DNA from: Aneurinibacillus uraniidurans
GTDB taxonomy: Bacteria; Bacillota; Bacilli; Aneurinibacillales; Aneurinibacillaceae
Reading direction: 5' to 3'
Assembly: GCF_028471905.1 (NCBI RefSeq)
Contig: NZ_CP116902.1
Location: 3,307,001 to 3,371,000 of the forward strand
DNA length: 64,000 bases
A program made the translations under genes and the position numbers. Below, piece by piece: positions 1-64,000 of this stretch (positions within the stretch are counted from its first letter, which is position 1; each line of letters starts with the position of its first letter). The notes below the pieces were generated by a model. That model was given only the letters and a program-made list of their open reading frames with translations. It did no database searches and was not told where the DNA came from.

Positions 1-2
1 GT

Positions 3-152
3 CAAATTCGACGCATGTGTCAGGCATTCGGCTATACGGTCGTTAAGCTGCAGCGCATACGCATTATGAACATCACACTTGGCAACCTGAAAATCGGACA
101 CTGGCGCAACCTAACAGCCCGTGAACTTACGCAATTAAACAAGCAACTCTAG
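3..152 (+). CDS. rluF: RluF-type 23S rRNA pseudouridine synthase, C-terminal fragment
   Basis: This is the last 49 residues of an open frame that enters from the left edge. It starts QIRRMCQAFGYTVVKLQRIR and contains IMNITLGNL, followed by GHWRNLTARELTQL and a TAG stop. QIRRMC, VxxLxRxRIMN and GxWR-LT are the C-terminal hallmarks of the RsuA/RluF family, which isomerises uridine in rRNA; the R-I-M-N form is typical of RluF (U2604 of 23S rRNA). The S4-like RNA-binding domain and the catalytic aspartate lie outside the window. The frame is followed within 15 bases by a strong hairpin terminator. RsuA or RluB paralogues are less likely alternatives. Confidence 0.8.
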   Translation, partial: QIRRMCQAFGYTVVKLQRIRIMNITLGNLKIGHWRNLTARELTQLNKQL

Positions 153-166
153 GTACATATAACAAA

Positions 167-212
167 ACAGCCCTGTAGCATCACGTTTTACATGCTGCAG
201 GGCTGTTATTTT
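167..212. terminator. Bidirectional terminator between rluF and the DUF1450-type gene
   Basis: A 15-bp near-perfect stem (ACAGCCCTGTAGCAT paired with ATGCTGCAGGGCTGT, 167-206) is followed by ATTTTTTAT on the plus strand and is preceded by A-rich sequence that serves the minus strand. The two flanking genes converge here. Confidence 0.85.
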
Positions 213-443
213 TTATCCGCACTTCTTAATAAGCTTACCAACCTTTTTGACCACTTTCTTCGTAGATTTCGCGGTGACAACCTCACCTTTCCCGACGATG
301 ACAAATTGTTTTTTCCGGCCAAGCTTGCACATCGATTGACAACCCATACAAAACTTTGCATCCGGTACAAGTTTCGCAAGCTTTTTCCTCAACTTCTTCA
401 CATCATCTGTACATTTCGGACAAATTCGCAGCTTCATTGTCAT
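213..443 (-). CDS. Small Cys-rich DUF1450-like protein
   Basis: This is a 76-residue basic protein. It opens with a CPKC pair and continues with CMGCQSMCKLGRKKQFVIV, then a lysine-rich tail. A CPxC start plus a central CxxCxxxC-GRKKxF-V segment resembles the small DUF1450 family of Bacillales proteins, which look like thioredoxin-fold/ferredoxin-like modules of unknown function. The GGGATGAAGCGGG just upstream supplies a weak ribosome site for the ATG at 443. It is divergent from the stalk-domain gene, and a perfect Fur-type palindrome lies in the shared 176-bp gap, so iron control is plausible. The metal- or cluster-binding role is inferred only from the cysteines. Confidence 0.65.
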   Translation of the reverse strand: MTMKLRICPKCTDDVKKLRKKLAKLVPDAKFCMGCQSMCKLGRKKQFVIVGKGEVVTAKSTKKVVKKVGKLIKKCG

Positions 444-505
444 CCCGCTTCATCCCTTCGAAGAATTGTGGTGAATACCTGTAGTGTATCACAAAAACAA
501 AATAT

Positions 506-520
506 TGATAATAATTATCA
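506..520. promoter_or_regulatory. Perfect 7-1-7 Fur-type operator
   Basis: TGATAATAATTATCA is an exact match to the Bacillus Fur box pattern TGATAAT-N-ATTATCA. It lies between two divergent genes, 63 bp from the 213-443 gene and 99 bp from the start chosen for the gene at 620, in position to control either or both. PerR and Zur boxes are related, so another Fur-family member remains possible. Confidence 0.75.
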
Positions 521-619
521 TTTCGCAAAAAAATATTTTGTATTGAAACCTTTTTGGCTTATATGCCGTCAAAAAGAATGGGATCCCAAACTACACTACT
601 GCAAGGATGTGCAACAATC

Positions 620-1663
620 ATGAAATCAACAACATTATGGAAAGCAGCTTTATTCACAACACTTTTTGCTACCACTACAACTTCGGCGTATGCGATGTAC
701 ATACCTGATCAAGAAAAGAACAGTACGCCCCAGTACACCCAGGGACCTACTGTTATGCTAGCAGACTATGCGGCAAATGGGCTTACACACCGTCTTGTTA
801 TAAACGGAAAAGGCTATGCACCTGAGCAAACGTCTATCTATACGAGCCACAATCAAATTATGGTTCCTGTACGCACGATTGCAGATGCACTTGGATTCAC
901 ACTAACCTGGCATAAAGAAAACAATACGCTTGAGCTTACGAAAGGAAACCAATGGTTCCAGTTCAAGATTGGTGCAGATAATTACAACATTGCCAAAATG
1001 CCTGTTACGCTAGGTGTCGCACCAGAACTTACGAACAACAAGACATACGTCCCTCTTTCGTTCTTCCGTGATGTAATCAAAGTAAATGTACAGGTTGATG
1101 AAACCGGAACGATTTCAATCTCTGACAAAGCAGAAGAAATGATGAAACACGGTGTAATTACAAGCATCGACAAATCCCAAATTGGAATCAATGGATTCAC
1201 ACACGGTTTGAATCTGAATATTACAGACTCCACCATCATTTCAACAACTGATGGCCAGAAGCTTTCATTCAAAGATCTAAAACTCGGAATGGATGTAGAT
1301 GTTCGTACAGAAAAATGGGCTACCTTAAGCATCCCACCAATGACAAACGCGGTACAGATTACGGTCAAAGATGCTACTATGAATGAAATGCTTGGCACAA
1401 CAGGAGAAATCACAGACGTACAGGATATACAGAACGGCATGAAGCAAATTACTGTAAAAGGAACGAAGCTATCCGAGCAAGCACAAGATACGATCGTGCT
1501 GGTCGTATCCAACAAAACAAGCATCATCGGTACAAAAGACAATCAACCCGTTTCGATACAGGAGCTAAAAACTGGTCAAAAGCTCCATGCATTCTACGGT
1601 CCGATCATGACGAGAAGCCTGCCACCAATTGGCCAGGCTGCAAAACTGATGATTGAAAATTAA
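620..1663 (+). CDS. Secreted copper-amine-oxidase N-terminal (stalk) domain protein
   Basis: The product has 347 residues when started at the ATG at 620, which has AAGGATGT nine bases upstream and gives a clean signal peptide (MKSTTLWKAALFTTLFATTT, then SAYA). An in-frame ATG at 554 would bury the signal. Residues 55-150 form a stalk domain typical of Paenibacillaceae surface proteins: the V-x-VRTIADALGF motif, then a repeat ending in VPLSFFRDV. The remainder is beta-rich, with two similar segments (VITSIDKSQIGINGF and GEITDVQDIQNGMKQITVKG) that look like small beta-sandwich modules. No enzyme motif or copper ligand is evident, so the family name does not imply oxidase activity. A strong terminator follows and a Fur-type operator lies upstream, suggesting iron-linked expression (inference). 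Confidence 0.75.
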   Translation: MKSTTLWKAALFTTLFATTTTSAYAMYIPDQEKNSTPQYTQGPTVMLADYAANGLTHRLVINGKGYAPEQTSIYTSHNQIMVPVRTIADALGFTLTWHKENNTLELTKGNQWFQFKIGADNYNIAKMPVTLGVAPELTNNKTYVPLSFFRDVIKVNVQVDETGTISISDKAEEMMKHGVITSIDKSQIGINGFTHGLNLNITDSTIISTTDGQKLSFKDLKLGMDVDVRTEKWATLSIPPMTNAVQITVKDATMNEMLGTTGEITDVQDIQNGMKQITVKGTKLSEQAQDTIVLVVSNKTSIIGTKDNQPVSIQELKTGQKLHAFYGPIMTRSLPPIGQAAKLMIEN

Positions 1664-1692
1664 ACAACCATACATTGATGGTGAAAATTTAT

Positions 1693-1749
1693 AGAAGGCT
1701 CAACCTCCAAAGTGTACGTAACACTCCGAAGGTTGAGCCTTCTTTTTTT
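1693..1749 (+). terminator. Terminator after the stalk-domain gene
   Basis: The stem AGAAGGCTCAACCT (1693-1706) pairs with AGGTTGAGCCTTCT (1730-1743), followed by TTTTTTT. Confidence 0.9.
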
Positions 1750-2005
1750 GTAGATATCCCGATTCGTATCGATCGATTCGTAATCCTCCTACATACGAAT
1801 AGTTCTTTTGTATTTGCTATACTCGCAAATCCGGTTTAAAAACAAAGTTTTCATTACTCATTGCCTAAATATCAGAAATTTATAATAATCTTTAAGACTC
1901 CCAAGATTTGAGACTTACTCCATTTACCAAATTAAATTCGTAAACAGTATTATTTTTATGTCCGTGAAATTATAATTATTTAACAAATGAAAAAGGAGGG
2001 GGAAA

Positions 2006-2371
2006 ATGTACCGAGTATTAGTTGTCGACGATGCGCTTTTTATGCGATCAATCGTAAAAGGATATTTACTTGAAAATAATTTCGAAGTTGTAGCCGAAGC
2101 TCAAAACGGAAAAGAAGCTTTAGAAAAATATAAAGAAACGTGTCCGGATATTGTAACGATGGATATCACGATGCCAGAAATGGACGGGATCGAAACGATT
2201 AAACAAATTAAAAAGTATGATAGTAAAGCAAAAATCGTCATTTGTTCCGCAATGGGTCAAGAAAACATGGTAATTAAAGCCATAAGAGCAGGAGCATCCG
2301 ATTTTGTTGTGAAGCCTTTAGATAAAGAAAGAGTGCTTGCTGCCATTCATAAAGCACTCACCAGTGACTAG
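2006..2371 (+). CDS. cheY: Chemotaxis response regulator CheY
   Basis: This is a single 121-residue receiver domain. It has the acidic pair D8-D9 (VVDDALFMRS), phosphoacceptor D53 (TMDITMPEMDG), switch serine S81 (ICSAMGQ) and lysine K103 (DFVVKPLD). There is no output domain. The length and the MGQENMV..AIKAGASDF-like alpha4 region match CheY of Bacillus, where phospho-CheY binds the flagellar switch. The ribosome site AAAGGAGGGGG lies seven bases before the ATG. The gene stands alone here, away from a flagellar operon. A stand-alone receiver of another pathway cannot be fully excluded, but the window also encodes three chemoreceptors. Confidence 0.85.
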   Translation: MYRVLVVDDALFMRSIVKGYLLENNFEVVAEAQNGKEALEKYKETCPDIVTMDITMPEMDGIETIKQIKKYDSKAKIVICSAMGQENMVIKAIRAGASDFVVKPLDKERVLAAIHKALTSD

Positions 2372-2433
2372 ACAAACAAAGAGTCTCCCTTCACTTCTGA
2401 CTACTACAGCTTGTATACGATTCTGATCACTCC

Positions 2434-2465
2434 CCCTTTGGATTTCAATCCAGAGGGTTTTTATT
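2434..2465 (+). terminator. Terminator after cheY
   Basis: The stem CCCTTTGGAT (2434-2443) pairs with ATCCAGAGGG (2448-2457), followed by TTTTTATTTT. Confidence 0.8.
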
Positions 2466-2497
2466 TTCACCTTGTACGATGCATTTTCAGGAATTTT

Positions 2498-2511
2498 TCA
2501 TTTGAAAATGA
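2498..2511. promoter_or_regulatory. Palindrome over a candidate -35 element, possible metal-regulator site
   Basis: TCATTTGAAAATGA is a 6-2-6 inverted repeat. It overlaps TTGAAA (2502-2507), which could be the -35 element for the gene at 2572, with CAATAT 18 bp downstream as a weak -10. The overlap suggests an operator. It also resembles a half-conserved Fur box (TGAAAATGAT), but the match is too weak to name the regulator. Confidence 0.35.
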
Positions 2512-2571
2512 TATACTCTATTTCACAATATACTGATGGGATATAAGTGAAATAAGGAGGAACTAAAAGCA

Positions 2572-3108
2572 ATGTCACAACCGAAGCAACCTATCATACA
2601 AAATCGAAAAGAAAGAACGCGCGTTTTCTTGGCACTCGGTATTACCCTTGCCTTTCTAATAGTAGGGATTTGGTATACGTTTCATTCTTTTTCAGACTCT
2701 TTTCATACGCGATCTTTCAGGTACTTTTTTAAGGAATTCGGCTCATATGCACGGATTGGATTTTTCATTGTATTAGCTCATTATGTCCTTATGTTTATTC
2801 TTCGGAAACGATATGTAGATGGCATTGGACAAATCAAACAACTTGTTATTTCGCTTTCACGAATTGCCCGTCAACTGCATGTTCCCGTAGCAATTATAGC
2901 GATAGGGATCGTACTGATTCACGCTATCGGAGCTCTGTTATACGGATTTACGTTCGACTTTACAAATACTACAGGGCTGCTTTCTCTTTTAGTTCTTCTT
3001 CCGTTAGCCATCTCTGGAATTTTTCGATATAAAAAAATGGATCGAAAATGGCATTGGGGACTTGGATTAGGTTTTGCCGTACTTTTTATGGCTCATTCGT
3101 TTTTATAA
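2572..3108 (+). CDS. Multi-pass membrane protein with paired histidines, possible b-type haem protein
   Basis: This is a 178-residue protein with about five hydrophobic segments (roughly residues 18-38, 62-80, 96-118, 130-148 and 160-178). Histidines sit at or inside membrane segments: LAHYVL, QLHVPVAIIA, VLIHAIGALLYG, RKWHWGLGLG and MAHSFL. Spaced intramembrane histidines are typical of cytochrome b561 or ferric-reductase-like haem proteins, but no family signature is certain, so the haem role is an inference. GGAGG lies 12 bases before the ATG. It is monocistronic, ending at a strong bidirectional terminator. Confidence 0.6.
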   Translation: MSQPKQPIIQNRKERTRVFLALGITLAFLIVGIWYTFHSFSDSFHTRSFRYFFKEFGSYARIGFFIVLAHYVLMFILRKRYVDGIGQIKQLVISLSRIARQLHVPVAIIAIGIVLIHAIGALLYGFTFDFTNTTGLLSLLVLLPLAISGIFRYKKMDRKWHWGLGLGFAVLFMAHSFL

Positions 3109-3127
3109 TCAACTTTTCAAACTGAAT

Positions 3128-3170
3128 ACAGCAAAAAAAGCCCCCGGCATAGGTGGGCTTTTTTTGCTGT
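3128..3170. terminator. Bidirectional terminator between convergent genes
   Basis: The stem ACAGCAAAAAAAGCCC pairs with GGGCTTTTTTTGCTGT, giving T-runs on both strands between the converging genes at 2572 and 3225. Confidence 0.85.
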
Positions 3171-3224
3171 ATCAATCTTTTGGATACGCGTACAGGAAAG
3201 GTAAACCTGCTTCTCTGAAAGTAA

Positions 3225-3557
3225 CTATTGTCCTACTTTTACAGCACTCGCCTGATTTACAATATCATGTAGCCTTTGTTTTGCTTCCTCTACGTCCATC
3301 TCAAGTTGAATAAGCAGACTTAACACACTATCTGTGTTCGCTTGCTTTTTGAGAAAAGAGAAAACAATTGGCTTTTCATGCTTAAGAACAGTCATGATTT
3401 CTACTGTTGCTAACACTCCGTTCGACGTTTTACTTCGTAAGAATAACTTTAGAAAATTCCTGAAAACAACTAAGTGCTCTAACTTATCAGGGTATTTCTC
3501 TAGCAATAGAAAAAACTCTCCTACTGCTCTTCCAAGATCCCATCCTTCACTTTTCAT
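3225..3557 (-). CDS. Hypothetical 110-residue helical protein
   Basis: No family is recognised. The product is mostly amphipathic helix (for example LGRAVGEFFLLLEKYPDKLE and a C-terminal EMDVEEAKQRLHDIVNQ) with no cysteine and no membrane segment. The ATG at 3557 is preceded by an excellent AGGAGGAG ribosome site, which is the main reason for accepting it as a gene. An unusually hairpin-rich leader precedes it. It converges with the membrane protein gene and shares its terminator. Confidence 0.6.
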   Translation of the reverse strand: MKSEGWDLGRAVGEFFLLLEKYPDKLEHLVVFRNFLKLFLRSKTSNGVLATVEIMTVLKHEKPIVFSFLKKQANTDSVLSLLIQLEMDVEEAKQRLHDIVNQASAVKVGQ

Positions 3558-3660
3558 ACCGTTCTCCTCCTGATAACTGGTGGGTATATCTAAAGATATA
3601 AGCCCGTGCAGCTTTGCACTATTACCTTTCTGGCAAGCTTCCCTTCCTCAGTAGGAATAT
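3558..3660 (-). promoter_or_regulatory. Structured leader with partial c-di-GMP-I-like core, unassigned
   Basis: Read on the minus strand, this leader has a CC-AGAAA-GG hairpin, then GTGCAAAGCTGCACGGGCTT, then GGG-TATATC/GATATA-CCC pairing just before the ribosome site. GCAAAGCT-CA-GGG resembles the central block of c-di-GMP-I aptamers, but the 5' GGGCAAACC and 3' AGCC-GGTTACC parts are absent or degenerate. Several of these elements also form simple hairpins. It is therefore recorded as a candidate cis-regulatory RNA of unknown class. Confidence 0.3.
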
Positions 3661-3820
3661 ATTAACACGAAATATAAAGTGGAAATAGGCGTAACATCAT
3701 GCAAACATTGCAGTACATAATTTTATCCAGCCGTTGCCGACTTTTTTATGACTACTTTCACTTTTCAGTTTTGTGCTCATAGACTGCTTACGACACTACC
3801 TTACGAGAGGAGTTTTTCTT

Positions 3821-4336
3821 ATGTATCAATATTTTGATTACGACTTCTACACATACAATCCGTATTCGTTTCTTCCTATACAGTATCAAACTCAATCATC
3901 CATCCCTGCAAATGCAATGTATCAGACGAATTTGCAGGCAGTTGTCCCTCTCTTGCAGCAAGCTGTACAAGGTGAGCGGAATGATGAGCTTTTTTATGAC
4001 TACCTCATTCAAAATGCCCCATCCAATCAAGACAAAGAGATCATTACTTCTATTCGCAATGATGAAAGACGTCATCGACAGATGTTTAAGCAAATGTATT
4101 ATTCCTTAACAGGACAAACGATTGAATCCACTGACAGCGAACCTTTTAAAAAACCACCCAGCTATCTTGCCGGTCTTGAGCAAGCCCTATTTGGTGAATT
4201 AAGCGCAGTCGAACTTTATCGTACCATTTACTTTACGATCCCAAATACCGTGTTTAAGAATATGGTATTTGAAATTCTAACAGATGAAATCAAACATGCC
4301 AGCAAATATAATTTTTTGTATGCTAAAAATAAGTAG
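3821..4336 (+). CDS. Ferritin-like di-iron domain protein
   Basis: The product has 171 residues from the ATG at 3821, which has GAGAGGAG upstream; the longer frame from 3773 lacks a ribosome site. A Tyr-rich N-terminus (residues 1-24) resembles spore-coat-type leaders. A four-helix rubrerythrin/ferritin-like domain follows: E52 (QGERND), E82-x2-H85 (NDERRHRQMF), E126 (FGELSAVE) and E156-x2-H159 (DEIKHASKY). This is the pattern E, ExxH, E, ExxH expected for a carboxylate-bridged di-iron site. Such proteins in Bacillales are linked to oxidative stress or spores; the physiological role here is not shown. Confidence 0.75.
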   Translation: MYQYFDYDFYTYNPYSFLPIQYQTQSSIPANAMYQTNLQAVVPLLQQAVQGERNDELFYDYLIQNAPSNQDKEIITSIRNDERRHRQMFKQMYYSLTGQTIESTDSEPFKKPPSYLAGLEQALFGELSAVELYRTIYFTIPNTVFKNMVFEILTDEIKHASKYNFLYAKNK

Positions 4337-4515
4337 TTGGCTTTTCCTTCTCGAACCGAAAATGATTCAATTTGATTCATAATCAACTGACTCGGACGCA
4401 AAATACAGACAATTCAGTGGTTTTCTGCGTACTTTTTAGTTGGCATATAACTTGCTTATATAATTACAGTAGGTTATCTCTACTCGAACTATCTGTTGGA
4501 TTTTTAACTCTTTAG

Positions 4516-4557
4516 GAAGCGAGATCGCACCCCTTTCTCGCTTCTACTTTTTTAAAA
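4516..4557 (+). terminator. Orphan terminator 180 bp beyond the ferritin-like gene
   Basis: GAAGCGAG (4516-4523) pairs with CTCGCTTC (4537-4544), followed by TACTTTTTT. It may end the ferritin transcript late, or a short untranslated RNA. Confidence 0.65.
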
Positions 4558-4561
4558 GAAC

Positions 4562-4606
4562 AAAGGTTGCAGAATTCCTGAGGAACTCTACAACCTTTTA
4601 TTTTTT
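4562..4606 (-). terminator. Terminator of comFB
   Basis: The long imperfect stem GGTTGTAGAGTTCC / GGAATTCTGCAACC (4565-4595) is followed on the minus strand by CTTTGTTCTTTT. A T-run on the plus side suggests it can act both ways. Confidence 0.75.
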
Positions 4607-4890
4607 TAAGAGCCGAGCGGCATTTTATGCGGGGAGGGATGTTTGGCCACTAATGTGGTGGCTCGTGTAATTTCGCACAAAATATTTGCCAGGGATTGTT
4701 TATTGAAGAATTCTGCCTTGATAAAAGCAAGTCCTAAATCTTTGGATGCGTATCGAGGCGGGAGAGAATTGAGCGTTAAGGCGTATACATCTCCTTTACA
4801 GATGTCGCACTTACAGGGCATCTCTATATGCCCCCACTGCTCTTCTAATATTTGTAAGACGAGTTCTTCCATTACATTTACTACTTTCAT
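4606..4890 (-). CDS. comFB: ComFB-family late competence protein
   Basis: This 94-residue protein starts KVVNVMEELVLQILEEQW. It has the cysteine cluster PCKCDICKGDVYALTLN and the diagnostic SLPPRYASKD segment of the ComFB family. The family's cysteines bind zinc. ComFB-type proteins have recently been reported to bind cyclic dinucleotides, which would fit the c-di-GMP and c-di-AMP riboswitches elsewhere in the window; the ligand is not readable from this sequence. In Bacillus subtilis comFB sits between comFA and comFC, but here it stands alone. The ribosome site AGGAGGAG is nine bases before the ATG. Confidence 0.8.
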   Translation of the reverse strand: MKVVNVMEELVLQILEEQWGHIEMPCKCDICKGDVYALTLNSLPPRYASKDLGLAFIKAEFFNKQSLANILCEITRATTLVAKHPSPHKMPLGS

Positions 4891-4906
4891 GGTAGTCTCC
4901 TCCTCT

Positions 4907-5218
4907 TGTCCTTAGCCATATGAATCTTTACAGCAAACTGTTACCATCATTCATTTCATAATTATTGTTTTATTGTATATATTATACAGAAATATATATA
5001 GTTGTGTAAGACTATTAATGAGTGAATATTTGTATTTTTTCGTAATTATTTCGACCTAGTTATAATAAACCTTTTGGCAGTTGGTACCCTATCCCATAAT
5101 ATTATAAAATATCCCCCTAAAATAATAGATAAAACAAAATGACCACCATTACAGCAGGTAATAAATGCAATTGGTCAAATTGAGCGTGACGAAAAAATCT
5201 TGATACAAAAACAGGAAA
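4907..5218. other. AT-rich intergenic region without a gene
   Basis: This is the gap between comFB and rlmCD. It holds the comFB promoter region and runs of alternating T/A (around 4970-5000), but no frame with a credible ribosome site on either strand and no RNA motif that I recognise. Confidence 0.6.
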
Positions 5219-5262
5219 AAGGTGCAAGGAATCAGGAATTCTCCTTTTTTCTCACACCTTTA
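5219..5262 (-). terminator. Terminator of rlmCD
   Basis: On the minus strand, AAAGGTG at the start pairs with CACCTTT at the end, with an inner AAGGA/TCCTT pairing. TTTTCCTG follows. Confidence 0.6.
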
Positions 5263-5295
5263 TCCACACGTTTGGCAGGGGGCTTTATTTTGGAG

Positions 5296-6699
5296 TTACA
5301 ACTTTTTCACAAGCAAGCAAACTGATTCCACATGCGCGGTATTCGGAAACATGTCTACCGGCTGGACCCACTCCATTCGGTATCCTTTCGCCAGATATGC
5401 CGCATCTTTAGCCAGCGTCGATGGATTACACGATACATATACCATTCGCTCAGGCTTCGCACGCAAAATCGCATCAAGCAACGCACGGTCGCAGCCAGTA
5501 CGCGGCGGGTCCACGACAACTACATCCGGACGCTCGCCTTGCTTCACCCACTGTGGCAGCAACTCTTCTGCCCGTCCAACATAAAACGTCGCGTTCGTAG
5601 TCCCGTTCAGTATCGCGTTCTGCTTCGCATCTTCAATCGCTTCTGGAATAATCTCGATCCCACGCACATCTTTCGCATCACGAGCCAGCCAGAGTGCAAT
5701 CGTTCCAACCCCACAGTACGCATCTACCACCCGCTCGTTTCCAGTTAGAGCTGCCGCTTCTGCTGCCGCCTTATATAACTTGATCGTCTGTGCCGGATTC
5801 AGCTGAAAAAACGCCCGTGGCGACAAGGCATACGTCAGATCACCAAGCATCTCCTTAATATACGGTTCACCCCAGAGCGGTACCGTTACATCCCCAAAAA
5901 TAAGCGATGTTTTTTTCAAATTAATATTATGACTAACGCTCGTCAGCTTTGGCAGACGCATGCGCAGCTCGGCTACAAGTTCTTTTTTACGCGGCAATTC
6001 CTTCGTTGCCGTGACAAAAATAAGCTGTTGCTCGCCCGTAGCAAATCCGGCGCGGGCAACAACTGTACGCACGATGCCTGTTCGTTTTTTCTCATTATAT
6101 GGCGCGATATGCAGTTTCTCCAGCACATCACGAGCGGCCTGAACCATTTCATTCGTTGCTGGATGCTGCACCGGACAGCCGCTAATATCAACGAGACTGT
6201 GACTCGCCGGAGAATACAGTCCGGTTACGATTCGCCCATCCTGTATTCCTACTTGAAGCTGTGCCTTATTGCGGTAACTCCACGGCTCATCCATACCGAG
6301 AATCGGACGCAGCGAGATCTGATCTGTTCCCATATAGCGTGCGAATGCCCCCCGCACAATCTCTTCTTTTGCTTTCAACTGTGCCTCATAAGAAATATGC
6401 TGCATCTGACAGCCGCCGCACTCTTCGTACACCGAACAAGATGGCTTCTGACGCTGTGCGGATACTTGCTTAATTTTTTTGACGCGCCCCTCAGCAAATG
6501 ACGGACCATCTTTTGTAATTCTAACCTCTACCACTTCATCCGGAAGCACGCCTGGGACGAATACCGCTTTCTTCTTGTAATAACCGATTCCTTCTCCATT
6601 AATACCGATTCGTTTTATGGTAACGAGAATCTCCTGACCGATACGAAGCTGTACCGGGCCTGTCTGATTCGGATTTTTTTTCTTCTGCATCGCTATCAT
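5296..6699 (-). CDS. rlmCD: 23S rRNA (uracil-C5) methyltransferase RlmCD
   Basis: This is a 467-residue SAM-dependent RNA m5U methyltransferase. It has an N-terminal TRAM domain (residues 18-75), then an iron-sulfur-type cluster site (CSVYEECGGCQMQH). The methyltransferase fold follows, with SAM motif VVDAYCGVGTIALWLA, then DPPRTGCD and the catalytic cysteine in YVSCNPSTLAKD. In Gram-positives one enzyme (RlmCD, YefA in Bacillus subtilis) methylates both U747 and U1939 of 23S rRNA; a second paralogue of unclear target also exists, so the exact site is inferred. The start at 6699 has AAGG four bases upstream. An ATG three codons on is an alternative. Confidence 0.88.
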   Translation of the reverse strand: MIAMQKKKNPNQTGPVQLRIGQEILVTIKRIGINGEGIGYYKKKAVFVPGVLPDEVVEVRITKDGPSFAEGRVKKIKQVSAQRQKPSCSVYEECGGCQMQHISYEAQLKAKEEIVRGAFARYMGTDQISLRPILGMDEPWSYRNKAQLQVGIQDGRIVTGLYSPASHSLVDISGCPVQHPATNEMVQAARDVLEKLHIAPYNEKKRTGIVRTVVARAGFATGEQQLIFVTATKELPRKKELVAELRMRLPKLTSVSHNINLKKTSLIFGDVTVPLWGEPYIKEMLGDLTYALSPRAFFQLNPAQTIKLYKAAAEAAALTGNERVVDAYCGVGTIALWLARDAKDVRGIEIIPEAIEDAKQNAILNGTTNATFYVGRAEELLPQWVKQGERPDVVVVDPPRTGCDRALLDAILRAKPERMVYVSCNPSTLAKDAAYLAKGYRMEWVQPVDMFPNTAHVESVCLLVKKL

Positions 6700-6757
6700 T
6701 CATCCTTATTCCCTGCCGGGCAGGTTGTTCACATTGTATCGCTTCATTATAGCATAC

Positions 6758-6793
6758 CAAAAACCCCGCAGGCGTCGATACGACCTGCGGGGT
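6758..6793 (-). terminator. Terminator after the globin-coupled receptor gene
   Basis: The perfect stem ACCCCGCAGG / CCTGCGGGGT (6763-6793) is followed by TTTTTGG on the minus strand. Confidence 0.85.
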
Positions 6794-6814
6794 CCATAGC
6801 AGTAGTATTGTTTA

Positions 6815-8569
6815 TTACATATACGAACGATGTTTTTGCTTTTCGGCGATAATACTCTCCTTCAAGCTTGTAAGCTTCTCCATGACTTCCCGCGAAGCCT
6901 CGGCCAGGTCACGCAGGCAGCGCTCAGCTGTTGGGCGATCTCCCCGGTTATAAGCCTGAACGGCTTCTTTAGCCAGACTGTGAACACGGGCATGCGGTGC
7001 TTCAATGGCTTGATACAGTGGACTGTTGCTGAATAAACGCTTCGCTTCGCCGTAGTACCATTTGCCAAGACGGCAGTCAAAATGAGACGCCACATCTTTC
7101 TCGTCAATTTTTTCAAAGCCAAGCAGCAGATTATACACCTTCCAGCGCCAGAGCAGGTGGTCAGTGATGGCGAGCTGAAGCAAGTCTTCCTGACTCATTT
7201 TCATATTTTTCGAGATCGAACGCACCCGATATTCATCGATCATCTTACTTAGCTGATAAACTGCTTCCCCGGTACGCCGTCCGATGGCAGCTCCCTGCTC
7301 AATCGCTTCGACAATATTATGATTGCGCGCCGTAATATCATCCGTCGCTGCTGCCTGTTCCTGGCTGATGGCTGCAATCTCGTCAAAGTGTCGACCAATT
7401 TCATGAATGCTTCCATTCATGTCTTTTAGATCATCTGATACATTCGCCAGCTTCTTAACACCTTCGTGCAGGCGGTTCGAAGATTGGCTCGTTACATTTT
7501 TAATCTCAGACGTAATGCTATGCAGTTCCTGCATATCATCTGTGATATGTGCTACCGATTTTTTTGTGCTATCTGCAAGCTTGCGCACTTCTTCGGCTAC
7601 AACGGAAAACCCTTTGCCATGTTCACCTGCGCGTGCAGCTTCAATCGACGCATTAAGGGCGAGCATGTTCGTCTGGTCAGCAATGCTTTTAATCGCATCG
7701 GTTAGCTTGCTCATACTACTGACACGCTCATACAGCTGATCCACCTGGCCTGCAATCTGTACTTGCTCTGCATCCATCTCCTGCAAGGAATTCATGACAC
7801 CCCCAAGTGCAGAAACTCCATTATCCAGCTTATCAATCGTATCTGTCGCATCATGTGCCACATTCGCAATCGAGCTCGATACTTCTTCTACCCCGGCATT
7901 CAATTCTTCCATCGCTGCGCTGACCGCAGCCGAATCTTTCATCTGCTGCTCCTGATAGGACAGCAAATCACGCACTTCGTCAATGTTAGCATTATATTCA
8001 ATAATCGTTGACAATCCGCCAATAAAACTTTTCGCTTGCAGCTCCATATATGCCTCTACGACAATCTGCTGATCGAGTGTAATCATGCTTTCATATGCAA
8101 GAAGAGCATCTGTCATCACAGCTGGACGCTTTGCAAACGCTTGCACGATATGTGGAATAAACAATTGGTTCAACAGCGTAAATGCAGGAAAGAACCAGTC
8201 CGGTGTCAGACCAACCCGTGCATGCGCTTCCGCAATAGCACGACGCTTAAATACGTATTCAAGATCCAACTTATCTTCAAATAGGCTGATCATATACGCA
8301 TAAAATGTCTTCTTTAGTTTTTGCGCATCCCCATGCTTCACCAATATTTGATGCAAAAACGGTACTTCATGCAAACGGTCATAAAATTTATCCACAATTT
8401 CCTGATGGTGCTTCTCAAATATATCTTTTAGACTATGCATAATTTCTTTTTGTATTTTTGAAATCCCCAGGAAGTCAAGCTTCTCCTTTAATCGTCCATC
8501 CGCTGAAATATCCGAATGATGATCGATATTAAAATAGCTATAGTTAGCCATCTTATCTTTCCCAAACAT
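6815..8569 (-). CDS. hemAT: HemAT-type globin-coupled chemoreceptor with C-terminal zinc-binding CZB domain
   Basis: The product is a soluble 584-residue receptor with no membrane segment. Residues 20-185 are a globin sensor with proximal histidine H116 in [11 protein letters not shown], as in HemAT of Bacillus, which senses oxygen. Residues 200-455 are the methyl-accepting signalling domain, with the hairpin tip [20 protein letters not shown]. Unlike classical HemAT, the protein continues with a CZB domain (about 465-565) carrying its zinc-ligand pattern: [21 protein letters not shown] and APHARVH. CZB domains bind zinc tightly and respond to oxidants such as HOCl. The start at 8569 is chosen because GAGGGGG lies seven bases upstream; the 7-residue longer frame has none. 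Monocistronic. Confidence 0.9.
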
Positions 8570-8764
8570 AATTTTCCCCCTCGATCTCATCGTATTTTTA
8601 CATGTATCATTTCCTATTGTATCTTTTATTTTACCACTATTAGGAGACTAATTAACTAGATAATAAACAGATAAAACGACATTTTCCTGAACTTACTACC
8701 ATACAGAGAATTGTATGTCTGCTACAATAACGAAATAGAGTATTGATTGTCAGGGGGATACATC

Positions 8765-9133
8765 ATGTCGACTTCGACAGCCATTACAACACTAGAGACA
8801 CTGGCAGCCATGCATCGTTGTAATGATGAAAGTCAATTATATACACAAATCGTGCACAATTTTGCACGCCTTCCTCACTTCTCCTGGATCGGAGTGTACA
8901 TAGAGACAGACGGTCAGCCTATGCTAGCTGCCTCTTCTGCGGATACACCACTCGATTCCCTAGCTCGCCAATCAATTTTACAAATTCCAATTGAAACGGA
9001 AGAAAAAGATTACGGAAAGCTTACAATTATCGCTCGCCCATCATGTACGATTGATGAGGCTGATTATATGGGATTGATCCAAATCGGGTGTGAACTTGGT
9101 AAAAAAATTACGGCACTCCGCACATCGGAATGA
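8765..9133 (+). CDS. GAF-like domain protein
   Basis: The product has 122 residues from the ATG at 8765 (CAGGGGG nine bases upstream). The pattern FSWIGVYIE...MLAASSADTP...SILQIPI...GKLTIIAR...DYMGLIQIGCELGKKI follows a single GAF domain of the small stand-alone type (compare YtsP-like proteins). It lacks the conserved cysteines of free-methionine-R-sulfoxide reductase, so that activity is unlikely. The ligand is unknown. It is followed after 49 bp by a DUF5325-like gene on the same strand. Confidence 0.6.
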   Translation: MSTSTAITTLETLAAMHRCNDESQLYTQIVHNFARLPHFSWIGVYIETDGQPMLAASSADTPLDSLARQSILQIPIETEEKDYGKLTIIARPSCTIDEADYMGLIQIGCELGKKITALRTSE

Positions 9134-9182
9134 TTTTGTCTAACGCTTGAATCGTTTATAATGGGACAGAGGTGAAAAACGG

Positions 9183-9368
9183 ATGACAACTTATCAAAAA
9201 CAGTCCCTTCTCATTGCGATTCTTGGTGTCGCTTCCTTCATGGGTGTTGGCATTTCTTTTGCTCAACGTAACTTTCTTATGGCTATCGTTTGTGCAATTG
9301 TCGCTATCCTTGTAATCGGGATTGGCTTTATGAATAAAGCAAAACACCGAAAAAATGGAACATTATAG
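9183..9368 (+). CDS. Small membrane protein, DUF5325/YlaF-like
   Basis: This 61-residue protein has two hydrophobic helices (residues 8-27 and 31-50). The pattern is VGISFAQRN between the helices and a basic tail KAKHRK. It resembles the YlaF/DUF5325 family of small Bacillales membrane proteins of unknown function. AGAGGTG lies upstream of the ATG and a strong terminator follows. Confidence 0.6.
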   Translation: MTTYQKQSLLIAILGVASFMGVGISFAQRNFLMAIVCAIVAILVIGIGFMNKAKHRKNGTL

Positions 9369-9393
9369 GTAGACAAAGTTTTCATGTTTCCAC

Positions 9394-9425
9394 AATCCTG
9401 ATCGAGGATGATCAGGATTTTTTTA
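9394..9425 (+). terminator. Terminator after the DUF5325-like gene
   Basis: AATCCTGAT (9394-9402) pairs with ATCAGGATT (9411-9419), followed by TTTTTT. Confidence 0.88.
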
Positions 9426-9432
9426 TGCATAT

Positions 9433-9464
9433 TATACTAATATTCAAATGAATACTTGAATAAT
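9433..9464 (+). promoter_or_regulatory. Candidate -10 element and ArsR/SmtB-type operator of the metal efflux unit
   Basis: A TATACT hexamer (9433-9438) is followed directly by an imperfect inverted repeat, ATTCAA (9442-9447) to TTGAAT (9456-9461), within an AT-rich block. Spaced TTCA/TGAA-type dyads just downstream of the -10 are typical sites for ArsR/SmtB/CzrA repressors. The likely repressor is encoded by the second gene of the transcript (10458). Confidence 0.5.
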
Positions 9465-9520
9465 TAGAGGGATCCATATACACTGAAGCTACCATTTATT
9501 TACGAACAGGAGGATTTTTT

Positions 9521-10480
9521 ATGGGTATGCATCATCACGATCACCCTAGTCATGATCATCACGGAGGGCACCATCACCATCATCACGGCGAGCATGCCAA
9601 TGAGAATACTCTATTGTGGGCATTCTTTTTAATTGCTGGCTTCATGATTATCGAATTTATTGGTGGCTTTCTCACGAACAGTCTCGCCCTGCTATCTGAT
9701 GCAGGCCATATGCTAAGCGACGCTGCCTCGCTTTTTTTAAGTGTGATGGCAATGTGGCTCGCACGCAAGCCTGCCACTCCGACGAAAACATACGGCTATA
9801 AACGAACAGAGATTCTCGCTGCATTTTTAAATGGTCTTACACTCGCTGTCATCTCGATTTACATTTTTATCGAGGCATACGATCGCTTTTTTGAACCGCA
9901 ACCTGTTGCTAGTCTTACCATGATGCTCATTGCTGTCATCGGTCTGATCGTCAACATCGTAGTTGCCTGGATTTTAATGCGGGGCGGCGATACACATAAT
10001 AACCTGAATGTGCGCAGCGCTTTCCTGCATGTCTTAGGCGACATGCTCGGTTCTGTCGGCGCGATTGCGGCAGGTGCTCTCATCTGGCTGTTCGGCTGGA
10101 CAATTGCTGACCCGATTGCCAGTGTCATCGTAGCTACTCTCGTGCTCGTATCCGCCTGGAGAATTATTCGAGATTCTGTTAACGTGTTAATGGAAGGGGT
10201 ACCAAGTGGCATGGACATCGATCGCATCCGACATGCTGTGCTGGAACTGGATGGAGTAGATGCGATTCATGATCTACATGTATGGACCGTTACCTCAAGC
10301 TTCCCATCACTTAGCTGCCATATTGTTATCCAAGATTACACACAGGCTGGAGATATTTTGCGAAAGGTCAATCAGTTGTTCAAAGATCAGTTTGGCATCA
10401 AACATACAACCATTCAAATTGAAGATGCCGCTATGTGCGCCAAAGGAGATATGTGCGATGAAGAAGATCACAAGCATTGA
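9521..10480 (+). CDS. czcD: CDF-family Zn/Cd/Co efflux pump (CzcD-like)
   Basis: The product has 319 residues and six membrane helices. It exchanges cytosolic divalent metal for protons. The N-terminus is a His/Asp-rich metal-binding leader (16 of the first 25 residues are His). Helix 2 has ALLSDAGHMLSDA and helix 5 has HVLGDMLGS, the HxxxD pairs that form the intramembrane zinc site of ZitB/CzcD-type carriers. The C-terminal domain (about 215-300) has HDLHVWTVTSSFPSLSCHIV. AGGAGG lies nine bases before the ATG. The regulator gene overlaps the 3' end by 23 bases. Confidence 0.9.
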   Translation: MGMHHHDHPSHDHHGGHHHHHHGEHANENTLLWAFFLIAGFMIIEFIGGFLTNSLALLSDAGHMLSDAASLFLSVMAMWLARKPATPTKTYGYKRTEILAAFLNGLTLAVISIYIFIEAYDRFFEPQPVASLTMMLIAVIGLIVNIVVAWILMRGGDTHNNLNVRSAFLHVLGDMLGSVGAIAAGALIWLFGWTIADPIASVIVATLVLVSAWRIIRDSVNVLMEGVPSGMDIDRIRHAVLELDGVDAIHDLHVWTVTSSFPSLSCHIVIQDYTQAGDILRKVNQLFKDQFGIKHTTIQIEDAAMCAKGDMCDEEDHKH

Positions 10481-10844
10481 ACCTGCCATATGCCACCTTC
10501 CTGCAGAAAAAATACACGGTCTGCGGGAAGACCTGGCTTGCCGCCCGATTGAGCATCTGGCCGCCCTTTTTAAGGGACTGGCCGATGCCAATCGCGTAAA
10601 GATCGGTTACATATTAACGCAACACGCAGAGTTATGTGTGCATGATATCGCTGATCTAGTTGGCATCTCTGTTGCCAATGCATCGCATCATCTGCGGCTG
10701 ATGCGCACACTCGGCTTAACAAAGACACGTAAAGACGGTACAACTGTTTTTTATTCCCTAACCGATGATCACATCCATCGCATCCTGTTAGTAGGGATGG
10801 ATCATATGGAAGAAGGGAAACATCACGAAAATAATACAAAGTAG
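10458..10844 (+). CDS. ArsR/SmtB-family metal-sensing repressor
   Basis: The product has 128 residues from the ATG at 10458, preceded by AAAGGAGAT inside czcD. The winged helix contains LFKGLADANRVKIG, DIADLVGISVANASHHLRLM and the wing KTRKDGTTVFYSL. The alpha5 segment DDHIHRILLVGMDHMEE aligns with the CzrA/SmtB zinc site (D-x-H-x10-H-x2-H), with the last ligand replaced by E. It also has N-terminal cysteines (ICHLP, DLACRP) and ELCVHDIA, where CadC has a CVC cadmium site, so both sensing sites appear in altered form. The location and overlap make it the regulator of the upstream pump. Confidence 0.85.
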   Translation: MKKITSIEPAICHLPAEKIHGLREDLACRPIEHLAALFKGLADANRVKIGYILTQHAELCVHDIADLVGISVANASHHLRLMRTLGLTKTRKDGTTVFYSLTDDHIHRILLVGMDHMEEGKHHENNTK

Positions 10845-10853
10845 GAGATTTAC

Positions 10854-11339
10854 ATGGACAAGCAACAACTATTAGCAGCCATCGAACAACTGTCAGACCG
10901 CGAGTGCAAGGCAATTGAGCGGACACTGACGGCGGTACAAAATATGAAAGAAAACAAATATCCCTTCCTCGGCAATTTTCTTAATGTGAGCGAAGAGATA
11001 AGCGAGAATTCCGATGTATTCGTCTGCTCCATGCCAATCGGACGCGAAGTGCTGAATCCGTATCGCATCGTATACGGTGGTATTACAGCAACACTTGCAG
11101 ATATGGCAATGGGCTGGATGCTAGAAAAGCGTATTTCCGGGCAGGATAAGTTTGTCACCCTCGACATGCATACAAACTATCATCGGGCAGGTACAGGCAA
11201 GCGGCTCATTGCGACTGCACGGGTTATCAACCAGGCGCAGCAGATCTGGCAGATGGCGTGTGACGTACATAACGACCGGGGTGATCTCGTCGTGACCAGT
11301 ACCGGTACATTCCTGCAGCTATACCGCAACCGCGACTAA
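10854..11339 (+). CDS. PaaI-family hotdog-fold thioesterase
   Basis: The product has 161 residues. An N-terminal helix is followed by a hotdog fold with NPYRIVYGGITATLADMAMG, where the usual H-G-G is YGG, and then FVTLDMHTNYHRAG, the TxxLxxxYxxP-like strand of PaaI/YbgC enzymes that hydrolyse acyl-CoA thioesters. The end has DLVVTSTGTFLQL. The substrate is not predictable. It lies nine bases after the repressor gene, with AGGAGA before the ATG. It probably forms one transcript with the metal genes by read-through, although a functional link is not obvious. Confidence 0.7.
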   Translation: MDKQQLLAAIEQLSDRECKAIERTLTAVQNMKENKYPFLGNFLNVSEEISENSDVFVCSMPIGREVLNPYRIVYGGITATLADMAMGWMLEKRISGQDKFVTLDMHTNYHRAGTGKRLIATARVINQAQQIWQMACDVHNDRGDLVVTSTGTFLQLYRNRD

Positions 11340-11377
11340 GCCTTACTCTTCTCGATTTCTGGAAAGGGGCTACGATC

Positions 11378-12160
11378 ATGAAACAAACCGTACAGACAAA
11401 TGGCATTTCACTTGCGTATCATGAAGCAGGGCAGGGGGAAGCTCTTGTATTCCTTCACGGTTTTTGCGGCAGCTCTGCTTACTGGGAACGAATCGCACCC
11501 GAACTTGCTCGTACATTCCGGGTCATTACCCCGGACCTGCGCGGGCATGGTGCAAGTGAGGTAGGCGATGGCACGTATTCGATGGACTTGCTGGCAGACG
11601 ATATTGCCGGGCTGCTTAAGGCACTCAGGCTTGAACAGGCCTATGTGTTTGGTCATTCTCTTGGTGGGTATGTGACGCTTGCGCTGGTAGATAACCATCC
11701 CGAGCTGGTAAAAGGATTCGGGCTCATCCACTCCACCGGACTGCCGGATGATAAGAAAGCGAAAGAAGTGCGGAAGGAAAGGGTAACACTTATCGAGGAA
11801 GAAGGCCTCGAGCCGTTCATCAATGATCTGATTCCGAGGCTTTTCACACCTAAAAATCAGGAAGAGATGAAAGATGTAGTGGAGCACACTCGCCAGATCG
11901 GCCTAGCCACCCCTCCAAAAGGAGCAATCAACACCTTACAAGGCATGGAAATACGCCCAGACCGGACGACTGTCCTTATAAAAGCAAAATGTCCCGTGTT
12001 GCTTGTCACCGGAGAAGACGACCACATCATTCCATCGGAAAGCACATGGGCTGGCGCACCCGAGCATGCTATGCGAGAAACATACTCCCACTGTGTTCAT
12101 ATGAGCATGTACGAAACGCCAGATAATCTGATCCATACCATTCAAAGCTTCGTGAAATGA
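11378..12160 (+). CDS. Alpha/beta-hydrolase
   Basis: The product has 260 residues and a complete catalytic triad layout. The oxyanion region is FLHGFCGSSAYW, the nucleophile elbow is GHSLGG (Ser near residue 94), the acid is in LLVTGEDDHIIP, and the catalytic histidine is in HCVHMSMYE. The overall pattern is that of small serine esterases or lactonases of the BioH/RsbQ/3-oxoadipate-enol-lactonase type. The substrate is unknown. It follows the thioesterase by 38 bp on the same strand with a GGAAAGGGG ribosome site, and a long perfect terminator closes the unit. Confidence 0.75.
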   Translation: MKQTVQTNGISLAYHEAGQGEALVFLHGFCGSSAYWERIAPELARTFRVITPDLRGHGASEVGDGTYSMDLLADDIAGLLKALRLEQAYVFGHSLGGYVTLALVDNHPELVKGFGLIHSTGLPDDKKAKEVRKERVTLIEEEGLEPFINDLIPRLFTPKNQEEMKDVVEHTRQIGLATPPKGAINTLQGMEIRPDRTTVLIKAKCPVLLVTGEDDHIIPSESTWAGAPEHAMRETYSHCVHMSMYETPDNLIHTIQSFVK

Positions 12161-12206
12161 AAAGAGGCAATCAGCATCGTATTATAGCGTGCTGATTGCC
12201 TCTTTC
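12161..12206 (+). terminator. Terminator after the hydrolase gene
   Basis: AAAGAGGCAATCAGCA (12161-12176) is a perfect partner of TGCTGATTGCCTCTTT (12189-12204). Confidence 0.88.
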
Positions 12207-12344
12207 ATTTTACCTTCGACTCTGTGTTTTGTACGTTTATTAAATTTTTACACAAAAAATATGGTTAGGGTACGTGATCAATTATATAATAAAGGCTGGC
12301 CAATAAAGACGTAAAACGGCTACTACTTATTTTGGGGGATACAC

Positions 12345-13142
12345 ATGGAACACTATTGGATTGCCATTATCCTTGGTATCGTGGAAGGCTTGACTGAATT
12401 TTTGCCAGTTTCCTCCACGGGTCATATGATTTTAATGGCGGATTTACTCAACTTTGACGGGGACAAGGCTAAAACATTCGAGGTTGTGATTCAACTTGGT
12501 TCGATTACCGCTGTTGTATTTGTGTTCTGGCGGCGCCTGCTTAGTCTGATTGGAATCGGACGTACACGCACGTACGGTCCGCAATTGAATTTGCTGCATG
12601 TAATAATCGCTGTCCTGCCAGCAGGCCTTGCCGGTGTACTGCTACATGACTTTATTAAGAAATATTTATTCTCTCCATATACGGTGCTTATGGCGCTGGT
12701 GGCGGGAGCGATTCTGATGATTGTAGCAGAGCGATTCCAGCCACGTATCACCGCACCAACAATTGATGATATCACCTACCGTCAGGCGTTTGGGATCGGC
12801 TTATTCCAATGTCTAGCGCTCTGGTCTGGTTTTTCCCGCTCCGGTGCGACAATCGCAGGTGGTCTGTTGCTTGGGACAAGCCATAAAGCGGCTGCTGAAT
12901 TTACCTTTATCGTGGCGATCCCGGTTATGCTGGGAGCAACCGGACTGGACCTGATAAAAAGCATGCACTTCCTTTCAGCGAGTGATTTCGGATTTTTCGC
13001 AACTGGCTTCGTAACAGCGTTCGTTGTTGCCATGCTGGCGATTGTATCATTCCTGAAGCTTTTGCAGCGAATCAGCCTGACACCGTTTGCGATTTACCGC
13101 CTGCTTCTGGCAGCTGTATTTTATCTGTTTGTGCTTCGGTAA
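12345..13142 (+). CDS. uppP: Undecaprenyl-diphosphate phosphatase
   Basis: The product has 265 residues with about eight membrane helices and both BacA/UppP signatures. These are [17 protein letters not shown] near the N-terminus (catalytic Glu) and [16 protein letters not shown] in the middle (phosphate-binding Ser/Arg). The enzyme dephosphorylates undecaprenyl pyrophosphate on the outer face of the membrane, recycling the carrier for peptidoglycan synthesis, and overexpression gives bacitracin resistance. The ribosome site is GGGGG, and TATAAT at 12285-12290 is a likely -10. Monocistronic. Confidence 0.93.
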
Positions 13143-13186
13143 CAAAAAAATCCAGGGACATGTTGAATCGTCTCTGGATTTCTTTG
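13143..13186. terminator. Bidirectional terminator between uppP and the DUF523 gene
   Basis: AAATCCAGGGAC pairs with GTCTCTGGATTT. A-rich and T-rich flanks on both sides separate convergent genes. Confidence 0.8.
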
Positions 13187-13188
13187 TT

Positions 13189-14157
13189 TTAAAAGTCTCT
13201 TCCTTTTCCTGAATCCGTGATCTCCACGAACTCCTCTGGATACGGTTCGAAAAATGTCTGCCTAAGCAAATACGGGTGCTCAAAGCGAATCACCCACGAT
13301 TTCAACACCGAAAGCGGACTGCTCAGTGGCAGCTTCCCATCCCGGTATTTCTCCAGCAATTCCAAAAAATGACCACGTTCACCGGATGACAAATAGTCTG
13401 AGAAGTATCCCATAATATGCATCATCACATTAATGTTCGACGTAAAGCGCGGCGCACGCGCAAACAGTAGACCGAGATGCTCCTCGTAGGCGTCCAGCAC
13501 CTCTTCGATTGACTTCTTATCCCGATTCGCCACAATGTTACCGAGCACCTTTAGCTCTTTCTGATTATACGCCATAAACAAATACTTGTTATCGCTTTGA
13601 AAATTAACCAGCACTTTCATCGACTTCTGTGTCTTGATGGCACGAAAGGTTGACAGCGTGTACAGCTTCGTCAGAAAATGCTCGCGAATCTTAAAGTTTT
13701 TCAGTCGTCCTTCATCCTCAATCGCAGCACGCGGAAACCGATCTGTGATTGCGCCTCCAAATAATCCACTGCTTTTATGTAAAACAGCTGGACGCTCGCC
13801 GGCACTGTATACTTTCACATCTTTTATCCCACACGAAGGGGAACGATTCTTCAAAATAAATCCATCCACATCCGACAAAGATGCGAGAAATTGATCAGCA
13901 AACTGCCCCATCTCATCTGTTACATCTCGGCCACTTGTCGGCTGTATCAGACGGCGATCCTCTCCGCTCAGTACCACACGAATGGTTTCGCGCGGCGTCC
14001 CCAGCTCGATCGCGATCTCCGGGCAAACCGGAATAAAATCGACATGTTCCTGTAACTTGCTGACAAATTCATCCGGAATCATCTGCCCATTATATCGACA
14101 AGCGTCAAACTCCAGACATTTGCTTACCACAATCGTTGGTCTGGCAAAATCCCGCAC
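13189..14157 (-). CDS. DUF523-DUF1722 (YbgA-type) protein, TudS-like cluster domain
   Basis: The product has 322 residues from a GTG at 14157 (AAAGGACGGCGGAG upstream); a TTG at 14193 gives a 12-residue longer form without a ribosome site. The first domain (1-150) has SKCLEFDACRYNG and RSPSCGIKD, three cysteines that in DUF523/TudS proteins hold a [4Fe-4S] cluster used for 2-thiouracil desulfuration. The second domain (DUF1722, 170-310) has unknown function and contains ILMA-like YLFMAYNQKELKVLG and MGYFSDYLSSGERGHF. It sits immediately after a rhodanese gene, so a sulfur-handling role is plausible. The substrate is not known for this fused form. Confidence 0.8.
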   Translation of the reverse strand: MRDFARPTIVVSKCLEFDACRYNGQMIPDEFVSKLQEHVDFIPVCPEIAIELGTPRETIRVVLSGEDRRLIQPTSGRDVTDEMGQFADQFLASLSDVDGFILKNRSPSCGIKDVKVYSAGERPAVLHKSSGLFGGAITDRFPRAAIEDEGRLKNFKIREHFLTKLYTLSTFRAIKTQKSMKVLVNFQSDNKYLFMAYNQKELKVLGNIVANRDKKSIEEVLDAYEEHLGLLFARAPRFTSNINVMMHIMGYFSDYLSSGERGHFLELLEKYRDGKLPLSSPLSVLKSWVIRFEHPYLLRQTFFEPYPEEFVEITDSGKGRDF

Positions 14158-14182
14158 AATCTCCGCCGTCCTTTCTTTCTCT

Positions 14183-14497
14183 TTACTCTTCAATATAAAA
14201 CGCGACTTCCGCCATCCCGCCTTCTACATTCACGATTTTCTCGAACCCTTGATTCAACAAGAACTGCGTCACATGCCAGCTCCGAACGCCATGCGCACAC
14301 ATGACAAAAATCGTCTGCTCCCGATCAAGTTCCGCAAGACGCTCAGGTACAGTATTCATCGGCATATGATTTGCTTTCTTAAGATGCCCTACTTCCCATT
14401 CGTATGATTCGCGCACATCCATAATATAACTTTCGTCTAGTGCCCCTTGCTTATACAAATCCGCAAATTCATGCGCAGAAATCGCATTTGTTGTCAT
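14183..14497 (-). CDS. Rhodanese-like sulfurtransferase domain protein
   Basis: This is a single 104-residue rhodanese domain. IMDVRESYEWEVGHL leads into the active loop VMCAHGVRS (Cys-x-x-Gly-x-Arg-Ser) and VNVEGGMAEV. The active cysteine can carry a persulfide. The ribosome site AGGAGG precedes the ATG. The gene ends just upstream of the DUF523-DUF1722 reading frame and overlaps its longest form, so the two are almost certainly co-transcribed. It may supply sulfane sulfur to, or accept it from, that protein (inference). Confidence 0.85.
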   Translation of the reverse strand: MTTNAISAHEFADLYKQGALDESYIMDVRESYEWEVGHLKKANHMPMNTVPERLAELDREQTIFVMCAHGVRSWHVTQFLLNQGFEKIVNVEGGMAEVAFYIEE

Positions 14498-14667
14498 GCT
14501 GTTTTTTTCCTCCTCATAAGTCCTGCATTTTTCCTTATCGCTATTATAGCCAGAGCGTACACATGATTGCCACTCTCGCTATGCTGCAAATGCGCAACGC
14601 AAGTAGAGACACGATACAGAACGTGCTACAATGGATGAAATACGCCATGAAGGAAAGGATGAACGGA

Positions 14668-14889
14668 ATGAACCTGACAGAAAACACACCTGAAAATATT
14701 GAATATATGATCGAAGCGATCAAGGATAAGCTACGCATTGCAAATGCCAGCGCTGTAAAAGCATCTCACTTCGATGACAGTAAATACGAAGACCTCAAGG
14801 ACATTTATGACATGGTTATGTCGCGCAGCCAGTTTAGTATTAGCGAAATGGAAGCAATCGTGACCGAACTAGGCAGTCTACGCAAATAA
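14668..14889 (+). CDS. UPF0435 family protein (YfkK-like)
   Basis: The product has 73 residues starting MNLTENTPENIEYMIEAI, followed by KLRIANASAVKASHFDD and YEDLKDIYDMVMSR. This is the UPF0435/DUF1128 family known as YfkK in Bacillus subtilis; its function is unknown. The start at 14668 is taken because GGATGAACGGA precedes it and because it gives the family length. The longer upstream frame (to 14440) overlaps the rhodanese promoter and is not believed. A strong terminator follows. Confidence 0.8.
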   Translation: MNLTENTPENIEYMIEAIKDKLRIANASAVKASHFDDSKYEDLKDIYDMVMSRSQFSISEMEAIVTELGSLRK

Positions 14890-14896
14890 ATTTTCA

Positions 14897-14932
14897 ACAA
14901 AAAAGCAGCCATACAGCGGCTGCTTTTTTGCG
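14897..14932. terminator. Bidirectional terminator between yfkK-like gene and corA
   Basis: AAAAAAGCAGCC pairs with GGCTGCTTTTTT between convergent genes. Confidence 0.85.
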
Positions 14933-14938
14933 TTCTAC

Positions 14939-15898
14939 CTATTTATGCATATCAAGCCATCCCTTACGGCGGAACCAGAGGAACATACTTCCCCCGATGA
15001 TCGCCATTACTGCCAATACAGCAAAATAGCCATACTTCCAATCCAGCTCAGGCATATTCTTAAAGTTCATTCCATACACGCCCGCAATAAACGTCAACGG
15101 AATAAAAATAGACGAAATAATCGTCAATACCATCATCACATTGTTCATCCGATAAGAGTTCACCGAGATATAGTTATCCCGCATATCTGCTGTCATCTCC
15201 CGGCTTGAATCAATCATCTCTGCAAGCCGCAACAGATGATCATAAATGTCCGTGAAGTACAGATGATGCTCTTTGAACTCTTTTAAACGCTCCGAATTCA
15301 ATATACGATACAGCAAATCCCGCATCGAGCCAACCGTCCGCCGCAATTTCAGAAGATCAGCCCGAATCGCAAATACTTCATCCATCAGCTTACGCCCCGG
15401 TATGTGCCGCTCGTCTGTATCCAGCTCACTCAGCGCATCTTCAATCCGGTACACAGATGGAAAGTAATAATCGACCAGCTTATCAATCAGCAAATAGGCG
15501 ATGTACACCGGACCACTGGAACGGCCCGAAGTCGATGCAAGGAACTTTCGCCGTACTTCATCAAGCTCATGTAGCGGCTTCAAATGAAATGATACGAGAA
15601 AGTTCGGGCCGACAAACATATCGACTTCTTCTACATCAAGCGTCGTTTGATTCAGCGAATGAAGAACGAAAAACAAGTAGTTTTCATAATAATCGAGCTT
15701 GGGGCGCTGCAGGAAATGCAAACAGTCTTCAATCGCCAGCGGATGAAAACGAAAGTATGTATCTAACAGCTTTGCTTCGTCTTCTGTCGGCACATTGAAA
15801 TCAACCCAGTACCAGTCTATGTCGGAAGCGGACAGGCACGAGAGTGGAATATTTTCGAGCAACTCTCCAGTTGTCGTTATCGCAAGCGTCGTAATCAC
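14939..15898 (-). CDS. corA: CorA-family Mg2+/Co2+ channel
   Basis: The product has 319 residues. The large cytoplasmic funnel domain (1-255) contains the acidic helices, and two C-terminal membrane helices follow with the diagnostic loop AGVYGMNFKNMPEL (GMN selectivity motif, here in Y-G-M-N-F form). The length and layout match CorA pentameric channels, which mediate magnesium (and cobalt) influx gated by intracellular Mg2+. The start is GTG, with AGGAGA ten bases upstream. No M-box riboswitch was seen upstream. Monocistronic. Confidence 0.92.
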   Translation of the reverse strand: MITTLAITTTGELLENIPLSCLSASDIDWYWVDFNVPTEDEAKLLDTYFRFHPLAIEDCLHFLQRPKLDYYENYLFFVLHSLNQTTLDVEEVDMFVGPNFLVSFHLKPLHELDEVRRKFLASTSGRSSGPVYIAYLLIDKLVDYYFPSVYRIEDALSELDTDERHIPGRKLMDEVFAIRADLLKLRRTVGSMRDLLYRILNSERLKEFKEHHLYFTDIYDHLLRLAEMIDSSREMTADMRDNYISVNSYRMNNVMMVLTIISSIFIPLTFIAGVYGMNFKNMPELDWKYGYFAVLAVMAIIGGSMFLWFRRKGWLDMHK

Positions 15899-15959
15899 GA
15901 GTTAGTCTCCTATTCTATATGCCTCTTTCTTATTATTGTATGCCCACCGCCTATTCCTT

Positions 15960-16003
15960 GCAAATACACAGCGGGAACATCCCTGTCCCCGCTGTGTATT
16001 TTC
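15960..16003 (-). terminator. Terminator of the 2-oxo acid dehydrogenase operon
   Basis: AAATACACAGCGGG pairs with CCCGCTGTGTATTT (15962-16001), immediately beyond the lpd stop codon. Confidence 0.8.
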
Positions 16004-17425
16004 CTATTTATTCACAACATGAATCGCATGCCCGAGTGCTGCACAGGCCGCTTCGAGCCATACCTCACTGATTGTCGGATGCGGGTGCATAGTCAGCGCG
16101 ATATCTTCTACCCGAGCTCCCATCTCCAAAGCCAGCACTCCTTCCCCGATCAAGTTCGATGCGTCCGGTCCAACCATATGAAAACCGAGCAGCAGATGAC
16201 TGTCTGCCTCTACAATCACTTCGGCCATCCCGTCGGCTTCTCCACTCGCAAGTGCACGTCCATTCGCACGTATCGGGAACTGACCCACTTTCACAGCATA
16301 TCCCTGCTGTTCGGCTTCTTCCCGTGTCAAACCTACTCCTGCGATCTCTGGCTCCGTAAAAATCACATACGGAATAAAAGGAGAATCCACCGCACTCGGC
16401 AGCCCACCAATTACTTCCGCTGCCACAATCCCCTGCTTGGATGCGCGATGCGCCAGCGCCGGGCCCGGTGTACAATCCCCAATCGCAAAAATATGTGGGC
16501 GGTTTGTCCGACACTGCTCATCTACCGGAATATAGCCGCGTTCATCCGTCAGCACTCCCGCCTGTGCAAGTCCGAGACCTTCTGTGTATGGTGTACGCCC
16601 GATTGTGACGAGCACTTTTTCACTTTCAATCGTATCACTACCAGTAGAAGTCTTTACATGCAGGTGTACCCGTCCGTTTTCAATTACAGTGTTCTCCACC
16701 CGTGTTCCCGTGTAAATGCGCATCCCCCATTGCTTGGCATGACGTAACACATCCTTCTTGAGCACGGCCGACACCTGTGGCAGTACCTCTTCCGCCGCTT
16801 CCACAATGGTCACCTGACAGCCAAGTCGGGCGAACGCCATCCCAAGTTCCATCCCGATATAACCGCCACCCATAATAGCCAGACTTGCAGGTAGCTCAGT
16901 CAGTGCCAGTATACTCGTCGAATCAAGAATATACTGCCCATCAATCGACAGAAATGGGGGAATCATCGGCCTAGACCCGGAGGCAATAATCGCCTGTTCA
17001 AAGCGATACGTTTCAAAGTCGCCACCTGTCTCCACACCAATACGGTCCGATGACAGGAACACTGCCTGACCATGTGCAATAGTCACACCATTTTTCTCAC
17101 ACAGCTGGCGCACTCCGCGATTGAGCTGCTCAATGATCTTCTGTTTATGTTTCTGCCAGGCGGTCAGCGAGAACTGTGCATCCCCCTGTGGAAGTGTAAT
17201 CCCGATCTCGGTGAGTCGAGATAGCTTCGCATATTCCCCGGCAGCATAAATGAGTGCTTTTGATGGGATACAGCCCCGATTCAAGCAAACACCGCCAAGT
17301 TCTTCTTTTTCAACAAGCACAACTGATTTGCCAAGCTGGCCGAGCCGGATGGCAGCCGCATACCCACCCGGTCCACCTCCAATCACGACCACGTCTGTTT
17401 CTGTCGCCACTTCTCCGACTACCAT
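16004..17425 (-). CDS. lpdA: Dihydrolipoyl dehydrogenase (E3)
   Basis: This is a 473-residue FAD enzyme that reoxidises dihydrolipoyl groups of E2 with NAD+. The FAD-binding motif is VVVIGGGPGGYAAA, the redox disulfide is C47/C52 in GGVCLNRGCIPSK, the NAD-binding motif is IMGGGYIGMELG, a second FAD motif contains FAIGDCTPGPALAHRAS, and the catalytic HPHPTISE is near the C-terminus. It is the last gene of a four-gene operon and starts directly after the E2 stop codon. Confidence 0.92.
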   Translation of the reverse strand: MVVGEVATETDVVVIGGGPGGYAAAIRLGQLGKSVVLVEKEELGGVCLNRGCIPSKALIYAAGEYAKLSRLTEIGITLPQGDAQFSLTAWQKHKQKIIEQLNRGVRQLCEKNGVTIAHGQAVFLSSDRIGVETGGDFETYRFEQAIIASGSRPMIPPFLSIDGQYILDSTSILALTELPASLAIMGGGYIGMELGMAFARLGCQVTIVEAAEEVLPQVSAVLKKDVLRHAKQWGMRIYTGTRVENTVIENGRVHLHVKTSTGSDTIESEKVLVTIGRTPYTEGLGLAQAGVLTDERGYIPVDEQCRTNRPHIFAIGDCTPGPALAHRASKQGIVAAEVIGGLPSAVDSPFIPYVIFTEPEIAGVGLTREEAEQQGYAVKVGQFPIRANGRALASGEADGMAEVIVEADSHLLLGFHMVGPDASNLIGEGVLALEMGARVEDIALTMHPHPTISEVWLEAACAALGHAIHVVNK

Positions 17426-18718
17426 CTATACCAGCTCCATAAATAGAAGTTCCGGATTTTCCAGCAACTGCTTGATCCGGTTTGTAAATCGCACAGACGC
17501 CACACCATCAATAATCCTGTGGTCAAACGATAGCGACACATTCATCATGTCGCGAATGACGATCTCACGGCTTCGTACAACGGCACGCGGCTCTATTTTA
17601 TGCAGAGCAAGAATCGCGGCTTCCGGGTGATTGATGATCGGCGTGGCCTGCTGACCGCCAACCGATCCAACGCTTGTGATCGTAAATGTACCGCCGCTCA
17701 TATCGGCCAGCGTTAATTTGCCCGTACGTGCTTTCTCCGCAAGTTCCCCAACTTCTCTGGCAATGTCAAAAATCGATTTTCGATCTGCATGCTTGATGAC
17801 AGGCACGACCAGCCCCTGCTCGGTGTCTGCTGCCACGCCGATATGATAGTAGTTTTTCAGAACGATCTCGCCGGTGCTGTCATCAACCGATGCATTAAAC
17901 ATGCGGAATTGTTTGAGTGCAATAACAGTTGCCTTGATGAAAAACGGTAAATACGTCAGCTTCACACCTATCTCCTCAGCATGCAGCTTCATTCGGCTGC
18001 GAAGTGCGATCAGCGCATCCATCTCCATATCATCAAAATGGGTCACATGCGGGATAATGGTTACGGACTTTACCATATGCTCAGCGATTTTTTTACGGAT
18101 GCCAGCAAGTTTTATTCGCTCTTCCGCTTCTTGCGGCAGGTTACTTGCTAGGTGCGGCGCAACGATGACAGGCTGTTTTACTTCAGGCGGCATCTGATCT
18201 GTGGTAACAGCAACCACCTGTGATTCCCTATCCTGTATCGACTCCGATTTTGCAAATCGGCGTATATCCTCCTCAAGTACACGACCTGCCGGACCGCTGC
18301 CTGCTACTTGCTCCAGATCAATCCCCAGACTGCGTGCCAGCTGCCGCACATATGGAGTTGCCAGTGCACGGTGAGTCTCGGAAACAGATGGTACTGCTAG
18401 AACAACGTTGGAGACCGAAGAAGCTACTTCCCTTTCCTCTGACTGTATCGCAGCCGTTTCCATTTCTACTTTCTCTCCCACCCCATCGTCAATCACAAAC
18501 ATGACCTGCCCGACATGTACCGTATCCCCTGCTGCAAACAACAGCTGCGTAATCACACCACTAACCGGCGCAGACAACTCCGCATTTACCTTATCAGTCT
18601 GCACTTCAACTACCGGCTGGTCCTGCTCCACATGATCGCCTTCTGCGATCAACCAGCGGGTAATTTCCCCCTCATGCATCCCCTCTCCCACATCAGGAAG
18701 CTTAAACTCTACCATAGC
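17426..18718 (-). CDS. 2-oxo acid dehydrogenase E2, dihydrolipoamide acyltransferase
   Basis: The product has 430 residues from the ATG at 18718, which has GAGGAGG upstream and starts MVEFKLPDVGEGMHEGEI. A single lipoyl domain (1-78) has lipoyl lysine K42 in VQTDKVNAE. A flexible linker and a peripheral subunit-binding domain (ATPYVRQLARSLGIDL, GSGPAGRVLEEDI) follow. The acyltransferase domain ends in LSFDHRIIDGVASVRF with the catalytic HxxxD. The substrate could be pyruvate or branched-chain 2-oxo acids, since one lipoyl domain occurs in both. The gene lies between E1-beta and E3. Confidence 0.88.
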   Translation of the reverse strand, partial: AMVEFKLPDVGEGMHEGEITRWLIAEGDHVEQDQPVVEVQTDKVNAELSAPVSGVITQLLFAAGDTVHVGQVMFVIDDGVGEKVEMETAAIQSEEREVASSVSNVVLAVPSVSETHRALATPYVRQLARSLGIDLEQVAGSGPAGRVLEEDIRRFAKSESIQDRESQVVAVTTDQMPPEVKQPVIVAPHLASNLPQEAEERIKLAGIRKKIAEHMVKSVTIIPHVTHFDDMEMDALIALRSRMKLHAEEIGVKLTYLPFFIKATVIALKQFRMFNASVDDSTGEIVLKNYYHIGVAADTEQGLVVPVIKHADRKSIFDIAREVGELAEKARTGKLTLADMSGGTFTITSVGSVGGQQATPIINHPEAAILALHKIEPRAVVRSREIVIRDMMNVSLSFDHRIIDGVASVRFTNRIKQLLENPELLFMELV

Positions 18719-18738
18719 GTCCTCCTCACCCTCCTCCA

Positions 18739-19722
18739 CTAAAATTGCATCGTGTCAATAATGCCCTGCCGAATGCGTGCCGGTGTCGGCATATATGAAT
18801 CTTCCAATGTAAAAAACGGAACCGGCACATCGTATCCAGTTATACGTTTTACGGGTGCTTTTAAATAAATGAGCGCCTCGTCGTTAATCAGCGACGTGAT
18901 TTCAGCACCAAGTCCGGCTGTTTTATGCGCTTCGTGCACGATTAGCGCACGTCCTGTTTTCTTCACTGAAGCAATAATCGTATCCAGATCAAGCGGATAC
19001 AAGGAGCGAAGATCAATAATCTCACAGCTCCATCCCTTCTCCTGTGCGATCTGCTTCGCTGCCAGCTGGGCGGTGCGCATCATACTCCCCCACGCAAAAA
19101 TCGATAGGTCACTTCCTTCCTCCACGATCCGGGCCTTGCCAATCGGAACGCGATACATCTCTTCCGGTACCTCTTCCTTGAACGCACGATACAGCCGGGT
19201 CGGTTCAAGGAACAATACCGGGTCCGGATCTTCAATCGCCGAGATCAGCAATCCTTTAGCATCATACGGCGTGGCAGGTACGACTACTTTTAAACCCGGT
19301 GTATGCACAAAAAACGTCTCCACACTCTCCGAATGCAACTCCGGTCCACGAATCCCTGCACCATATGGCGTACGAATCACAAGCGGTGTCGTGAATTGCC
19401 CTCGCGTCCGATGACGCAGACGAGCCGCATGTGAGACGACCTGCTCAAATGCCGGGTAAATAAAACTAAGAAATTGAATTTCTGCCACCGGGAGCATACC
19501 ATTTAGTGAAAGCCCAATCGCGGACCCAATAATGCCAGATTCAGCAAGCGGCGTATCGACCACTCGCTCCGCTCCATGTTTCGAGAGCAGCCCTTCTGTC
19601 GCCCGAAATACGCCTCCGTTTACGCCGATGTCCTCGCCAAGCAGCATAACTCGCGGATCATCCGCCAGCTTCTGATCAAGCGCTTCAGTAATGGCCTGGA
19701 TCATGGTGAACTTTCGATTCAT
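18739..19722 (-). CDS. 2-oxo acid dehydrogenase E1 beta subunit
   Basis: This is a 327-residue transketolase-like pyrimidine-binding subunit. It contains MLLGEDIGVNGGVFRATEGL, VDTPLAESGIIGSAIGLSLN, AEIQFLSFIYPAFEQ, and VIRTPYGAGIRGPELHSES, the standard landmarks of PdhB/BkdB. It pairs with the E1-alpha subunit, whose gene overlaps it by four bases (ATGA), implying translational coupling. The ribosome site is GAGGAGGGAGG. Confidence 0.9.
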   Translation of the reverse strand: MNRKFTMIQAITEALDQKLADDPRVMLLGEDIGVNGGVFRATEGLLSKHGAERVVDTPLAESGIIGSAIGLSLNGMLPVAEIQFLSFIYPAFEQVVSHAARLRHRTRGQFTTPLVIRTPYGAGIRGPELHSESVETFFVHTPGLKVVVPATPYDAKGLLISAIEDPDPVLFLEPTRLYRAFKEEVPEEMYRVPIGKARIVEEGSDLSIFAWGSMMRTAQLAAKQIAQEKGWSCEIIDLRSLYPLDLDTIIASVKKTGRALIVHEAHKTAGLGAEITSLINDEALIYLKAPVKRITGYDVPVPFFTLEDSYMPTPARIRQGIIDTMQF

Positions 19723-20852
19723 ACGTGTCCTCCCTCCTCATCCTGCAATGAGAGAAATTCTTGCCGCTGTTCCGTAATATGCCACGGTACATCCGCATAT
19801 ACGTGATCAAACATATCGACTGGACGTGTTTTTGGTAACGCTTCCACTTTAGCGAATGCCGCTTCGATTTCGTCCGTAAGCTTGTTCATAAGCACCTGTT
19901 CTTTCTCTTCCGTCCATAATTCTTTCTTTATTAGAAACTTCTGGAGCCGCTCAATCGGGTCACGCTGTTCGCGCCACTCTTTAGCTAGTACTTCCTGATC
20001 CCGATATTTCTTCGGATCATCCGCTGTAGTATGAGCGCCATAACGAAAGGTAACCGCTTCGATAAGTGTCGGCCCCCTGCCTGCCTGCGCCCGTTCGATC
20101 GCTTCTCTCACCGCCAGCCATACAGCAAAAATATCATTGCCGTCCACCCGTATGCCCGGGATGTCATACGCTGCCGCACGCTGGACAATCGTACGCGAGG
20201 CAGACTGCCGTTGAAACGGCACACTAATCGCATACCCGTTATTCTGACAGAAAAACAAAACCGGAAGCTGATAGACACCCGCAAAATTTAGTGCTTCATG
20301 AAAATCCCCTTCCGACGTGGCACCGTCTCCGAAATACGCGATACTGATTGCTCCCTCACCTTTTATTTTATTCGCCCAGGCCGCACCAGCCGCATGCAGC
20401 ATCTGCGTCGCAATCGGCACAGACGGCGGCAAGATGTTCTTTCCAGCCGGACACATGCATCCTTCCATTCGACCCATCCAGTACAAAAACAAATTTTCAA
20501 GCGTCTGCCCGTGCGTCAGTATCGCCGCATGATCACGATACGTCGGAAACATCCAATCCCCTTCTTTGAGTGCCAGCGCACTCCCCACCTGCGCTGCCTC
20601 CTGCCCTTCAAATGGCGCATATGTCCCGATGCGACCTTGTCTCTGCAAAATGACCGCCTTGCGATCAAATGCACGTGCTCGTGTCATCTGCTCATACATG
20701 CGTACCATAAGAGCCGGATCGATTCTATTTTCAATCCCCTGCTGCACCTCTCCATCTGGTGTAATCACTTGAAACAATTCCGGAATACGAACATCTTCTA
20801 GACGACCCGTCAACGCTGCCGCACGAGCCCGCATATCTTTTTCAATCAACAT
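19719..20852 (-). CDS. pdhA: 2-oxo acid dehydrogenase E1 alpha subunit (pyruvate dehydrogenase-like)
   Basis: The product has 377 residues. It carries the thiamine diphosphate motif GDGATSEGDFHEALNFAG ending in CQNN, plus the phosphorylation-loop region RYGAHTTADDPKKYRD and the entry motif GTYAPFEGQEAAQVG. The APFEGQEA and SIAYFGDGATSEG forms resemble PdhA more than BkdA, but second 2-oxo acid dehydrogenase operons in Bacillales are hard to assign by eye, and acetoin or branched-chain substrates remain possible. It is the first gene of the operon, with AAGGAGG before the ATG and a cre-overlapped promoter upstream. Confidence 0.85.
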   Translation of the reverse strand: MLIEKDMRARAAALTGRLEDVRIPELFQVITPDGEVQQGIENRIDPALMVRMYEQMTRARAFDRKAVILQRQGRIGTYAPFEGQEAAQVGSALALKEGDWMFPTYRDHAAILTHGQTLENLFLYWMGRMEGCMCPAGKNILPPSVPIATQMLHAAGAAWANKIKGEGAISIAYFGDGATSEGDFHEALNFAGVYQLPVLFFCQNNGYAISVPFQRQSASRTIVQRAAAYDIPGIRVDGNDIFAVWLAVREAIERAQAGRGPTLIEAVTFRYGAHTTADDPKKYRDQEVLAKEWREQRDPIERLQKFLIKKELWTEEKEQVLMNKLTDEIEAAFAKVEALPKTRPVDMFDHVYADVPWHITEQRQEFLSLQDEEGGHV

Positions 20853-20952
20853 AATGCTGCCTCCTTATGTGAATTCCGTATACCTGCCGAGCCTGCTGTA
20901 TCGTATGCAAATGATCAAATAAATGTCTTGATACCACTGCCTCTTTATGCAG

Positions 20953-20991
20953 ATTATAAAATTTATTCTGAATAATTTGCAAACGCTTACA
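20953..20991 (-). promoter_or_regulatory. Promoter of the 2-oxo acid dehydrogenase operon with overlapping cre site
   Basis: On the minus strand, TTGCAA (20977-20982) is 18 bp from a perfect TATAAT (20953-20958). The catabolite-responsive element TGCAAACGCTTACA (20978-20991, plus strand) matches TGWNANCGNTNWCA with one mismatch and covers the -35 hexamer. That geometry implies repression by CcpA when preferred sugars are present. Confidence 0.7.
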
Positions 20992-21027
20992 TTAAAAGAT
21001 ATATGCGGTTATGTATTATCGTCATAA

Positions 21028-21057
21028 AGAAAAAAAGAAGCAGAGAAACTCTGCTTC
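21028..21057 (-). terminator. Strong minus-strand terminator of uncertain owner
   Basis: GAAGCAGAG (21037-21045) pairs with CTCTGCTTC (21049-21057), and the minus strand continues as TTTTTTTCTTT. It lies 250 bp beyond metI and upstream of the pdhA-type operon promoter, so it insulates the two operons. Confidence 0.75.
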
Positions 21058-21264
21058 TAAATAAAACTGTGCTTTATGTATATTGCAAAGTAGATTTTCA
21101 AGACCCACACAGCTTTCCGAAACGGTCGGTAAACTCAGAATTGATAGATGCTATCAAAACATGCAGACAACATCTCTCGCCTTATTGGAAGAGCATACAT
21201 CAATCTTTACCACTAGAATCACGCTAGAAGGATTTAGCTACAGCTATAAAACTGACCATGATCA
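21058..21264. other. Gene-free stretch with possible coding remnant
   Basis: No frame here has a ribosome site. The plus-strand frame around 21163-21310 reads like degenerate protein (SIFTTRITLEGFSYSYKTDH) and runs into the metI hairpin. It may be a gene remnant but cannot be identified. Confidence 0.3.
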
Positions 21265-21306
21265 ACAAGAGCCTCTCCCGAATATATTTTACGGAGGGGC
21301 TCTTGT
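21265..21306 (-). terminator. Hairpin just after metI
   Basis: ACAAGAGCCTCTCC pairs with GGAGGGGCTCTTGT. No T-run follows on the minus strand, so it may be a weak terminator or a stabilising 3' structure. Confidence 0.5.
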
Positions 21307-21309
21307 ATC

Positions 21310-21975
21310 TTATCGTTTATCAATCGCACGGGCTACACGGTCACCAGTAAACTGAATCACCTGCACCAAAATAACGAGAATCGCTACGGTCGCAACCATC
21401 ACTTCTGTCTGGAATCGGTAGTAACCAAAGCGAATCGCCAAATCACCAATCCCACCGCCGCCGACAATACCAGCCATTGCCGTGTAGCCAAGCAAGCTAA
21501 TAATCGTTACCGTCAGGGCAAGCACAATACTCGGACGTGCTTCCGGCAACAATACCTCACGAATGATCAACCACGGACTTGCACCAGAAGCAATTGCTGC
21601 TTCAATTACACCTTTATCTACTTCACGAAGCGATGACTCAACAAGACGGGCAAAGAACGGAATCGCTGCTGCTGACAGTGATACCGATGCTGCACCCGGG
21701 CCAATTGTCGTACCAGCCAGAAGCTTAGTCAATGGAATAAGTGCAACAAGCAAAATGATATACGGTACAGAACGAATAATATTAGCGAGCGAACCAAGTA
21801 CTACATTGAAAAAACGATTTTGCAAAAACAATCCCTTACTCGTGATAAACAGCAATACCCCTAGTGGAATCCCCACAACAAATGCCACACCAACGGATAT
21901 GGCCATCATATAAAACGTCTCACCAAATGCCTTTCCGAATTCCGGAAGCAAGTCAATTAAATTACTAAGCTGCAT
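21310..21975 (-). CDS. metI: Methionine ABC transporter permease MetI
   Basis: The product has 221 residues and five membrane helices. The EAA-type loop IEAAIASGASPWLIIREVLLP contacts the ATPase. The N-terminus FGETFYMMAISVGVAFVVGIPLGV and the segment TAMAGIVGGGGIGDLAIRFGY are typical of MetI. The gene overlaps metN by 11 bases. The methionine-binding lipoprotein gene metQ, usually the third gene, is not downstream. Confidence 0.93.
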   Translation of the reverse strand: MQLSNLIDLLPEFGKAFGETFYMMAISVGVAFVVGIPLGVLLFITSKGLFLQNRFFNVVLGSLANIIRSVPYIILLVALIPLTKLLAGTTIGPGAASVSLSAAAIPFFARLVESSLREVDKGVIEAAIASGASPWLIIREVLLPEARPSIVLALTVTIISLLGYTAMAGIVGGGGIGDLAIRFGYYRFQTEVMVATVAILVILVQVIQFTGDRVARAIDKR

Positions 21976-22978
21976 CTGCTAGCACCTCCAGTCCGGCTGT
22001 ACGCTGCCGGATATGTTCAATCGCACGAGCGATCTCCTGCGAATCACCAATCAGTTCCATAATAAAAATCCCCAGCGGCTCATCCTGGATGTATTCAATC
22101 TTGCCATGCAGGATATTGCCTTCTACATTGAATTTTTTCAGCACATCCGATACGACTGCCTTCTCCGCAATCTCGCCCTGGAAGTTGATTTTAACCAACG
22201 TTCCTTGTCGGTTTTCCACCAGTTTCTCCGGCAGGGTAAAATGCAGAACCGTATCGATAAAATCACGGGTCAGCGGCTGTACCGGACGAGCGAACAACTC
22301 ATACACCTCGCCCGATTCAATCACCTTTCCATTCTGCATGACGGCAATGCGATGGCAGATCTCTTTGACCACTTCCATCTCGTGTGTGATCAATACGATT
22401 GTAATCCCGAGTGTACGGTTGATTTCTTTAAGCAAGGCTAGAATCGAACGCGTTGTGCTCGGATCAAGCGCTGATGTCGCTTCATCGCACAACAATACTT
22501 TCGGATTGTTCGCCAATGCGCGGGCGATTCCAACACGCTGTTTTTGACCGCCGGAAAGCTGTGCCGGATAATGATTCCCTTTGTCTCCAAGCCCAACAAG
22601 TTCTAACAATTCCGGTACACGTTTCTCAATTTCTTCTTTCGATTTCCCTGCAGCTTTAAGCGCAAACGCCACATTTTGCGTAACGGTCTTAGAGCTGATC
22701 AGATGGAAGTGTTGAAAAATCATACCGATTTTCAAACGCTCCTGTCGTAATTCCTTCCCTTTCAGCTCCGTAATGTCGACACCATCGATCAAAATTTTGC
22801 CGGACGTTGGGGTTTCCAGCATGTTCAGGCAGCGTAGAAGAGAACTCTTCCCTGCACCGCTATATCCAATAATCCCGAAAATTTCGCCTTTTTTGATTGT
22901 AAGGGTTACATCGTCGACCCCTTTAACTGTACTTTTCTTACCTCTATACTCTTTTGTCACCTGCTGGATTTCAATCAT
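21965..22978 (-). CDS. metN: Methionine ABC transporter ATPase MetN
   Basis: The product has 337 residues. Walker A is GYSGAGKSSLLRCLN, the signature is LSGGQKQRVGIARAL, and Walker B is VLLCDEATSALD. The C-terminal NIL domain (about 260-335) is the methionine-sensing module that gives trans-inhibition in MetNI. AGGGAGAGGGAGG lies before the ATG. A full SAM-I riboswitch precedes the gene. Confidence 0.95.
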   Translation of the reverse strand: MIEIQQVTKEYRGKKSTVKGVDDVTLTIKKGEIFGIIGYSGAGKSSLLRCLNMLETPTSGKILIDGVDITELKGKELRQERLKIGMIFQHFHLISSKTVTQNVAFALKAAGKSKEEIEKRVPELLELVGLGDKGNHYPAQLSGGQKQRVGIARALANNPKVLLCDEATSALDPSTTRSILALLKEINRTLGITIVLITHEMEVVKEICHRIAVMQNGKVIESGEVYELFARPVQPLTRDFIDTVLHFTLPEKLVENRQGTLVKINFQGEIAEKAVVSDVLKKFNVEGNILHGKIEYIQDEPLGIFIMELIGDSQEIARAIEHIRQRTAGLEVLADAA

Positions 22979-23011
22979 GATAGCCTCCCTCTCCCTTTTC
23001 TAGGTAGTAGC

Positions 23012-23183
23012 AAACAAAAAATGACCTCTTACCTGCCCGAAGCACATAAGAGGTCCAAAAAGGGGAAAAGCAAGACCTCTTATCTGTCGGACATGCGTCC
23101 TGCTGGAATTGGCACCAATTGAATCATCAACGGTTGCCGAGGCTTCATCGGGCCAGTCCCTCTGCCTCTCTGGATAAGAGAAT
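23012..23183 (-). promoter_or_regulatory. SAM-I (S-box) riboswitch of metNI
   Basis: The minus strand has P1 CTCTTATC, then CAGAGAGGCAGAGGGAC, TGGCCCGATGAAGCC and CGGCAACC, the canonical S-box core, closing with GATAAGAG near 23076. The 3' P1 strand with its extension GGTC can pair with GACCTCTTA, forming an antiterminator. Alternatively ACCTCTTA/TAAGAGGT (23023-23055) forms a terminator followed by CATTTTTT. SAM binding therefore switches metNI off by transcription termination. Confidence 0.95.
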
Positions 23184-23237
23184 ATAAAATATGCCGTTTT
23201 GTTCGTTCATTTGCCTTGTGTTGCCTTGTTATTTAGA

Positions 23238-23266
23238 ATTTTAGTTCAATTATTCCTACATGTCAA
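23238..23266 (-). promoter_or_regulatory. SigA-type promoter of the metNI riboswitch transcript
   Basis: On the minus strand, TTGACA (23261-23266) is separated by exactly 17 bp from TAAAAT (23238-23243), about 50 bp before the S-box. Confidence 0.75.
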
Positions 23267-23280
23267 GTGGGTATTTGTTT

Positions 23281-24102
23281 TTATTTGGAGAGCTTTTTTG
23301 CAGTTTCGACCACTTGCTGAGCTACCGTATTTAACTGCTCAAGCGTACTATTAATTTCTGTTGTAGCTGAAGCTTGCGATGTAATAATCGGGGTCATACT
23401 TTGCGATAATTGCTGGAGTTCAGTCGATAGTTTTTTCATCTGTTCTAAAATGTCTTCAATCTGACTTACCGCGTCACCTGTATTCGTAGAAAGGTTGCGG
23501 ATCTCTTTGGCTACCACTTGAAAGCTTCGTCCTTCTTCGTTCTGTGCCTTAGCTGCAATAATACCTGCATTTAACCCGAGAAGATTGGTCTGCTTTGACA
23601 CGTTACGGATTACATCGACAATTCTTCCTGACTCATCTGTATGCTTTTTCGTTTGTTCTGCGGTAGTATTCATAATTTCTTGCGTAGAAGCTAATTTCTG
23701 AGCCATTATATTCACTTCGTTTACACTTGCAGCGATTTGTTCAAGAGATGCCGAAAGCGTCTCCGCCATCCTACCGAGTGCAAATTCGCGCTCTAAACTT
23801 ATGCCCATTGCCATCACACCTACTACTTCATCCTTGTCAAAAAGCGGGAGACCAACCCCTCGAAATGGATGTCCATACTCAGGAGGCGCAACCATAGTTA
23901 CAACTTTCCGCTGATCTCTTGCCATACCAAGCGCATCGTAGTCGAGTATAGGTTGTCCAAGTTGTACCCCCGCATCCAGCGTCTGAGACTTGGCGTAGTA
24001 TACGTACTTTTCCTTATCACTAATCCCAATCATGATGTCTGCTTCATAAAATATTTTTGAAAGGATGGGCATTGCCTCTAAAATAATCTCTAACTCGTTC
24101 AT
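23281..24102 (-). CDS. Soluble YfmS-like chemoreceptor
   Basis: The product has 273 residues and no membrane segment. Residues 1-105 form a small sensor-like domain (DIMIGISDKEKYVYYAKS, PFRGVGLPLFDKDEVVGVMAMG). Residues 110-270 form a shortened methyl-accepting signalling hairpin whose tip reads SKQTNLLGLNAGIIAAKAQN, a diverged form of the usual [18 protein letters not shown]. This matches the short cytosolic receptor YfmS of Bacillus subtilis. The ligand is unknown. The GGGAGGG ribosome site is good, and the gene reads towards the metNI promoter. Confidence 0.85.
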   Translation of the reverse strand: MNELEIILEAMPILSKIFYEADIMIGISDKEKYVYYAKSQTLDAGVQLGQPILDYDALGMARDQRKVVTMVAPPEYGHPFRGVGLPLFDKDEVVGVMAMGISLEREFALGRMAETLSASLEQIAASVNEVNIMAQKLASTQEIMNTTAEQTKKHTDESGRIVDVIRNVSKQTNLLGLNAGIIAAKAQNEEGRSFQVVAKEIRNLSTNTGDAVSQIEDILEQMKKLSTELQQLSQSMTPIITSQASATTEINSTLEQLNTVAQQVVETAKKLSK

Positions 24103-24380
24103 ATAATATGTACCCTCCCATAACTAGTTTTTTATTTATATAAAGACTATAAATCAATCATATCATTAGAATTATCTGACAAAAAGTCTAGAAATTAATA
24201 ATCTTGTGAATAAATTAGCATCCTATTTTTCAGGCAGTTGTTTTGTTGACCTCCCTCTATAAAAAGACAGAATCGGGTATACTAGAAATAGAACCGATTG
24301 CAAGTTGAAAAGGTAGCAAACGCCTCTTCTATCTATTAATCATCTTGATGATGCATCTATTTTCACAAAAGGAGAAACAC

Positions 24381-25928
24381 ATGCTGTCCAATCAGCTTTC
24401 TAAAGAAACCGTCGACTTTATAGCGAGAGAAATCGCACAGTCCGTGGAACTACCTATTATCAAACTCGGATTACATTATCGGAATCAAGGACACGTCTAT
24501 AATGTTACGGTCGATGACGCAGCCATCCATGGTATTGTCCAGGACAAGATGGCTCACCGTGTTTCCCTTGATCTTGATTTCTTGTCATACAGCTCATGCA
24601 CCTGTCATAAGTCAGAACTATGCGAACATATCATAGCTGTCTTTTTTTATGCATATGCGGCCTTTTATAACCCACGTGATTACATACACACACTTGAATC
24701 GGCTGTGAAGCCTGCAGCGAAAAAAGCTGTCTCAGCCTCTCTCTCTCTTGAAACAGGCACAGTAGAACAGTGGCAAGAGCACATGCAAGACCTATATAGT
24801 CGTCAGCTTACGCATACATATAACCCGTTTCAATATATCTCAGACTGCCTGCCTACTATTCTGGCAAGCGCTAAATCATGGAACAAAGAAAGCAAGCAAT
24901 TATATACGTTGTACACTCTGTTGTTTCTTCTCCAAAAAACCGAAGAAGCCAAGCAGCAGATTGCGCTTGCTTCGACATTCTATCAGTACCAGTACACGCT
25001 CGTTATAGATGAATTATTGGATCGTCTGTTTCACGTACTCAATACGCTCAATATCGAGCGACTGCATCAGGAGTACACACCATACCTAGAGCCATTCATT
25101 GCAATTCTTGCAAAGCTGTGCTTCCCGACCACTCATAGTCCAATTGACTGGCTCACTATCTATCGTTTTTTTTGGAACACATTGCTATGCCAGCCAGCAT
25201 GGATACAAGCCGAAATTACACGCTTAACGCAGGAATTGAAAAAGAAAGACATGAACTCGCTCCAAAAAGATCACACACTACTTGCACGCGTGCACTTCTA
25301 TGTACTTGCCGGACAGGATGAGGAAGCTTTACAGCAATGGGAAAAAACTGCTGCACAAAAACTAGAAAACTTACTGCACTATATTCATGTCTTTCATCAG
25401 TCGAACCAATGGGAGCGTATGCTTGTCTGGCTGCGCACACTGCGCCCTTATTTATCCAAAGCCGACCACGAAGAATTCAACTTCCTCTGTGAATGCTGGG
25501 CCGATACTGCTACAGAACTGCACATAGAAGAAGAATACCTCATGCTTTTGCGCTCGTTGCTGCCGCAAAGCACCCCTTTTTACATGCGCTATCTATTTGA
25601 AACTGAACGATATAAACAGTGGATCGACATACATCTAGCTCTCGGAGCATCTCCGCTGATGATGTATAAAGAAAGTCTCAGCAAAATCGAAAAATATGAT
25701 AGCACCCTTTTGCTGCCGCTTTATCATCAAGCCATTGAACGCCTCATCCTGGAGAAGAAGCGGCCCGCTTATAAGGATTCTGTGAAGCTATTAAAAAAGC
25801 TACGAACATACTATAGAAAACTCAAACAGCAGCCAGTCTGGGATACATACATAACCCGACTTACCGAACGACATGCTCGCTTGCGTGCGTTTCAGGAAGA
25901 GCTGCAGAAAGGAAAACTTCTGCCTTGA
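24381..25928 (+). CDS. SWIM zinc-finger protein (YwqB-like)
   Basis: The product has 515 residues from the ATG at 24381 (AAAGGAG upstream). The SWIM motif CTCHKSELCEH (CxCx6CxH) lies near residue 76, after a beta-rich start; the remainder is helical, TPR-like sequence. SWIM fingers bind DNA or proteins. The stop overlaps the TTG start of the next gene, an SNF2 ATPase, exactly as in the ywqB-ywqA pair of Bacillus subtilis. The two products probably act together on nucleic acid. The role is not established. Confidence 0.85.
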   Translation: MLSNQLSKETVDFIAREIAQSVELPIIKLGLHYRNQGHVYNVTVDDAAIHGIVQDKMAHRVSLDLDFLSYSSCTCHKSELCEHIIAVFFYAYAAFYNPRDYIHTLESAVKPAAKKAVSASLSLETGTVEQWQEHMQDLYSRQLTHTYNPFQYISDCLPTILASAKSWNKESKQLYTLYTLLFLLQKTEEAKQQIALASTFYQYQYTLVIDELLDRLFHVLNTLNIERLHQEYTPYLEPFIAILAKLCFPTTHSPIDWLTIYRFFWNTLLCQPAWIQAEITRLTQELKKKDMNSLQKDHTLLARVHFYVLAGQDEEALQQWEKTAAQKLENLLHYIHVFHQSNQWERMLVWLRTLRPYLSKADHEEFNFLCECWADTATELHIEEEYLMLLRSLLPQSTPFYMRYLFETERYKQWIDIHLALGASPLMMYKESLSKIEKYDSTLLLPLYHQAIERLILEKKRPAYKDSVKLLKKLRTYYRKLKQQPVWDTYITRLTERHARLRAFQEELQKGKLLP

Positions 25929-28702
25929 TTCTTACTGATACTTTCACCATTTCAAGCTGTTGGATTGAAAATCGTGCTTTTTTTGTCCGGGCAACTAATC
26001 AGAATGGGCGCCTGGTAGACCCTGTTACCCTTACATCCATTTTATTTAGCTGGCACGAGGCGTCCTACTACGGCACCTTCATCGAAACTGTTACGTATGA
26101 CCGAACAGAAGGTCTGCTTCTCTCCCCTTCTGCTGCCCTGGACTTATTTGCCTCACCTGCTCCATTAGAGCATGCCACAATCGAATGGGACGAAGAGGCG
26201 AAAAAACTACTTGCTATAGCCCCCATTCTGAAGCAAGCGATTGCCGAAAAACAAATACAACCTGATTTTTCCAAATGGCAAAAAGGGGAGTTCGGCTGGA
26301 AACTTCTAACCTCGATCGAGAACACTCCGATCTTTCTTGATGCTTGGATTGAGAGTCTGCTTACAGAGTCAATCAAAGAAGATCACCCACTACTTCACAC
26401 TGATGTACGAATGCGCGCACAGTGGGAGGAAGAAGACTGGCTGATCGCGATTGGCTGGGTGCAGGATGACACGCCGTTCCGCACCTGTTTGCAGGTAGAA
26501 GAAGGCGAAGATGGCCAGCACTGGTTTTTGCATATTCTGCTACAGGATCGTTCACAGCTGGAACACCTGTATACAGTCGCACAATCGGAACATAGCGATA
26601 TGCCTGCTCCCCCTTACCCGGAACAATGGCAGCCGTACTATTCTCGCGTTGAAAAAGATATACGGAAAATTAGCCGCATCTTGCCATGGATTGAGGAGGC
26701 ATCCGATCACACCCTTCGCCAAACACTGAACACCGAAGAAGCCTGGCTGTTCCTGACCGAAGGCAGCGAGCAATTGATCGAATCCGGTATCACGGTATTC
26801 TTACCAGCCTGGTGGGAACAAATCAAACAGATGAAGCCGCGTCTCAAAGCCCGCGTCGCCTCATCCGTCGGCTCTTCTCGCCATTCCTTATTCGGCATGG
26901 AACAAATCATGGAGTTTGACTGGAAGCTCGCTGTTGGTGATGTGACTTTATCCGAAGCAGAATTCCATGAGATCATCGAACAGAAGAAACATCTTGTCCG
27001 CATCCGGGGCCAATGGATTCAATTCGACGCCACCATGCTCGCCCAGCTACAAGCAATTATTAGAGAAGCTCAGACTGGAAAAGGCATGACATTTCGCGAT
27101 GTGTTAACCCAGCACCTTCTGCCGTCAGAAGCACCCTCTTCTGACGAACTGCACGTCGACGTAGAATTGAATAAGCCACTGCGTACAATGGTCAGCCAGC
27201 TGTTACAAATGTCTACCATTCCTACAGTAGAAGCACCTACCTCTTTGCAAGGTGAATTACGCCCGTATCAGCTTGAAGGGATTGCCTGGCTTCTGTTCCT
27301 GCGACGGTTCGGACTCGGTGCCTGTCTCGCGGACGACATGGGGCTCGGAAAAACAGTGCAGTTCATCTCCTATTTGCTGCACGTCAAAGAAACAGAGGGC
27401 AAGCAGGCACCGTCATTACTCATCTGTCCAACTTCGGTGCTTGGCAACTGGCAAAAGGAGCTGCAGCACTTCGCTCCTTCCCTTACGGTGCATATTCATT
27501 ACGGCTCCTCCCGAAAAAAAGGAGATGAGTTCATAAATGTCGCAAAAGATGTAGACCTTGTGCTCACATCGTATAACTTGTCGCATCTGGATGAAGACGA
27601 TCTGCATGCGGTCACATGGAATACAATCTGCCTCGATGAAGCACAAACAATTAAAAACGCTCATACGAAGCAATCAAGTGCCATTCGCAGACTAAGTGGC
27701 TACCACCGCATCGCCCTGACCGGCACGCCGATTGAAAACCGGCTAACTGAGCTGTGGTCCATCTATGATTTTATTAATCCGGGTTATCTCGGCAGTCTAA
27801 GCGCCTTCACCCGACGCTTCGTGACACCGATCGAAAAGACAAAAGACAAAGTATTAATTGAAACGGTACAGCAATTGATTCGCCCATTCTTGCTGCGCCG
27901 GGTCAAAAAAGATCCAAAAATCCAGCTCGATCTGCCTGATAAATATGAAACGAAAGAATTCGTTTCTCTAACGGTCGAACAAGCGTCATTATACGAAGGC
28001 TTAATTCAGGACATGTTCACCAAAATCGAACAAGCCTCTCCGATGGAACGAAGAGGCCTGATTTTATCGACCTTAACCCGCTTAAAGCAGGTGTGTAACC
28101 ACCCAGCGCTATTTTTAAAGGAAGGAAAAAATGCGGACTGGAAAGAACGCTCCCATAAAACAGAACGCCTTCTCACACTAGTAGATGAGCTTCGGCAGGA
28201 AGGAGATCGCTGTCTGATTTTCACACAGTTCGTCGAGACTGGGCATCTGCTGCGGGGTATTCTCGAACAAGAATTACAGCAGTCGGTTTACTTCCTTAAT
28301 GGCAGTACACCAAAAGTGAAGCGGGATGAGATGATCGCGCGCTTCCAGGATGAGACATTGCCTGCCGATGCATCCTGTGGGATTTTTATTTTGTCCCTAA
28401 AAGCAGGTGGTACGGGCCTAAATCTCACCGCTGCCAATCACGTCTTCCACTTCGATCGCTGGTGGAATCCGGCAGTGGAGAATCAGGCGACAGACCGCAC
28501 GTACCGCATCGGCCAGACCCGTCATGTTCATGTCCATACGTTCGTTACGATGGGTACGCTAGAGGAACGAATCGATGAGATGTTAACGCAAAAGCAGAAC
28601 TTAAGCGAGCAAATCGTAGGCAGCGGAGAGAACTGGGTCACTGAGCTATCCACCGATGAACTGCGCGAGCTGTTTGCCCTGCGCAAAGAATGGATTGAAT
28701 AA
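25925..28702 (+). CDS. SNF2/RapA-family DNA translocase (YwqA-like)
   Basis: The product has 925 residues. The N-terminal half (1-430) is an SNF2-associated bacterial domain. The helicase core has motif I LADDMGLGKTVQ, motif II LDEAQTIKN, motif III ALTGTPIENRL, motif V LKAGGTGLNLT, and motif VI NQATDRTYRIGQ. This is the SWI2/SNF2 class of ATP-driven translocases acting on nucleoprotein complexes, not a strand-separating helicase. The start is TTG at 25925, overlapping the previous stop, with AAAGGA 14 bases upstream. No ATG is available near the conserved start. Confidence 0.9.
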   Translation: MILTDTFTISSCWIENRAFFVRATNQNGRLVDPVTLTSILFSWHEASYYGTFIETVTYDRTEGLLLSPSAALDLFASPAPLEHATIEWDEEAKKLLAIAPILKQAIAEKQIQPDFSKWQKGEFGWKLLTSIENTPIFLDAWIESLLTESIKEDHPLLHTDVRMRAQWEEEDWLIAIGWVQDDTPFRTCLQVEEGEDGQHWFLHILLQDRSQLEHLYTVAQSEHSDMPAPPYPEQWQPYYSRVEKDIRKISRILPWIEEASDHTLRQTLNTEEAWLFLTEGSEQLIESGITVFLPAWWEQIKQMKPRLKARVASSVGSSRHSLFGMEQIMEFDWKLAVGDVTLSEAEFHEIIEQKKHLVRIRGQWIQFDATMLAQLQAIIREAQTGKGMTFRDVLTQHLLPSEAPSSDELHVDVELNKPLRTMVSQLLQMSTIPTVEAPTSLQGELRPYQLEGIAWLLFLRRFGLGACLADDMGLGKTVQFISYLLHVKETEGKQAPSLLICPTSVLGNWQKELQHFAPSLTVHIHYGSSRKKGDEFINVAKDVDLVLTSYNLSHLDEDDLHAVTWNTICLDEAQTIKNAHTKQSSAIRRLSGYHRIALTGTPIENRLTELWSIYDFINPGYLGSLSAFTRRFVTPIEKTKDKVLIETVQQLIRPFLLRRVKKDPKIQLDLPDKYETKEFVSLTVEQASLYEGLIQDMFTKIEQASPMERRGLILSTLTRLKQVCNHPALFLKEGKNADWKERSHKTERLLTLVDELRQEGDRCLIFTQFVETGHLLRGILEQELQQSVYFLNGSTPKVKRDEMIARFQDETLPADASCGIFILSLKAGGTGLNLTAANHVFHFDRWWNPAVENQATDRTYRIGQTRHVHVHTFVTMGTLEERIDEMLTQKQNLSEQIVGSGENWVTELSTDELRELFALRKEWIE

Positions 28703-28718
28703 ATGGAGGTGCTACTCC

Positions 28719-30848
28719 TTGTTTTTCATACAACGTGTGATGCGCTTTTTAGTCCCTTATAAGGGACTAAGCGCTTTACTATTCCTTGCCCTGATCATTG
28801 AATTAGCCTTCGAGACATTGTTACCACTTAGCTTTAAATTCATTATCGACAACGCAATTATACCGGGCGATTATCCAAAGCTAGTACTTATTCTCAGCTG
28901 TCTATTAATCGGGGCAATTCTCGTCATAATTGCTGGGATAAGCCGGGATTTTCTTTCCGCACGAATCGGAACCGCCATGATCCGAGATATGAATGTCACC
29001 ATGTATGAACACTTACAAAAACTGTCCATGGACTTTTATGTCCGAACAAAAAGTGCCAACATCGTAGCGCGTTTTAATTCGGACCTCTCTGTTATAGAGA
29101 ACTTCCTGATGCTTATTCCGTACGGAATTTTGTCGGTGTTAGGCTTAGTTTGCAACGTTATATTCTTGTTCGTACTTCAATGGAAACTTGCCCTGCTCGC
29201 CACCATTGCCCTGCCACTCTGTCTGCTCGGCCCCAAAATGCTTGGAGCTCGTGCCTCTGACAAGACCCTGCTGCTCAAAGAAACGCAGGCACAGATTGCT
29301 GAAGTCGTGCAGGAGAATGCAAGCGCACAACCCGTTCTAAAAGCATTCGGTCTAGAACGTTCTTCTATCAGCTCTTTTCATACGCTTATGGCTCGTTACA
29401 CAAAAATCTTTACGAATGCCCATTTTTCCACGTTTCTCGTAGATCGTTCGACTAATATCGGCATTATCATTCTTAATCTTATCGTCATTTGCTCCGGTTC
29501 GATTCTCGCATTTCAAGGGTATCTCTCTATCGGTTCATTGCTCGCCTTTAATTCGATTCTGCTTAGCATTAGCACCCTGCTCGGTGGCATTACCTGGCTA
29601 GCTCCCCAGCTGATTCACGCTACGGCAGGAATGCGACGAATCGAAGCATTACTAGCAGAGCCCCCGACTCCTGATGCCGTGGCCACCCCTGCGCTTGCGC
29701 CGCTACAGCATGAGATTCGCTTCACCAATGTTACATTTGGGTATACGCCGGATCATCAAAACTTGAAGCAGATCAACCTCTCCATCCCAAAAGGAAGCTA
29801 CGTAGCCTTCGTCGGTTCAAGTGGCTCTGGAAAGAGTACGATTATTAGTCTACTTATGCGGTTTTACGAACCATCCACCGGGGCAATCTCATTCGATGGT
29901 GTGAACATTCGTACGACGTCACTTTCTTCCCTCCGCTCCCAGATTGGAATTGTGTTTCAGGACAACTTCTTATTTAATACATCCATTCGGGAAAATATTC
30001 GGATGGGCAAACCAGATGCTTCTGACCAGGAGATTGAAGATGCGGCATGCGCTGCCGAAATTCACGACATCATTCTGTCATTTCCGGATGGATACGACAC
30101 CTGTGTAGGCGAACGAGGCTCCATGCTTTCCGGTGGACAGCGCCAGCGCATCGCGATCGCCCGGGCCATTATTCGCAACCCTGCCATTTTAATTCTCGAT
30201 GAAGCAACATCCGCGCTCGATCCGGCAACCGAGATGGCGATCAATCTCACCTTACAAAAACTGTCGCACAGCCGCACGGTTATCTCTGTCACACACCGCC
30301 TGGCATCTGTCGAACACGCAGACTGTATTTTCGTTCTGCATCAAGGTCAGCTGATTGAACAAGGAACCCATCAAGAACTATTAACCTTACCAAACGGAAC
30401 ATATCGAGATTCTTGGGACAAACAAAATGGCTTCCAGATGAGTGACAACGGCTTCTATGTGGAGGTTAAAGCGGAAAAGCTTAAAAAAATTCCGATTTTA
30501 TCTACGCTAGATGATGAACTACTGCACGAGATTTCTCATTACTTCGTTACTGAATCGTACGCTAAAGATCGAGTTATCATTGAAGAGGGAGATTGGGGAG
30601 ATCGATTTTATGTTATCGTACGAGGAAAAGTAGACGTGTTAAAAAATAAGGAGGGCGAAGAACAGGAACGAGTAGCATCGTTAGCAGACGGCGACTTCTT
30701 CGGGGAAATTGCGCTCTTGCAAGACGTCCGGCGCACCGCATCCATTCGCTCGGTTACACCTGTCATTCTGCTTAGTCTGCAACGCGAATTTTTCCAGCGC
30801 GTATTAAAACAAGCTCCTCACTTACAAGAAATGCTTCAGCGAGATTAA
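28719..30848 (+). CDS. ABC exporter (permease-ATPase) with C-terminal cyclic-nucleotide-binding domain
   Basis: The product has 709 residues from a TTG at 28719 with a perfect GGAGGT eight bases upstream; the longer frame runs into ywqA. Residues 1-310 have six membrane helices (ABC type IV exporter). Residues 330-560 are the ATPase: FVGSSGSGKSTIISLL, LSGGQRQRIAIARAI, LILDEATSALD. Residues 585-705 form a cNMP-binding domain with its phosphate cassette GDFFGEIALLQDVRRTASI. Cyclic-nucleotide or other ligand control of export is implied. The gene is 16 bases downstream of ywqA and overlaps the convergent SET gene by four bases. Confidence 0.88.
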   Translation: MFFIQRVMRFLVPYKGLSALLFLALIIELAFETLLPLSFKFIIDNAIIPGDYPKLVLILSCLLIGAILVIIAGISRDFLSARIGTAMIRDMNVTMYEHLQKLSMDFYVRTKSANIVARFNSDLSVIENFLMLIPYGILSVLGLVCNVIFLFVLQWKLALLATIALPLCLLGPKMLGARASDKTLLLKETQAQIAEVVQENASAQPVLKAFGLERSSISSFHTLMARYTKIFTNAHFSTFLVDRSTNIGIIILNLIVICSGSILAFQGYLSIGSLLAFNSILLSISTLLGGITWLAPQLIHATAGMRRIEALLAEPPTPDAVATPALAPLQHEIRFTNVTFGYTPDHQNLKQINLSIPKGSYVAFVGSSGSGKSTIISLLMRFYEPSTGAISFDGVNIRTTSLSSLRSQIGIVFQDNFLFNTSIRENIRMGKPDASDQEIEDAACAAEIHDIILSFPDGYDTCVGERGSMLSGGQRQRIAIARAIIRNPAILILDEATSALDPATEMAINLTLQKLSHSRTVISVTHRLASVEHADCIFVLHQGQLIEQGTHQELLTLPNGTYRDSWDKQNGFQMSDNGFYVEVKAEKLKKIPILSTLDDELLHEISHYFVTESYAKDRVIIEEGDWGDRFYVIVRGKVDVLKNKEGEEQERVASLADGDFFGEIALLQDVRRTASIRSVTPVILLSLQREFFQRVLKQAPHLQEMLQRD

Positions 30849-31450
30849 CGTCCCGTTTTTTTCTTTCTATCATAATGAATCTCTTTAATCGAAAGCATCG
30901 GCTCTTTACCGGCGATCACAGCCTGAATTTTATCGGCGAATTCAGCCCGGACGAGATGCTTCAATGGCTGTTCGACATCGTTATAAAACTGAAATGCTCC
31001 CTGTGCCAGCAGGTCCCAGCGGTCGGCATACCGCAACAAATCATCCGGCATGACCCGTACCCGGTCCGTTCCTTCTTCTGGAAAGCATTCAAACGGAACA
31101 TCGACATTCAATGTACCATAATCATCTGTTAGCTGCTCACCTGGATAAATATCCTGCGCCGCCAGCTCGATCTCATACGCGGTCCCTACACAATTCGCAT
31201 GAAAGCTATGATTGACGTACTTTCCAATGTCCCAGCACAAAATGTACTGCCCATGCTGGTTGCGATACGAATATTTGAGCACATCCTTTTGGCGAAGCGG
31301 CTCAAGTGACTCTACGACTGATTCTTCTAAAATTTGATCGAGATCGTCTAATGCCCAGGTAATCGTTCCTTTCGGGATGAATCGGGTCGCAAACACACCG
31401 AATCCGATCTGATCATTAATGTACCGTAACTCTGTGTCAGGATGCATCAT
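30845..31450 (-). CDS. SET-domain protein (putative protein-lysine methyltransferase)
   Basis: This 201-residue protein has all SET landmarks: GFGVFATRFIPKGT (SAM-binding turn), IGKYVNHSFHANC (the NHS-x-x-NC knot), and GEQLTDDYGTLN (catalytic tyrosine). The post-SET cysteines are absent, as in most bacterial SET proteins. It would transfer methyl from SAM to lysine; the target is unknown. ATGGAGGAAG provides the ribosome site. Its stop overlaps the ABC exporter stop region, tail to tail. Confidence 0.85.
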   Translation of the reverse strand: MMHPDTELRYINDQIGFGVFATRFIPKGTITWALDDLDQILEESVVESLEPLRQKDVLKYSYRNQHGQYILCWDIGKYVNHSFHANCVGTAYEIELAAQDIYPGEQLTDDYGTLNVDVPFECFPEEGTDRVRVMPDDLLRYADRWDLLAQGAFQFYNDVEQPLKHLVRAEFADKIQAVIAGKEPMLSIKEIHYDRKKKTGR

Positions 31451-31555
31451 AAGACTTCCTCCATTTTTTTCATTTTTTCATTCATATTAAACAACATAAG
31501 ATAACGTGTAAACATATATTGTATCCAGATCTTCGTTACAGGTCATGGAAGAACC

Positions 31556-31590
31556 TAAAAAGCCCTGCTGCACATAATGTTCAGCGGGGC
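31556..31590 (-). terminator. Terminator of the M15 peptidase gene
   Basis: GCCCCGCTG pairs with CAGCAGGGC, followed by TTTTTAGG on the minus strand. Confidence 0.8.
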
Positions 31591-31596
31591 CTCTCC

Positions 31597-32379
31597 TTAT
31601 CTTTTTCCTTTTGTTAGTGTTACTGTACGTGTATTCTGATCCCAGTCAATCACATAACCAAGCACTTGTGCGATCTCCCGTCCCTGTGCATATCCCGTAT
31701 CCCCAATCACGAGGGTCGTCTGTAGTACACTCGTACCGAGCATAACCTTCCCGTTTGCAAATCCAACCGTAACTCCTGCCGCATTGCCCACTGCCCGCAC
31801 TGGCAAATACGAAACACCGTCGCGGAGAATACCACTCGCATCTAACTTCGCACCATTAACGACTATACTACAAGCATTTGATGCCACTTTCGTCGGTTCA
31901 GGAATTACGACAGCCGCTGTCGGGCGTGCGGGTACTTGTCCACTTTGAAGCTGACTATATCGATAGCCAAATGTCATCTCGAAATGGGGCGTATCCTTAA
32001 ACGTCCTGAAATCACCGCCCCAGGCAAATCCCTTCGATTTAAACACCTGCACCACTTGCTTCCATTCAGCACTGCTATCGTCCCATGTCACGTCTTTCCC
32101 GTCTTTTGTGTACAAAGCGAAGTCAATCGCCAAACCGTAGTTGTGGTACGATTGCCCCCCTCTTGCATTCGTCACAATTTTCCCTGGCTTTGTCCGTCCT
32201 TGTGCATATAAGTCATTCTGTTCAGCGATTGAGCGGTATCCTTGTGCGATGAGAACGTAGATCCCTTGCTGCCATAACGCGAAAATAGCATCCCACGCTT
32301 TCTGTCGGACAGTCGGGTGCAAGTTCGCGTCATTTAGGCGAAAGTTTTTCTGTACAAGCCAATCCCATGTAATTGTCAT
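31597..32379 (-). CDS. M15-family peptidoglycan peptidase with C-terminal stalk domain, no signal peptide
   Basis: The product has 260 residues from the ATG at 32379 (AGGGGGATGG upstream). The N-terminal M15 domain resembles CwlK/phage endolysin L-Ala-D-Glu or D-Ala-D-Ala peptidases: AQGYRSIAEQNDLYAQGR, SYHNYGLAIDF (first His and Asp) and DTPHFEMTFG (last zinc His). A proline linker leads to a copper-amine-oxidase-type stalk domain (about 180-258; DGVSYLPVRAV, YAQGREIAQVLGY). There is no export signal, which is typical of endolysins that need a holin, but no phage genes surround it. Confidence 0.82.
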   Translation of the reverse strand: MTITWDWLVQKNFRLNDANLHPTVRQKAWDAIFALWQQGIYVLIAQGYRSIAEQNDLYAQGRTKPGKIVTNARGGQSYHNYGLAIDFALYTKDGKDVTWDDSSAEWKQVVQVFKSKGFAWGGDFRTFKDTPHFEMTFGYRYSQLQSGQVPARPTAAVVIPEPTKVASNACSIVVNGAKLDASGILRDGVSYLPVRAVGNAAGVTVGFANGKVMLGTSVLQTTLVIGDTGYAQGREIAQVLGYVIDWDQNTRTVTLTKGKR

Positions 32380-32449
32380 GTCCATCCCCCTTTTACTTTC
32401 ACAATATGCAAAAGAGTGTCTGCCTGTATCAACGCTAGCCTTTTCAAGC

Positions 32450-32510
32450 AAAAAAAGCACCTTCCCATTCCTAATATTGATCGTCAGAACAGGAGAAGTG
32501 CTTTTTTACT
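32450..32510. terminator. Terminator of the thioredoxin-like gene
   Basis: AAAAAAGCAC and GTGCTTTTTT (32453-32508) with inner GAAGG/CTTC-type pairing form a bidirectional hairpin downstream of the gene at 32578. Confidence 0.7.
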
Positions 32511-32577
32511 ATTTTAAACTATATATACAATAAGAGGTAATATTAAATTGGATTTTTTCAAAAAAATAACGGAAAGC

Positions 32578-32895
32578 TCACATGCTTTCCGTTCGATCCA
32601 GCGCTTCTTCCAATTGTTCAAACCTAACAAACCTTGATTGACGTAAAACTTCTTTTCCGTGTAGAAACAACAAAATCGTTGGTGCGGTAAATACAAGAAA
32701 TTCTCCTGCAATCGCAGGCGTTTTTTCAATGGATACCGCAACGCTTTTGACCCGCGGATATTTTTGAAGCAATCTCTCTGTCTTCTCAAATACAACATCA
32801 CAGACTCCGCAATTCGCCATTTTAATGAACACTAAACTTATTTCGTGGCGCTCTATGTGTGCTTTTATCTCAGATAACTCGGTACATTCATCCAT
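32578..32895 (-). CDS. Thioredoxin-like protein
   Basis: This is a 105-residue thioredoxin fold with active site NCGVCDVV (CxxC = CGVC), a cis-proline in FTAPTILLF, and a short C-terminal helix. It resembles the small YdbP/YdfQ-type thioredoxin-like proteins of Bacillus. It has no signal peptide, so it is cytosolic, and its partner is unknown. The ribosome site AAGGTGATG is ten bases from the ATG. Confidence 0.8.
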   Translation of the reverse strand: MDECTELSEIKAHIERHEISLVFIKMANCGVCDVVFEKTERLLQKYPRVKSVAVSIEKTPAIAGEFLVFTAPTILLFLHGKEVLRQSRFVRFEQLEEALDRTESM

Positions 32896-33017
32896 ATTCG
32901 TTCATCACCTTAACATAAGTAGTTTTTCTATAATCTGTTCCATAATTCCCACCACTTTAGCTGTTATTTTTATTTCATATAACCATTTCGATTCTACTAT
33001 AAAATACTAATTCATAT

Positions 33018-33061
33018 AAAGAAAAGCACCTACCTATTGCTCAGTAGATGCTTTTCTTTAT
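33018..33061 (-). terminator. Terminator of the acyl-CoA thioesterase gene
   Basis: AAAGAAAAGCA and TGCTTTTCTTT, with inner CTAC/GTAG pairing, form a long hairpin. Confidence 0.75.
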
Positions 33062-33079
33062 GTTATCATCAACTATCCA

Positions 33080-33631
33080 CTATCCGTTTACCACCCCGTA
33101 CAACTGCTCATTCACATCCAGATGATTCGTATTAATGTGTGTCAGATTCTCAATCAGATCTTTCGTCTGTTCCCGGTGCGTTTTGCGTGCAATCGCCCGC
33201 TCCGGTGCAGTTTTAAATAAATACTTTTCTTCCTCCGTCTCCGGAATAACACCCGGAATCGGCATTGGTTTTCCCATATCATCTACGGCCACAAGCGTCT
33301 GGAACGATACCGCTGCAATCCGGCGTTCCCCTGTCATCAAGTCTTCGGCTGTAGAGCGGATGAATACTTCCATCGAAGTCCGACTTGTCCACGTAACATA
33401 CGCAACCAGGCATATGGAATCTCCCACTCGTACAGGAGAAAGAAAATCGACGGAATCTGTGGAGGCTGTTACACATGGCCGTCTCGCATGACGCGTAGCA
33501 GACAATACCGCCACCTCGTCAATCAACTGCATCAGTCGGCCCCCGAACAGCGTGTAATGATGTTGCGTATCGGGTGGAAGTACAACGTTTGCTTTAACGC
33601 AACGCGAAAGTTTACTTGGCTTTGCATTCAT
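33080..33631 (-). CDS. Acyl-CoA thioesterase (YkhA-like)
   Basis: The product has 183 residues. The hotdog domain of the cytosolic acyl-CoA hydrolase (BACH/YciA) type is shown by TLFGGRLMQLIDEVAVLSA, TASTDSVDFLSPVRVGD and TGERRIAAVSFQTLVAVD. The catalytic aspartate is expected in the LIDEVA helix region. It hydrolyses acyl-CoA to free acid and CoA. The C-terminal 40 residues form a helical extension. GATGAGGTGATAC precedes the ATG. Confidence 0.85.
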   Translation of the reverse strand: MNAKPSKLSRCVKANVVLPPDTQHHYTLFGGRLMQLIDEVAVLSATRHARRPCVTASTDSVDFLSPVRVGDSICLVAYVTWTSRTSMEVFIRSTAEDLMTGERRIAAVSFQTLVAVDDMGKPMPIPGVIPETEEEKYLFKTAPERAIARKTHREQTKDLIENLTHINTNHLDVNEQLYGVVNG

Positions 33632-33732
33632 TATGTATCACCTCATCGTTGTTATTGTTTGTATTATAACAGATAAGATTTATCTCGTGTTGTTATATTT
33701 CAGATTAAAGCGTTTACAACTATAAAAAAATT

Positions 33733-33784
33733 AAAAAAACATGGACAAAATCAGGCAGCAAGCCATCATTTTGTCCATGCTTTT
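33733..33784 (-). terminator. Terminator of the CuA lipoprotein gene
   Basis: GCATGGACAAAAT pairs with ATTTTGTCCATG, followed by TTTTTTTAATTTTTTT on the minus strand. Confidence 0.88.
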
Positions 33785-33794
33785 CGGAACAGCG

Positions 33795-34271
33795 TTATTC
33801 GACAATCAATTTTCCAGTCATTTTATCGTGACCACTTCCGCACATCACGGAACAGTCATATTGGAACGTACCAGCTTTATCTGCGACAAACTCTGCGCTT
33901 CCGTTTCCTTTAATGTTCACCTTGTAGTCTGGAATTTCGAAGCCGTGTCCACCGTCGTCACTCATCAGGGTGATTTTTACCTTGTCCCCTTTTTTGACAC
34001 GGATTTCTTTTTTATCAAACTCAAAATCTTTTGCCATGACTTTGACTTCTACTGTTTTTCCAGCAGGAGCCTGATTATTCGCAGCTTTCGCAACTGGAGC
34101 AGGAGTCTGGCTGCTTGATGATGTCGCAGCCGGAGCTGATGCTTGACTGCTTGATGATGTTGTAGCAGGAGCCGAAGAACTGTCAGCCTGCTTCGTGCTC
34201 GTTCCACAAGCACTTAGCATGGAAGCTGTTACAATAGAAGTCGCAAACAAAATAACCATTTTCTTTTTCAT
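33795..34271 (-). CDS. CuA-type cupredoxin lipoprotein
   Basis: The product has 158 residues. The lipobox LSAC (Cys22) anchors it on the outer face of the membrane. A Ser/Ala/Pro linker follows with a duplicated SSSSQ-x-x-AP motif, then a cupredoxin domain (about 70-158). The domain carries the binuclear CuA motif CSVMCGSGHDKM (C-x3-C-x3-H-x2-M) and an upstream histidine in GGHGFEIPDY. This is the copper domain of cytochrome c oxidase subunit II, without its two membrane helices. It may act as an electron carrier or copper donor; no oxidase genes are adjacent. Confidence 0.88.
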   Translation of the reverse strand: MKKKMVILFATSIVTASMLSACGTSTKQADSSSAPATTSSSSQASAPAATSSSSQTPAPVAKAANNQAPAGKTVEVKVMAKDFEFDKKEIRVKKGDKVKITLMSDDGGHGFEIPDYKVNIKGNGSAEFVADKAGTFQYDCSVMCGSGHDKMTGKLIVE

Positions 34272-34351
34272 GATCGTATCCTCTCCATTCCGTAATGAAA
34301 CAATCTATACGTATTTGTATCACATTAATGTTTTACCACGGAAATCTGAAA

Positions 34352-35389
34352 TCAAACTGAAAAAGAGAGGTTCAGATGACGTTTCACCGCTTCAACAGCT
34401 TCTTCCACACAGTCAGCCTGAATGAGAATAGGCTCTTCTATATACATCCGCTCCATATATTGATAGCGTGGATCATAATAATACTCAATTAATAAGCGAA
34501 TCGCCGCTTCGTATTCATCGTTCAGGAGGTGACGTTCAATTTCCGCTGCGACCGGGGTATGAATTCGATTCTTTATTTTTAGGAAAGCCCCTAGGCACTC
34601 CTCTTTATGCTCCTCGGGACGATAGTCTTCCATGATAATCCGCACACGTTCATGCAGCGGTAATTGCACGATGATATGGACGCCGCTAATTTTAGCTTGC
34701 ATGATAAACTCAGGAAGCAAAATCTTACCGATTCGTCGACTTTCCGCTTCCAGCACTACATAAGGAGCATCCTTCACTTCCTCAAGCTGATTCAATAATA
34801 AGGCATCGAAAGACTTCTGATTATTCGATTGCAATCCAATTTCCCCGAAAATCGAACCACGATGCCCGGCCGCTGCTTCCAGATCAAGTATCGGATAACC
34901 TTGCTCTTTTAAGCGGTGAAGAATATGCGTTTTTCCAGAGCCTGTATTTCCTCCCAGAACAACCGCACGTGGATGAAGATCGTATTGCGCAAGCCTTTCG
35001 ACTACCCATTTCCGATAGGCCCGTACTCCTCCAGCTAGGCGTAAAGCACGTATGCCCATAAGCGAAAGTAACGTCGCCGTTGTTTTGCTTCGCATGCCTC
35101 CCCGCCAACAAAAAACAGCCAGTTGAGAATCATACTGCTGAAATTGTTTAATAAAACGAGGTAGCTTACTTGAAACAATTTCTAACCCACGTTCTTTCGC
35201 GGCATCCACACTCACTTGCTTATAGAGTGTACCGACTTCGGCCCGTTCCGCATTATCAAAAATAGGAATGTTCACACTTCCCGGAATGGTAGCTTCTGCA
35301 AATTCCGCAGGAGAACGAACATCGACTAGCATAAGCTCCCCTCTAGCATGTCGTTCAAGTAATTCCTGAATGTTTATATCTTGAAACAA
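34352..35389 (-). CDS. mnmH: tRNA 2-selenouridine synthase MnmH (SelU)
   Basis: The product has 345 residues. The N-terminal rhodanese domain (1-130) has catalytic cysteine in VFCWRGGMRSKTT, followed by a P-loop domain with GGNTGSGKTHIL. The enzyme geranylates 2-thiouridine at the tRNA wobble position and replaces it with selenium from selenophosphate. The gene lies 16 bases downstream of selD, its selenium donor gene, forming a two-gene operon. Both active sites are intact. Confidence 0.93.
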   Translation of the reverse strand: MFQDINIQELLERHARGELMLVDVRSPAEFAEATIPGSVNIPIFDNAERAEVGTLYKQVSVDAAKERGLEIVSSKLPRFIKQFQQYDSQLAVFCWRGGMRSKTTATLLSLMGIRALRLAGGVRAYRKWVVERLAQYDLHPRAVVLGGNTGSGKTHILHRLKEQGYPILDLEAAAGHRGSIFGEIGLQSNNQKSFDALLLNQLEEVKDAPYVVLEAESRRIGKILLPEFIMQAKISGVHIIVQLPLHERVRIIMEDYRPEEHKEECLGAFLKIKNRIHTPVAAEIERHLLNDEYEAAIRLLIEYYYDPRYQYMERMYIEEPILIQADCVEEAVEAVKRHLNLSFSV

Positions 35390-35405
35390 TGCAGTGCGCC
35401 CCCTA

Positions 35406-36455
35406 TCACAAAACGGTTATGCGTCTTGGATTTTCATCCGTCACATATCCAATCCGTTTCGCCTCAACGCCAGCATGCACCAATGCTTCTAGCAGCTTCT
35501 CCGCGTCTTGATTCGCAACCGAAATCAATAATCCACCTGAAGTGACCGCATCACACAAAACATACCGATCGATCGCGTCAAGATCATCTGCAAACTGCAC
35601 CGAACTTTCAACATGTGCAAAATTATTTTTCGTACCTCCAGGCATGCACCCACTCTCAGCCAACTCACGTACACGGGGCAAAACTGGTACGTTAGATCGT
35701 TCAATGGTAATCCCAACCTGACTGCCTTTTGCCATTTCCAGTGCATGTCCAAGCAGACCAAAGCCCGTAACATCTGTGCATGCATGTACGGTATAATTCG
35801 CCATTGTTTCCGCAGCCACTTTATTCAAAGTGGTCATAACCTTCGTAACACGTTCAATCTCCTCTTCATGAAGCCGATCATTCTTAATCGCTGTTGTCAA
35901 AATGCCGACCCCGATCGGTTTTGTTAAAATCAACTGATCTCCCGCCTGGGCATTTGCATTCGTTTTCACATGATCTGGATGAACGAGCCCCGTTACAGCA
36001 AGACCAAATTTTGGCTCATTGTCATCGATCGAATGGCCGCCAACGAGAGTCGCTCCGGCCTCGCGCACTTTTTCAGCTGCACCTTGCAAAATTTCCGCAA
36101 GAACTTGTTTGTCCAATTTGTGGATAGGAAAGGCTACGATATTCATAACCGTAAGCGGTTTTCCTCCCATTGCATAAATATCGCTGAGGGCGTTCGCTGC
36201 CGCAACCTGTCCAAATGAATACGGATCATTCACAATAGGCGTAAAGAAGTCGAGTGTTTGCACGAGTGCCAGATCGTCTGAAATCTTAAATACTCCGGCA
36301 TCGTCACTCGTATCCAGACCAACAAGCAGATTCGGATGCGGCTCGGTCTTAGGTAAACGCTGAAGTACTTGCGCCAAATCCATAGGACCAATTTTACATC
36401 CACAACCTCCCTTCGTTGATAAGGCAGTTAACTTCAGATTATTGTTCGTCGACAT
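35406..36455 (-). CDS. selD: Selenide, water dikinase SelD
   Basis: The product has 349 residues from the ATG at 36455 (AAAAAGGAGATC upstream). It is an AIR-synthase-like ATPase that makes selenophosphate. The glycine-rich N-terminal loop STKGGCGCKIGP carries cysteine at the catalytic position rather than selenocysteine. NALSDIYAMGGKPLTVMNIV, GHSIDDNEPKFGLAVTG and TDVTGFGLLGHALEMA are all conserved. Pairing with mnmH and no selA/selB in view suggest use for tRNA modification. Confidence 0.93.
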   Translation of the reverse strand: MSTNNNLKLTALSTKGGCGCKIGPMDLAQVLQRLPKTEPHPNLLVGLDTSDDAGVFKISDDLALVQTLDFFTPIVNDPYSFGQVAAANALSDIYAMGGKPLTVMNIVAFPIHKLDKQVLAEILQGAAEKVREAGATLVGGHSIDDNEPKFGLAVTGLVHPDHVKTNANAQAGDQLILTKPIGVGILTTAIKNDRLHEEEIERVTKVMTTLNKVAAETMANYTVHACTDVTGFGLLGHALEMAKGSQVGITIERSNVPVLPRVRELAESGCMPGGTKNNFAHVESSVQFADDLDAIDRYVLCDAVTSGGLLISVANQDAEKLLEALVHAGVEAKRIGYVTDENPRRITVL

Positions 36456-36702
36456 AACAGATCTCCTTTTTGCATCATAACGTGCATAAAATTCCGATGG
36501 GTACACGTTAATAGTACACCAGGAAGATCTTTTTTCGCAAAATACGGCAAACTGATCTACGCAAGCTTATCGCAAAAATATGATCAATGTATGATCATGA
36601 CGTAAAAAGTTTTCCCTTTCCTCATGATGGATACATAACCAGTAACGGCCTAATGTTCTCCCCGTAATTTTTCGTTATTGTAAAAATGTAAGTTGAAATT
36701 AA

Positions 36703-36812
36703 ATGAGTGCCTAATCTGGGAAACCAGAACGGGGGAACCGTTTCTTGGGGTGAAATCGCAATTGCGATCGGGAAGCCTTTCAACCGAACCCGGCAGCTAA
36801 CCTCGGCGGCAT
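36703..36812 (+). promoter_or_regulatory. c-di-AMP (ydaO/yuaA) riboswitch upstream of the NlpC/P60 gene
   Basis: The plus strand carries GCCTAATCTGGG, GAACGGGGGAACC, TTGGGGTGAA, then CGAACCCGGCAGCTAACC and TCGGCGGC. These are the conserved ydaO blocks in order and spacing. The class binds c-di-AMP and commonly precedes cell-wall hydrolases and potassium genes. No terminator lies between the aptamer and the AAAGGGAG ribosome site only about 5 bases later, so control may act on translation through P1. Confidence 0.92.
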
Positions 36813-36834
36813 ACGAAAGGGAGAATTTTTCTTT

Positions 36835-37377
36835 ATGTTTAAAAAAGTCGTTTCTGTTGTCGTACTCTCTAGTGCTTTCGTGACAGGTATATGCAATGTA
36901 GCTATTCCAAATGCAAGCGCAGCAACCTATCACCATTCTCACCATCGCTCTCACCACCACTCCGCAATCCCATCGTCTGCAACGGCCTCACAGGGGCAGC
37001 AGGGACAAGGAGAGCAAGTTGCAGCCTACGCGGAGCAATTTCTCGGTGTCAACTATACACATGGGGGCCGCTCTCCACAAACTGGCTTTGATTGCTCAGG
37101 ATTCGCCTATTATGTATACAAACATTTTGGCATTACCTTATCTACAGGACCAGCTGGCCAACTGCAGCAAGGGACACAGGTGAGTAAGTCAGACTTGCAG
37201 CCAGGGGACATTGTATTCTTCCGCTCCGAGAATTCTCACAGCGGGTACCATGAAGGAATTTACATTGGAAATAATAAATTCATTCATGCGGTTGCCCCGG
37301 GCAGACCTGTTCAAATCACAAACTTAGACTCTTCCTGGTATACACAGCGCTTCATAGAAGCTCGACGCTACCTATAA
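36835..37377 (+). CDS. Secreted NlpC/P60 peptidoglycan endopeptidase
   Basis: The product has 180 residues. It has a signal peptide (cleaved after NASA, near residue 28) and a His/Ser-rich spacer (HHSHHRSHHHS). The catalytic NlpC/P60 domain (60-180) carries Cys in FDCSGFAYYVY, His in HEGIYIGNN, and a third polar residue in KFIHAV. The enzyme cleaves gamma-D-Glu-diamino-acid bonds in cell-wall stem peptides. There is no separate wall-binding domain, so it may rely on charge. Expression is under the c-di-AMP riboswitch just upstream. Confidence 0.92.
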   Translation: MFKKVVSVVVLSSAFVTGICNVAIPNASAATYHHSHHRSHHHSAIPSSATASQGQQGQGEQVAAYAEQFLGVNYTHGGRSPQTGFDCSGFAYYVYKHFGITLSTGPAGQLQQGTQVSKSDLQPGDIVFFRSENSHSGYHEGIYIGNNKFIHAVAPGRPVQITNLDSSWYTQRFIEARRYL

Positions 37378-37392
37378 GACGTAAGACACAGC

Positions 37393-37430
37393 AAACCGCT
37401 ACCTGATAAACGATCAGGTAGCGGTTTTTA
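37393..37430 (+). terminator. Terminator after the NlpC/P60 gene
   Basis: AAACCGCTACCTGAT pairs with ATCAGGTAGCGGTTT, followed by TT. Confidence 0.9.
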
Positions 37431-37438
37431 TCTGCACA

Positions 37439-39409
37439 CTATGCTTTAAATTGTTTTACAATCTCCTCAAGTTCTTCCGCCATTTTAGCCAGGGATGCTG
37501 CCGTAGCAGACACCTCTTCCATCGAAGCTAATTGCTCTTCCGTGCTAGCTGACACCTCATTAATACCTTCTGATACTTTTTCTACTGTCTTTGTTACAGA
37601 GCGAATGGACGCCACAAACTGCTCGGTACTTGCTGTAATCTGTTGAACCGAAGCGGAAACTTCATGAATTTCATTGCTTACTTCATCTATCGATTGGTAG
37701 ATTTGCGTAAAGGAGGCTCCAGCATCATCGACAACTTCCATCCCTTTCGCTACTTCTTTCCTACTATTCTCCATCGAACGTAAAGCCGTATCCATTTTAG
37801 TTTTAATCATATCAATTAATCCTGTAACACTGCCGGCTGATTGAGAGGATTGCTCTGCCAGCTTTCGAACCTCATCCGCTACGACAGCAAATCCTCGTCC
37901 ATGTTCTCCCGCCCTCGCTGCTTCGATAGCAGCATTCAAAGCCAGAAGGTTTGTTTGACTTGATATATCTGTAATCAGCCCGGCAAAATTTCCAATTTGA
38001 TCGATACTTTCATGTAAATGCTTGATAATAGTAGCTAACTCATCAACCGAGTTTTGAATGAAGTTCATCTGCTGAACGGCTGTAAGAATGGTTTCATTTC
38101 CTTTAGATGCTATATCAGAAGTTTTGGTCATCGATACAGAGGTCGTCTGCGTATGCTGAGCGATTTCCTGAAGTGTATCAGACATTTCAGCAATCGTTGC
38201 TGACATCCCCTCTACGTTTCTCGCCTCCTCCTCTGATCCAACCGCGATCTCATGAACCGTACCAGAAATATGCTCCGTTGCCTTAGCTGTTTCCTGAGAA
38301 CTTGCCATTAATTGTTCGGAGGCAACCGCCAAAAGATCTACCCTTTCTTTTACCTGGTGTACAACTGTCTGTAAGGATTCACCCATATGATTAAAGTGAT
38401 TTCCCAGTTGACCAAGCTCATCTTTAGCGTTCACACTAACTCTCTCTGTTAAATCACCTTTGCTGATTTTATCCGAAGCATCACTTAGCAATTTGAGCGG
38501 TCTTGTAATGGAAAGAATCACCCAATACGTCACAACAGCTCCCAACAGCAGCGAGACGATAATCGTAACAACCGTAGTAAAGAAAATACCTTGAACACTC
38601 TCTTGAATCTCTGCTAATTTTATCGTGCCAGCTACTTTCCATCCTGTAGTCGTATTCGTTGTAAAAAATGTTTCTTTTTGCTCTCCATCCTCGTTACCTA
38701 TATATGTACCCTCATCCTTTTTAAAGAGCTCTCCCATAGTCTGTTCAGGGATCGCATCACCACTTTTTATCGTAGGATGAACAATGGCTTTCCTTGTTTG
38801 ATCGATGATAAATCCATACCCATGTTCGCCAATTTTTGTTTGTTTCACGGAATTACTCAGATTGGTAAGATCTAAATCGATAGCAACAACCCCGCTCCCA
38901 TCTTTCAACGGTTTTGAAGCGCTTACAACAATTACATTTTTAAGCTTATCAAGGTATGGTTCTGAAACACTTACGCTCTCTTTATTTTGCATTGCTTCTT
39001 GATACCATACGCGCTTCCTCGGATCATAGTCTGGCGCGAGTTTGTCTGCCCCGTCTGCAATCAAGATGCCCGTTTGTGTACCAACGTATGCAGACGTAAT
39101 TTCTGGATGCGTATTTTGGAAACGATGTATAATGTCCATAACACGTGGATTTTGTTTTCCATCATATAAGCTTGCATCAATAGACTGAGATAAAAAACCT
39201 ACACTCTTCTTCTCATTTTCTATCGTATTATTAATTAAGTCGTTTAGAAATTTCACGTTTCGTTCCGCAGAATTGACCATGTCGTTTTGTATCCGGTCTT
39301 TAGCGGTATTATACGAGAAACTTCCAATAACTAGACTCGGCAGCAGTAAAAGGAGAATAAACGCAACCTGTAACCTTCTTCCTACACTTGATGCAATCCA
39401 ATTCATCAT
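37439..39409 (-). CDS. Transmembrane methyl-accepting chemotaxis protein with dCache sensor
   Basis: The product has 656 residues from the ATG at 39409 (GAGGGGTTGAGG upstream). A membrane helix (12-32) is followed by a double-Cache extracellular domain (33-275). The second helix is [20 protein letters not shown], then HAMP (300-355) and the signalling domain with tip [20 protein letters not shown]. The dCache has Y-x-x-RKRVWYQ, SEPYLDK and VVAIDLDL, which match the spaced R-W/Y-D pattern of amino-acid-binding dCache_1 domains. An amino-acid attractant is therefore likely (inference). It resembles McpA/B/TlpA of Bacillus. Confidence 0.92.
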
Positions 39410-39524
39410 ATACCTCAACCCCTCTTACTAACATCTGTGAATATAAACTGTATAATTCAATAAATAAATATTATCTATAAAATACCTTTTAGCATAGTGT
39501 AAAAATTGCAATATTGCATATAAA

Positions 39525-39568
39525 AAAAATAGACCGCCCTCCCCAGAGGTCTACGGTCTATTTTTGCT
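39525..39568 (-). terminator. Terminator of the hydrogenase operon
   Basis: AAAAATAGACCG pairs with CGGTCTATTTTT with an inner GACCTC/GAGG-type stem, then a long T-run on the minus strand. Confidence 0.85.
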
Positions 39569-39583
39569 CTTACAAACTAGAGA

Positions 39584-40303
39584 TTACATCCAAAGACGAA
39601 ATAATCCCTCTACAACACCAAGCTGATACATATAATAAAAGCCAAAACATATACTAATGGCCCCGGTCACCCTGGCCAGCCAAAAATGGATGCCTGTACT
39701 TCTTGTGCTCATAACAAAAGGAATCGCCAACACCGTCGTAAATAATAACATCCCACAAACAGTTCCCAGGCCAAAAACGATAATGTAGGCGGCTGCCTGC
39801 CAGACTGTTTGAACGGTTTCCATCGTAAGCAGGATCATCGCCGCACTTCCGGCAAGACCATGAATAAAGCCAATAGCAGCCGATTTATAATACGATACAT
39901 TTTTGTGTTGATGCTCATGGGTAACTAATGTTCCGTGCGAGTGAAAATGATTGTGTACATACCCGTCCCGGTGAGGATGAGCATGGGCATGAATTTTTTC
40001 CTTTTTAATTCTTACAAGACTATCAATCCCTAGATACACAAGCATGATACCGACCAAAAACTCAAGCGACATCGCCCACACTTCAGGTATTTGGCTTTTC
40101 AGCAAAATAAGTGTGATCCCTAAAATAAACAGCGTAGTAGTATGGCCAACTCCCCAAAACACACCCGCCAGCGCAGAACGCCCTATTTTTTTACTTTGGC
40201 TTGCGATCGTCGATACGGCAATAATATGATCGGGCTCAATCGCATGCTTGATTCCCATTAAAAAACCAAATACGAGAACGGATAAAAAACTAACGTCCAT
40301 CAT
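39584..40303 (-). CDS. Nickel permease-like membrane protein (HX4DH family)
   Basis: The product has 239 residues and about six membrane helices. Helix 1 carries HAIEPDHIIAVST, the HX4DH signature that binds Ni2+/Co2+ in NiCoT and UreH-type carriers, followed by FWGVGHTTTLF, the second conserved motif. A cytoplasmic loop is rich in histidine (HAHAHPHRD, HSHGT, HEHQHK). It is the last gene of the hydrogenase operon, so supplying nickel for the hydrogenase centre is the natural role. Direction of transport is inferred from context. Confidence 0.85.
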   Translation of the reverse strand: MMDVSFLSVLVFGFLMGIKHAIEPDHIIAVSTIASQSKKIGRSALAGVFWGVGHTTTLFILGITLILLKSQIPEVWAMSLEFLVGIMLVYLGIDSLVRIKKEKIHAHAHPHRDGYVHNHFHSHGTLVTHEHQHKNVSYYKSAAIGFIHGLAGSAAMILLTMETVQTVWQAAAYIIVFGLGTVCGMLLFTTVLAIPFVMSTRSTGIHFWLARVTGAISICFGFYYMYQLGVVEGLFRLWM

Positions 40304-40324
40304 CTCTTCCCCCCGTTCCCTTGC

Positions 40325-40585
40325 CTAGCCTCTCATATCGGTCACGGTAACCCCGGATGTCTCCTGATGCTGATCCTGAAGTTTATGTTGAAGTTGATGC
40401 AGCTTTTTGCGCAGCTGTACAGCTAACTCCTCTGCTTCCAGAAAATCTGTCCGCAGCCCATGCAAACCGCGATTTTCGACAAAATCTCCCCATGAAGAAA
40501 CATACGTATTCACATGGCGCACCAAATCTTCCATCTGACGTAAAGCAAGCTGAGCTTCACTTGTATTAACGATTTCTTTACACAT
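40325..40585 (-). CDS. Hydrogenase-operon small helical protein, unknown
   Basis: The product has 86 residues from the ATG at 40585 (ATGGAGGAG upstream). It starts MCKEIVNTSEAQLALRQMED and is almost wholly helical, with a coiled-coil-like second half (EAEELAVQLRKKLHQLQHKL) and a single Cys at position 2. No family is recognised. It lies between hypE and the nickel carrier and overlaps no motif gene. An accessory or chaperone role in hydrogenase assembly would be a guess. Confidence 0.6.
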   Translation of the reverse strand: MCKEIVNTSEAQLALRQMEDLVRHVNTYVSSWGDFVENRGLHGLRTDFLEAEELAVQLRKKLHQLQHKLQDQHQETSGVTVTDMRG

Positions 40586-40608
40586 TTTAATCTCCTCCAT
40601 TTTATAAA

Positions 40609-41607
40609 TTAGCAAATTCGCGGCAATGGCGTCCCAGAAAGCATATCCAGCTCTCGCGTTCCTCCAAGCGCCGTTTTTAGCAACACTTCACCATTCCCCG
40701 GTTCAATTCGGCCAATCTCCGCCGCCATATGAAATCCCGGAAACGCTCTTATAAAATCAACCAATGTCTCCGACTCCTGCTCTGATACGATGAATAATAC
40801 TTTCCCCTCATTCGCAATATAAAGCGGGTCCATTCCCATCAATTCAAGCGCTCCTTTAACAGCTGACTGCATCGGCACTTTCTCCTCTTCCACAATCATC
40901 CGCACACCGGCGCTCACAGCGATTTCCTTCAGAGTTGTTGCCACGCCTCCCCTGGTTGGATCGCGCATAAAGCGTATCGTTTTAAATTCTGTCAGCGCAC
41001 GGGCAATCAGCTTATTAAGCGGCTGGCAATCGCTAAGCAACGGTGGATCAAAACTGATACCTGCTCGTTCTGCTAGAACAGCCACCCCATGTTCAGCAAT
41101 GCCACCATTAATAATGATTCGATCGCCTGGCTGAATTTGCTCGTATCCGAGTCGCTTAGGCTGCTCATTGAAGCCTATTCCTGTCGTGTTAATATACATG
41201 CGGTCACATTTTCCGCGTTCTACAACTTTCGTATCTCCGGCCACAATTCGCACGCCTGCTTCCCGTGCCGCTTCTGCGAGGGAGCGCACCATCTTCCGCA
41301 GCAAATCAATTTCCAGACCTTCTTCCAAAATAAAGCCAACCGATAAGTATGCAGGTGTGGCACCGCTGACAGCCAAGTCATTTACCGTTCCGGCAACAGC
41401 CAGCTTCCCAATGTCCCCGCCTGGAAACTCCAGTGGTTGAATAACAAAAGAATCCGTCGTAATCGCCAACTGACCCGCTCCGACAGCAACTGTAGCGGCA
41501 TCCCCTTTCGCAGCAAGAGCTTCATCGCAAAACGCTTCCGCAAACACTTCTTCAATCAGCCGATGGGTAAGCAGTCCGCCATCCCCATGCGATAGCAATA
41601 TCTTCAT
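40609..41607 (-). CDS. hypE: Hydrogenase maturation protein HypE
   Basis: The product has 332 residues from the ATG at 41607 (GAGGGG nine bases upstream). It is a PurM/SelD-like ATPase with LSHGDGGLLTHRLI, TVNDLAVSGATPAYLSVGF and RDPTRGGVATTLKEIA. It ends in the invariant C-terminal PRIC, whose cysteine receives carbamoyl from HypF and is dehydrated to thiocyanate, the source of cyanide for the Fe centre. It follows hypD by 14 bases. Confidence 0.95.
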   Translation of the reverse strand: MKILLSHGDGGLLTHRLIEEVFAEAFCDEALAAKGDAATVAVGAGQLAITTDSFVIQPLEFPGGDIGKLAVAGTVNDLAVSGATPAYLSVGFILEEGLEIDLLRKMVRSLAEAAREAGVRIVAGDTKVVERGKCDRMYINTTGIGFNEQPKRLGYEQIQPGDRIIINGGIAEHGVAVLAERAGISFDPPLLSDCQPLNKLIARALTEFKTIRFMRDPTRGGVATTLKEIAVSAGVRMIVEEEKVPMQSAVKGALELMGMDPLYIANEGKVLFIVSEQESETLVDFIRAFPGFHMAAEIGRIEPGNGEVLLKTALGGTRELDMLSGTPLPRIC

Positions 41608-41621
41608 CCGTTTCATCCCCT

Positions 41622-42749
41622 CTATCCGTGAGCTACCACTTTTCCACGCTCATATTTGTAGTAGGTGGAGCAAGTACCTTCTCCCGATACCATGCAGGGA
41701 CCAATCGGATTCTCAGGCGTACAAATTCCGGCAAACAGTTTACAATCAAACGGACGCATTTTTCCTTTAATGATTTCACCACACAGGCATCCTTTGATCC
41801 GCTTTGTTGCAGGCTTTTCCACCTCGATATGCTCTCTCGCATCAAATGTTCGGTACGCCTCACTCAGTACTAAGCCGCTGTTCGGAAGATCGCCAATTCC
41901 CCGCCATGTTCCCGTCTGAACAGAAAACACTTCCGCAAGCAGTTCTCTCGCTTTGCGATTTCCATCTTCCTTTACGACACGCTCATAGTTATTCACAACA
42001 TATCGTTTTTCTTTGTTTAACTCCTCGACTAGAAGCGAAATGGATGATAACAGATCGACCGGTTCGAAACCTCCGATTACAGCGGGAATGTTCTCCTTCT
42101 CCAAACGTTCCCAACCACGCCGACCAACAATGACGGACACGTTCCCTGGCAAGAGCAGCCCGTCAAATTGATAAGACGAATCTTGTAATAAAATATCAAC
42201 CGCTGGTGGGGTCAACTTATGAGCCGAATATACCCAGAAGTTTGTCACCCCAAGCTTTTTAGCGCGTTGCATACTCAGCGCAATGCCTGGAGCAGTCGTT
42301 TCAAACCCAACTCCCAGGAATACGATCTTCTTATCAGGATGACGCAGGGCAATGTCCACACTTTCCGAAGGAGCATACACAACTCGAACATCCGCTCCAT
42401 TCGCTCGTTCTTCATATAAAGTAGAAGACGAGCCCGGCACTTTCATCATATCGCCGAATGTCGTAACAATTACGTCCTGCCGCTTGGCAAACGCAATCAT
42501 ATGGTCGATATCCGCCTGATCCGTCACACATACCGGACATCCTGGGCCGCTAATCAAATCAACATACGGGGATAAAATATCACGGACGCCTGTTTTTGAA
42601 ATAGCAACCGTATGAGTGCCGCACACTTCCATAAACCGAAGCTTCCTGCCCAACTTTTCTCTTTCCTTCTCCAAGGATGGAATAAGTCTTTCCACTAACT
42701 TTTTGCTTAGCTCCGTATCCCGAAAAGCCAGAAGGTTACTCATCGTCAT
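41622..42749 (-). CDS. hypD: Hydrogenase maturation protein HypD
   Basis: The product has 375 residues from the ATG at 42749, overlapping hypC by four bases. The cysteine motifs FMEVCGTHTVAIS and GPGCPVCVT, plus the C-terminal cluster ligands (GCLCGEIIKG, CKLFAGICTPENPIGPCMVS), are all present. This [4Fe-4S] protein, with HypC, assembles the Fe(CN)2CO unit of the active site. GAGGTG lies eight bases before the chosen start. Confidence 0.95.
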   Translation of the reverse strand: MTMSNLLAFRDTELSKKLVERLIPSLEKEREKLGRKLRFMEVCGTHTVAISKTGVRDILSPYVDLISGPGCPVCVTDQADIDHMIAFAKRQDVIVTTFGDMMKVPGSSSTLYEERANGADVRVVYAPSESVDIALRHPDKKIVFLGVGFETTAPGIALSMQRAKKLGVTNFWVYSAHKLTPPAVDILLQDSSYQFDGLLLPGNVSVIVGRRGWERLEKENIPAVIGGFEPVDLLSSISLLVEELNKEKRYVVNNYERVVKEDGNRKARELLAEVFSVQTGTWRGIGDLPNSGLVLSEAYRTFDAREHIEVEKPATKRIKGCLCGEIIKGKMRPFDCKLFAGICTPENPIGPCMVSGEGTCSTYYKYERGKVVAHG

Positions 42750-42967
42750 AAATCGAGCACCTCTTTCCACACATCAAGACTATTCCGTGCGCTTGATTCA
42801 TCAATGACCTGAATAGCTTCTCCTGCGTGGACCAGGACATACTGGTCTATCTCTACCTGCTCCAACAAGCCAATGCCTACGATTTTGGTACTCCCTAAGT
42901 AATCAACTTTAGCACGCCACTCCTGCAGATAAACCTCAACAACTTTTGCTGGAACTGAAAGACACAT
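42746..42967 (-). CDS. hypC: Hydrogenase maturation chaperone HypC
   Basis: The product has 73 residues starting MCLSVPAKVVEV. The N-terminal Met-Cys is the iron-binding residue of HypC/HupF proteins, and the chain continues as a small OB-like barrel (VGIGLLEQVEIDQYVLVHAG). It carries the Fe unit from HypD to the large subunit. The reading frame begins inside hypF (overlap 32 bases), with AGGAGC and GGAGGTGG just upstream. Confidence 0.93.
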   Translation of the reverse strand: MCLSVPAKVVEVYLQEWRAKVDYLGSTKIVGIGLLEQVEIDQYVLVHAGEAIQVIDESSARNSLDVWKEVLDL

Positions 42968-45314
42968 GCTCCTGATGCCACCTCCATAAAGCTGAGACTG
43001 CCTGCCCGAAGGCAATTCCCCCATCTCCAGCCGGTATTTTCTGCTGTGTATAAACCGTAAATCCTTCCTGCTGTAATCGTCGTTTTGTATACGAGAGCAA
43101 GTACCGATTGTTCCATACCCCACCACTTAATACGACTGAGCGAATCCCTGTTTTTTCCCGTGCCTCTTTCGCACCATCCAGCACCATTTCCGCAATCGTA
43201 TGATGAAAGGTTCGCGAAATGCTCTGCGGAGAAACGCCCTGTTCAAAATCTTCGAGAATGCTTAGAAACAGCCGATCCACATGCCATTTCCCGTCCCTGC
43301 TATAAAAAGGGTAGACCCGATTATCATGTTCAGTGCCCTGCACATCGTCTCCAATTAACTCTCCTAGCAGCATAGCAGCCTCGCCCTCATACGAGCTTTC
43401 TACACAAATACCCAGCAAGGCCGAAACAGCATCAAACAGACGGCCTGCACCACTGCTCGTAGCTACTGGAATGCGCCCATCAAGCTGTGCCATAACGAAT
43501 GGCATTTTTTCGCGATAAGCAGAAAACAATCGCTCAGCCCAAGCAAGCATATCGTCTGTATTTCCCAGTGCTTCATACAGACATGATACGGCCAGTAGCC
43601 ATGGATTCCGAATCGCCGTCTCTCCCCCTGGTAACGCAAGCGGCTTAAGGGAATGTACTCGCTCAAAATCAAGGTAATCGCCCACCAGTATTTCAAAGCC
43701 CCACATCGTACCGTCGCGTCCATATCCAGTTCCATCCAATATGCACCCAATCACACGTTCCTTAAGCATATGTTCCGCCATACATGCCGTCATATGAGCA
43801 TGATGATGGTATACCGCAATCGAATGCTTGCTCTTCCACGCTTCTCTTTCTTGCGAAACGCGGTAAGCAGGATGCGGGTCATAGCCAATGACATCAGGCT
43901 TTGCTTCTACCAGATGTAAAACATGAGCGATGCTTTGTCGATAATTCTCGATCCCTTCAACCTTGTCGACCTCTCCTACGTGATGACTGAGCAACGCCTT
44001 ACCATTATGCAAAAGGCAAAACGTATTTTTCATTTCACCACCCATGCCAAGAACGACAGGAAGTGCAGATGATGTAGCGGGAATAGGGAATGGTATTCCT
44101 TCAGGGACGAACCCGCGCGAACGACGAATAAGATAAAATTCTTCTTCAATTACCTGACCAACTGAATCATCAGCACGAACGACAATGTCACGATTATGAA
44201 GCACATAGCCGTCTGCAAGATCGCGCAAGTCACGCAATGCTTCTTCATTTGTCTGTGCAATCGGGCAGCCGCTCTTATTGCCGCTTGTGGCAACTACAAA
44301 TAAGCACGTCGAATCAAACATAAGCTGATGCAACGGTGTATACGGAAGCATGACCCCCATCCGACGAATGCCTGGTGCCAGAAGAGAAAGTGGCAAGATC
44401 TCCCCTAATTCTGGCTTCGGTTGCAGCAGTGTAATGGGTGCCTGTCTCGTAAGGATGACTTCTCTCTCTTTTGGTGATACATAAAAGTATCGTTCAATCG
44501 TCTCAATATCCCATCCCATCAGAGCAAGCGGTTTGCGTGATCGATTTTTGCGTCGGCGTAACTCCTTGATCGCTGCCTCATTGCTTGCATCACACACAAG
44601 GTGGAAGCCACCTAGTCCTTTAAGCGCAATGATTTTTCCAGCTCCCAGTAACGAATGCAGCGTTTCAAGCCAATCACCGGACACTGTTTTTTGCTGCTCA
44701 TTCAACAAAGTAATCTGCGGACCGCAGCGCGGACAAGCAATCGACTGTGCATGAAAACGCCGATTATGCGGATTCTCGTATTCTTGCAAGCATTCTTCGC
44801 ACAATGGAAACGATGCTAGGGCAGTTCGCCCTCTATCATACGGCAGCGCCTCAATAACTGTATAACGCGGCCCGCAATCGGTACAGCTTGTAAAAGGATA
44901 GCGATAAAAGCGGCTGTCCGGGTCTGACATGTCATGTGCACATGCGTCACAGAGGGCAAGATCAGCCGGCAAAACATAACAGGAAGAATCCCCCTCCTGT
45001 TTACTCGAATGAATCCGGAAGCCCGTTTCCCTAATAGGCGGCAATTGAGTTTTGCTTAGCGTCTGAATGCGCATCGGCTCGGTTGCCTGGGACGATAGCG
45101 AATCAAGAAAGGCCTGAATGTCCCCGAACGTCCCCTCGACCTCAATGATGACTTCTCCCCGTTGATTGGATACATGACCGCTCAGCTGATATTGCTGGGC
45201 AAGACGATACACAAGTGGGCGAAAGCCGACACCTTGCACAATTCCTGCGACACGCAACTGATACCGCTGTATCGTTACGCCTTCACTACCTTCGCTGTAA
45301 GCCATTCGATCCAA
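42936..45314 (-). CDS. hypF: Carbamoyltransferase HypF
   Basis: The product has 792 residues from a TTG at 45314 with GGGAGGG nine bases upstream, inside hypB. The domain order is: acylphosphatase (VAGIVQGVGFRPLVYRLA, 18-100), two zinc-finger repeats (CDACAHDM...CTDCGPRY and CEECLQEYENPHNRRFHAQ..CPRCGP, 115-205), YrdC-like ATP-binding domain (215-400), and Kae1-like domain with HHHAHMTACMAEH. It converts carbamoyl phosphate into the carbamoyl group placed on HypE. Confidence 0.95.
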   Translation of the reverse strand: MDRMAYSEGSEGVTIQRYQLRVAGIVQGVGFRPLVYRLAQQYQLSGHVSNQRGEVIIEVEGTFGDIQAFLDSLSSQATEPMRIQTLSKTQLPPIRETGFRIHSSKQEGDSSCYVLPADLALCDACAHDMSDPDSRFYRYPFTSCTDCGPRYTVIEALPYDRGRTALASFPLCEECLQEYENPHNRRFHAQSIACPRCGPQITLLNEQQKTVSGDWLETLHSLLGAGKIIALKGLGGFHLVCDASNEAAIKELRRRKNRSRKPLALMGWDIETIERYFYVSPKEREVILTRQAPITLLQPKPELGEILPLSLLAPGIRRMGVMLPYTPLHQLMFDSTCLFVVATSGNKSGCPIAQTNEEALRDLRDLADGYVLHNRDIVVRADDSVGQVIEEEFYLIRRSRGFVPEGIPFPIPATSSALPVVLGMGGEMKNTFCLLHNGKALLSHHVGEVDKVEGIENYRQSIAHVLHLVEAKPDVIGYDPHPAYRVSQEREAWKSKHSIAVYHHHAHMTACMAEHMLKERVIGCILDGTGYGRDGTMWGFEILVGDYLDFERVHSLKPLALPGGETAIRNPWLLAVSCLYEALGNTDDMLAWAERLFSAYREKMPFVMAQLDGRIPVATSSGAGRLFDAVSALLGICVESSYEGEAAMLLGELIGDDVQGTEHDNRVYPFYSRDGKWHVDRLFLSILEDFEQGVSPQSISRTFHHTIAEMVLDGAKEAREKTGIRSVVLSGGVWNNRYLLSYTKRRLQQEGFTVYTQQKIPAGDGGIAFGQAVSALWRWHQEHVSFSSSKSC

Positions 45315-45931
45315 TCGTGCATTCCCTCCCCATTCAACGCCGACACGTAAAAAATAGGAACATCCGGATTTAACCGATGGACATCCGCTTTGAATTGCTC
45401 CACATCAAACTGGATATACGGCAATAAATCCGTTTTATTCAAAATAACAGCATCAGCCCGCTGGAATACAACCGGATATTTGGCTACTTTATCGACACCT
45501 TCTGTCGTACTTAACATCACAACCCGCAAATCCTCACCCAAATCAAATTCAGCCGGGCACACCAGATTCCCCACGTTTTCGATAATGAGCAGGTCGACTG
45601 CGGCGAGATCAAATCGGTCCAACGCCTGTGCGATCATTTTGGCATCCAAATGACACGCACCATGCGTATTAATTTGCACCGCATGAACACCATGAGCGGC
45701 AATTCGCTCCGAATCAAGCGTCGTCGCTACATCCCCCTCAATAACCGCGATCTCATACTTGCTTTTCATTTCATCTATTACTCGTTCAAGCAATGTCGTT
45801 TTCCCTGCCCCGGGTGAGCTGAGAAAATTGAGTGTAAGTATGTCATGCTGCCGTAAACGGTCACTATTTTCCTTAGCCATGTCCTTATTTCCCTGCAGAA
45901 CATGCCTTTCAATATAAATTCGTTCCGTCAT
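45275..45931 (-). CDS. hypB: Hydrogenase nickel-insertion GTPase HypB
   Basis: The product is a 218-residue SIMIBI-class GTPase. The P-loop is FLSSPGAGKTTLLE, switch residues lie in VIEGDVATTLDSER, the nickel/zinc site is in NTHGACHLDAKM, and base recognition is by LNKTDLL. It lacks the long N-terminal polyhistidine storage tail found in many HypB proteins, which may be offset by the His-rich permease loop. It lies eight bases downstream of hypA. Confidence 0.95.
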   Translation of the reverse strand: MTERIYIERHVLQGNKDMAKENSDRLRQHDILTLNFLSSPGAGKTTLLERVIDEMKSKYEIAVIEGDVATTLDSERIAAHGVHAVQINTHGACHLDAKMIAQALDRFDLAAVDLLIIENVGNLVCPAEFDLGEDLRVVMLSTTEGVDKVAKYPVVFQRADAVILNKTDLLPYIQFDVEQFKADVHRLNPDVPIFYVSALNGEGMHDWIEWLTAKVVKA

Positions 45932-45939
45932 ATAAGTCC

Positions 45940-46182
45940 CTACTCTCCCTCGATATAATCGATGTAAAACTCGTCCCTGGTTGCCCGTTCGATTTCAAGT
46001 ACGGCTGTATCGCTGAGTGGCGCTTTTTTCAAAAGCGTAAAAGCAAATTGCAGTGAATCAATCATGACAGACGTATGCTCGCCGACCACAACTTTCACTT
46101 TGTGGATATGCTGCAAGTTCCGTTCCTTAGCAATCGTAGAAACAACAGAAATCACTTCTGACATCAGGCTTACTTCATGCAT
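45940..46182 (-). CDS. hypA: HypA lacking the zinc-finger segment
   Basis: The product has 80 residues from the ATG at 46182. The start MHEVSLMSEVI carries the nickel-binding Met-His-Glu, and the alpha/beta domain (VKVVVGEHTSVMIDSLQFAF) is conserved. After LEIER the chain goes directly to DEFYIDYIEGE, which resembles the normal C-terminal end. The roughly 30-residue CxxC...CxxC zinc domain of ordinary HypA (113-120 residues) is missing, with no frameshift visible and no cysteine at all. It would still bind Ni and HypB if those depend on the N-terminal part. It overlaps the endopeptidase gene. Confidence 0.85.
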   Translation of the reverse strand: MHEVSLMSEVISVVSTIAKERNLQHIHKVKVVVGEHTSVMIDSLQFAFTLLKKAPLSDTAVLEIERATRDEFYIDYIEGE

Positions 46183-46691
46183 GATGATCCTCCGTTTTGT
46201 GCACACACCTCGGCAAGTTGATAGCCCCGCTGTCTGAGTTCACGAATCACAAGTTCCACCGTCTCTTCTACCTTATTTTCTATCCGATCAGAGAGTGTAA
46301 GCGTCCACGGCGAGACCTCTTCCGGCTCGATACCAATGACAAGACCGCCAACTTCCCTTCCGCTGCTCTTAACGATGTGTAACACTTCTGCAATCCCCAT
46401 CTCATGCAGATACAGCGGTGCTTCATCCGGTATCTTCAACGCGGAGATCGGGAATTGATATAACGTCCCTGGCTCTTTTTGTAAAACAACTGTGTCTATT
46501 ACGACGATTTCTCTTGCTTCTTCTATCAGTGGGAGGATGGAGAGACCTAAGATCCCTCCATCTACTAGGCGAACGTCTTGCGGAAATGTATACCGCTTTT
46601 GCAATTCCGCAATGATTCTTGGACCGAACCCGTCATCACCATGAAGCGTGTTTCCCAGTCCCACTAGTAACAATTCGTATGAATATTCCAT
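46170..46691 (-). CDS. [NiFe] hydrogenase maturation endopeptidase (HybD/HyaD-like)
   Basis: The product is a 173-residue M52-family protease. GLGNTLHGDDGFGP carries the first nickel-sensing Asp/Glu region, then VDGGILGLSILPL and VVIDTV, and a C-terminal-half histidine in LYLHEMGIAEVL. It cuts the tail off the large subunit after nickel insertion. It lies one base after the large subunit stop region, with TTAGGAATT as ribosome site. Confidence 0.92.
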   Translation of the reverse strand: MEYSYELLLVGLGNTLHGDDGFGPRIIAELQKRYTFPQDVRLVDGGILGLSILPLIEEAREIVVIDTVVLQKEPGTLYQFPISALKIPDEAPLYLHEMGIAEVLHIVKSSGREVGGLVIGIEPEEVSPWTLTLSDRIENKVEETVELVIRELRQRGYQLAEVCAQNGGSSCMK

Positions 46692-46692
46692 C

Positions 46693-48240
46693 TTAAATTC
46701 CTAAACGCATATGGTGGATATGAGTTCCATGGATAGAATGAACCGCACATACGAGACATGCATCAAAGGAACGCACCACACTACCTAACTCAGTCGGATC
46801 ATCAGGCCTTACTACTTCTGTGCCCATTAACGCCTGCTCAATCGCACCCAGTTGGTTCATGCTATCACGCGGCGAGACATTCCATGCTGTTGGTGTGATC
46901 ACCTGATAATTAGCCAGTTTACCGTCCTCAATCACATTCCAATGCATCAAGGAGCCACGGGCTGCTTCCGTCAATCCAACACCTTTTGCATTCTGCGGTT
47001 CAGCAGGCTTGATATAGAATGGTTTCTGCAGATCAATCTCCGCTAACCATTCATACATTTTCGGAAGCGTACGCACCGACTCCTGGAATCTAGCAATTGC
47101 ACGCAGGAAAACGCTCGGACCATGTACCGTAAGTAAATCCATCATAAGCGGATCGCCCTCTACAATCATCCGTGACAGCGGCCCGGCTTCCACGACCTGC
47201 CCATCATAACGCGGCGCCTTCGCAAAACTGTACTTATCCTCATCATCTTCTTTATAATCCGGGTCTGTGACACCTTCCCACGGATGGTTTCCACCTTCGT
47301 ATCCTTTATAGAAAGAACTAGAGATATGCTCTTCCACTTTTAAATGGTCAAAAGCGTGTGTTTTCGTGCCGTCGTAGTAGCCTGCAGGCAACCATGCGGT
47401 ACGTTCTTCTACTTTATGGTTATACGGATTATCAGGGTCTTCATACACACCCGAAGAGAGGAACTTTCCAGGTCCAACCCCCAGCTTATCCAGTCCTACA
47501 TCAAGAGCAAACTGAATGAATAGACCGATATCGCTATTGCGATGTGATTCACTCTCCGCAAGCCATACCCGTAAATCGTTTTCTCCGGTAATTTTTAGCC
47601 AGCGCTCAATGGAGCATCCGAGAATAACCGTTTCAACGAAATTCTGAAATTCCTTGAAAATCGCCATTGTTTTGGTCAAGTCTGTTAAATAAGGCGAGCC
47701 TGTAATCCCACCTGGAACCATGAAACTACTATGCGGCCATTGCCCGGCGAAAATGGCATTCACCTCGAGTAAGCGCTTACGTTGCTTCACTGCCTGTGCG
47801 TACGATGTTCCTGTAAAAGGAGCAAATCGCTTTTTCACTTCTTCATAAAAAGGCGACTCTGCATATTTCTCATTGACGAAATCGACTGCAAACAATGCAT
47901 AAAACCATGTCGCATGACTTTGTACATTTTCCGTCGCCTGACAAATATTACGCACCAGTGTCGCATTTTTTGGAGGTGAAACTTGATAAGCGTTTTCCAG
48001 AGCATTTACGGCAGCTCGCAAGTGAGCCTGCCCGCATATGCCACAAACTCGCGGTGTGATGACAAGCGGATCAAGTGGGCTTTTTCCACGTAAAATCACT
48101 TCAATGCCACGAAACATTGTCGCCATGGCACTTGCCTGTACCACTTTGTTTTCCTCAATCACGACTTTAATCTCCAAATCGCCTTCCACGCGGTTAAGCG
48201 GACTGACATTCAGCTTTACTCTTGTTAGCTCTTTCCCCAT
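46693..48240 (-). CDS. [NiFe] hydrogenase large subunit, group 2-like
   Basis: This 515-residue catalytic subunit has four nickel-binding cysteines: RVCGICGQAH near the N-terminus and SFDACLVCAVH near the C-terminus. The S-F-D-x-C-L-V-C form with non-proline after Asp is like HupL/HucL of group 2. The last 14 residues (SIHGTHIHHMRLGI, five His with CAVH included) form the peptide expected to be cleaved after CAVH by the neighbouring endopeptidase. It oxidises H2. The small subunit gene is one base upstream. Confidence 0.93.
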   Translation of the reverse strand: MGKELTRVKLNVSPLNRVEGDLEIKVVIEENKVVQASAMATMFRGIEVILRGKSPLDPLVITPRVCGICGQAHLRAAVNALENAYQVSPPKNATLVRNICQATENVQSHATWFYALFAVDFVNEKYAESPFYEEVKKRFAPFTGTSYAQAVKQRKRLLEVNAIFAGQWPHSSFMVPGGITGSPYLTDLTKTMAIFKEFQNFVETVILGCSIERWLKITGENDLRVWLAESESHRNSDIGLFIQFALDVGLDKLGVGPGKFLSSGVYEDPDNPYNHKVEERTAWLPAGYYDGTKTHAFDHLKVEEHISSSFYKGYEGGNHPWEGVTDPDYKEDDEDKYSFAKAPRYDGQVVEAGPLSRMIVEGDPLMMDLLTVHGPSVFLRAIARFQESVRTLPKMYEWLAEIDLQKPFYIKPAEPQNAKGVGLTEAARGSLMHWNVIEDGKLANYQVITPTAWNVSPRDSMNQLGAIEQALMGTEVVRPDDPTELGSVVRSFDACLVCAVHSIHGTHIHHMRLGI

Positions 48241-48241
48241 A

Positions 48242-49192
48242 TTATTCTCTCCCCTTGATCATTTTGCCTTTCAAGCGTTCTGGAGCCGCCAATTTGGAAA
48301 CAGCTGCAGCAGCAATATACGGTAATGTCGGAACACCCAGAGGAGATTTTTTCGGAATCATCCCGACTTTTTCTGTTTTAAAGTAGTTGAAAGTAGGAAA
48401 GTCAGGCTCTGTACAGCCAAAACAAGGGACACCCGCTCTTGTTTTACTGGATTGACGATTCCATAAAATTCGGTTGCACGAGGAATGCGTATAATGCCCC
48501 TGACAACCAAAGTTAACGGACAGGCACCCTTCCTTGCATCCTAATGTTTCAGCTGCAATTTTATATTCAAAGTACTCATTTCGTGTACATCCCTGGTGAG
48601 TAGTCGTGGAGTATAAATCGAGTGGACGATGGTATTCATCGAGGAGTAAATCTTGAGGTCTAGTTAAAGCGCCAATGATCGTTTGTGTAATCCAATCCGG
48701 ATGCGCTGGACATCCCGACACATTAATGACAGGCAATCCACTTGCTGAGCGATAATTCGCTCCTAAAAATCCGCCTTTATCTTTCCGATGGAACTGCAAG
48801 CCAGTCGCATCAGTCGGATTTGGATCAGCTGCCGGAATTCCCCCGAAGCATGAGCAATCACCAGCAGCGATTACGAAGCGAGCGACTTTGGATAGATCTG
48901 CTACCCAATCTTTGAAAGGCCTTTCACAAAAAACATCATATTTGCCGGTGCCGTTCGGCCCTTGCGCAATGGCACCTTCAATCACCAAAATGTCTAGCGG
49001 CTCATGTCCATCAATGAAATCTCGCAAAATTTTCTTTACGCTATCTCCCATTTCCAGACTTAACGACGGATGCCAGCACAGTTTCACCCCATACTGTGTC
49101 AGCAAATCAATGACATCAGGCTGATCTGCCGTCAAGAAAGCCATCGTATTCCCGCTACACGCCGACCCTTCTAACCAAAGTAAATTTGCCAA
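48242..49192 (-). CDS. [NiFe] hydrogenase small subunit, cytosolic group 2-like
   Basis: The product has 316 residues from a TTG at 49192 with GGGGGAGG five bases upstream, giving a start (ANLLWLEGSACSGNTM) that aligns with HupS. There is no Tat signal, so the enzyme is cytosolic. The proximal cluster site reads C-S-G-N where most small subunits have CxxC, leaving three cysteines (with GDCSC and SGCPAHP). The distal (HQGC, EGCLSVNFGC) and medial (SCNR, PCFGC) cluster ligands are complete. It passes electrons from the Ni-Fe site to an unknown acceptor. Confidence 0.92.
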   Translation of the reverse strand: MANLLWLEGSACSGNTMAFLTADQPDVIDLLTQYGVKLCWHPSLSLEMGDSVKKILRDFIDGHEPLDILVIEGAIAQGPNGTGKYDVFCERPFKDWVADLSKVARFVIAAGDCSCFGGIPAADPNPTDATGLQFHRKDKGGFLGANYRSASGLPVINVSGCPAHPDWITQTIIGALTRPQDLLLDEYHRPLDLYSTTTHQGCTRNEYFEYKIAAETLGCKEGCLSVNFGCQGHYTHSSCNRILWNRQSSKTRAGVPCFGCTEPDFPTFNYFKTEKVGMIPKKSPLGVPTLPYIAAAAVSKLAAPERLKGKMIKGRE

Positions 49193-49227
49193 AATATCCT
49201 CCCCCAATTACACACATAAAATATTGT

Positions 49228-49239
49228 TGTGTATTCACA
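49228..49239 (-). promoter_or_regulatory. TGTG-N4-CACA dyad upstream of the hydrogenase operon
   Basis: TGTGTATTCACA lies 36 bp before the start codon of the first hydrogenase gene. It resembles a shortened CRP/FNR-type or Rex-type half-site pair, but neither consensus is met in full. A TATAAT on the minus strand near 49293 could be the -10. Confidence 0.3.
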
Positions 49240-49456
49240 TAGTAATATGAAATAGGGACTTATGTCATTAATATTTTTACCAATCAAGTAGCGATTATAT
49301 TGCAAATTACCTATACAAACAGTAATTATATTAATAATAAGCTTGTCGCTGTTTGATCTAACTCAGCACAAAATCCATCCTTCAAATATAGTCTTACCAC
49401 GCACTCCACACGTGATATGATACAGTAAATAAAAATTTGCAAAGGAGCAAGGAAAT

Positions 49457-50431
49457 ATGAGATATCGCCGTCTCGGAAAAAGTGGACTTGAAGTATCGAT
49501 ATTAGGATTGGGCACAAATGCATTTGGAAAACGAGCTGATCAAGACACTTCAATCAAGATTATCCATCATGCCTTGGACAGTGGTATTAATTTCATTGAT
49601 ACGGCAAATATTTATGCTAACTCTGAATCAGAGAGAATTATTGGACAAGCTCTGGACGGAAGGCGACAAAACGTTGTGTTAGCGACAAAGGCTGGATTAG
49701 TGCGAGGAACAGGGCCGAATGAGAGTGGCTCATCTCGCTTTCATCTTCAACAGGAGTTAGAAGACAGCCTTAGACGTTTAAAAACGGATTATATCGACCT
49801 GTATCAAATTCACACATTTGACCCGTACACTCCGCTTGAAGAAACGCTGCGTACTTTAGATGATATGGTTCGTTCAGGGAAGGTGCGCTATATTGGAGCA
49901 TCGAACTATGCTGCCTGGGAGTTAATGAAAGCATTAGGTATTAGTGAATGGAAAGGATTTACCCGGTATATTTCCACTCAAATTAGTTATTCTCTTGCCG
50001 ATCGTACACCTGAAAATGAACTTGTTCCCATGTGTGTAGATCAAGGTGTCGGTATTATTCCGTATTTTCCGCTAGCTGGAGGGATTCTAACTGGAAAGTA
50101 TAGTGAAAAAGAGACGGTACCTGTAGGTTCCAGAGCAAATACAGACCCCAACTTCAGCAGATTTCTTGATGATCGAGCCATTACACTCGGACAAAATGTA
50201 AGCAAGCTGGCAGCCGAACATGGTTATACTTCTAGTGCGATTTCGCTGGCCTGGCTCATGGATAGACCCGCTGTCTCCACCGTTATCGTGGGTGCTACAC
50301 GCATCGAACAACTGGAGGATAATTTGAAAAGCGTAAACATAAATCTCGATTCAGAAATAACAAAAGAACTGGATGAACTCAGTAATCCATTTCGTTATGG
50401 TAAACCATTTGCTTTTTACCGTTTACCTTAA
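49457..50431 (+). CDS. Aldo/keto reductase
   Basis: This 324-residue TIM-barrel oxidoreductase has GLGTNAFGKRAD, FIDTANIYANSESERIIGQAL (catalytic Asp and Tyr), VLATKAG (catalytic Lys), DLYQIHTFDPYTPLEETL (catalytic His) and a C-terminal NADPH-binding region VIVGATRIEQLEDNL. It matches the AKR11/YhdN-like group that reduces aldehydes and ketones with NADPH. AAAGGAGCAAGGA precedes the ATG. Monocistronic, ending in a hairpin. Confidence 0.9.
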   Translation: MRYRRLGKSGLEVSILGLGTNAFGKRADQDTSIKIIHHALDSGINFIDTANIYANSESERIIGQALDGRRQNVVLATKAGLVRGTGPNESGSSRFHLQQELEDSLRRLKTDYIDLYQIHTFDPYTPLEETLRTLDDMVRSGKVRYIGASNYAAWELMKALGISEWKGFTRYISTQISYSLADRTPENELVPMCVDQGVGIIPYFPLAGGILTGKYSEKETVPVGSRANTDPNFSRFLDDRAITLGQNVSKLAAEHGYTSSAISLAWLMDRPAVSTVIVGATRIEQLEDNLKSVNINLDSEITKELDELSNPFRYGKPFAFYRLP

Positions 50432-50453
50432 ATTAATTGATATCACCAAATCT

Positions 50454-50483
50454 AAGGGGCGACTGACAAAAGTCGTCCTTTGT
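50454..50483 (+). terminator. Terminator of the aldo/keto reductase gene
   Basis: AAGGGGCGACT pairs with AGTCGTCCTT, followed by TGTTG. Confidence 0.7.
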
Positions 50484-50516
50484 TGTCCGTCCCCCAAATG
50501 GCTAGCGAAAATTTGG

Positions 50517-50966
50517 CTAATCAACACGACTGTCATCCAACATCATTTTTTGCTCAAATGGAGCTGTCAGCGCAATCAAGGTATAGGAATAGCCAAAATC
50601 AGCGCATCTTTCCGAAAAAGCCACTAGTTCTTCGTTGGTTTCAGTGACTACCTTCAGCATGTAGTTGTACTCTCCGCTGATCCGATACATATCCGTCACC
50701 TCGGGCGATTGCTTGCAGAACTCAATAAAGGCAGAGCATTTCTTCGTCCGGAACATGACGAAAGCAGTCGTGTTTTTACCTAGCTTCGCCTGAGAGATGG
50801 CAGCATGATACCCCGTAATCACGCCTTGCTCTTCTAGCCTTCTTACCCTCTCTTTTACCGCGGGCTGCGTCATCCCAATAACTCTTCCTATTTCAACCAT
50901 TGAAATACGAGCATTTTCGTGCAGAAGATGTAAAATTTTGTAGTCTATCTGATCCAGATGAATCAC
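50517..50966 (-). CDS. Lrp/AsnC-family transcriptional regulator
   Basis: The product has 149 residues. The N-terminal helix-turn-helix contains LDQIDYKILHLLHENARIS, GMTQPAVKERVRRLEEQGVI. The C-terminal RAM domain (60-140) has FVMFRTKK, VTDMYRISGEYNYMLKV and a likely effector-binding cleft for an amino acid. The start is GTG at 50966, with AAAGG very close. It is divergent from the MFS transporter at 51145, which it probably regulates together with itself. Confidence 0.88.
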   Translation of the reverse strand: MIHLDQIDYKILHLLHENARISMVEIGRVIGMTQPAVKERVRRLEEQGVITGYHAAISQAKLGKNTTAFVMFRTKKCSAFIEFCKQSPEVTDMYRISGEYNYMLKVVTETNEELVAFSERCADFGYSYTLIALTAPFEQKMMLDDSRVD

Positions 50967-51144
50967 CCTTTCATTTCTTTAAGTAAATAACTCTAATTAA
51001 CTTGAATATTTAAAGCGATATAGCAGAAATAACTTCATTTATCTATGTAAACTATAGAATTATTTGCGTAATATGTCACTAGATCAAACACTTGTCGCAC
51101 CCGCGCGGGAATCGGCAAAACTTTTCGTTTAAGGAGTGACGCTA

Positions 51145-52320
51145 TTGTCTTGCTATACAGTAGTTTATTTACTTGCCTTGGGTGAGTTCATGGTGGGCAC
51201 TGCCGAATCGATTGTCACCGGAATCATCGATATGATTGCGAAAGACACGCAGGTCCCACTCTCACTCGCCGGGCAATTGGTAACCGGTTTTTCTCTAGCA
51301 TTTGCCTTTGGTTCACCGCTAGTAATCGCTTTTACCGCAAGTATGGAGCGAAAGAAACTGCTTATCACAGTTCTTCTTCTCTTCATCGCTGGCAATCTGC
51401 TCGCATTTATCAGTCCTAGCTTTTCTGTTTTGATGACTTCCCGAATCCTGCTCGGCTTAAGTGGAGGCGTCTATACCGTGGTGGCGCTTGCTGTCGCTGC
51501 CAACCTCGCTCCACCCGAGAAAAAAGGGAGTTCGATTGGGATCATTCTCATGGGCTTTAGTATCTCGCTAGTTCTAGGAGTACCTGCCGGGACCATAGCA
51601 GGCGAACTGTGGGGCTGGCGTTCTGTTTTCGCCATCATTGCGGCATTAAGCATCATCCCGGTTCTCTGTATTTCGCTGTACCTTCCCAAGCTGTCAGGAC
51701 AGAAGGCTATCCCTTTGCGGACACAGCTTGCTTCTCTCAAAAACAATAGGATTATCACGGCTTTGCTGGTTTCGTTCCTTTTTGTGACGGGGTACTCAAC
51801 AGTCTATACGTACATTACACCACTCTTGCAAACTACTTCAGGGATGTCGACAGCTGTTGTCAGCACAACGCTATTATTGGCCGGCGTGGCCAGTACAGCA
51901 GGGTCACGTATAGGAGGATTTTCCACGGATAAACGGGGAATACGACCCACGCTTTACATAAGCTTATTCCTCCATGCAGCAATTTTGATCATCCTCCCCT
52001 TCATGGCGCAGCTTATTTTTGGTGCCATGCTTGCGGTGATGGTTTGGATGTGTGCCGTACAAATGACTGTGCCTGCCCAGCAATATTATCTAATTACCTT
52101 GTCACCTCAGTCGTCCGAAATCGCGCTAAGTGTCAATACTTCTATCTTCCAATTCGGATTGGCCGCAGGAGCAGGAATGGGTGGTCTGATCGTGAATCAT
52201 TATTCGGTTGCCCCTCTCGGTTGGGTTGGAGGAGCGTCAGTGCTCATAAGTCTTTTTCTCGTATGGTTGTCCTTCTCATCAGAGGGGTCTGCCACATCTA
52301 CAACAGTCATATCAAAATAA
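51145..52320 (+). CDS. MFS transporter, DHA1 drug/amino-acid efflux type
   Basis: The product has 391 residues and 12 membrane helices. The start is a TTG at 51145 with AAGGAG eight bases upstream. Helix 1 has LLALGEFMVGTAESIVTGI, and the antiporter motif C is in helix 5 as GFSISLVLGVPAGTIAGE. It resembles the AraJ/YdhP/NepI branch of proton-coupled exporters (arabinose, purine nucleosides, amino acids, drugs). The divergent Lrp-type regulator suggests an amino-acid-like substrate (inference). Confidence 0.88.
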   Translation: MSCYTVVYLLALGEFMVGTAESIVTGIIDMIAKDTQVPLSLAGQLVTGFSLAFAFGSPLVIAFTASMERKKLLITVLLLFIAGNLLAFISPSFSVLMTSRILLGLSGGVYTVVALAVAANLAPPEKKGSSIGIILMGFSISLVLGVPAGTIAGELWGWRSVFAIIAALSIIPVLCISLYLPKLSGQKAIPLRTQLASLKNNRIITALLVSFLFVTGYSTVYTYITPLLQTTSGMSTAVVSTTLLLAGVASTAGSRIGGFSTDKRGIRPTLYISLFLHAAILIILPFMAQLIFGAMLAVMVWMCAVQMTVPAQQYYLITLSPQSSEIALSVNTSIFQFGLAAGAGMGGLIVNHYSVAPLGWVGGASVLISLFLVWLSFSSEGSATSTTVISK

Positions 52321-52323
52321 GAA

Positions 52324-52358
52324 AACAGTCAGGGAGGAAACGCCCTGACTGTTTTTTT
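52324..52358. terminator. Bidirectional terminator between the MFS gene and kimA
   Basis: AACAGTCAGGG pairs with CCCTGACTGTT, followed by TTTTTT. Confidence 0.88.
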
Positions 52359-52359
52359 G

Positions 52360-54186
52360 TTAGGATTTTAAATGGAATGGCACTTTAACAATTATGATAT
52401 CCTCCCGATTCAACAACGCACGTTCAATAAAGTAAGCGGCCTGGTTATGAAGCATCCGGTGCCACGTTTTTTTCGTAATAAAGATCGGGAGAACAACGGT
52501 GATTTCATATTTCCCATCGACACGCCGTTGAACCTGGTCAATAAAGCGAAGCAATGGATTTTTGATGCTTCGATAACGTGAATAAAAAGTTTCCAGACGA
52601 ATCCCAGGATTCCACGCTTGCCATTTTTCCCTGAACTTCTCATCTTCGTCTTTATCAATGGAAACATGAAACGCGATAATCTGCTCGGGCGGGCTAGATT
52701 CTAAGGCATATTCGATCGAGTTGCGTACGACTTGATTGATTCCACCTACCGGAACAATCATCAGCGTACTCTTTAGATGCAGCGGGTGATCGATCTCCAT
52801 CTTTAATTGGGTAGCAACGCTTACGTAATGCCTTTTAATGCTAAACATCATCCATACAAGAACCGGAATAATAATGGCGATGGTCCAGGCACCTGCTGAA
52901 AACTTCTCCACAAGAGAAATGATTACAACTGAAAAGGACATGATCGCGCCTAAAGCATTGATGAATACCTTCGATTTCCACCCTGAAGGCTTTTCTATCC
53001 TCCACTTCTTAACCATACCCAGTTGCGCGATCGTAAACGAAAGAAATACCCCGATGGCATACAACGGAACCAGACTATCAGTCACAGCATCAAATCCAAT
53101 AATCAACAAAATTGACATGAGCGACAGAACCATAATGCCGACATTAAGCGAAAGTCTGTCACCCCGCGTGGAAAACTGTCGGGGCATATAGCCGTCCTGT
53201 GCCACAATGGCAGCCAGAAGTGGAAAGCCCGCAAAGGCTGTATTCGTAGCCAGAAACAGGACAAGCGCTGTCGAAATTTGTGTCGAATAATACATCCAGG
53301 AATGTCCAAACAGGTGAGAAGCAACCTGAGAAAGAACCGTTGGATTCCCGGTTGGACTTGGTGCAACTCCATATAAATTGGCCAGAATTGTGATACCCAT
53401 AAACATGACAAACAACAAAATCCCCAAGTATAAGAGCGTGGTTTTCGCATTCTTCACCGTTGGGTCTCGAAAGACTGGAGTGGCGTTGGAGATCGCCTCT
53501 ACACCGGTCAAAGCCGAACAGCCCGATGAAAAAGCACGCAGCAGAACATAGAGGGTAACTCCCTGTGGAATGTGCGCCGGCATCGGAATAGAGGTAGAAG
53601 GAATGCCATGCACGACCACCTGATACAGACCAGCAAGTAACAAGGCAAAAATATTAAAAATAAAAAAGTATGTTGGAAAAGCAAAAACTGTGCCGGCTTC
53701 TCGAACCCCTCTCATATTGATAAAAGCGACAAGAAGAACACCCAGCACAGAAAGCTCAACATTCCACGGTATCAGATTCGGAAAGGCGGATGTAATAGCA
53801 GCCACTCCCGCTGTAGCGGATACAGCTACTGTTAACGTATAGTCGACGAGCAGTGCGGCACAGGCAATCAGTGCCATCAGCGGATTAAAGTTTTCCTTCG
53901 CTACCGCATACGCCCCGCCCCCCCTCGGGTATCCATTAATCACCTGACGATACGAAATAATCAGGGTAAAGAGGAGAATCACAATGATCAATGAAACAGG
54001 AAGACTAAACCACCTGGCGGCTACTCCATAAGCAACAAGCGCAATTAAAATCGATTCTGTCCCGTATGCTACCGAGGATAAAGCATCGGATGAAAGGATC
54101 GGCAAGGCCATCCATTTCGGCATTCTCTCTTCCTGCAACGCTTCTGTTGACAGCGGGCGGCCGAATAAAAAATGTTTGATTTTCAT
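52360..54186 (-). CDS. kimA: High-affinity potassium importer KimA
   Basis: The product has 608 residues from the ATG at 54186 (TTGGAG eleven bases upstream); a GTG four codons earlier is less likely. The APC-superfamily membrane domain has LSSDALSSVAYGTESILI, YPRGGGAYAVAKENF, FSSGCSALTGVEAISNATP and NTAFAGFPLLAA, the same conserved blocks as KimA (YdaO) of Bacillus subtilis. The cytosolic USP-like tail (from about 465; STLMIVPVGGINQVV..ALHV-like) binds c-di-AMP in KimA. Unlike Bacillus subtilis, no ydaO riboswitch is visible upstream, so control may be at protein level. Confidence 0.9.
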   Translation of the reverse strand: MKIKHFLFGRPLSTEALQEERMPKWMALPILSSDALSSVAYGTESILIALVAYGVAARWFSLPVSLIIVILLFTLIISYRQVINGYPRGGGAYAVAKENFNPLMALIACAALLVDYTLTVAVSATAGVAAITSAFPNLIPWNVELSVLGVLLVAFINMRGVREAGTVFAFPTYFFIFNIFALLLAGLYQVVVHGIPSTSIPMPAHIPQGVTLYVLLRAFSSGCSALTGVEAISNATPVFRDPTVKNAKTTLLYLGILLFVMFMGITILANLYGVAPSPTGNPTVLSQVASHLFGHSWMYYSTQISTALVLFLATNTAFAGFPLLAAIVAQDGYMPRQFSTRGDRLSLNVGIMVLSLMSILLIIGFDAVTDSLVPLYAIGVFLSFTIAQLGMVKKWRIEKPSGWKSKVFINALGAIMSFSVVIISLVEKFSAGAWTIAIIIPVLVWMMFSIKRHYVSVATQLKMEIDHPLHLKSTLMIVPVGGINQVVRNSIEYALESSPPEQIIAFHVSIDKDEDEKFREKWQAWNPGIRLETFYSRYRSIKNPLLRFIDQVQRRVDGKYEITVVLPIFITKKTWHRMLHNQAAYFIERALLNREDIIIVKVPFHLKS

Positions 54187-54329
54187 CCCGTTTTCCACTC
54201 CAATTATAATTGATTGTTTTTTCCGCTCTCGAACTCGAGATTAGGCCGACCTTTTATTTATTTCATGTGACTTATTATAAGCAGATTATTTTAAAAAAAA
54301 CACAATCAAGAATTCAAATCCAAAATCAC

Positions 54330-54460
54330 CAGCCAAGGAAGATTGTATCCGATATTCCTCGTATCAAACAAGCTGTGACAGAAGTTAACGAGCACATAAG
54401 AATGATTAAGGAGACAAAAAAATGTGCAGCCCCTTTCAAACAAAGATCGCTGCACATTTT
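54330..54460 (+). other. Possible gene remnant upstream of kimA
   Basis: The plus-strand frame here reads HQPRKIVSDIPRIKQAVTEV then NEHIRMIKETKKC, a soluble-protein-like stretch with no credible start, ending in the terminator. AAGGAGACAAAAAAATG could also start a 17-codon peptide that ends inside the hairpin. It is either a decayed 3' end or chance. Confidence 0.25.
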
Positions 54461-54470
54461 TTATGTTACT
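54417..54470. terminator. Terminator of the kinase/metalloprotease cassette
   Basis: AAAAAATGTGCAGC pairs with GCTGCACATTTTTT. The T-runs on both strands serve the minus-strand gene at 54461, whose stop codon lies inside the stem. Confidence 0.8.
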
Positions 54471-55285
54471 TTTAGTTTATAGAGAAGATAACTAAACCCT
54501 AGCGTTATAAGTGAAAAGAGTACCGCTATACTCGAAAATGCAAGAACATAGGCATTATATTCTGCAAGTTGAACAATCATCTTATAGCTGTTCACATGTA
54601 GAAATCCCGCAATAATATTAAACACAACAAGCAAAGCGAAAATCATGACGAGTCCATTTGCGGAATTTTGGATATCTGCTTTACTTAACGCAATGTGGGA
54701 AGAAATACTGATAGCCAGCACAATAAACAGCCAAAACGAAGGAGTCGTCAGGTTATGCAGAGTAAAGAGACTTTTACTTATCACGATCACTGCTTCACCT
54801 ATCGTTTTTAACACATTGATATCTACCTTCTCTATAGATATATGTTGATGAATTTGAGCTTTAAAAGTAGCATACGATTGCGGCACAAGAAGATACATGC
54901 CTACTATTAAAGAAGCAATTCCACTAAATATAGGCCCTAGCCCGATAAAGAAGTTGCCGACTTGCTGATAAACACTGGCTGGATTATATTGATGCTCAAC
55001 ATAGCCAAGCACACCATCTGGACTATTGAGCTGCAACAGCTTTACCTTTGTTACCTTGTGTCCCCATAGGATGCATTGGATCAGATGTCCAATTTCGTGA
55101 ATCGGGGTACCTATCCAGGCGGTCAGGAGCACTCCTTTTCGTCCCAACGCTCGAACCAAATATGTATTTGAGTATTTTTCCAAATATCCTAAGAGAAAGC
55201 CAATAAAAATAAAAACACCTACCAAATAAAGCATTTCTACAAAGCTTATCAGGAGGGTGTTACTAAATGATACTACGATATTCAT
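54461..55285 (-). CDS. Membrane protein with HEIGH zinc-protease motif, M50-like
   Basis: The product has 274 residues and six or more hydrophobic helices. GTPIHEIGHLIQCILWGHK carries HExxH at a membrane boundary, the metal site of site-2-protease-like or M50B peptidases. A later helix LGPIFSGIASL replaces the usual NxxPG, and SSHIALSKADIQN could provide the third ligand Asp. No PDZ domain is seen. Activity is uncertain. It lies 50 bp downstream of the kinase gene on the same strand, with AAGGAG before the ATG. Confidence 0.65.
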   Translation of the reverse strand: MNIVVSFSNTLLISFVEMLYLVGVFIFIGFLLGYLEKYSNTYLVRALGRKGVLLTAWIGTPIHEIGHLIQCILWGHKVTKVKLLQLNSPDGVLGYVEHQYNPASVYQQVGNFFIGLGPIFSGIASLIVGMYLLVPQSYATFKAQIHQHISIEKVDINVLKTIGEAVIVISKSLFTLHNLTTPSFWLFIVLAISISSHIALSKADIQNSANGLVMIFALLVVFNIIAGFLHVNSYKMIVQLAEYNAYVLAFSSIAVLFSLITLGFSYLLYKLKVT

Positions 55286-55335
55286 CGAAATCTCCTTGTC
55301 ATAATGCCGTGCTGTTTACGTAACCTATGATTTCA

Positions 55336-56055
55336 TTAGCATCCAAACGCATGAATAAAATCCGTCTCTATATCACTAATGCTTTCATACACTGTCTCAA
55401 GCCCCATTAATCTCTTCAAAAACATTTTCTGCTTTTCCTGTAATGGTAACTCTTTATACCAGGGTAAATTCTTTTTGCCTCCATCTCTTTGAAAAGAAGA
55501 ATAAAGCAAGTACAAGAAAAAATCTCCCAGATACGAATAGTCTAGGTCATATCTATATCGATTGTTATCTGCAAATCTTGCCAATCCAAAGTCAATAAGA
55601 ACTACGTTATAGCCATCTATAAGAACATTAGGTATCCTTATATCCCGATGTACAATACTATTTTCATGTAGGTACTTTATAATATTTATGAGTTTGATGC
55701 CAATATTATAAAATTCTTCAGTTGAAAATTCATGATGATCCTTGAAAATCATATCCTTAACCGTAACTCCTGACTTGAGTTCCAGGACAAATCCATAAAA
55801 GCTCCCTTGGTTTATTACCCCTAAAAACTCAGGGATTCTTTCATCCCTGAGTTTTGAAAGGATAACCGCCTCGTATATATTCTTGTTTGAATCCTTGATA
55901 AACAAGCTTTTTTTGAACTTCTTAATAATAACCTTGCTGCCTGTGTCGGTTTTGGCAAGAAAGCATAACCCATATCGACCTTCGCCAACTATTTTTTCAA
56001 TCGTATATTCTCCAAGTTTTTTTCCACGATATTTTATTTCACTAAAATAACGCAT
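55336..56055 (-). CDS. Eukaryotic-like Ser/Thr protein kinase, single domain
   Basis: This 239-residue soluble kinase domain has the glycine loop VGEGRYGLCFLAK, the ATP lysine in VIIKKFKK, catalytic HRDIRIPNVLID (with Arg in place of the usual Lys after HRD) and the metal motif LIDFGLARFADNN. There is no membrane segment or sensor domain. It is short at the C-terminal lobe, similar to small Firmicute kinases such as YabT without its tail. The ribosome site AGGTGATCC lies inside the end of the zinc-ribbon gene, four bases away, so the pair is translationally linked. Confidence 0.88.
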   Translation of the reverse strand: MRYFSEIKYRGKKLGEYTIEKIVGEGRYGLCFLAKTDTGSKVIIKKFKKSLFIKDSNKNIYEAVILSKLRDERIPEFLGVINQGSFYGFVLELKSGVTVKDMIFKDHHEFSTEEFYNIGIKLINIIKYLHENSIVHRDIRIPNVLIDGYNVVLIDFGLARFADNNRYRYDLDYSYLGDFFLYLLYSSFQRDGGKKNLPWYKELPLQEKQKMFLKRLMGLETVYESISDIETDFIHAFGC

Positions 56056-56059
56056 AGGA

Positions 56060-56428
56060 TCACCTATTCAACTGGTTTCCACATTGAGAACAAAATTTAG
56101 AGTTCGGTGGCATTTTTCCTCCACAATTTGAGCAGAACAATTCCACTTTAACCTTTTCTCCACAATTCAAGCAAAATTTTGAGCCAGCCGGGATTTGACT
56201 GTTGCACTTGTTGCAATTTAGCGATCCTTGATTTGGAAATGGCTGATTTTGCATAGGTGAATGGTTGTGTTGGTGTCTGTAATGACCATAATGGCCTCTA
56301 GAACTGCTTCTTGAACCAATCATATCAAACAAGTTGCCTAAAATTCCTTTTTTCTTGTAGTGACTACTTCCATGATTTCCATATTTATAATGGCTCTTTT
56401 TTGAAGAAGATCTTGAGAAAAAGCTCAT
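56060..56428 (-). CDS. Double zinc-ribbon protein with basic, low-complexity N-terminus
   Basis: The product has 122 residues. The first 65 are rich in Ser, His, Tyr, Lys and Gly (SFFSRSSSKKSHYKYGNHG, RGHYGHYRHQHNHS). Two zinc ribbons follow, CNKCNSQIPAGSKFCLNCG and CSNCGGKMPPNSKFCSQCG. The Ser/Tyr-rich head is an obvious candidate substrate for the adjacent kinase (inference). It is the first gene of the cassette, with AAGGAGG before the ATG. Confidence 0.75.
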   Translation of the reverse strand: MSFFSRSSSKKSHYKYGNHGSSHYKKKGILGNLFDMIGSRSSSRGHYGHYRHQHNHSPMQNQPFPNQGSLNCNKCNSQIPAGSKFCLNCGEKVKVELFCSNCGGKMPPNSKFCSQCGNQLNR

Positions 56429-56544
56429 ATTTCCATACCTCCTTATATAATCTATTTATTTTCTATTGTTATCCTACATGTTAACAGCCCTCTAACCCAA
56501 ATTCCACCACTACCAAATTAAAGCTTTTTTATCTCCTGTAATCT

Positions 56545-57237
56545 CTATTCGTTCAAAGACTGATTTACTGCTTCAATTGCATGCAGTGCTGTTGTATCAA
56601 ACACTGGAACTTCCACATCCTCTTGCTTTACCAGTAATCCGATTTCAGTGCAGCCCAAAATAATGCCCTTCGCTCCATTTTCCACTAAACTTCTCATTAC
56701 CTTCTTGTAACATTCCCTAGATGTCGGTAGGACCTTACCTACGCATAACTCTTCATAAATGATCTTGTTCACAACTTCTCTGTCACTCTCATTTGGCACT
56801 ATCACTCGTATTCCATTCGACTCCAAGCGTGACCTGTAAAAATCTTGTTCCATCGTGTATTTTGTACCTAGCAAACCTACTGAATCGATTCCTTGCTGTT
56901 TAATCGCCACAGCAGTTGCGTCCGCAATATGTAAAATCGGAATGCTGATTTTTTGCTGTATGACATCTATTACCTTATGCATCGTATTGGTGCAAATAAT
57001 AATAAAGTCTGCTCCCCCTTTTTCCAGAGAATATGCAGCATCACCCAATACTTCTCCAGCCTTGTTCCACTCTCCCATCGACTGATAATGCTCAATTTCA
57101 GCAAAATCCACACTATATAACAAGCACTTTGCGGAGTGTAATCCACCTACTCTATTTTTTACTTCTTCATTAATAATCCGATAATATTCAACCGATGATT
57201 CCCAACTCATTCCTCCGATAAGACCAATCGTTCTCAT
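56545..57237 (-). CDS. Aspartate/glutamate racemase family protein (RacX/YgeA-like)
   Basis: The product has 230 residues. It starts RTIGLIGGMSWESSVEYYRI, with the two catalytic cysteines in IICTNTMHKV and ILGCTEIGLL. The family interconverts L- and D-amino acids without a cofactor; RacX-type members act broadly on non-canonical D-amino acids used in wall remodelling, others on aspartate. The substrate is not decided. GAGGGAGGAG precedes the ATG. It lies 116 bp upstream of the zinc-ribbon gene and may be separate from it. Confidence 0.88.
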   Translation of the reverse strand: MRTIGLIGGMSWESSVEYYRIINEEVKNRVGGLHSAKCLLYSVDFAEIEHYQSMGEWNKAGEVLGDAAYSLEKGGADFIIICTNTMHKVIDVIQQKISIPILHIADATAVAIKQQGIDSVGLLGTKYTMEQDFYRSRLESNGIRVIVPNESDREVVNKIIYEELCVGKVLPTSRECYKKVMRSLVENGAKGIILGCTEIGLLVKQEDVEVPVFDTTALHAIEAVNQSLNE

Positions 57238-57466
57238 GTTACTCCTCCCTCGAATGAAATCTTTAGCATAGAAACTGCTCCCTCTAACTATTCTCCTACT
57301 CTGACTATAAAGTATTTATCGTCTTCCTGCATATCACCCTTTCTTCACCGCTCAATTCCACCCTTACTTAAATAATAAACAAATATAGTTAAGGTAAAAA
57401 TGCCCACAATCCTCATTTCTAGACTATGTGTTCTTATCCATAATCTTAGATTTCCATTTAGTCCCC

Positions 57467-57545
57467 TTGACACTATTTAATAAGATTTATAATCAAAAAT
57501 ACCTATTCAACCAATCGTTTAGACGCATTATGATAGACTTATAAA
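57467..57545 (+). promoter_or_regulatory. Candidate promoters of the c-di-GMP riboswitch transcript
   Basis: TTGACA (57467-57472) and TATAAT (57488-57493) are both perfect, but only 15 bp apart. A second pair, TTTAGA (57518-57523) and TATAAA (57540-57545) with a 16-bp spacer, sits directly before the aptamer. Either could start the leader. The rest of 57238-57560 has no gene. Confidence 0.5.
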
Positions 57546-57562
57546 AAATAACTAATGTGAAA

Positions 57563-57701
57563 AGGGCAAATCATCGGGAAACCATGAGACGCAAAGCCAA
57601 GGGCCTAAAGCATGACTGTTTTTTAATATGCATGGCAGCCGGTTACCACAAGGACTCATAGTTTTCCTTACCTATGAACCTTGTTTAAGGTTCATTTTTA
57701 T
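57563..57701 (+). promoter_or_regulatory. c-di-GMP-I (GEMM-I) riboswitch with terminator
   Basis: The aptamer reads GGGCAAATCATCGGGAAACC, then GAGACGCAAAGCC, AAGGGCCTAAAGCATG, and CATGGCAGCCGGTTACC: all GEMM-I blocks in order. The expression platform has ATGAACCTT (57674-57682) paired with AAGGTTCAT (57687-57695) and then TTTTATTTT, a terminator. The upstream TCATAG can instead pair with CTATGA and open that stem. It controls the giant repeat protein 36 bp further on. Confidence 0.95.
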
Positions 57702-57736
57702 TTTGTCCCTTTTCATGGAAAGGCAGGGATGCTATC

Positions 57737-60700
57737 GTGAGAAAACGTTTTTTATCAAAATCTTCGTTTTTAGCATTTTTTCTTCTCGTATTCCAGGTAT
57801 TTATCTCCATACCAAACGTATTTGCGGAAGGTATCTTACCGCCAAGTAACCTTGCAGTCCAGCTTGTGACACCGAGTGACATTAAACTAACGTGGAGTTC
57901 TGTTTATGGGGCAACCGGTTACAACATCTATACTATAACCGATGGTCAGTTAACTCTATCAGGAACAAGCAAAACAACAAGCTACAGTATTAATAACCTC
58001 CCTGAAGGAACCTATAGCTATGTTGTATCTACTCTAAGCGCAGAAGGTGAGTCGGGTCCATGCGCCCCTGTACAGGCTGAAATTGTCTATCCAGATATGC
58101 AGTCTCCTTCCACTCTCACTTATACGATTCAAAACGGAAACAACATTGTTCTAAACTGGTCCGCCTCCCAGAATGCTCAAAGCTATAATGTCTATCAAAT
58201 CTCACCGGAAGACCAAAAGACATTACTTACAACTGTAACTGGACGAACCTATACTGTAAGCAATGTTCCTGCCGGAAACTATAAATATGCAGTTTCTGCA
58301 GTAAATTCCGCATATGGGGAATCACCACTTTCTGCACCTGTGCAGGTCGAGGTCACTCCCACGACAATGAATGCCCCTCGTAATTTTACGTATACGGTAA
58401 CGAATGGTAATGATGTTAACCTGCGATGGGATGCTGTTACCTACGCAGACAGCTATAAGGTTTACCAAGTTGTTGATGGGGAAAAGGTGCTAAAAAGCAC
58501 AATAACCGGTACAACAGTTACGTATACGAACATGCCGGCTGGTGATTACAAATATGAGGTTCACTCATACAGTAATCGTTTCGGCGAATCAACAGAAGGC
58601 AGTCAGCTTTCCGTTACAGTTGGAGCAGTTACAATGGCTGCACCAGGCAACTTTACGTACAAGTTACAAAACATTAATGACCTTGTCTTAACCTGGGGAG
58701 CCGTACCAAATGCAACCGGCTACAAGGTTTACCAAGTTATTGACGGACAAAAAACATTAAAAAGTACCGTAACCGGCACAACAGTTACATATACAAATAT
58801 GCCGGCTGGTGATTATGTTTATGAAGTTCACTCGTACAGTGATCGTTTCGGTGAATCAGCAGAAGGCAGTCAGCTTTCCATTACAGTTGGAGCAGTTACA
58901 ATGGCTGCGCCAGGCAACTTTGCCTATAAAATTCAAAACGGTAATGATATTGTACTAACCTGGAATTCTGTTCCTAATGCAAATAGCTATAAAGTGTATC
59001 AAATCGTAAACGGTCAAAAAGTTTTAAAAAGTACAGTGACTAGCACAACAGTTACGTATGCCAGCATGCCAGCTGGTGATTACAAATATGAAGTTTACTC
59101 TTTTTCTACTCGTTTTGGTGAATCACAGGAAGGTAGCCAAGTATCCTTCTCTCTTGCTCTGCCTACTATGGAGCCACCGGCAAATCTGCTTCAAACAATA
59201 AAAAGTGCTACAGAGTTTAGCCTAAGCTGGGACCCTGCTGCCTATGCAACAAATTATAAAGTCTATCAAATTACAAACGGACAAAAAGTCTTAAAAAGTA
59301 CCGTAACAGGTACAAGTGTTTCGTATACGAACATGGCACCTGGTGAATACAATTTTGAGATTCATTCCTACTCTTCCCGTTTTGGAGAATCGGTAGAGGG
59401 AAGTAAACTAACCGTAACTTTAAATGGCCAAACGATGGAAGCACCAGCAAACCTAACGTACAGTATTAATAACGGCAATGACATTACCCTGAAATGGGCT
59501 AGCGTACCTTATGCTACAAGCTATAAAATCTATCAAGTCATTGATGGAGAAAAAGTTTTAAAAAGTACAGTCACAGGTACAAGCGTTACGTATACAAACG
59601 TGCCGGCTGGTGATTACAAATATGTTGTTACCTCCATCTCGACCCTTTTGGGTGAATCACCAAGTGGGGCTGAAACTAGCTTCTCCCTGACTTTACCGAC
59701 GATGGATGCCCCAGGAAACTTTGCATACAAGATTCAAAATGTTAACGATGCTGTATTTACATGGGGAGCTGTTCCTAATGCAAACAGCTATAAACTTTAT
59801 GAGTTAATTGACGGGCAGAAAGTATTAAAAACGACGGTGACAACTCTTACTACAACACTGCTTAACATTCCTGCCGGCGAACATACTTACGTGATTCATT
59901 CTTTCAGCTCTCGTTTCGGCGAATCAGCAGAAGGAAGCCAGGTTTCATTTACCCAGGTCTTCCCTACAATGCAGAAGCCGGATAATCTAACATATACTAT
60001 CGCGAACGGTAACGATATTAGCTTAAAGTGGAATACTGCCACTTATGCAACTGCTTATAATGTTTACCAAATTATTGATGGACAGCCTGTTTTGAAAAAG
60101 ACAGTGACAGGTACATCCGTAACATTCACAAATATGCCTGAAGGTGACTATACGTATGAAGTACGCTCATTCAGCAGCCGCTTTGGCGAATCACCAGAGG
60201 GAAGCCAGGTTTCCATCAAGCTTACTCAAAATGTAATGCAGGCACCGGGCAACCTGACACAAAGTATTACAAACGGAAATGATATCACTTTAAAATGGAA
60301 TAGTGTTACTTATGCAACTGCTTATAAGGTTTACCAGGTTATTGATGGACAGCCCGTTCTGAAAAAGACGGTGACGAGTACATCCGTAGCATTCACAAAT
60401 ATGCCTGAAGGCGACTATACGTATGAAGTACACTCATTCAGTGATCGTTTTGGCGAATCATCAGAAGGTGCTAAGCTCTCATTTACGCTGGACTTCCCAA
60501 CGATGCAGGCACCGGGCAATCTGACGCAGAGTATTACAAATGGAAATGACATCACCTTAAAATGGAACGGTGCTACTTACGCAACTGCTTACAAAGTGTA
60601 CCAAATTGTTGATGGACAGCCCGTTCTGAAAAAGACGGTAACGAGTACAAGCGTAACCTTTACCGACATGCCTCAAGGCGATTATACGTATGAAGTACAC

Positions 60701-63103
60701 TCATTCAGTGATCGTTTTGGCGAATCACCAGCAGCCGGTACCCTGAGCTTTACACTTACATGGCCTGTAGTGCAACCACCAGTGCTGCAATCATCTTTGT
60801 TCAATGCAAACAATATGACATTCACCTGGAAGGCAGTTACTTGGGCGAATGAATACCGTCTTTACAAGGTAACAGGTGATAGCAAACAACTGCTTTATAA
60901 AGGAACAGCGCTTACTAACACGGTTTACAATTTAGCAGAAGGCAATCATTCTTTCCAGGTAACTGCATACAGCACACGCTTTGGTGAATCTGCGCCTTCT
61001 AATCTTATTACCGAGAAAATTGTTTACCCGATTATGCAAGCACCTACAGCTAGCATAAAGCTGCTAAGTTCAACAGAAGCTTTAATTTCATGGAACTTTA
61101 TCACCTATGCAAACGGCTATAATGTGTATGAAATTATTGACGGTAAACCGGTACAATTAACTAAAAATCTAAACAATCTATCGTATAAGCTTTCTAACCT
61201 TACGTATGCAGACCATGAATACTATGTTACCTCGTTCAGTAATTCGTTTGGAGAATCAGAACGATCAAATACTGTAATCGCCAAGCTAATCATAGATACG
61301 GAAGCACCGGTAACAACGGCTAAAGTGACTCCTGCTTCTGCATCAACTGGCTGGGCGAATCAAAGCGCTGTTGTCTCATTGTCTGCAACAGACAACGAGG
61401 TAGGCGTTGCGAAAACATTCTATTCTCTTGATGGTGGCGAATTTGTAGAAGGGACAGACCTGACAATTAGCGAGGAAGGCATTCACAAACTCTCTTTCTA
61501 CTCTGTCGACAAAGTTGGCAACAAAGAAGCAGCTAAAACAATTGACATCAAAGTTGACAAAACAGCACCGGTAACAAAAGCAAATGAAATTAGCGATACG
61601 TTTACTCAGTCATCCAGCATTAAACTGAGTGCGACAGATGCACTCAGCGGTGTAGCCAAAACATTCTACTCGATTAACGGCTCTGATTATAAGGAAGGAA
61701 CATCCTTTACGGTAAGCGGAGATGGAACTAACAAAATCTCCTATTATTCAATAGACCAGGCCGGAAATACGGAAAAACCGCAAACTATCGAGGTAAAGGT
61801 TGATAACACGGCTCCTGTTACTACTTCTGATGCTCCTACAACATGGAGTAAGGACGATGTAACAGTTTCTCTAACCGCAACAGATACAGAGAGTGGTGTA
61901 GCCAAAACATTCTACTCGATTAATGGCTCTGAGTATAAGGAAGGAACATCCTTTACGGTAAGCGGAGATGGAACCAACAAAATCTCCTATTATTCAATAG
62001 ACCAGGCCGGAAATACAGAAAAACCGCAAACTGTCGAGGTAAAGATTGATAAAATGGCTCCTGTTACTACTTCTAATGCTCCTACAGCGTGGAGTAAGGA
62101 CGATGTAACAGTTTCTCTAACCGCAACAGATACAGAGAGTGGTGTAGCCAAAACATTCTACTCGATTAATGGCTCTGAGTATAAGGAAGGGACATCCTTT
62201 ACGGTAAGCGGAGATGGAACTAACAAAATCTCCTATTATTCAATAGACCAAACTGGAAATACGGAAAAACCGCAAACTATCGAGGTAAAGATTGATAAAA
62301 CCGCTCCTGTTACTACTTCTGATGCTCCTACAACATGGAGTAAGGACAATGTAACAGTTTCTCTAACTGCAACAGATACACAGAGTGGTATATCTAAGAC
62401 ATTCTACTCGATTAATGGCTCTGAATATAAGGAAGGGACATCCTTTACAGTAGATAAAGAAGGGATTACCCAAATTTCCTACTATTCAGTTGACCAGACT
62501 GGAAACATTGAAAAGCCTCAAAATGCTGAGGTAAAAATTGACCGTACAGCTCCAATTGTCACAATGGATGTAAATAAGGAAATCAAGCTTGGCACTAGTC
62601 TGTTACTAGAATACACAGCAAAAGATGACCAATCAGGTATTGCTTCTGAAAAGATGGTTGTCACCGATCCAACTGGGACATCTAGTACCGTAATGAACGG
62701 TAGCTCTATTACGATTAATAAACAGGGTGTCTATAATGTTTCGGTAACGGTAACTAATGCTGCAGGCCTTAGCACTACAATTCAAAGAAAGTTTTCCGTA
62801 TACATTCCTGCCACAATTGAAGTTACACCTAAAATTGTAAAAGGAAATAGTGGAGTGTTCACAGTCCGTGTTGATCTTCCTTCAGGCTATAGCACTCAAG
62901 GCTTTGATTTAAATACAGCAGAACTTAATGGTGTGAAAGCATTATCTTCGAATAATGGATACTACAATCAGGCAAAACTTGGCCAGTTTAAGTTTGAACG
63001 TTCCGATTTTACCTGGTCTACACCTGAAGTTGCTGTTGAGTTCCGTGGTTATGTAAATGGAGCTTTAGTAGTTGGGCAAACCATGGTTAAAGTACAAAAG
63101 TAA
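57737..63103 (+). CDS. Giant secreted FN3/Ig-repeat protein, probable adhesin or matrix protein
   Basis: The product has 1788 residues from a GTG at 57737 (CAGGGATG upstream). The signal peptide ends near NVFA (residue 30). Residues 35-1188 hold about 13 FN3-like domains of 88-89 residues with recurring YKVYQ-VIDGQKVLKST and RFGES-EGSQ. Residues 1189-1690 hold five OmpL47/Ig-like units of 82 residues (TAPVTTSDAPTTWSKDDVTV; KTFYSINGSEYKEGTSFTV) and a diverged sixth. The last 100 residues are unrelated. No LPxTG, SLH or membrane anchor is present, so it is secreted or held non-covalently. Expression is c-di-GMP-controlled. Confidence 0.9.
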   Translation: MRKRFLSKSSFLAFFLLVFQVFISIPNVFAEGILPPSNLAVQLVTPSDIKLTWSSVYGATGYNIYTITDGQLTLSGTSKTTSYSINNLPEGTYSYVVSTLSAEGESGPCAPVQAEIVYPDMQSPSTLTYTIQNGNNIVLNWSASQNAQSYNVYQISPEDQKTLLTTVTGRTYTVSNVPAGNYKYAVSAVNSAYGESPLSAPVQVEVTPTTMNAPRNFTYTVTNGNDVNLRWDAVTYADSYKVYQVVDGEKVLKSTITGTTVTYTNMPAGDYKYEVHSYSNRFGESTEGSQLSVTVGAVTMAAPGNFTYKLQNINDLVLTWGAVPNATGYKVYQVIDGQKTLKSTVTGTTVTYTNMPAGDYVYEVHSYSDRFGESAEGSQLSITVGAVTMAAPGNFAYKIQNGNDIVLTWNSVPNANSYKVYQIVNGQKVLKSTVTSTTVTYASMPAGDYKYEVYSFSTRFGESQEGSQVSFSLALPTMEPPANLLQTIKSATEFSLSWDPAAYATNYKVYQITNGQKVLKSTVTGTSVSYTNMAPGEYNFEIHSYSSRFGESVEGSKLTVTLNGQTMEAPANLTYSINNGNDITLKWASVPYATSYKIYQVIDGEKVLKSTVTGTSVTYTNVPAGDYKYVVTSISTLLGESPSGAETSFSLTLPTMDAPGNFAYKIQNVNDAVFTWGAVPNANSYKLYELIDGQKVLKTTVTTLTTTLLNIPAGEHTYVIHSFSSRFGESAEGSQVSFTQVFPTMQKPDNLTYTIANGNDISLKWNTATYATAYNVYQIIDGQPVLKKTVTGTSVTFTNMPEGDYTYEVRSFSSRFGESPEGSQVSIKLTQNVMQAPGNLTQSITNGNDITLKWNSVTYATAYKVYQVIDGQPVLKKTVTSTSVAFTNMPEGDYTYEVHSFSDRFGESSEGAKLSFTLDFPTMQAPGNLTQSITNGNDITLKWNGATYATAYKVYQIVDGQPVLKKTVTSTSVTFTDMPQGDYTYEVHSFSDRFGESPAAGTLSFTLTWPVVQPPVLQSSLFNANNMTFTWKAVTWANEYRLYKVTGDSKQLLYKGTALTNTVYNLAEGNHSFQVTAYSTRFGESAPSNLITEKIVYPIMQAPTASIKLLSSTEALISWNFITYANGYNVYEIIDGKPVQLTKNLNNLSYKLSNLTYADHEYYVTSFSNSFGESERSNTVIAKLIIDTEAPVTTAKVTPASASTGWANQSAVVSLSATDNEVGVAKTFYSLDGGEFVEGTDLTISEEGIHKLSFYSVDKVGNKEAAKTIDIKVDKTAPVTKANEISDTFTQSSSIKLSATDALSGVAKTFYSINGSDYKEGTSFTVSGDGTNKISYYSIDQAGNTEKPQTIEVKVDNTAPVTTSDAPTTWSKDDVTVSLTATDTESGVAKTFYSINGSEYKEGTSFTVSGDGTNKISYYSIDQAGNTEKPQTVEVKIDKMAPVTTSNAPTAWSKDDVTVSLTATDTESGVAKTFYSINGSEYKEGTSFTVSGDGTNKISYYSIDQTGNTEKPQTIEVKIDKTAPVTTSDAPTTWSKDNVTVSLTATDTQSGISKTFYSINGSEYKEGTSFTVDKEGITQISYYSVDQTGNIEKPQNAEVKIDRTAPIVTMDVNKEIKLGTSLLLEYTAKDDQSGIASEKMVVTDPTGTSSTVMNGSSITINKQGVYNVSVTVTNAAGLSTTIQRKFSVYIPATIEVTPKIVKGNSGVFTVRVDLPSGYSTQGFDLNTAELNGVKALSSNNGYYNQAKLGQFKFERSDFTWSTPEVAVEFRGYVNGALVVGQTMVKVQK
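57839..61300 (+). repeat. Tandem FN3-domain coding repeats (about 13 units of ~267 bp)
   Basis: Each unit ends in a codon block for P-T/A-M followed by x-A-P-x-N-F/L. Units 3-5 and 9-11 are most alike at nucleotide level (shared blocks such as GTTTACCAAGTTATTGATGG), suggesting recent duplication inside the gene. Confidence 0.85.
61301..62545 (+). repeat. Tandem 246-bp Ig-like coding repeats
   Basis: Units begin near 61565, 61811, 62057 and 62303, exactly 246 bp (82 codons) apart. The units at 61811 and 62057 differ at only a few bases. A related, less similar unit precedes them at 61301 and another follows from 62546. Confidence 0.9.
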
Positions 63104-63128
63104 GATATAACCAAACATAAGTAAGTGC

Positions 63129-63166
63129 AAAAAGGCCATTGGAAAACTTCATTCCAATGGCCTTTT
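63129..63166 (+). terminator. Terminator of the giant repeat protein gene
   Basis: AAAAGGCCATTGGAA pairs with TTCCAATGGCCTTTT. Confidence 0.88.
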
Positions 63167-63271
63167 GTGTTCATTTCTAATGTACAAAACAGATAAACGA
63201 TTACAACCAATCTGGCTTTTTTCGATTTTTTACTCTCATTTTTTCTGTCAGAATATGGTCAGTGGTCAAAA

Positions 63272-63296
63272 CAAAAAGCCCGGTTAGCTCCGTGCT
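63272..63296 (-). terminator. Terminator downstream of the small membrane peptide gene
   Basis: On the minus strand AGCACGG and CCGGGCT form a short stem (one mismatch), followed by TTTTTGTTTTG. Confidence 0.6.
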
Positions 63297-63368
63297 CTTC
63301 TTAATTCCTGTGTCATAAAGGTAAGCGTTACATCTAGATCCACAATCAAGTAATTAAAATGAATTATA

Positions 63369-63467
63369 TCATTTCCCGAAATATTCACTTGTTACAATAT
63401 ACGTAGCCATACCTACTATAACCATGACTATAATAGCGGAAATAATGCCTATTATTTTTTTTATCAT
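63369..63467 (-). CDS. 32-residue single-pass membrane peptide
   Basis: A short frame starting with ATG at 63467 has GGAGGG three bases upstream. It encodes MIKKIIGIISAIIVMVIVGM followed by ATYIVTSEYFGK and a TGA. The two lysines and long hydrophobic helix followed by a polar tail are typical of small membrane peptides. A terminator-like hairpin lies about 75 bp downstream. No family is recognised, and translation is inferred from the ribosome site alone. Confidence 0.5.
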   Translation of the reverse strand: MIKKIIGIISAIIVMVIVGMATYIVTSEYFGK

Positions 63468-63520
63468 ATACCCTCCATTATTTGGTTTATTTTTTTACAA
63501 ATATATACTAAAATAGCGTT

Positions 63521-63571
63521 AAAGTCCATAAAATTACAAATTTAGTATATAAGTTTAATTTTATGGACTTT
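63521..63571 (+). repeat. Perfect 15-bp inverted repeat upstream of the DUF2569 gene
   Basis: AAAGTCCATAAAATT (63521-63535) and AATTTTATGGACTTT (63557-63571) are separated by 21 bp, 37 bp before the start codon. It could be an operator or an mRNA leader hairpin. It is not followed by a T-run, so a terminator is unlikely. Confidence 0.75.
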
Positions 63572-63608
63572 ATATACTGCAAACAAAATAAGGGAGGATT
63601 TTAGTATT

Positions 63609-64000
63609 ATGGAGCAGCAAACAGACAAAAACGCTAATATATCTGTAAGCAACTCTTTTATAAGTACAGAAAAGTATAAATCAATAGGTGGATGGTTAAT
63701 TTTATTTGTTACAAGCTTGATCATAACTTTTATCATAATGCTCTTTGTTATTATTAATGAGTTATTACCAGTATTTTTAGATAAGCAACGTTCTATTTTA
63801 ATAACTCCCGGTTCACAATTATATGATCCATTATTCACTCGCATAACATACATAGAATTATTTATGAGCATAATAATTTCCATATCTGCTATCATTCTAT
63901 TAGTCTTTTTGTTTCAAAAAAGAAAATTCGTTCCGAAAATCGCTATAATTTATATCGTATTCTCCTCAGCCTATGCAATCGTAGATTTAGCAATGTATAT
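63609..64000 (+). CDS. DUF2569-like membrane protein, cut by the window end
   Basis: A frame open to the right edge encodes at least 130 residues. Residues 1-23 are polar (MEQQTDKNANISVSNSF), then YKSIGGWLILFVTSLIITFI and two more hydrophobic segments. The G-G-W-L-I-L-F entry to the first helix is the signature of DUF2569 membrane proteins of unknown function. GGGAGG lies 13 bases before the ATG. A long inverted repeat precedes it. Confidence 0.65.
   Translation, partial: MEQQTDKNANISVSNSFISTEKYKSIGGWLILFVTSLIITFIIMLFVIINELLPVFLDKQRSILITPGSQLYDPLFTRITYIELFMSIIISISAIILLVFLFQKRKFVPKIAIIYIVFSSAYAIVDLAMY

Follow-up and report, generated by a model that had tools for sequence, protein, structure and literature searches.

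A PrkD/YbdM-family kinase and a candidate dedicated partner protein in Aneurinibacillus uraniidurans and other Bacilli

The window analysed here—a stretch of 64,000 nucleotides from A. uraniidurans—encodes a Hanks-type kinase (P0002) and, next to it, a protein with a low-complexity head and a double zinc ribbon (P0003). It seems reasonably likely that both belong to a two-gene unit found in many Bacilli, in which a kinase of the PrkD/YbdM family would phosphorylate, or be recruited by, a dedicated and probably disordered partner protein. Work on PrkD/YbdM dates back to at least 2011 and has yielded scattered substrates, with no strong knock-out phenotype reported (PMC3033389). The gene described below would give this little-understood kinase a candidate partner open to direct experiment.

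The window genes and the kinase family

The initial annotation described three genes, and all three open reading frames are indeed present on the minus strand (Table 1), with gaps of 4 nt between P0003 and P0002, and of 50 nt between P0002 and P0001, exactly as it gave them. P0002 matches the Pfam domain Pkinase with 88.2 bits (cut-off 31.7), while P0003 matches Zn_Ribbon_1 (47 bits) and DZR (43.5 bits), both above their cut-offs. The latter protein consists of a head rich in Ser, Tyr, His, and Lys (approximately residues 1–65), followed by the double zinc ribbon (residues 72–120), and has four CxxC motifs.

Table 1. Features of the window discussed in the text
Feature	Position	Strand	Basis or remark
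P0003, partner protein, 122 aa	56060..56428	-	ORF list and Pfam; kinase neighbours in G290 and G426 are built alike
P0003, double zinc ribbon, eight Cys	56069..56215	-	Pfam
P0002, stand-alone Hanks-type kinase assigned to the PrkD/YbdM family, 239 aa	55336..56055	-	Motifs, Pfam, family profile, predicted model
P0002, catalytic loop HRDIRIPN, family signature	55627..55650	-	Alignment and survey of loci
P0001, polytopic HEXXH protein, 274 aa, outside the unit, site-2-protease-like	54461..55285	-	HEIGH at 55085-55099
Junction where blastn homology to the same-genus genome G005 (54400-55323) ends	55323..55324	.	Between the kinase gene and the HEXXH gene

The predicted model of P0002 has a pLDDT of 91.5, and its Foldseek matches are kinase folds. 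Residues K45, D138, N143, and D155-F156-G157 are kept in 15/15 aligned rows. The 15 aligned relatives also have the motif H-x-D-x-R-x-x-N in common, with Arg replacing the usual Lys in all of them, at the position that we take to be that of Lys168 in PKA. Among 102 kinase loci (with one genome, G045, counted twice, and two plasmid records included), this catalytic-loop Arg is found in 98, and Ser in the other four. The HRDIR loop, pointed out in the initial annotation as a departure from HRDxK, is not an oddity. With Arg in nearly all of these loci, HRDIR represents a family trait, PrkD included.

The B. subtilis YbdM sequence used for comparison, taken here to be the correct one, agrees with K54, S148, T213, T241, and S243 as printed in PMC4166321, and contains both peptides encoded by the primers in PMC3033389. 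A family profile built from 15 rows, P0002 among them and YbdM not, gave 286 bits for P0002 and 265.7 bits for this YbdM sequence, with the other Hanks-type matches of the window genome (G000) and of G005 at or below 107 bits. P0002 can be assigned to the PrkD/YbdM family on these scores. Like B. subtilis PrkD (YbdM), it appears as a stand-alone kinase domain with an HxDxR loop. Unlike PrkD, however, the window kinase falls in a deep side clade, and its partner carries a zinc ribbon.

Kinases of this family were found in 99 of the 398 genomes sampled from the class, with one copy each (E ≤1e-45), and in two plasmid records (E 1e-20). The nearest relative of YbdM found belongs to Mesobacillus foraminis (L080, 56% identity), where a small Ser/Arg-rich gene is convergent with the kinase gene. 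The G426 kinase, the only one of the zinc-ribbon type with an identity figure, is 34% identical to YbdM.

The small partner protein and its association with the kinase

Many family kinases are adjoined by a small basic protein in which Ser, Tyr, His, Lys, and Arg abound. In its canonical form, present in most of the sampled genomes that have the kinase, this partner is a basic peptide of approximately 53–90 residues. An amphipathic N-terminal helix of the MLKKLLK type is followed by one to several Ser blocks, which have Arg, Lys, or His on their flanks and in many cases Asp at their end (YSSSD), and by a YG..HYK tail. Two serines of the Ser block, S23 and S24, are invariant in the 28 partners aligned. 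The amphipathic moment of the N-terminus is 0.66, against 0.33 in shuffles of the same residues (p <0.1 in 28/28), and the peptide is probably disordered. None of these 28 partners matched Pfam, and the search of NCBIfam returned no family apart from two chance-level matches. One named plasmid record has no entry for the partner in its gene table, which is incomplete. Without a Pfam or NCBIfam family, and missing from such a table, this gene is easily overlooked, and no paper on a small gene beside ybdM/prkD was recognised in the open-access literature, as far as its available text goes.

With two partner profiles, the partner was found adjacent to the kinase gene (within 900 nt) in 61 of the 99 kinase genomes and elsewhere in another 30, and it went undetected in eight. 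Three of these eight—G000, G290, and G045—hold a different, related-looking variant next to the kinase. This leaves 5/99 kinase genomes of the first sample, and 1/36 of those new in the second sample described below, where no partner was found, which counts against a dedicated pair. Regarding the arrangement of the 61 adjacent pairs, 37 are convergent, 22 have the partner upstream on the same strand (21 of them within 25 nt), and two have it downstream on the same strand. Mapped on the kinase tree, the convergent arrangement requires five changes and the same-strand-upstream one two, which argues that the linkage is not one inherited accident, and that the two genes have stayed together through rearrangements.

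The first partner profile (A2) matched 55 of the 398 genomes at E 1e-6. All of these 55 have the kinase, and none of the 299 kinase-free genomes was matched, although the sampled genomes are unevenly related, and Fisher's p therefore overstates this co-occurrence. In 27 of the 55 genomes, the only copies lie more than 3 kb away from the kinase or on other contigs. The second sample, 130 genomes of one order, includes 51 with the kinase (15 of which are also in the first sample). A2 matched 32 genomes, 32/32 with the kinase, and 0/79 of the kinase-free ones. Of the 36 kinase genomes new in this sample, 33 show a match next to the kinase gene. In G483, the adjacent candidate is weaker and falls below the cut, while G426 has the zinc-ribbon version, and no partner was found in G444. 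The unlinked copies and the second sample matter because the partner profile was trained on kinase neighbours. The second profile, which we take to represent a Paenibacillaceae-like type, was applied to the fetched kinase loci only, and the figures of 0/299 and 0/79 hold only for A2 at E 1e-6. Family membership, pairing, and co-occurrence are all evident from the sequences.

Promoters and possible function of the pair

The 120-nt upstream regions of 110 distinct partner genes were tested for eight sigma patterns, and only the sigma-W type was enriched. Its site (TGAAAC-N16/17-CGTA, with at most one mismatch) was found in 80/110 partner upstreams, against a mean of 1.1 and a maximum of 3 in shuffles, which keep dinucleotides only roughly, and against 14/653 control upstreams, which belong to other ORFs of these loci and may themselves contain true ECF promoters. 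Exact sites were found in 56/110 and 7/653, respectively. CGTA is what we take to be the sigma-W -10 element, and the other sigma patterns, beyond the sigma-W -35, are likewise assumed ones. These promoters are spread over 83/111 genomes and 23/30 families, with the -10 mostly located 30–46 nt ahead of the start codon. The sporulation patterns (sigma-E, K, G, and F) showed no enrichment upstream of the partners. The partner -35, TGAAAC, agrees with the published sigma-W element (PMC6713349). As a feature of the DNA upstream of the partners, this promoter pattern is likewise evident from the sequences.

According to the origin of the pairs, the site is present in 18/21 same-strand-upstream, 29/35 convergent, and 13/14 further profile-match loci not listed before, as well as in 19/33 from the second sample, 0/2 same-strand-downstream, 0/3 labelled elsewhere, and 1/2 other loci. 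In the convergent loci, it lies upstream of the kinase gene in only 2/37. No sigma-W-type promoter was found upstream of the variant pairs of the window, G290, G426, and G045—the best site in the window has four mismatches—or upstream of the partners of close YbdM relatives (L044, L080, L109, L110, and L111). Since the window partner and the three other variant loci have no ECF promoter, a reading in terms of envelope stress is not directly transferable to the window.

In 8/102 loci, the kinase gene is immediately followed, on its own strand, by a gene reading as Spo0M. It is annotated as 'sporulation protein' in NZ_CP089998, and the names Spo0M, Spo0A, and Cas3 are given here by reading. Like members of the sigma-W regulon (spo0M, sigW-rsiW, and others), most partner genes have a TGAAAC -35 and a CGTA -10. 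The window pair, by contrast, has no such promoter. The spo0M gene of B. subtilis belongs to the core of the sigma-W regulon and is reported among the most strongly sigma-W-dependent genes (PMC3498285). In the paper on this B. subtilis regulon, the letters ybd appear nowhere in the main text.

Because A2 matches none of the 299 and 79 kinase-free genomes, and because the small gene lies mostly behind an ECF-type promoter, it is the obvious candidate for a private substrate or activator of PrkD/YbdM. We infer, for its stress function and the direction of its signal as much as for disorder, membrane binding, recruitment, and phosphorylation, a mechanism in which envelope stress would induce the Ser-rich peptide through the ECF sigma (sigma-W-type) promoter. 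The peptide would bind the membrane through its N-terminal helix and the kinase through its YG..HYK tail, and phosphorylation of the Ser blocks by the kinase would alter its charge and binding. The peptide may, in addition, recruit the kinase or activate it. In the window, a divergent version with a fused zinc ribbon would have taken its place, and this variant and the kinase would have been acquired together, upstream of an unrelated membrane-protease-like gene. An action of the kinase on the low-complexity head, as proposed in the initial annotation, is retained as the best working hypothesis, backed by the recurrent pairing, with phosphorylation itself presumed.

In its widest form, the proposal is that PrkD-type kinases of Bacilli, together with an SR-like peptide that has no name, is induced by an ECF sigma factor, and binds the membrane (in some lineages also with Spo0M), carry out dedicated envelope-stress phospho-signalling, of which the zinc-ribbon version would be an alternative input head spreading horizontally. 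This is offered tentatively, as possible rather than probable. If true, such signalling would give bacteria an equivalent of a kinase that has a disordered substrate of its own. The substrates reported for YbdM/PrkD—DegS, CodY, SpoIIAB, HprK, and DnaC (PMC3033389, PMC12583987, PMC4166321, PMC4205851), with phosphorylation of DegS and CodY reported for YbdM (PMC3033389, PMC12583987)—are unrelated proteins, which counts against a private partner. A reported correlation of prkD expression with dnaB also points to replication (PMC4205851). A private partner leaves both these targets and the link to replication unexplained.

Alternatively, the partner could be an activator or an anchor and not a substrate, its helix bringing the kinase to the membrane, or its basic region binding nucleic acid and switching the kinase on, as DNA does with YabT, whose activation is reported to take place via a basic DNA-binding region (PMC6333020). 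The amphipathic start in 28/28 partners suits this role, as does the stress-type promoter located on the peptide, and not on the kinase, in convergent loci. PrkD, moreover, has no transmembrane helix, and its activation mechanism in B. subtilis is stated to be unknown (PMC4166321). However, the two Ser residues that are invariant in 28/28 rows suit a substrate. Both roles may hold, and the activator or anchor in place of a substrate is considered rather unlikely.

More doubtful still is a structural module of the spore-coat type. Here, the kinase would phosphorylate the partner as a constituent of the spore or its coat, just as CotH does with CotB and CotG; CotH itself belongs to a different, atypical kinase family. 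On paper, the CotH/CotB-CotG coat module of B. subtilis also links a kinase with Ser/basic-rich repetitive proteins, and the composition of the partner resembles the serine-rich repeats of CotB and CotG (PMC7821199). By analogy, this module shows that pairing a kinase with Ser/basic-rich proteins can work. SpoIVA is present in 28/30 kinase genomes versus 26/50 kinase-free ones, an association that may reflect ancestry, and, in addition to the Spo0M-like gene of the 8/102 loci, a gene reading as Spo0A lies near the G045 pair. However, the promoters of the partners are of the ECF (sigma-W) type and not of the late sporulation type, none of the four sporulation patterns being enriched, and spo0M is itself a core sigma-W gene (PMC3498285). 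Furthermore, G058 and G268, both SpoIVA-negative, retain the kinase and the partner.

The zinc-ribbon variant, the HEXXH gene, and a possible horizontal transfer

The preferred reading, a kinase with a dedicated partner, takes a particular form in the window. Partners with a zinc ribbon are found in the window, G290, and G426, at 4 to 11 nt from the kinase gene or overlapping it, so that the zinc-ribbon/kinase neighbourhood of the initial annotation proved to be a recurrent pair in three genomes, within the broader pairing of the kinase with low-complexity proteins. The G045 partner (76–81 aa) also adjoins its kinase, and has no zinc ribbon. A gene reading as an HD-domain Cas3 lies near the G290 pair.

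Profile A2 did not find P0003 (searched with --max) or the G045 protein at E 10 with default corrections, and P0003 is regarded on this account as a variant and not as a member of the canonical partner family. With the composition correction off, each of the four variant heads beat 200/200 composition shuffles on the canonical profile, and 13 positions are invariant in 4/4 variant partners. A post hoc test of shared motifs gave a shuffle frequency of ~0.0014 for P0003, with the stricter motif absent in G045. Homology of P0003 to the canonical peptides is weakly supported by these comparisons. Searches with P0003 alone retrieved other zinc-ribbon proteins, matched mainly over the ribbons. A circular permutation of the peptide was also considered as the origin of the variant head, and was rejected because doubling the profile brought no improvement.

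On the kinase tree, the kinases of G000, G290, and G045, the last two of other families, form one clade (100/100), apart from those of four genomes in the genus of the window; this tree was built without G426, which was found later, and the long branches around the window clade call for caution. No family kinase was found at the cut-off in G005, of the same genus. This genome matches the window with 94.6% identity over 52001-54315 and, after a gap, with 91.5% over 54400-55323, where homology ends 13 nt below the end of the kinase gene. Thus, kimA and the HEXXH gene are common to the window and G005, whereas the zinc-ribbon/kinase pair is missing from the latter. This patchy distribution, together with the junction, fits a horizontal transfer of the pair, which is considered plausible. 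The initial annotation had taken AT-richness as a hint of transfer. The pair is certainly AT-rich, with a GC content of 35.0% versus 44.4% for the window (within the lowest 1.3% among stretches of the same size). However, low GC by itself is no marker of transfer, since the HEXXH gene is likewise low (37.8%) and yet occupies the same place in the same-genus genome, with ~91% identical DNA; the kinase tree makes transfer plausible.

The product of the HEXXH gene, P0001, scores 15.6 bits with the Pfam family Peptidase_M50 (PF02163), below the gathering cut-off of 27.2. Its predicted model (pLDDT 86.9) places HExxH inside a long helix (residues 49–73). In the comparison with site-2 proteases that the initial annotation had suggested, the top four rows are RseP (three) and SpoIVFB, with Z 5.8–5.2 and the next row at 4.2, although Foldseek gave no match at E 0.001. 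As the four best structural rows are site-2 proteases, P0001 is probably a relative of these enzymes. Loss of the motifs in homologues, which would have spoken against the initial annotation, was not seen: H-E-x-x-H is kept in 16/16 aligned rows (P0001 included), as are the kinase residues in the 15 rows given above.

Relatives of P0001 were collected from 15 named loci of Neobacillus, Shimazuella, Mesobacillus, Litchfieldia, and Bacillus (two of these loci being short), and from 4/150 other genomes (G005, G103, G010, and G134). None of these 19 loci holds a PrkD/YbdM-family kinase, no relative of P0003 was found within the 1.5 kb flanks of the G-genome loci, and the gene surroundings vary across the ten loci compared. 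Conversely, no P0001 relative was found at the other fetched kinase or partner loci, most of which have flanks of only 1.5–4 kb. The initial annotation had joined the three genes into a cassette with the membrane protease as its output, and in the window the kinase and HEXXH genes do lie on the same strand, 50 nt apart. However, the trio is conserved in no related genome compared, the outcome that the initial annotation had named as speaking against it, and homology to G005 breaks precisely between these two genes. The three-gene cassette is not supported as a conserved unit, the HEXXH gene is a neighbour only, and nothing found makes P0001 the output of the kinase; signalling of the kinase via this protein is highly improbable.

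Least credible is the anti-phage defence also raised in the initial annotation, with a kinase module like MAD6 or PD-T4-6, because the matches of PADLOC to P0002 (mad6 with E 5.8e-28, and many PD-T4-6 models) have their best stretches in the kinase domain (residues 14–170 for mad6), to which the likeness with the MADS and PD-T4-6 systems is confined, no other defence component was seen, the kinase occurs once per genome in 99/398 genomes of the class, and the phage records searched with it gave no match at E 1e-10. The only element that an Rfam scan of positions 50000-60000 returned is one c-di-GMP riboswitch.

Specificity of the ECF-type promoter pattern

Among the other ORFs of the same loci, which served as controls, exact matches to the ECF-type pattern (TGAAAC-N16/17-CGTA) occurred in six rows, representing four distinct matches (loci L106, L114, L116, and L250). 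By reading, the genes behind them encode stomatin-like, S-layer, and YvlB-like proteins. Such protein types occur in sigma-W regulons, and the position of the control matches in front of such genes therefore supports the specificity of the pattern.

Catalytic-loop variants and possible gene decay

Four kinases of the PrkD/YbdM family (L112, L117, L127, and L147) hold HRDIS instead of HRDIR in the catalytic loop, and all of them are still adjoined by a partner-like gene. In genome G246 (L149 and L166), the family kinase is reduced to a fragment with an in-frame TAG, while the partner and the ECF-type promoter in front of it are retained at a distance of about 6.5 kb, making this genome a possible case of kinase loss. 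Genome G103 holds a truncated second match to the HEXXH protein, bearing an in-frame TGA, 11 kb from the intact gene.

Genomic surroundings

In genome G045, a response regulator reading as Spo0A is encoded just upstream of the variant kinase/partner pair, with one small ORF in between. Directly after the pair of genome G290 lies a gene that, by reading, is named as an HD-domain Cas3.

The window itself includes genes that read as those of a NiFe hydrogenase and of hyp maturation, together with one that reads as selD-like. Additionally, a c-di-GMP-I riboswitch sits just 5' of the gene for a 1788 aa protein that reads as secreted and repeat-bearing (fibronectin-like), an arrangement suggesting that this product may be an adhesin under c-di-GMP control.

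Coordinates of the features discussed
Feature	Location	Strand	Remarks
c-di-GMP-I riboswitch	window 57555-57650	+	65.2 bits (Rfam)
1788 aa protein gene	window 57737-63103	+	reads as secreted, with fibronectin-like repeats
Hydrogenase region	window 35400-49300		
Spo0A-like regulator and variant kinase/partner region, G045	L107 1422-2246 and 3001-3717		partner of 76-81 aa
Cas3-like gene, G290	L099 4862-7294		
Truncated HEXXH match, G103	L035 about 2778-2948
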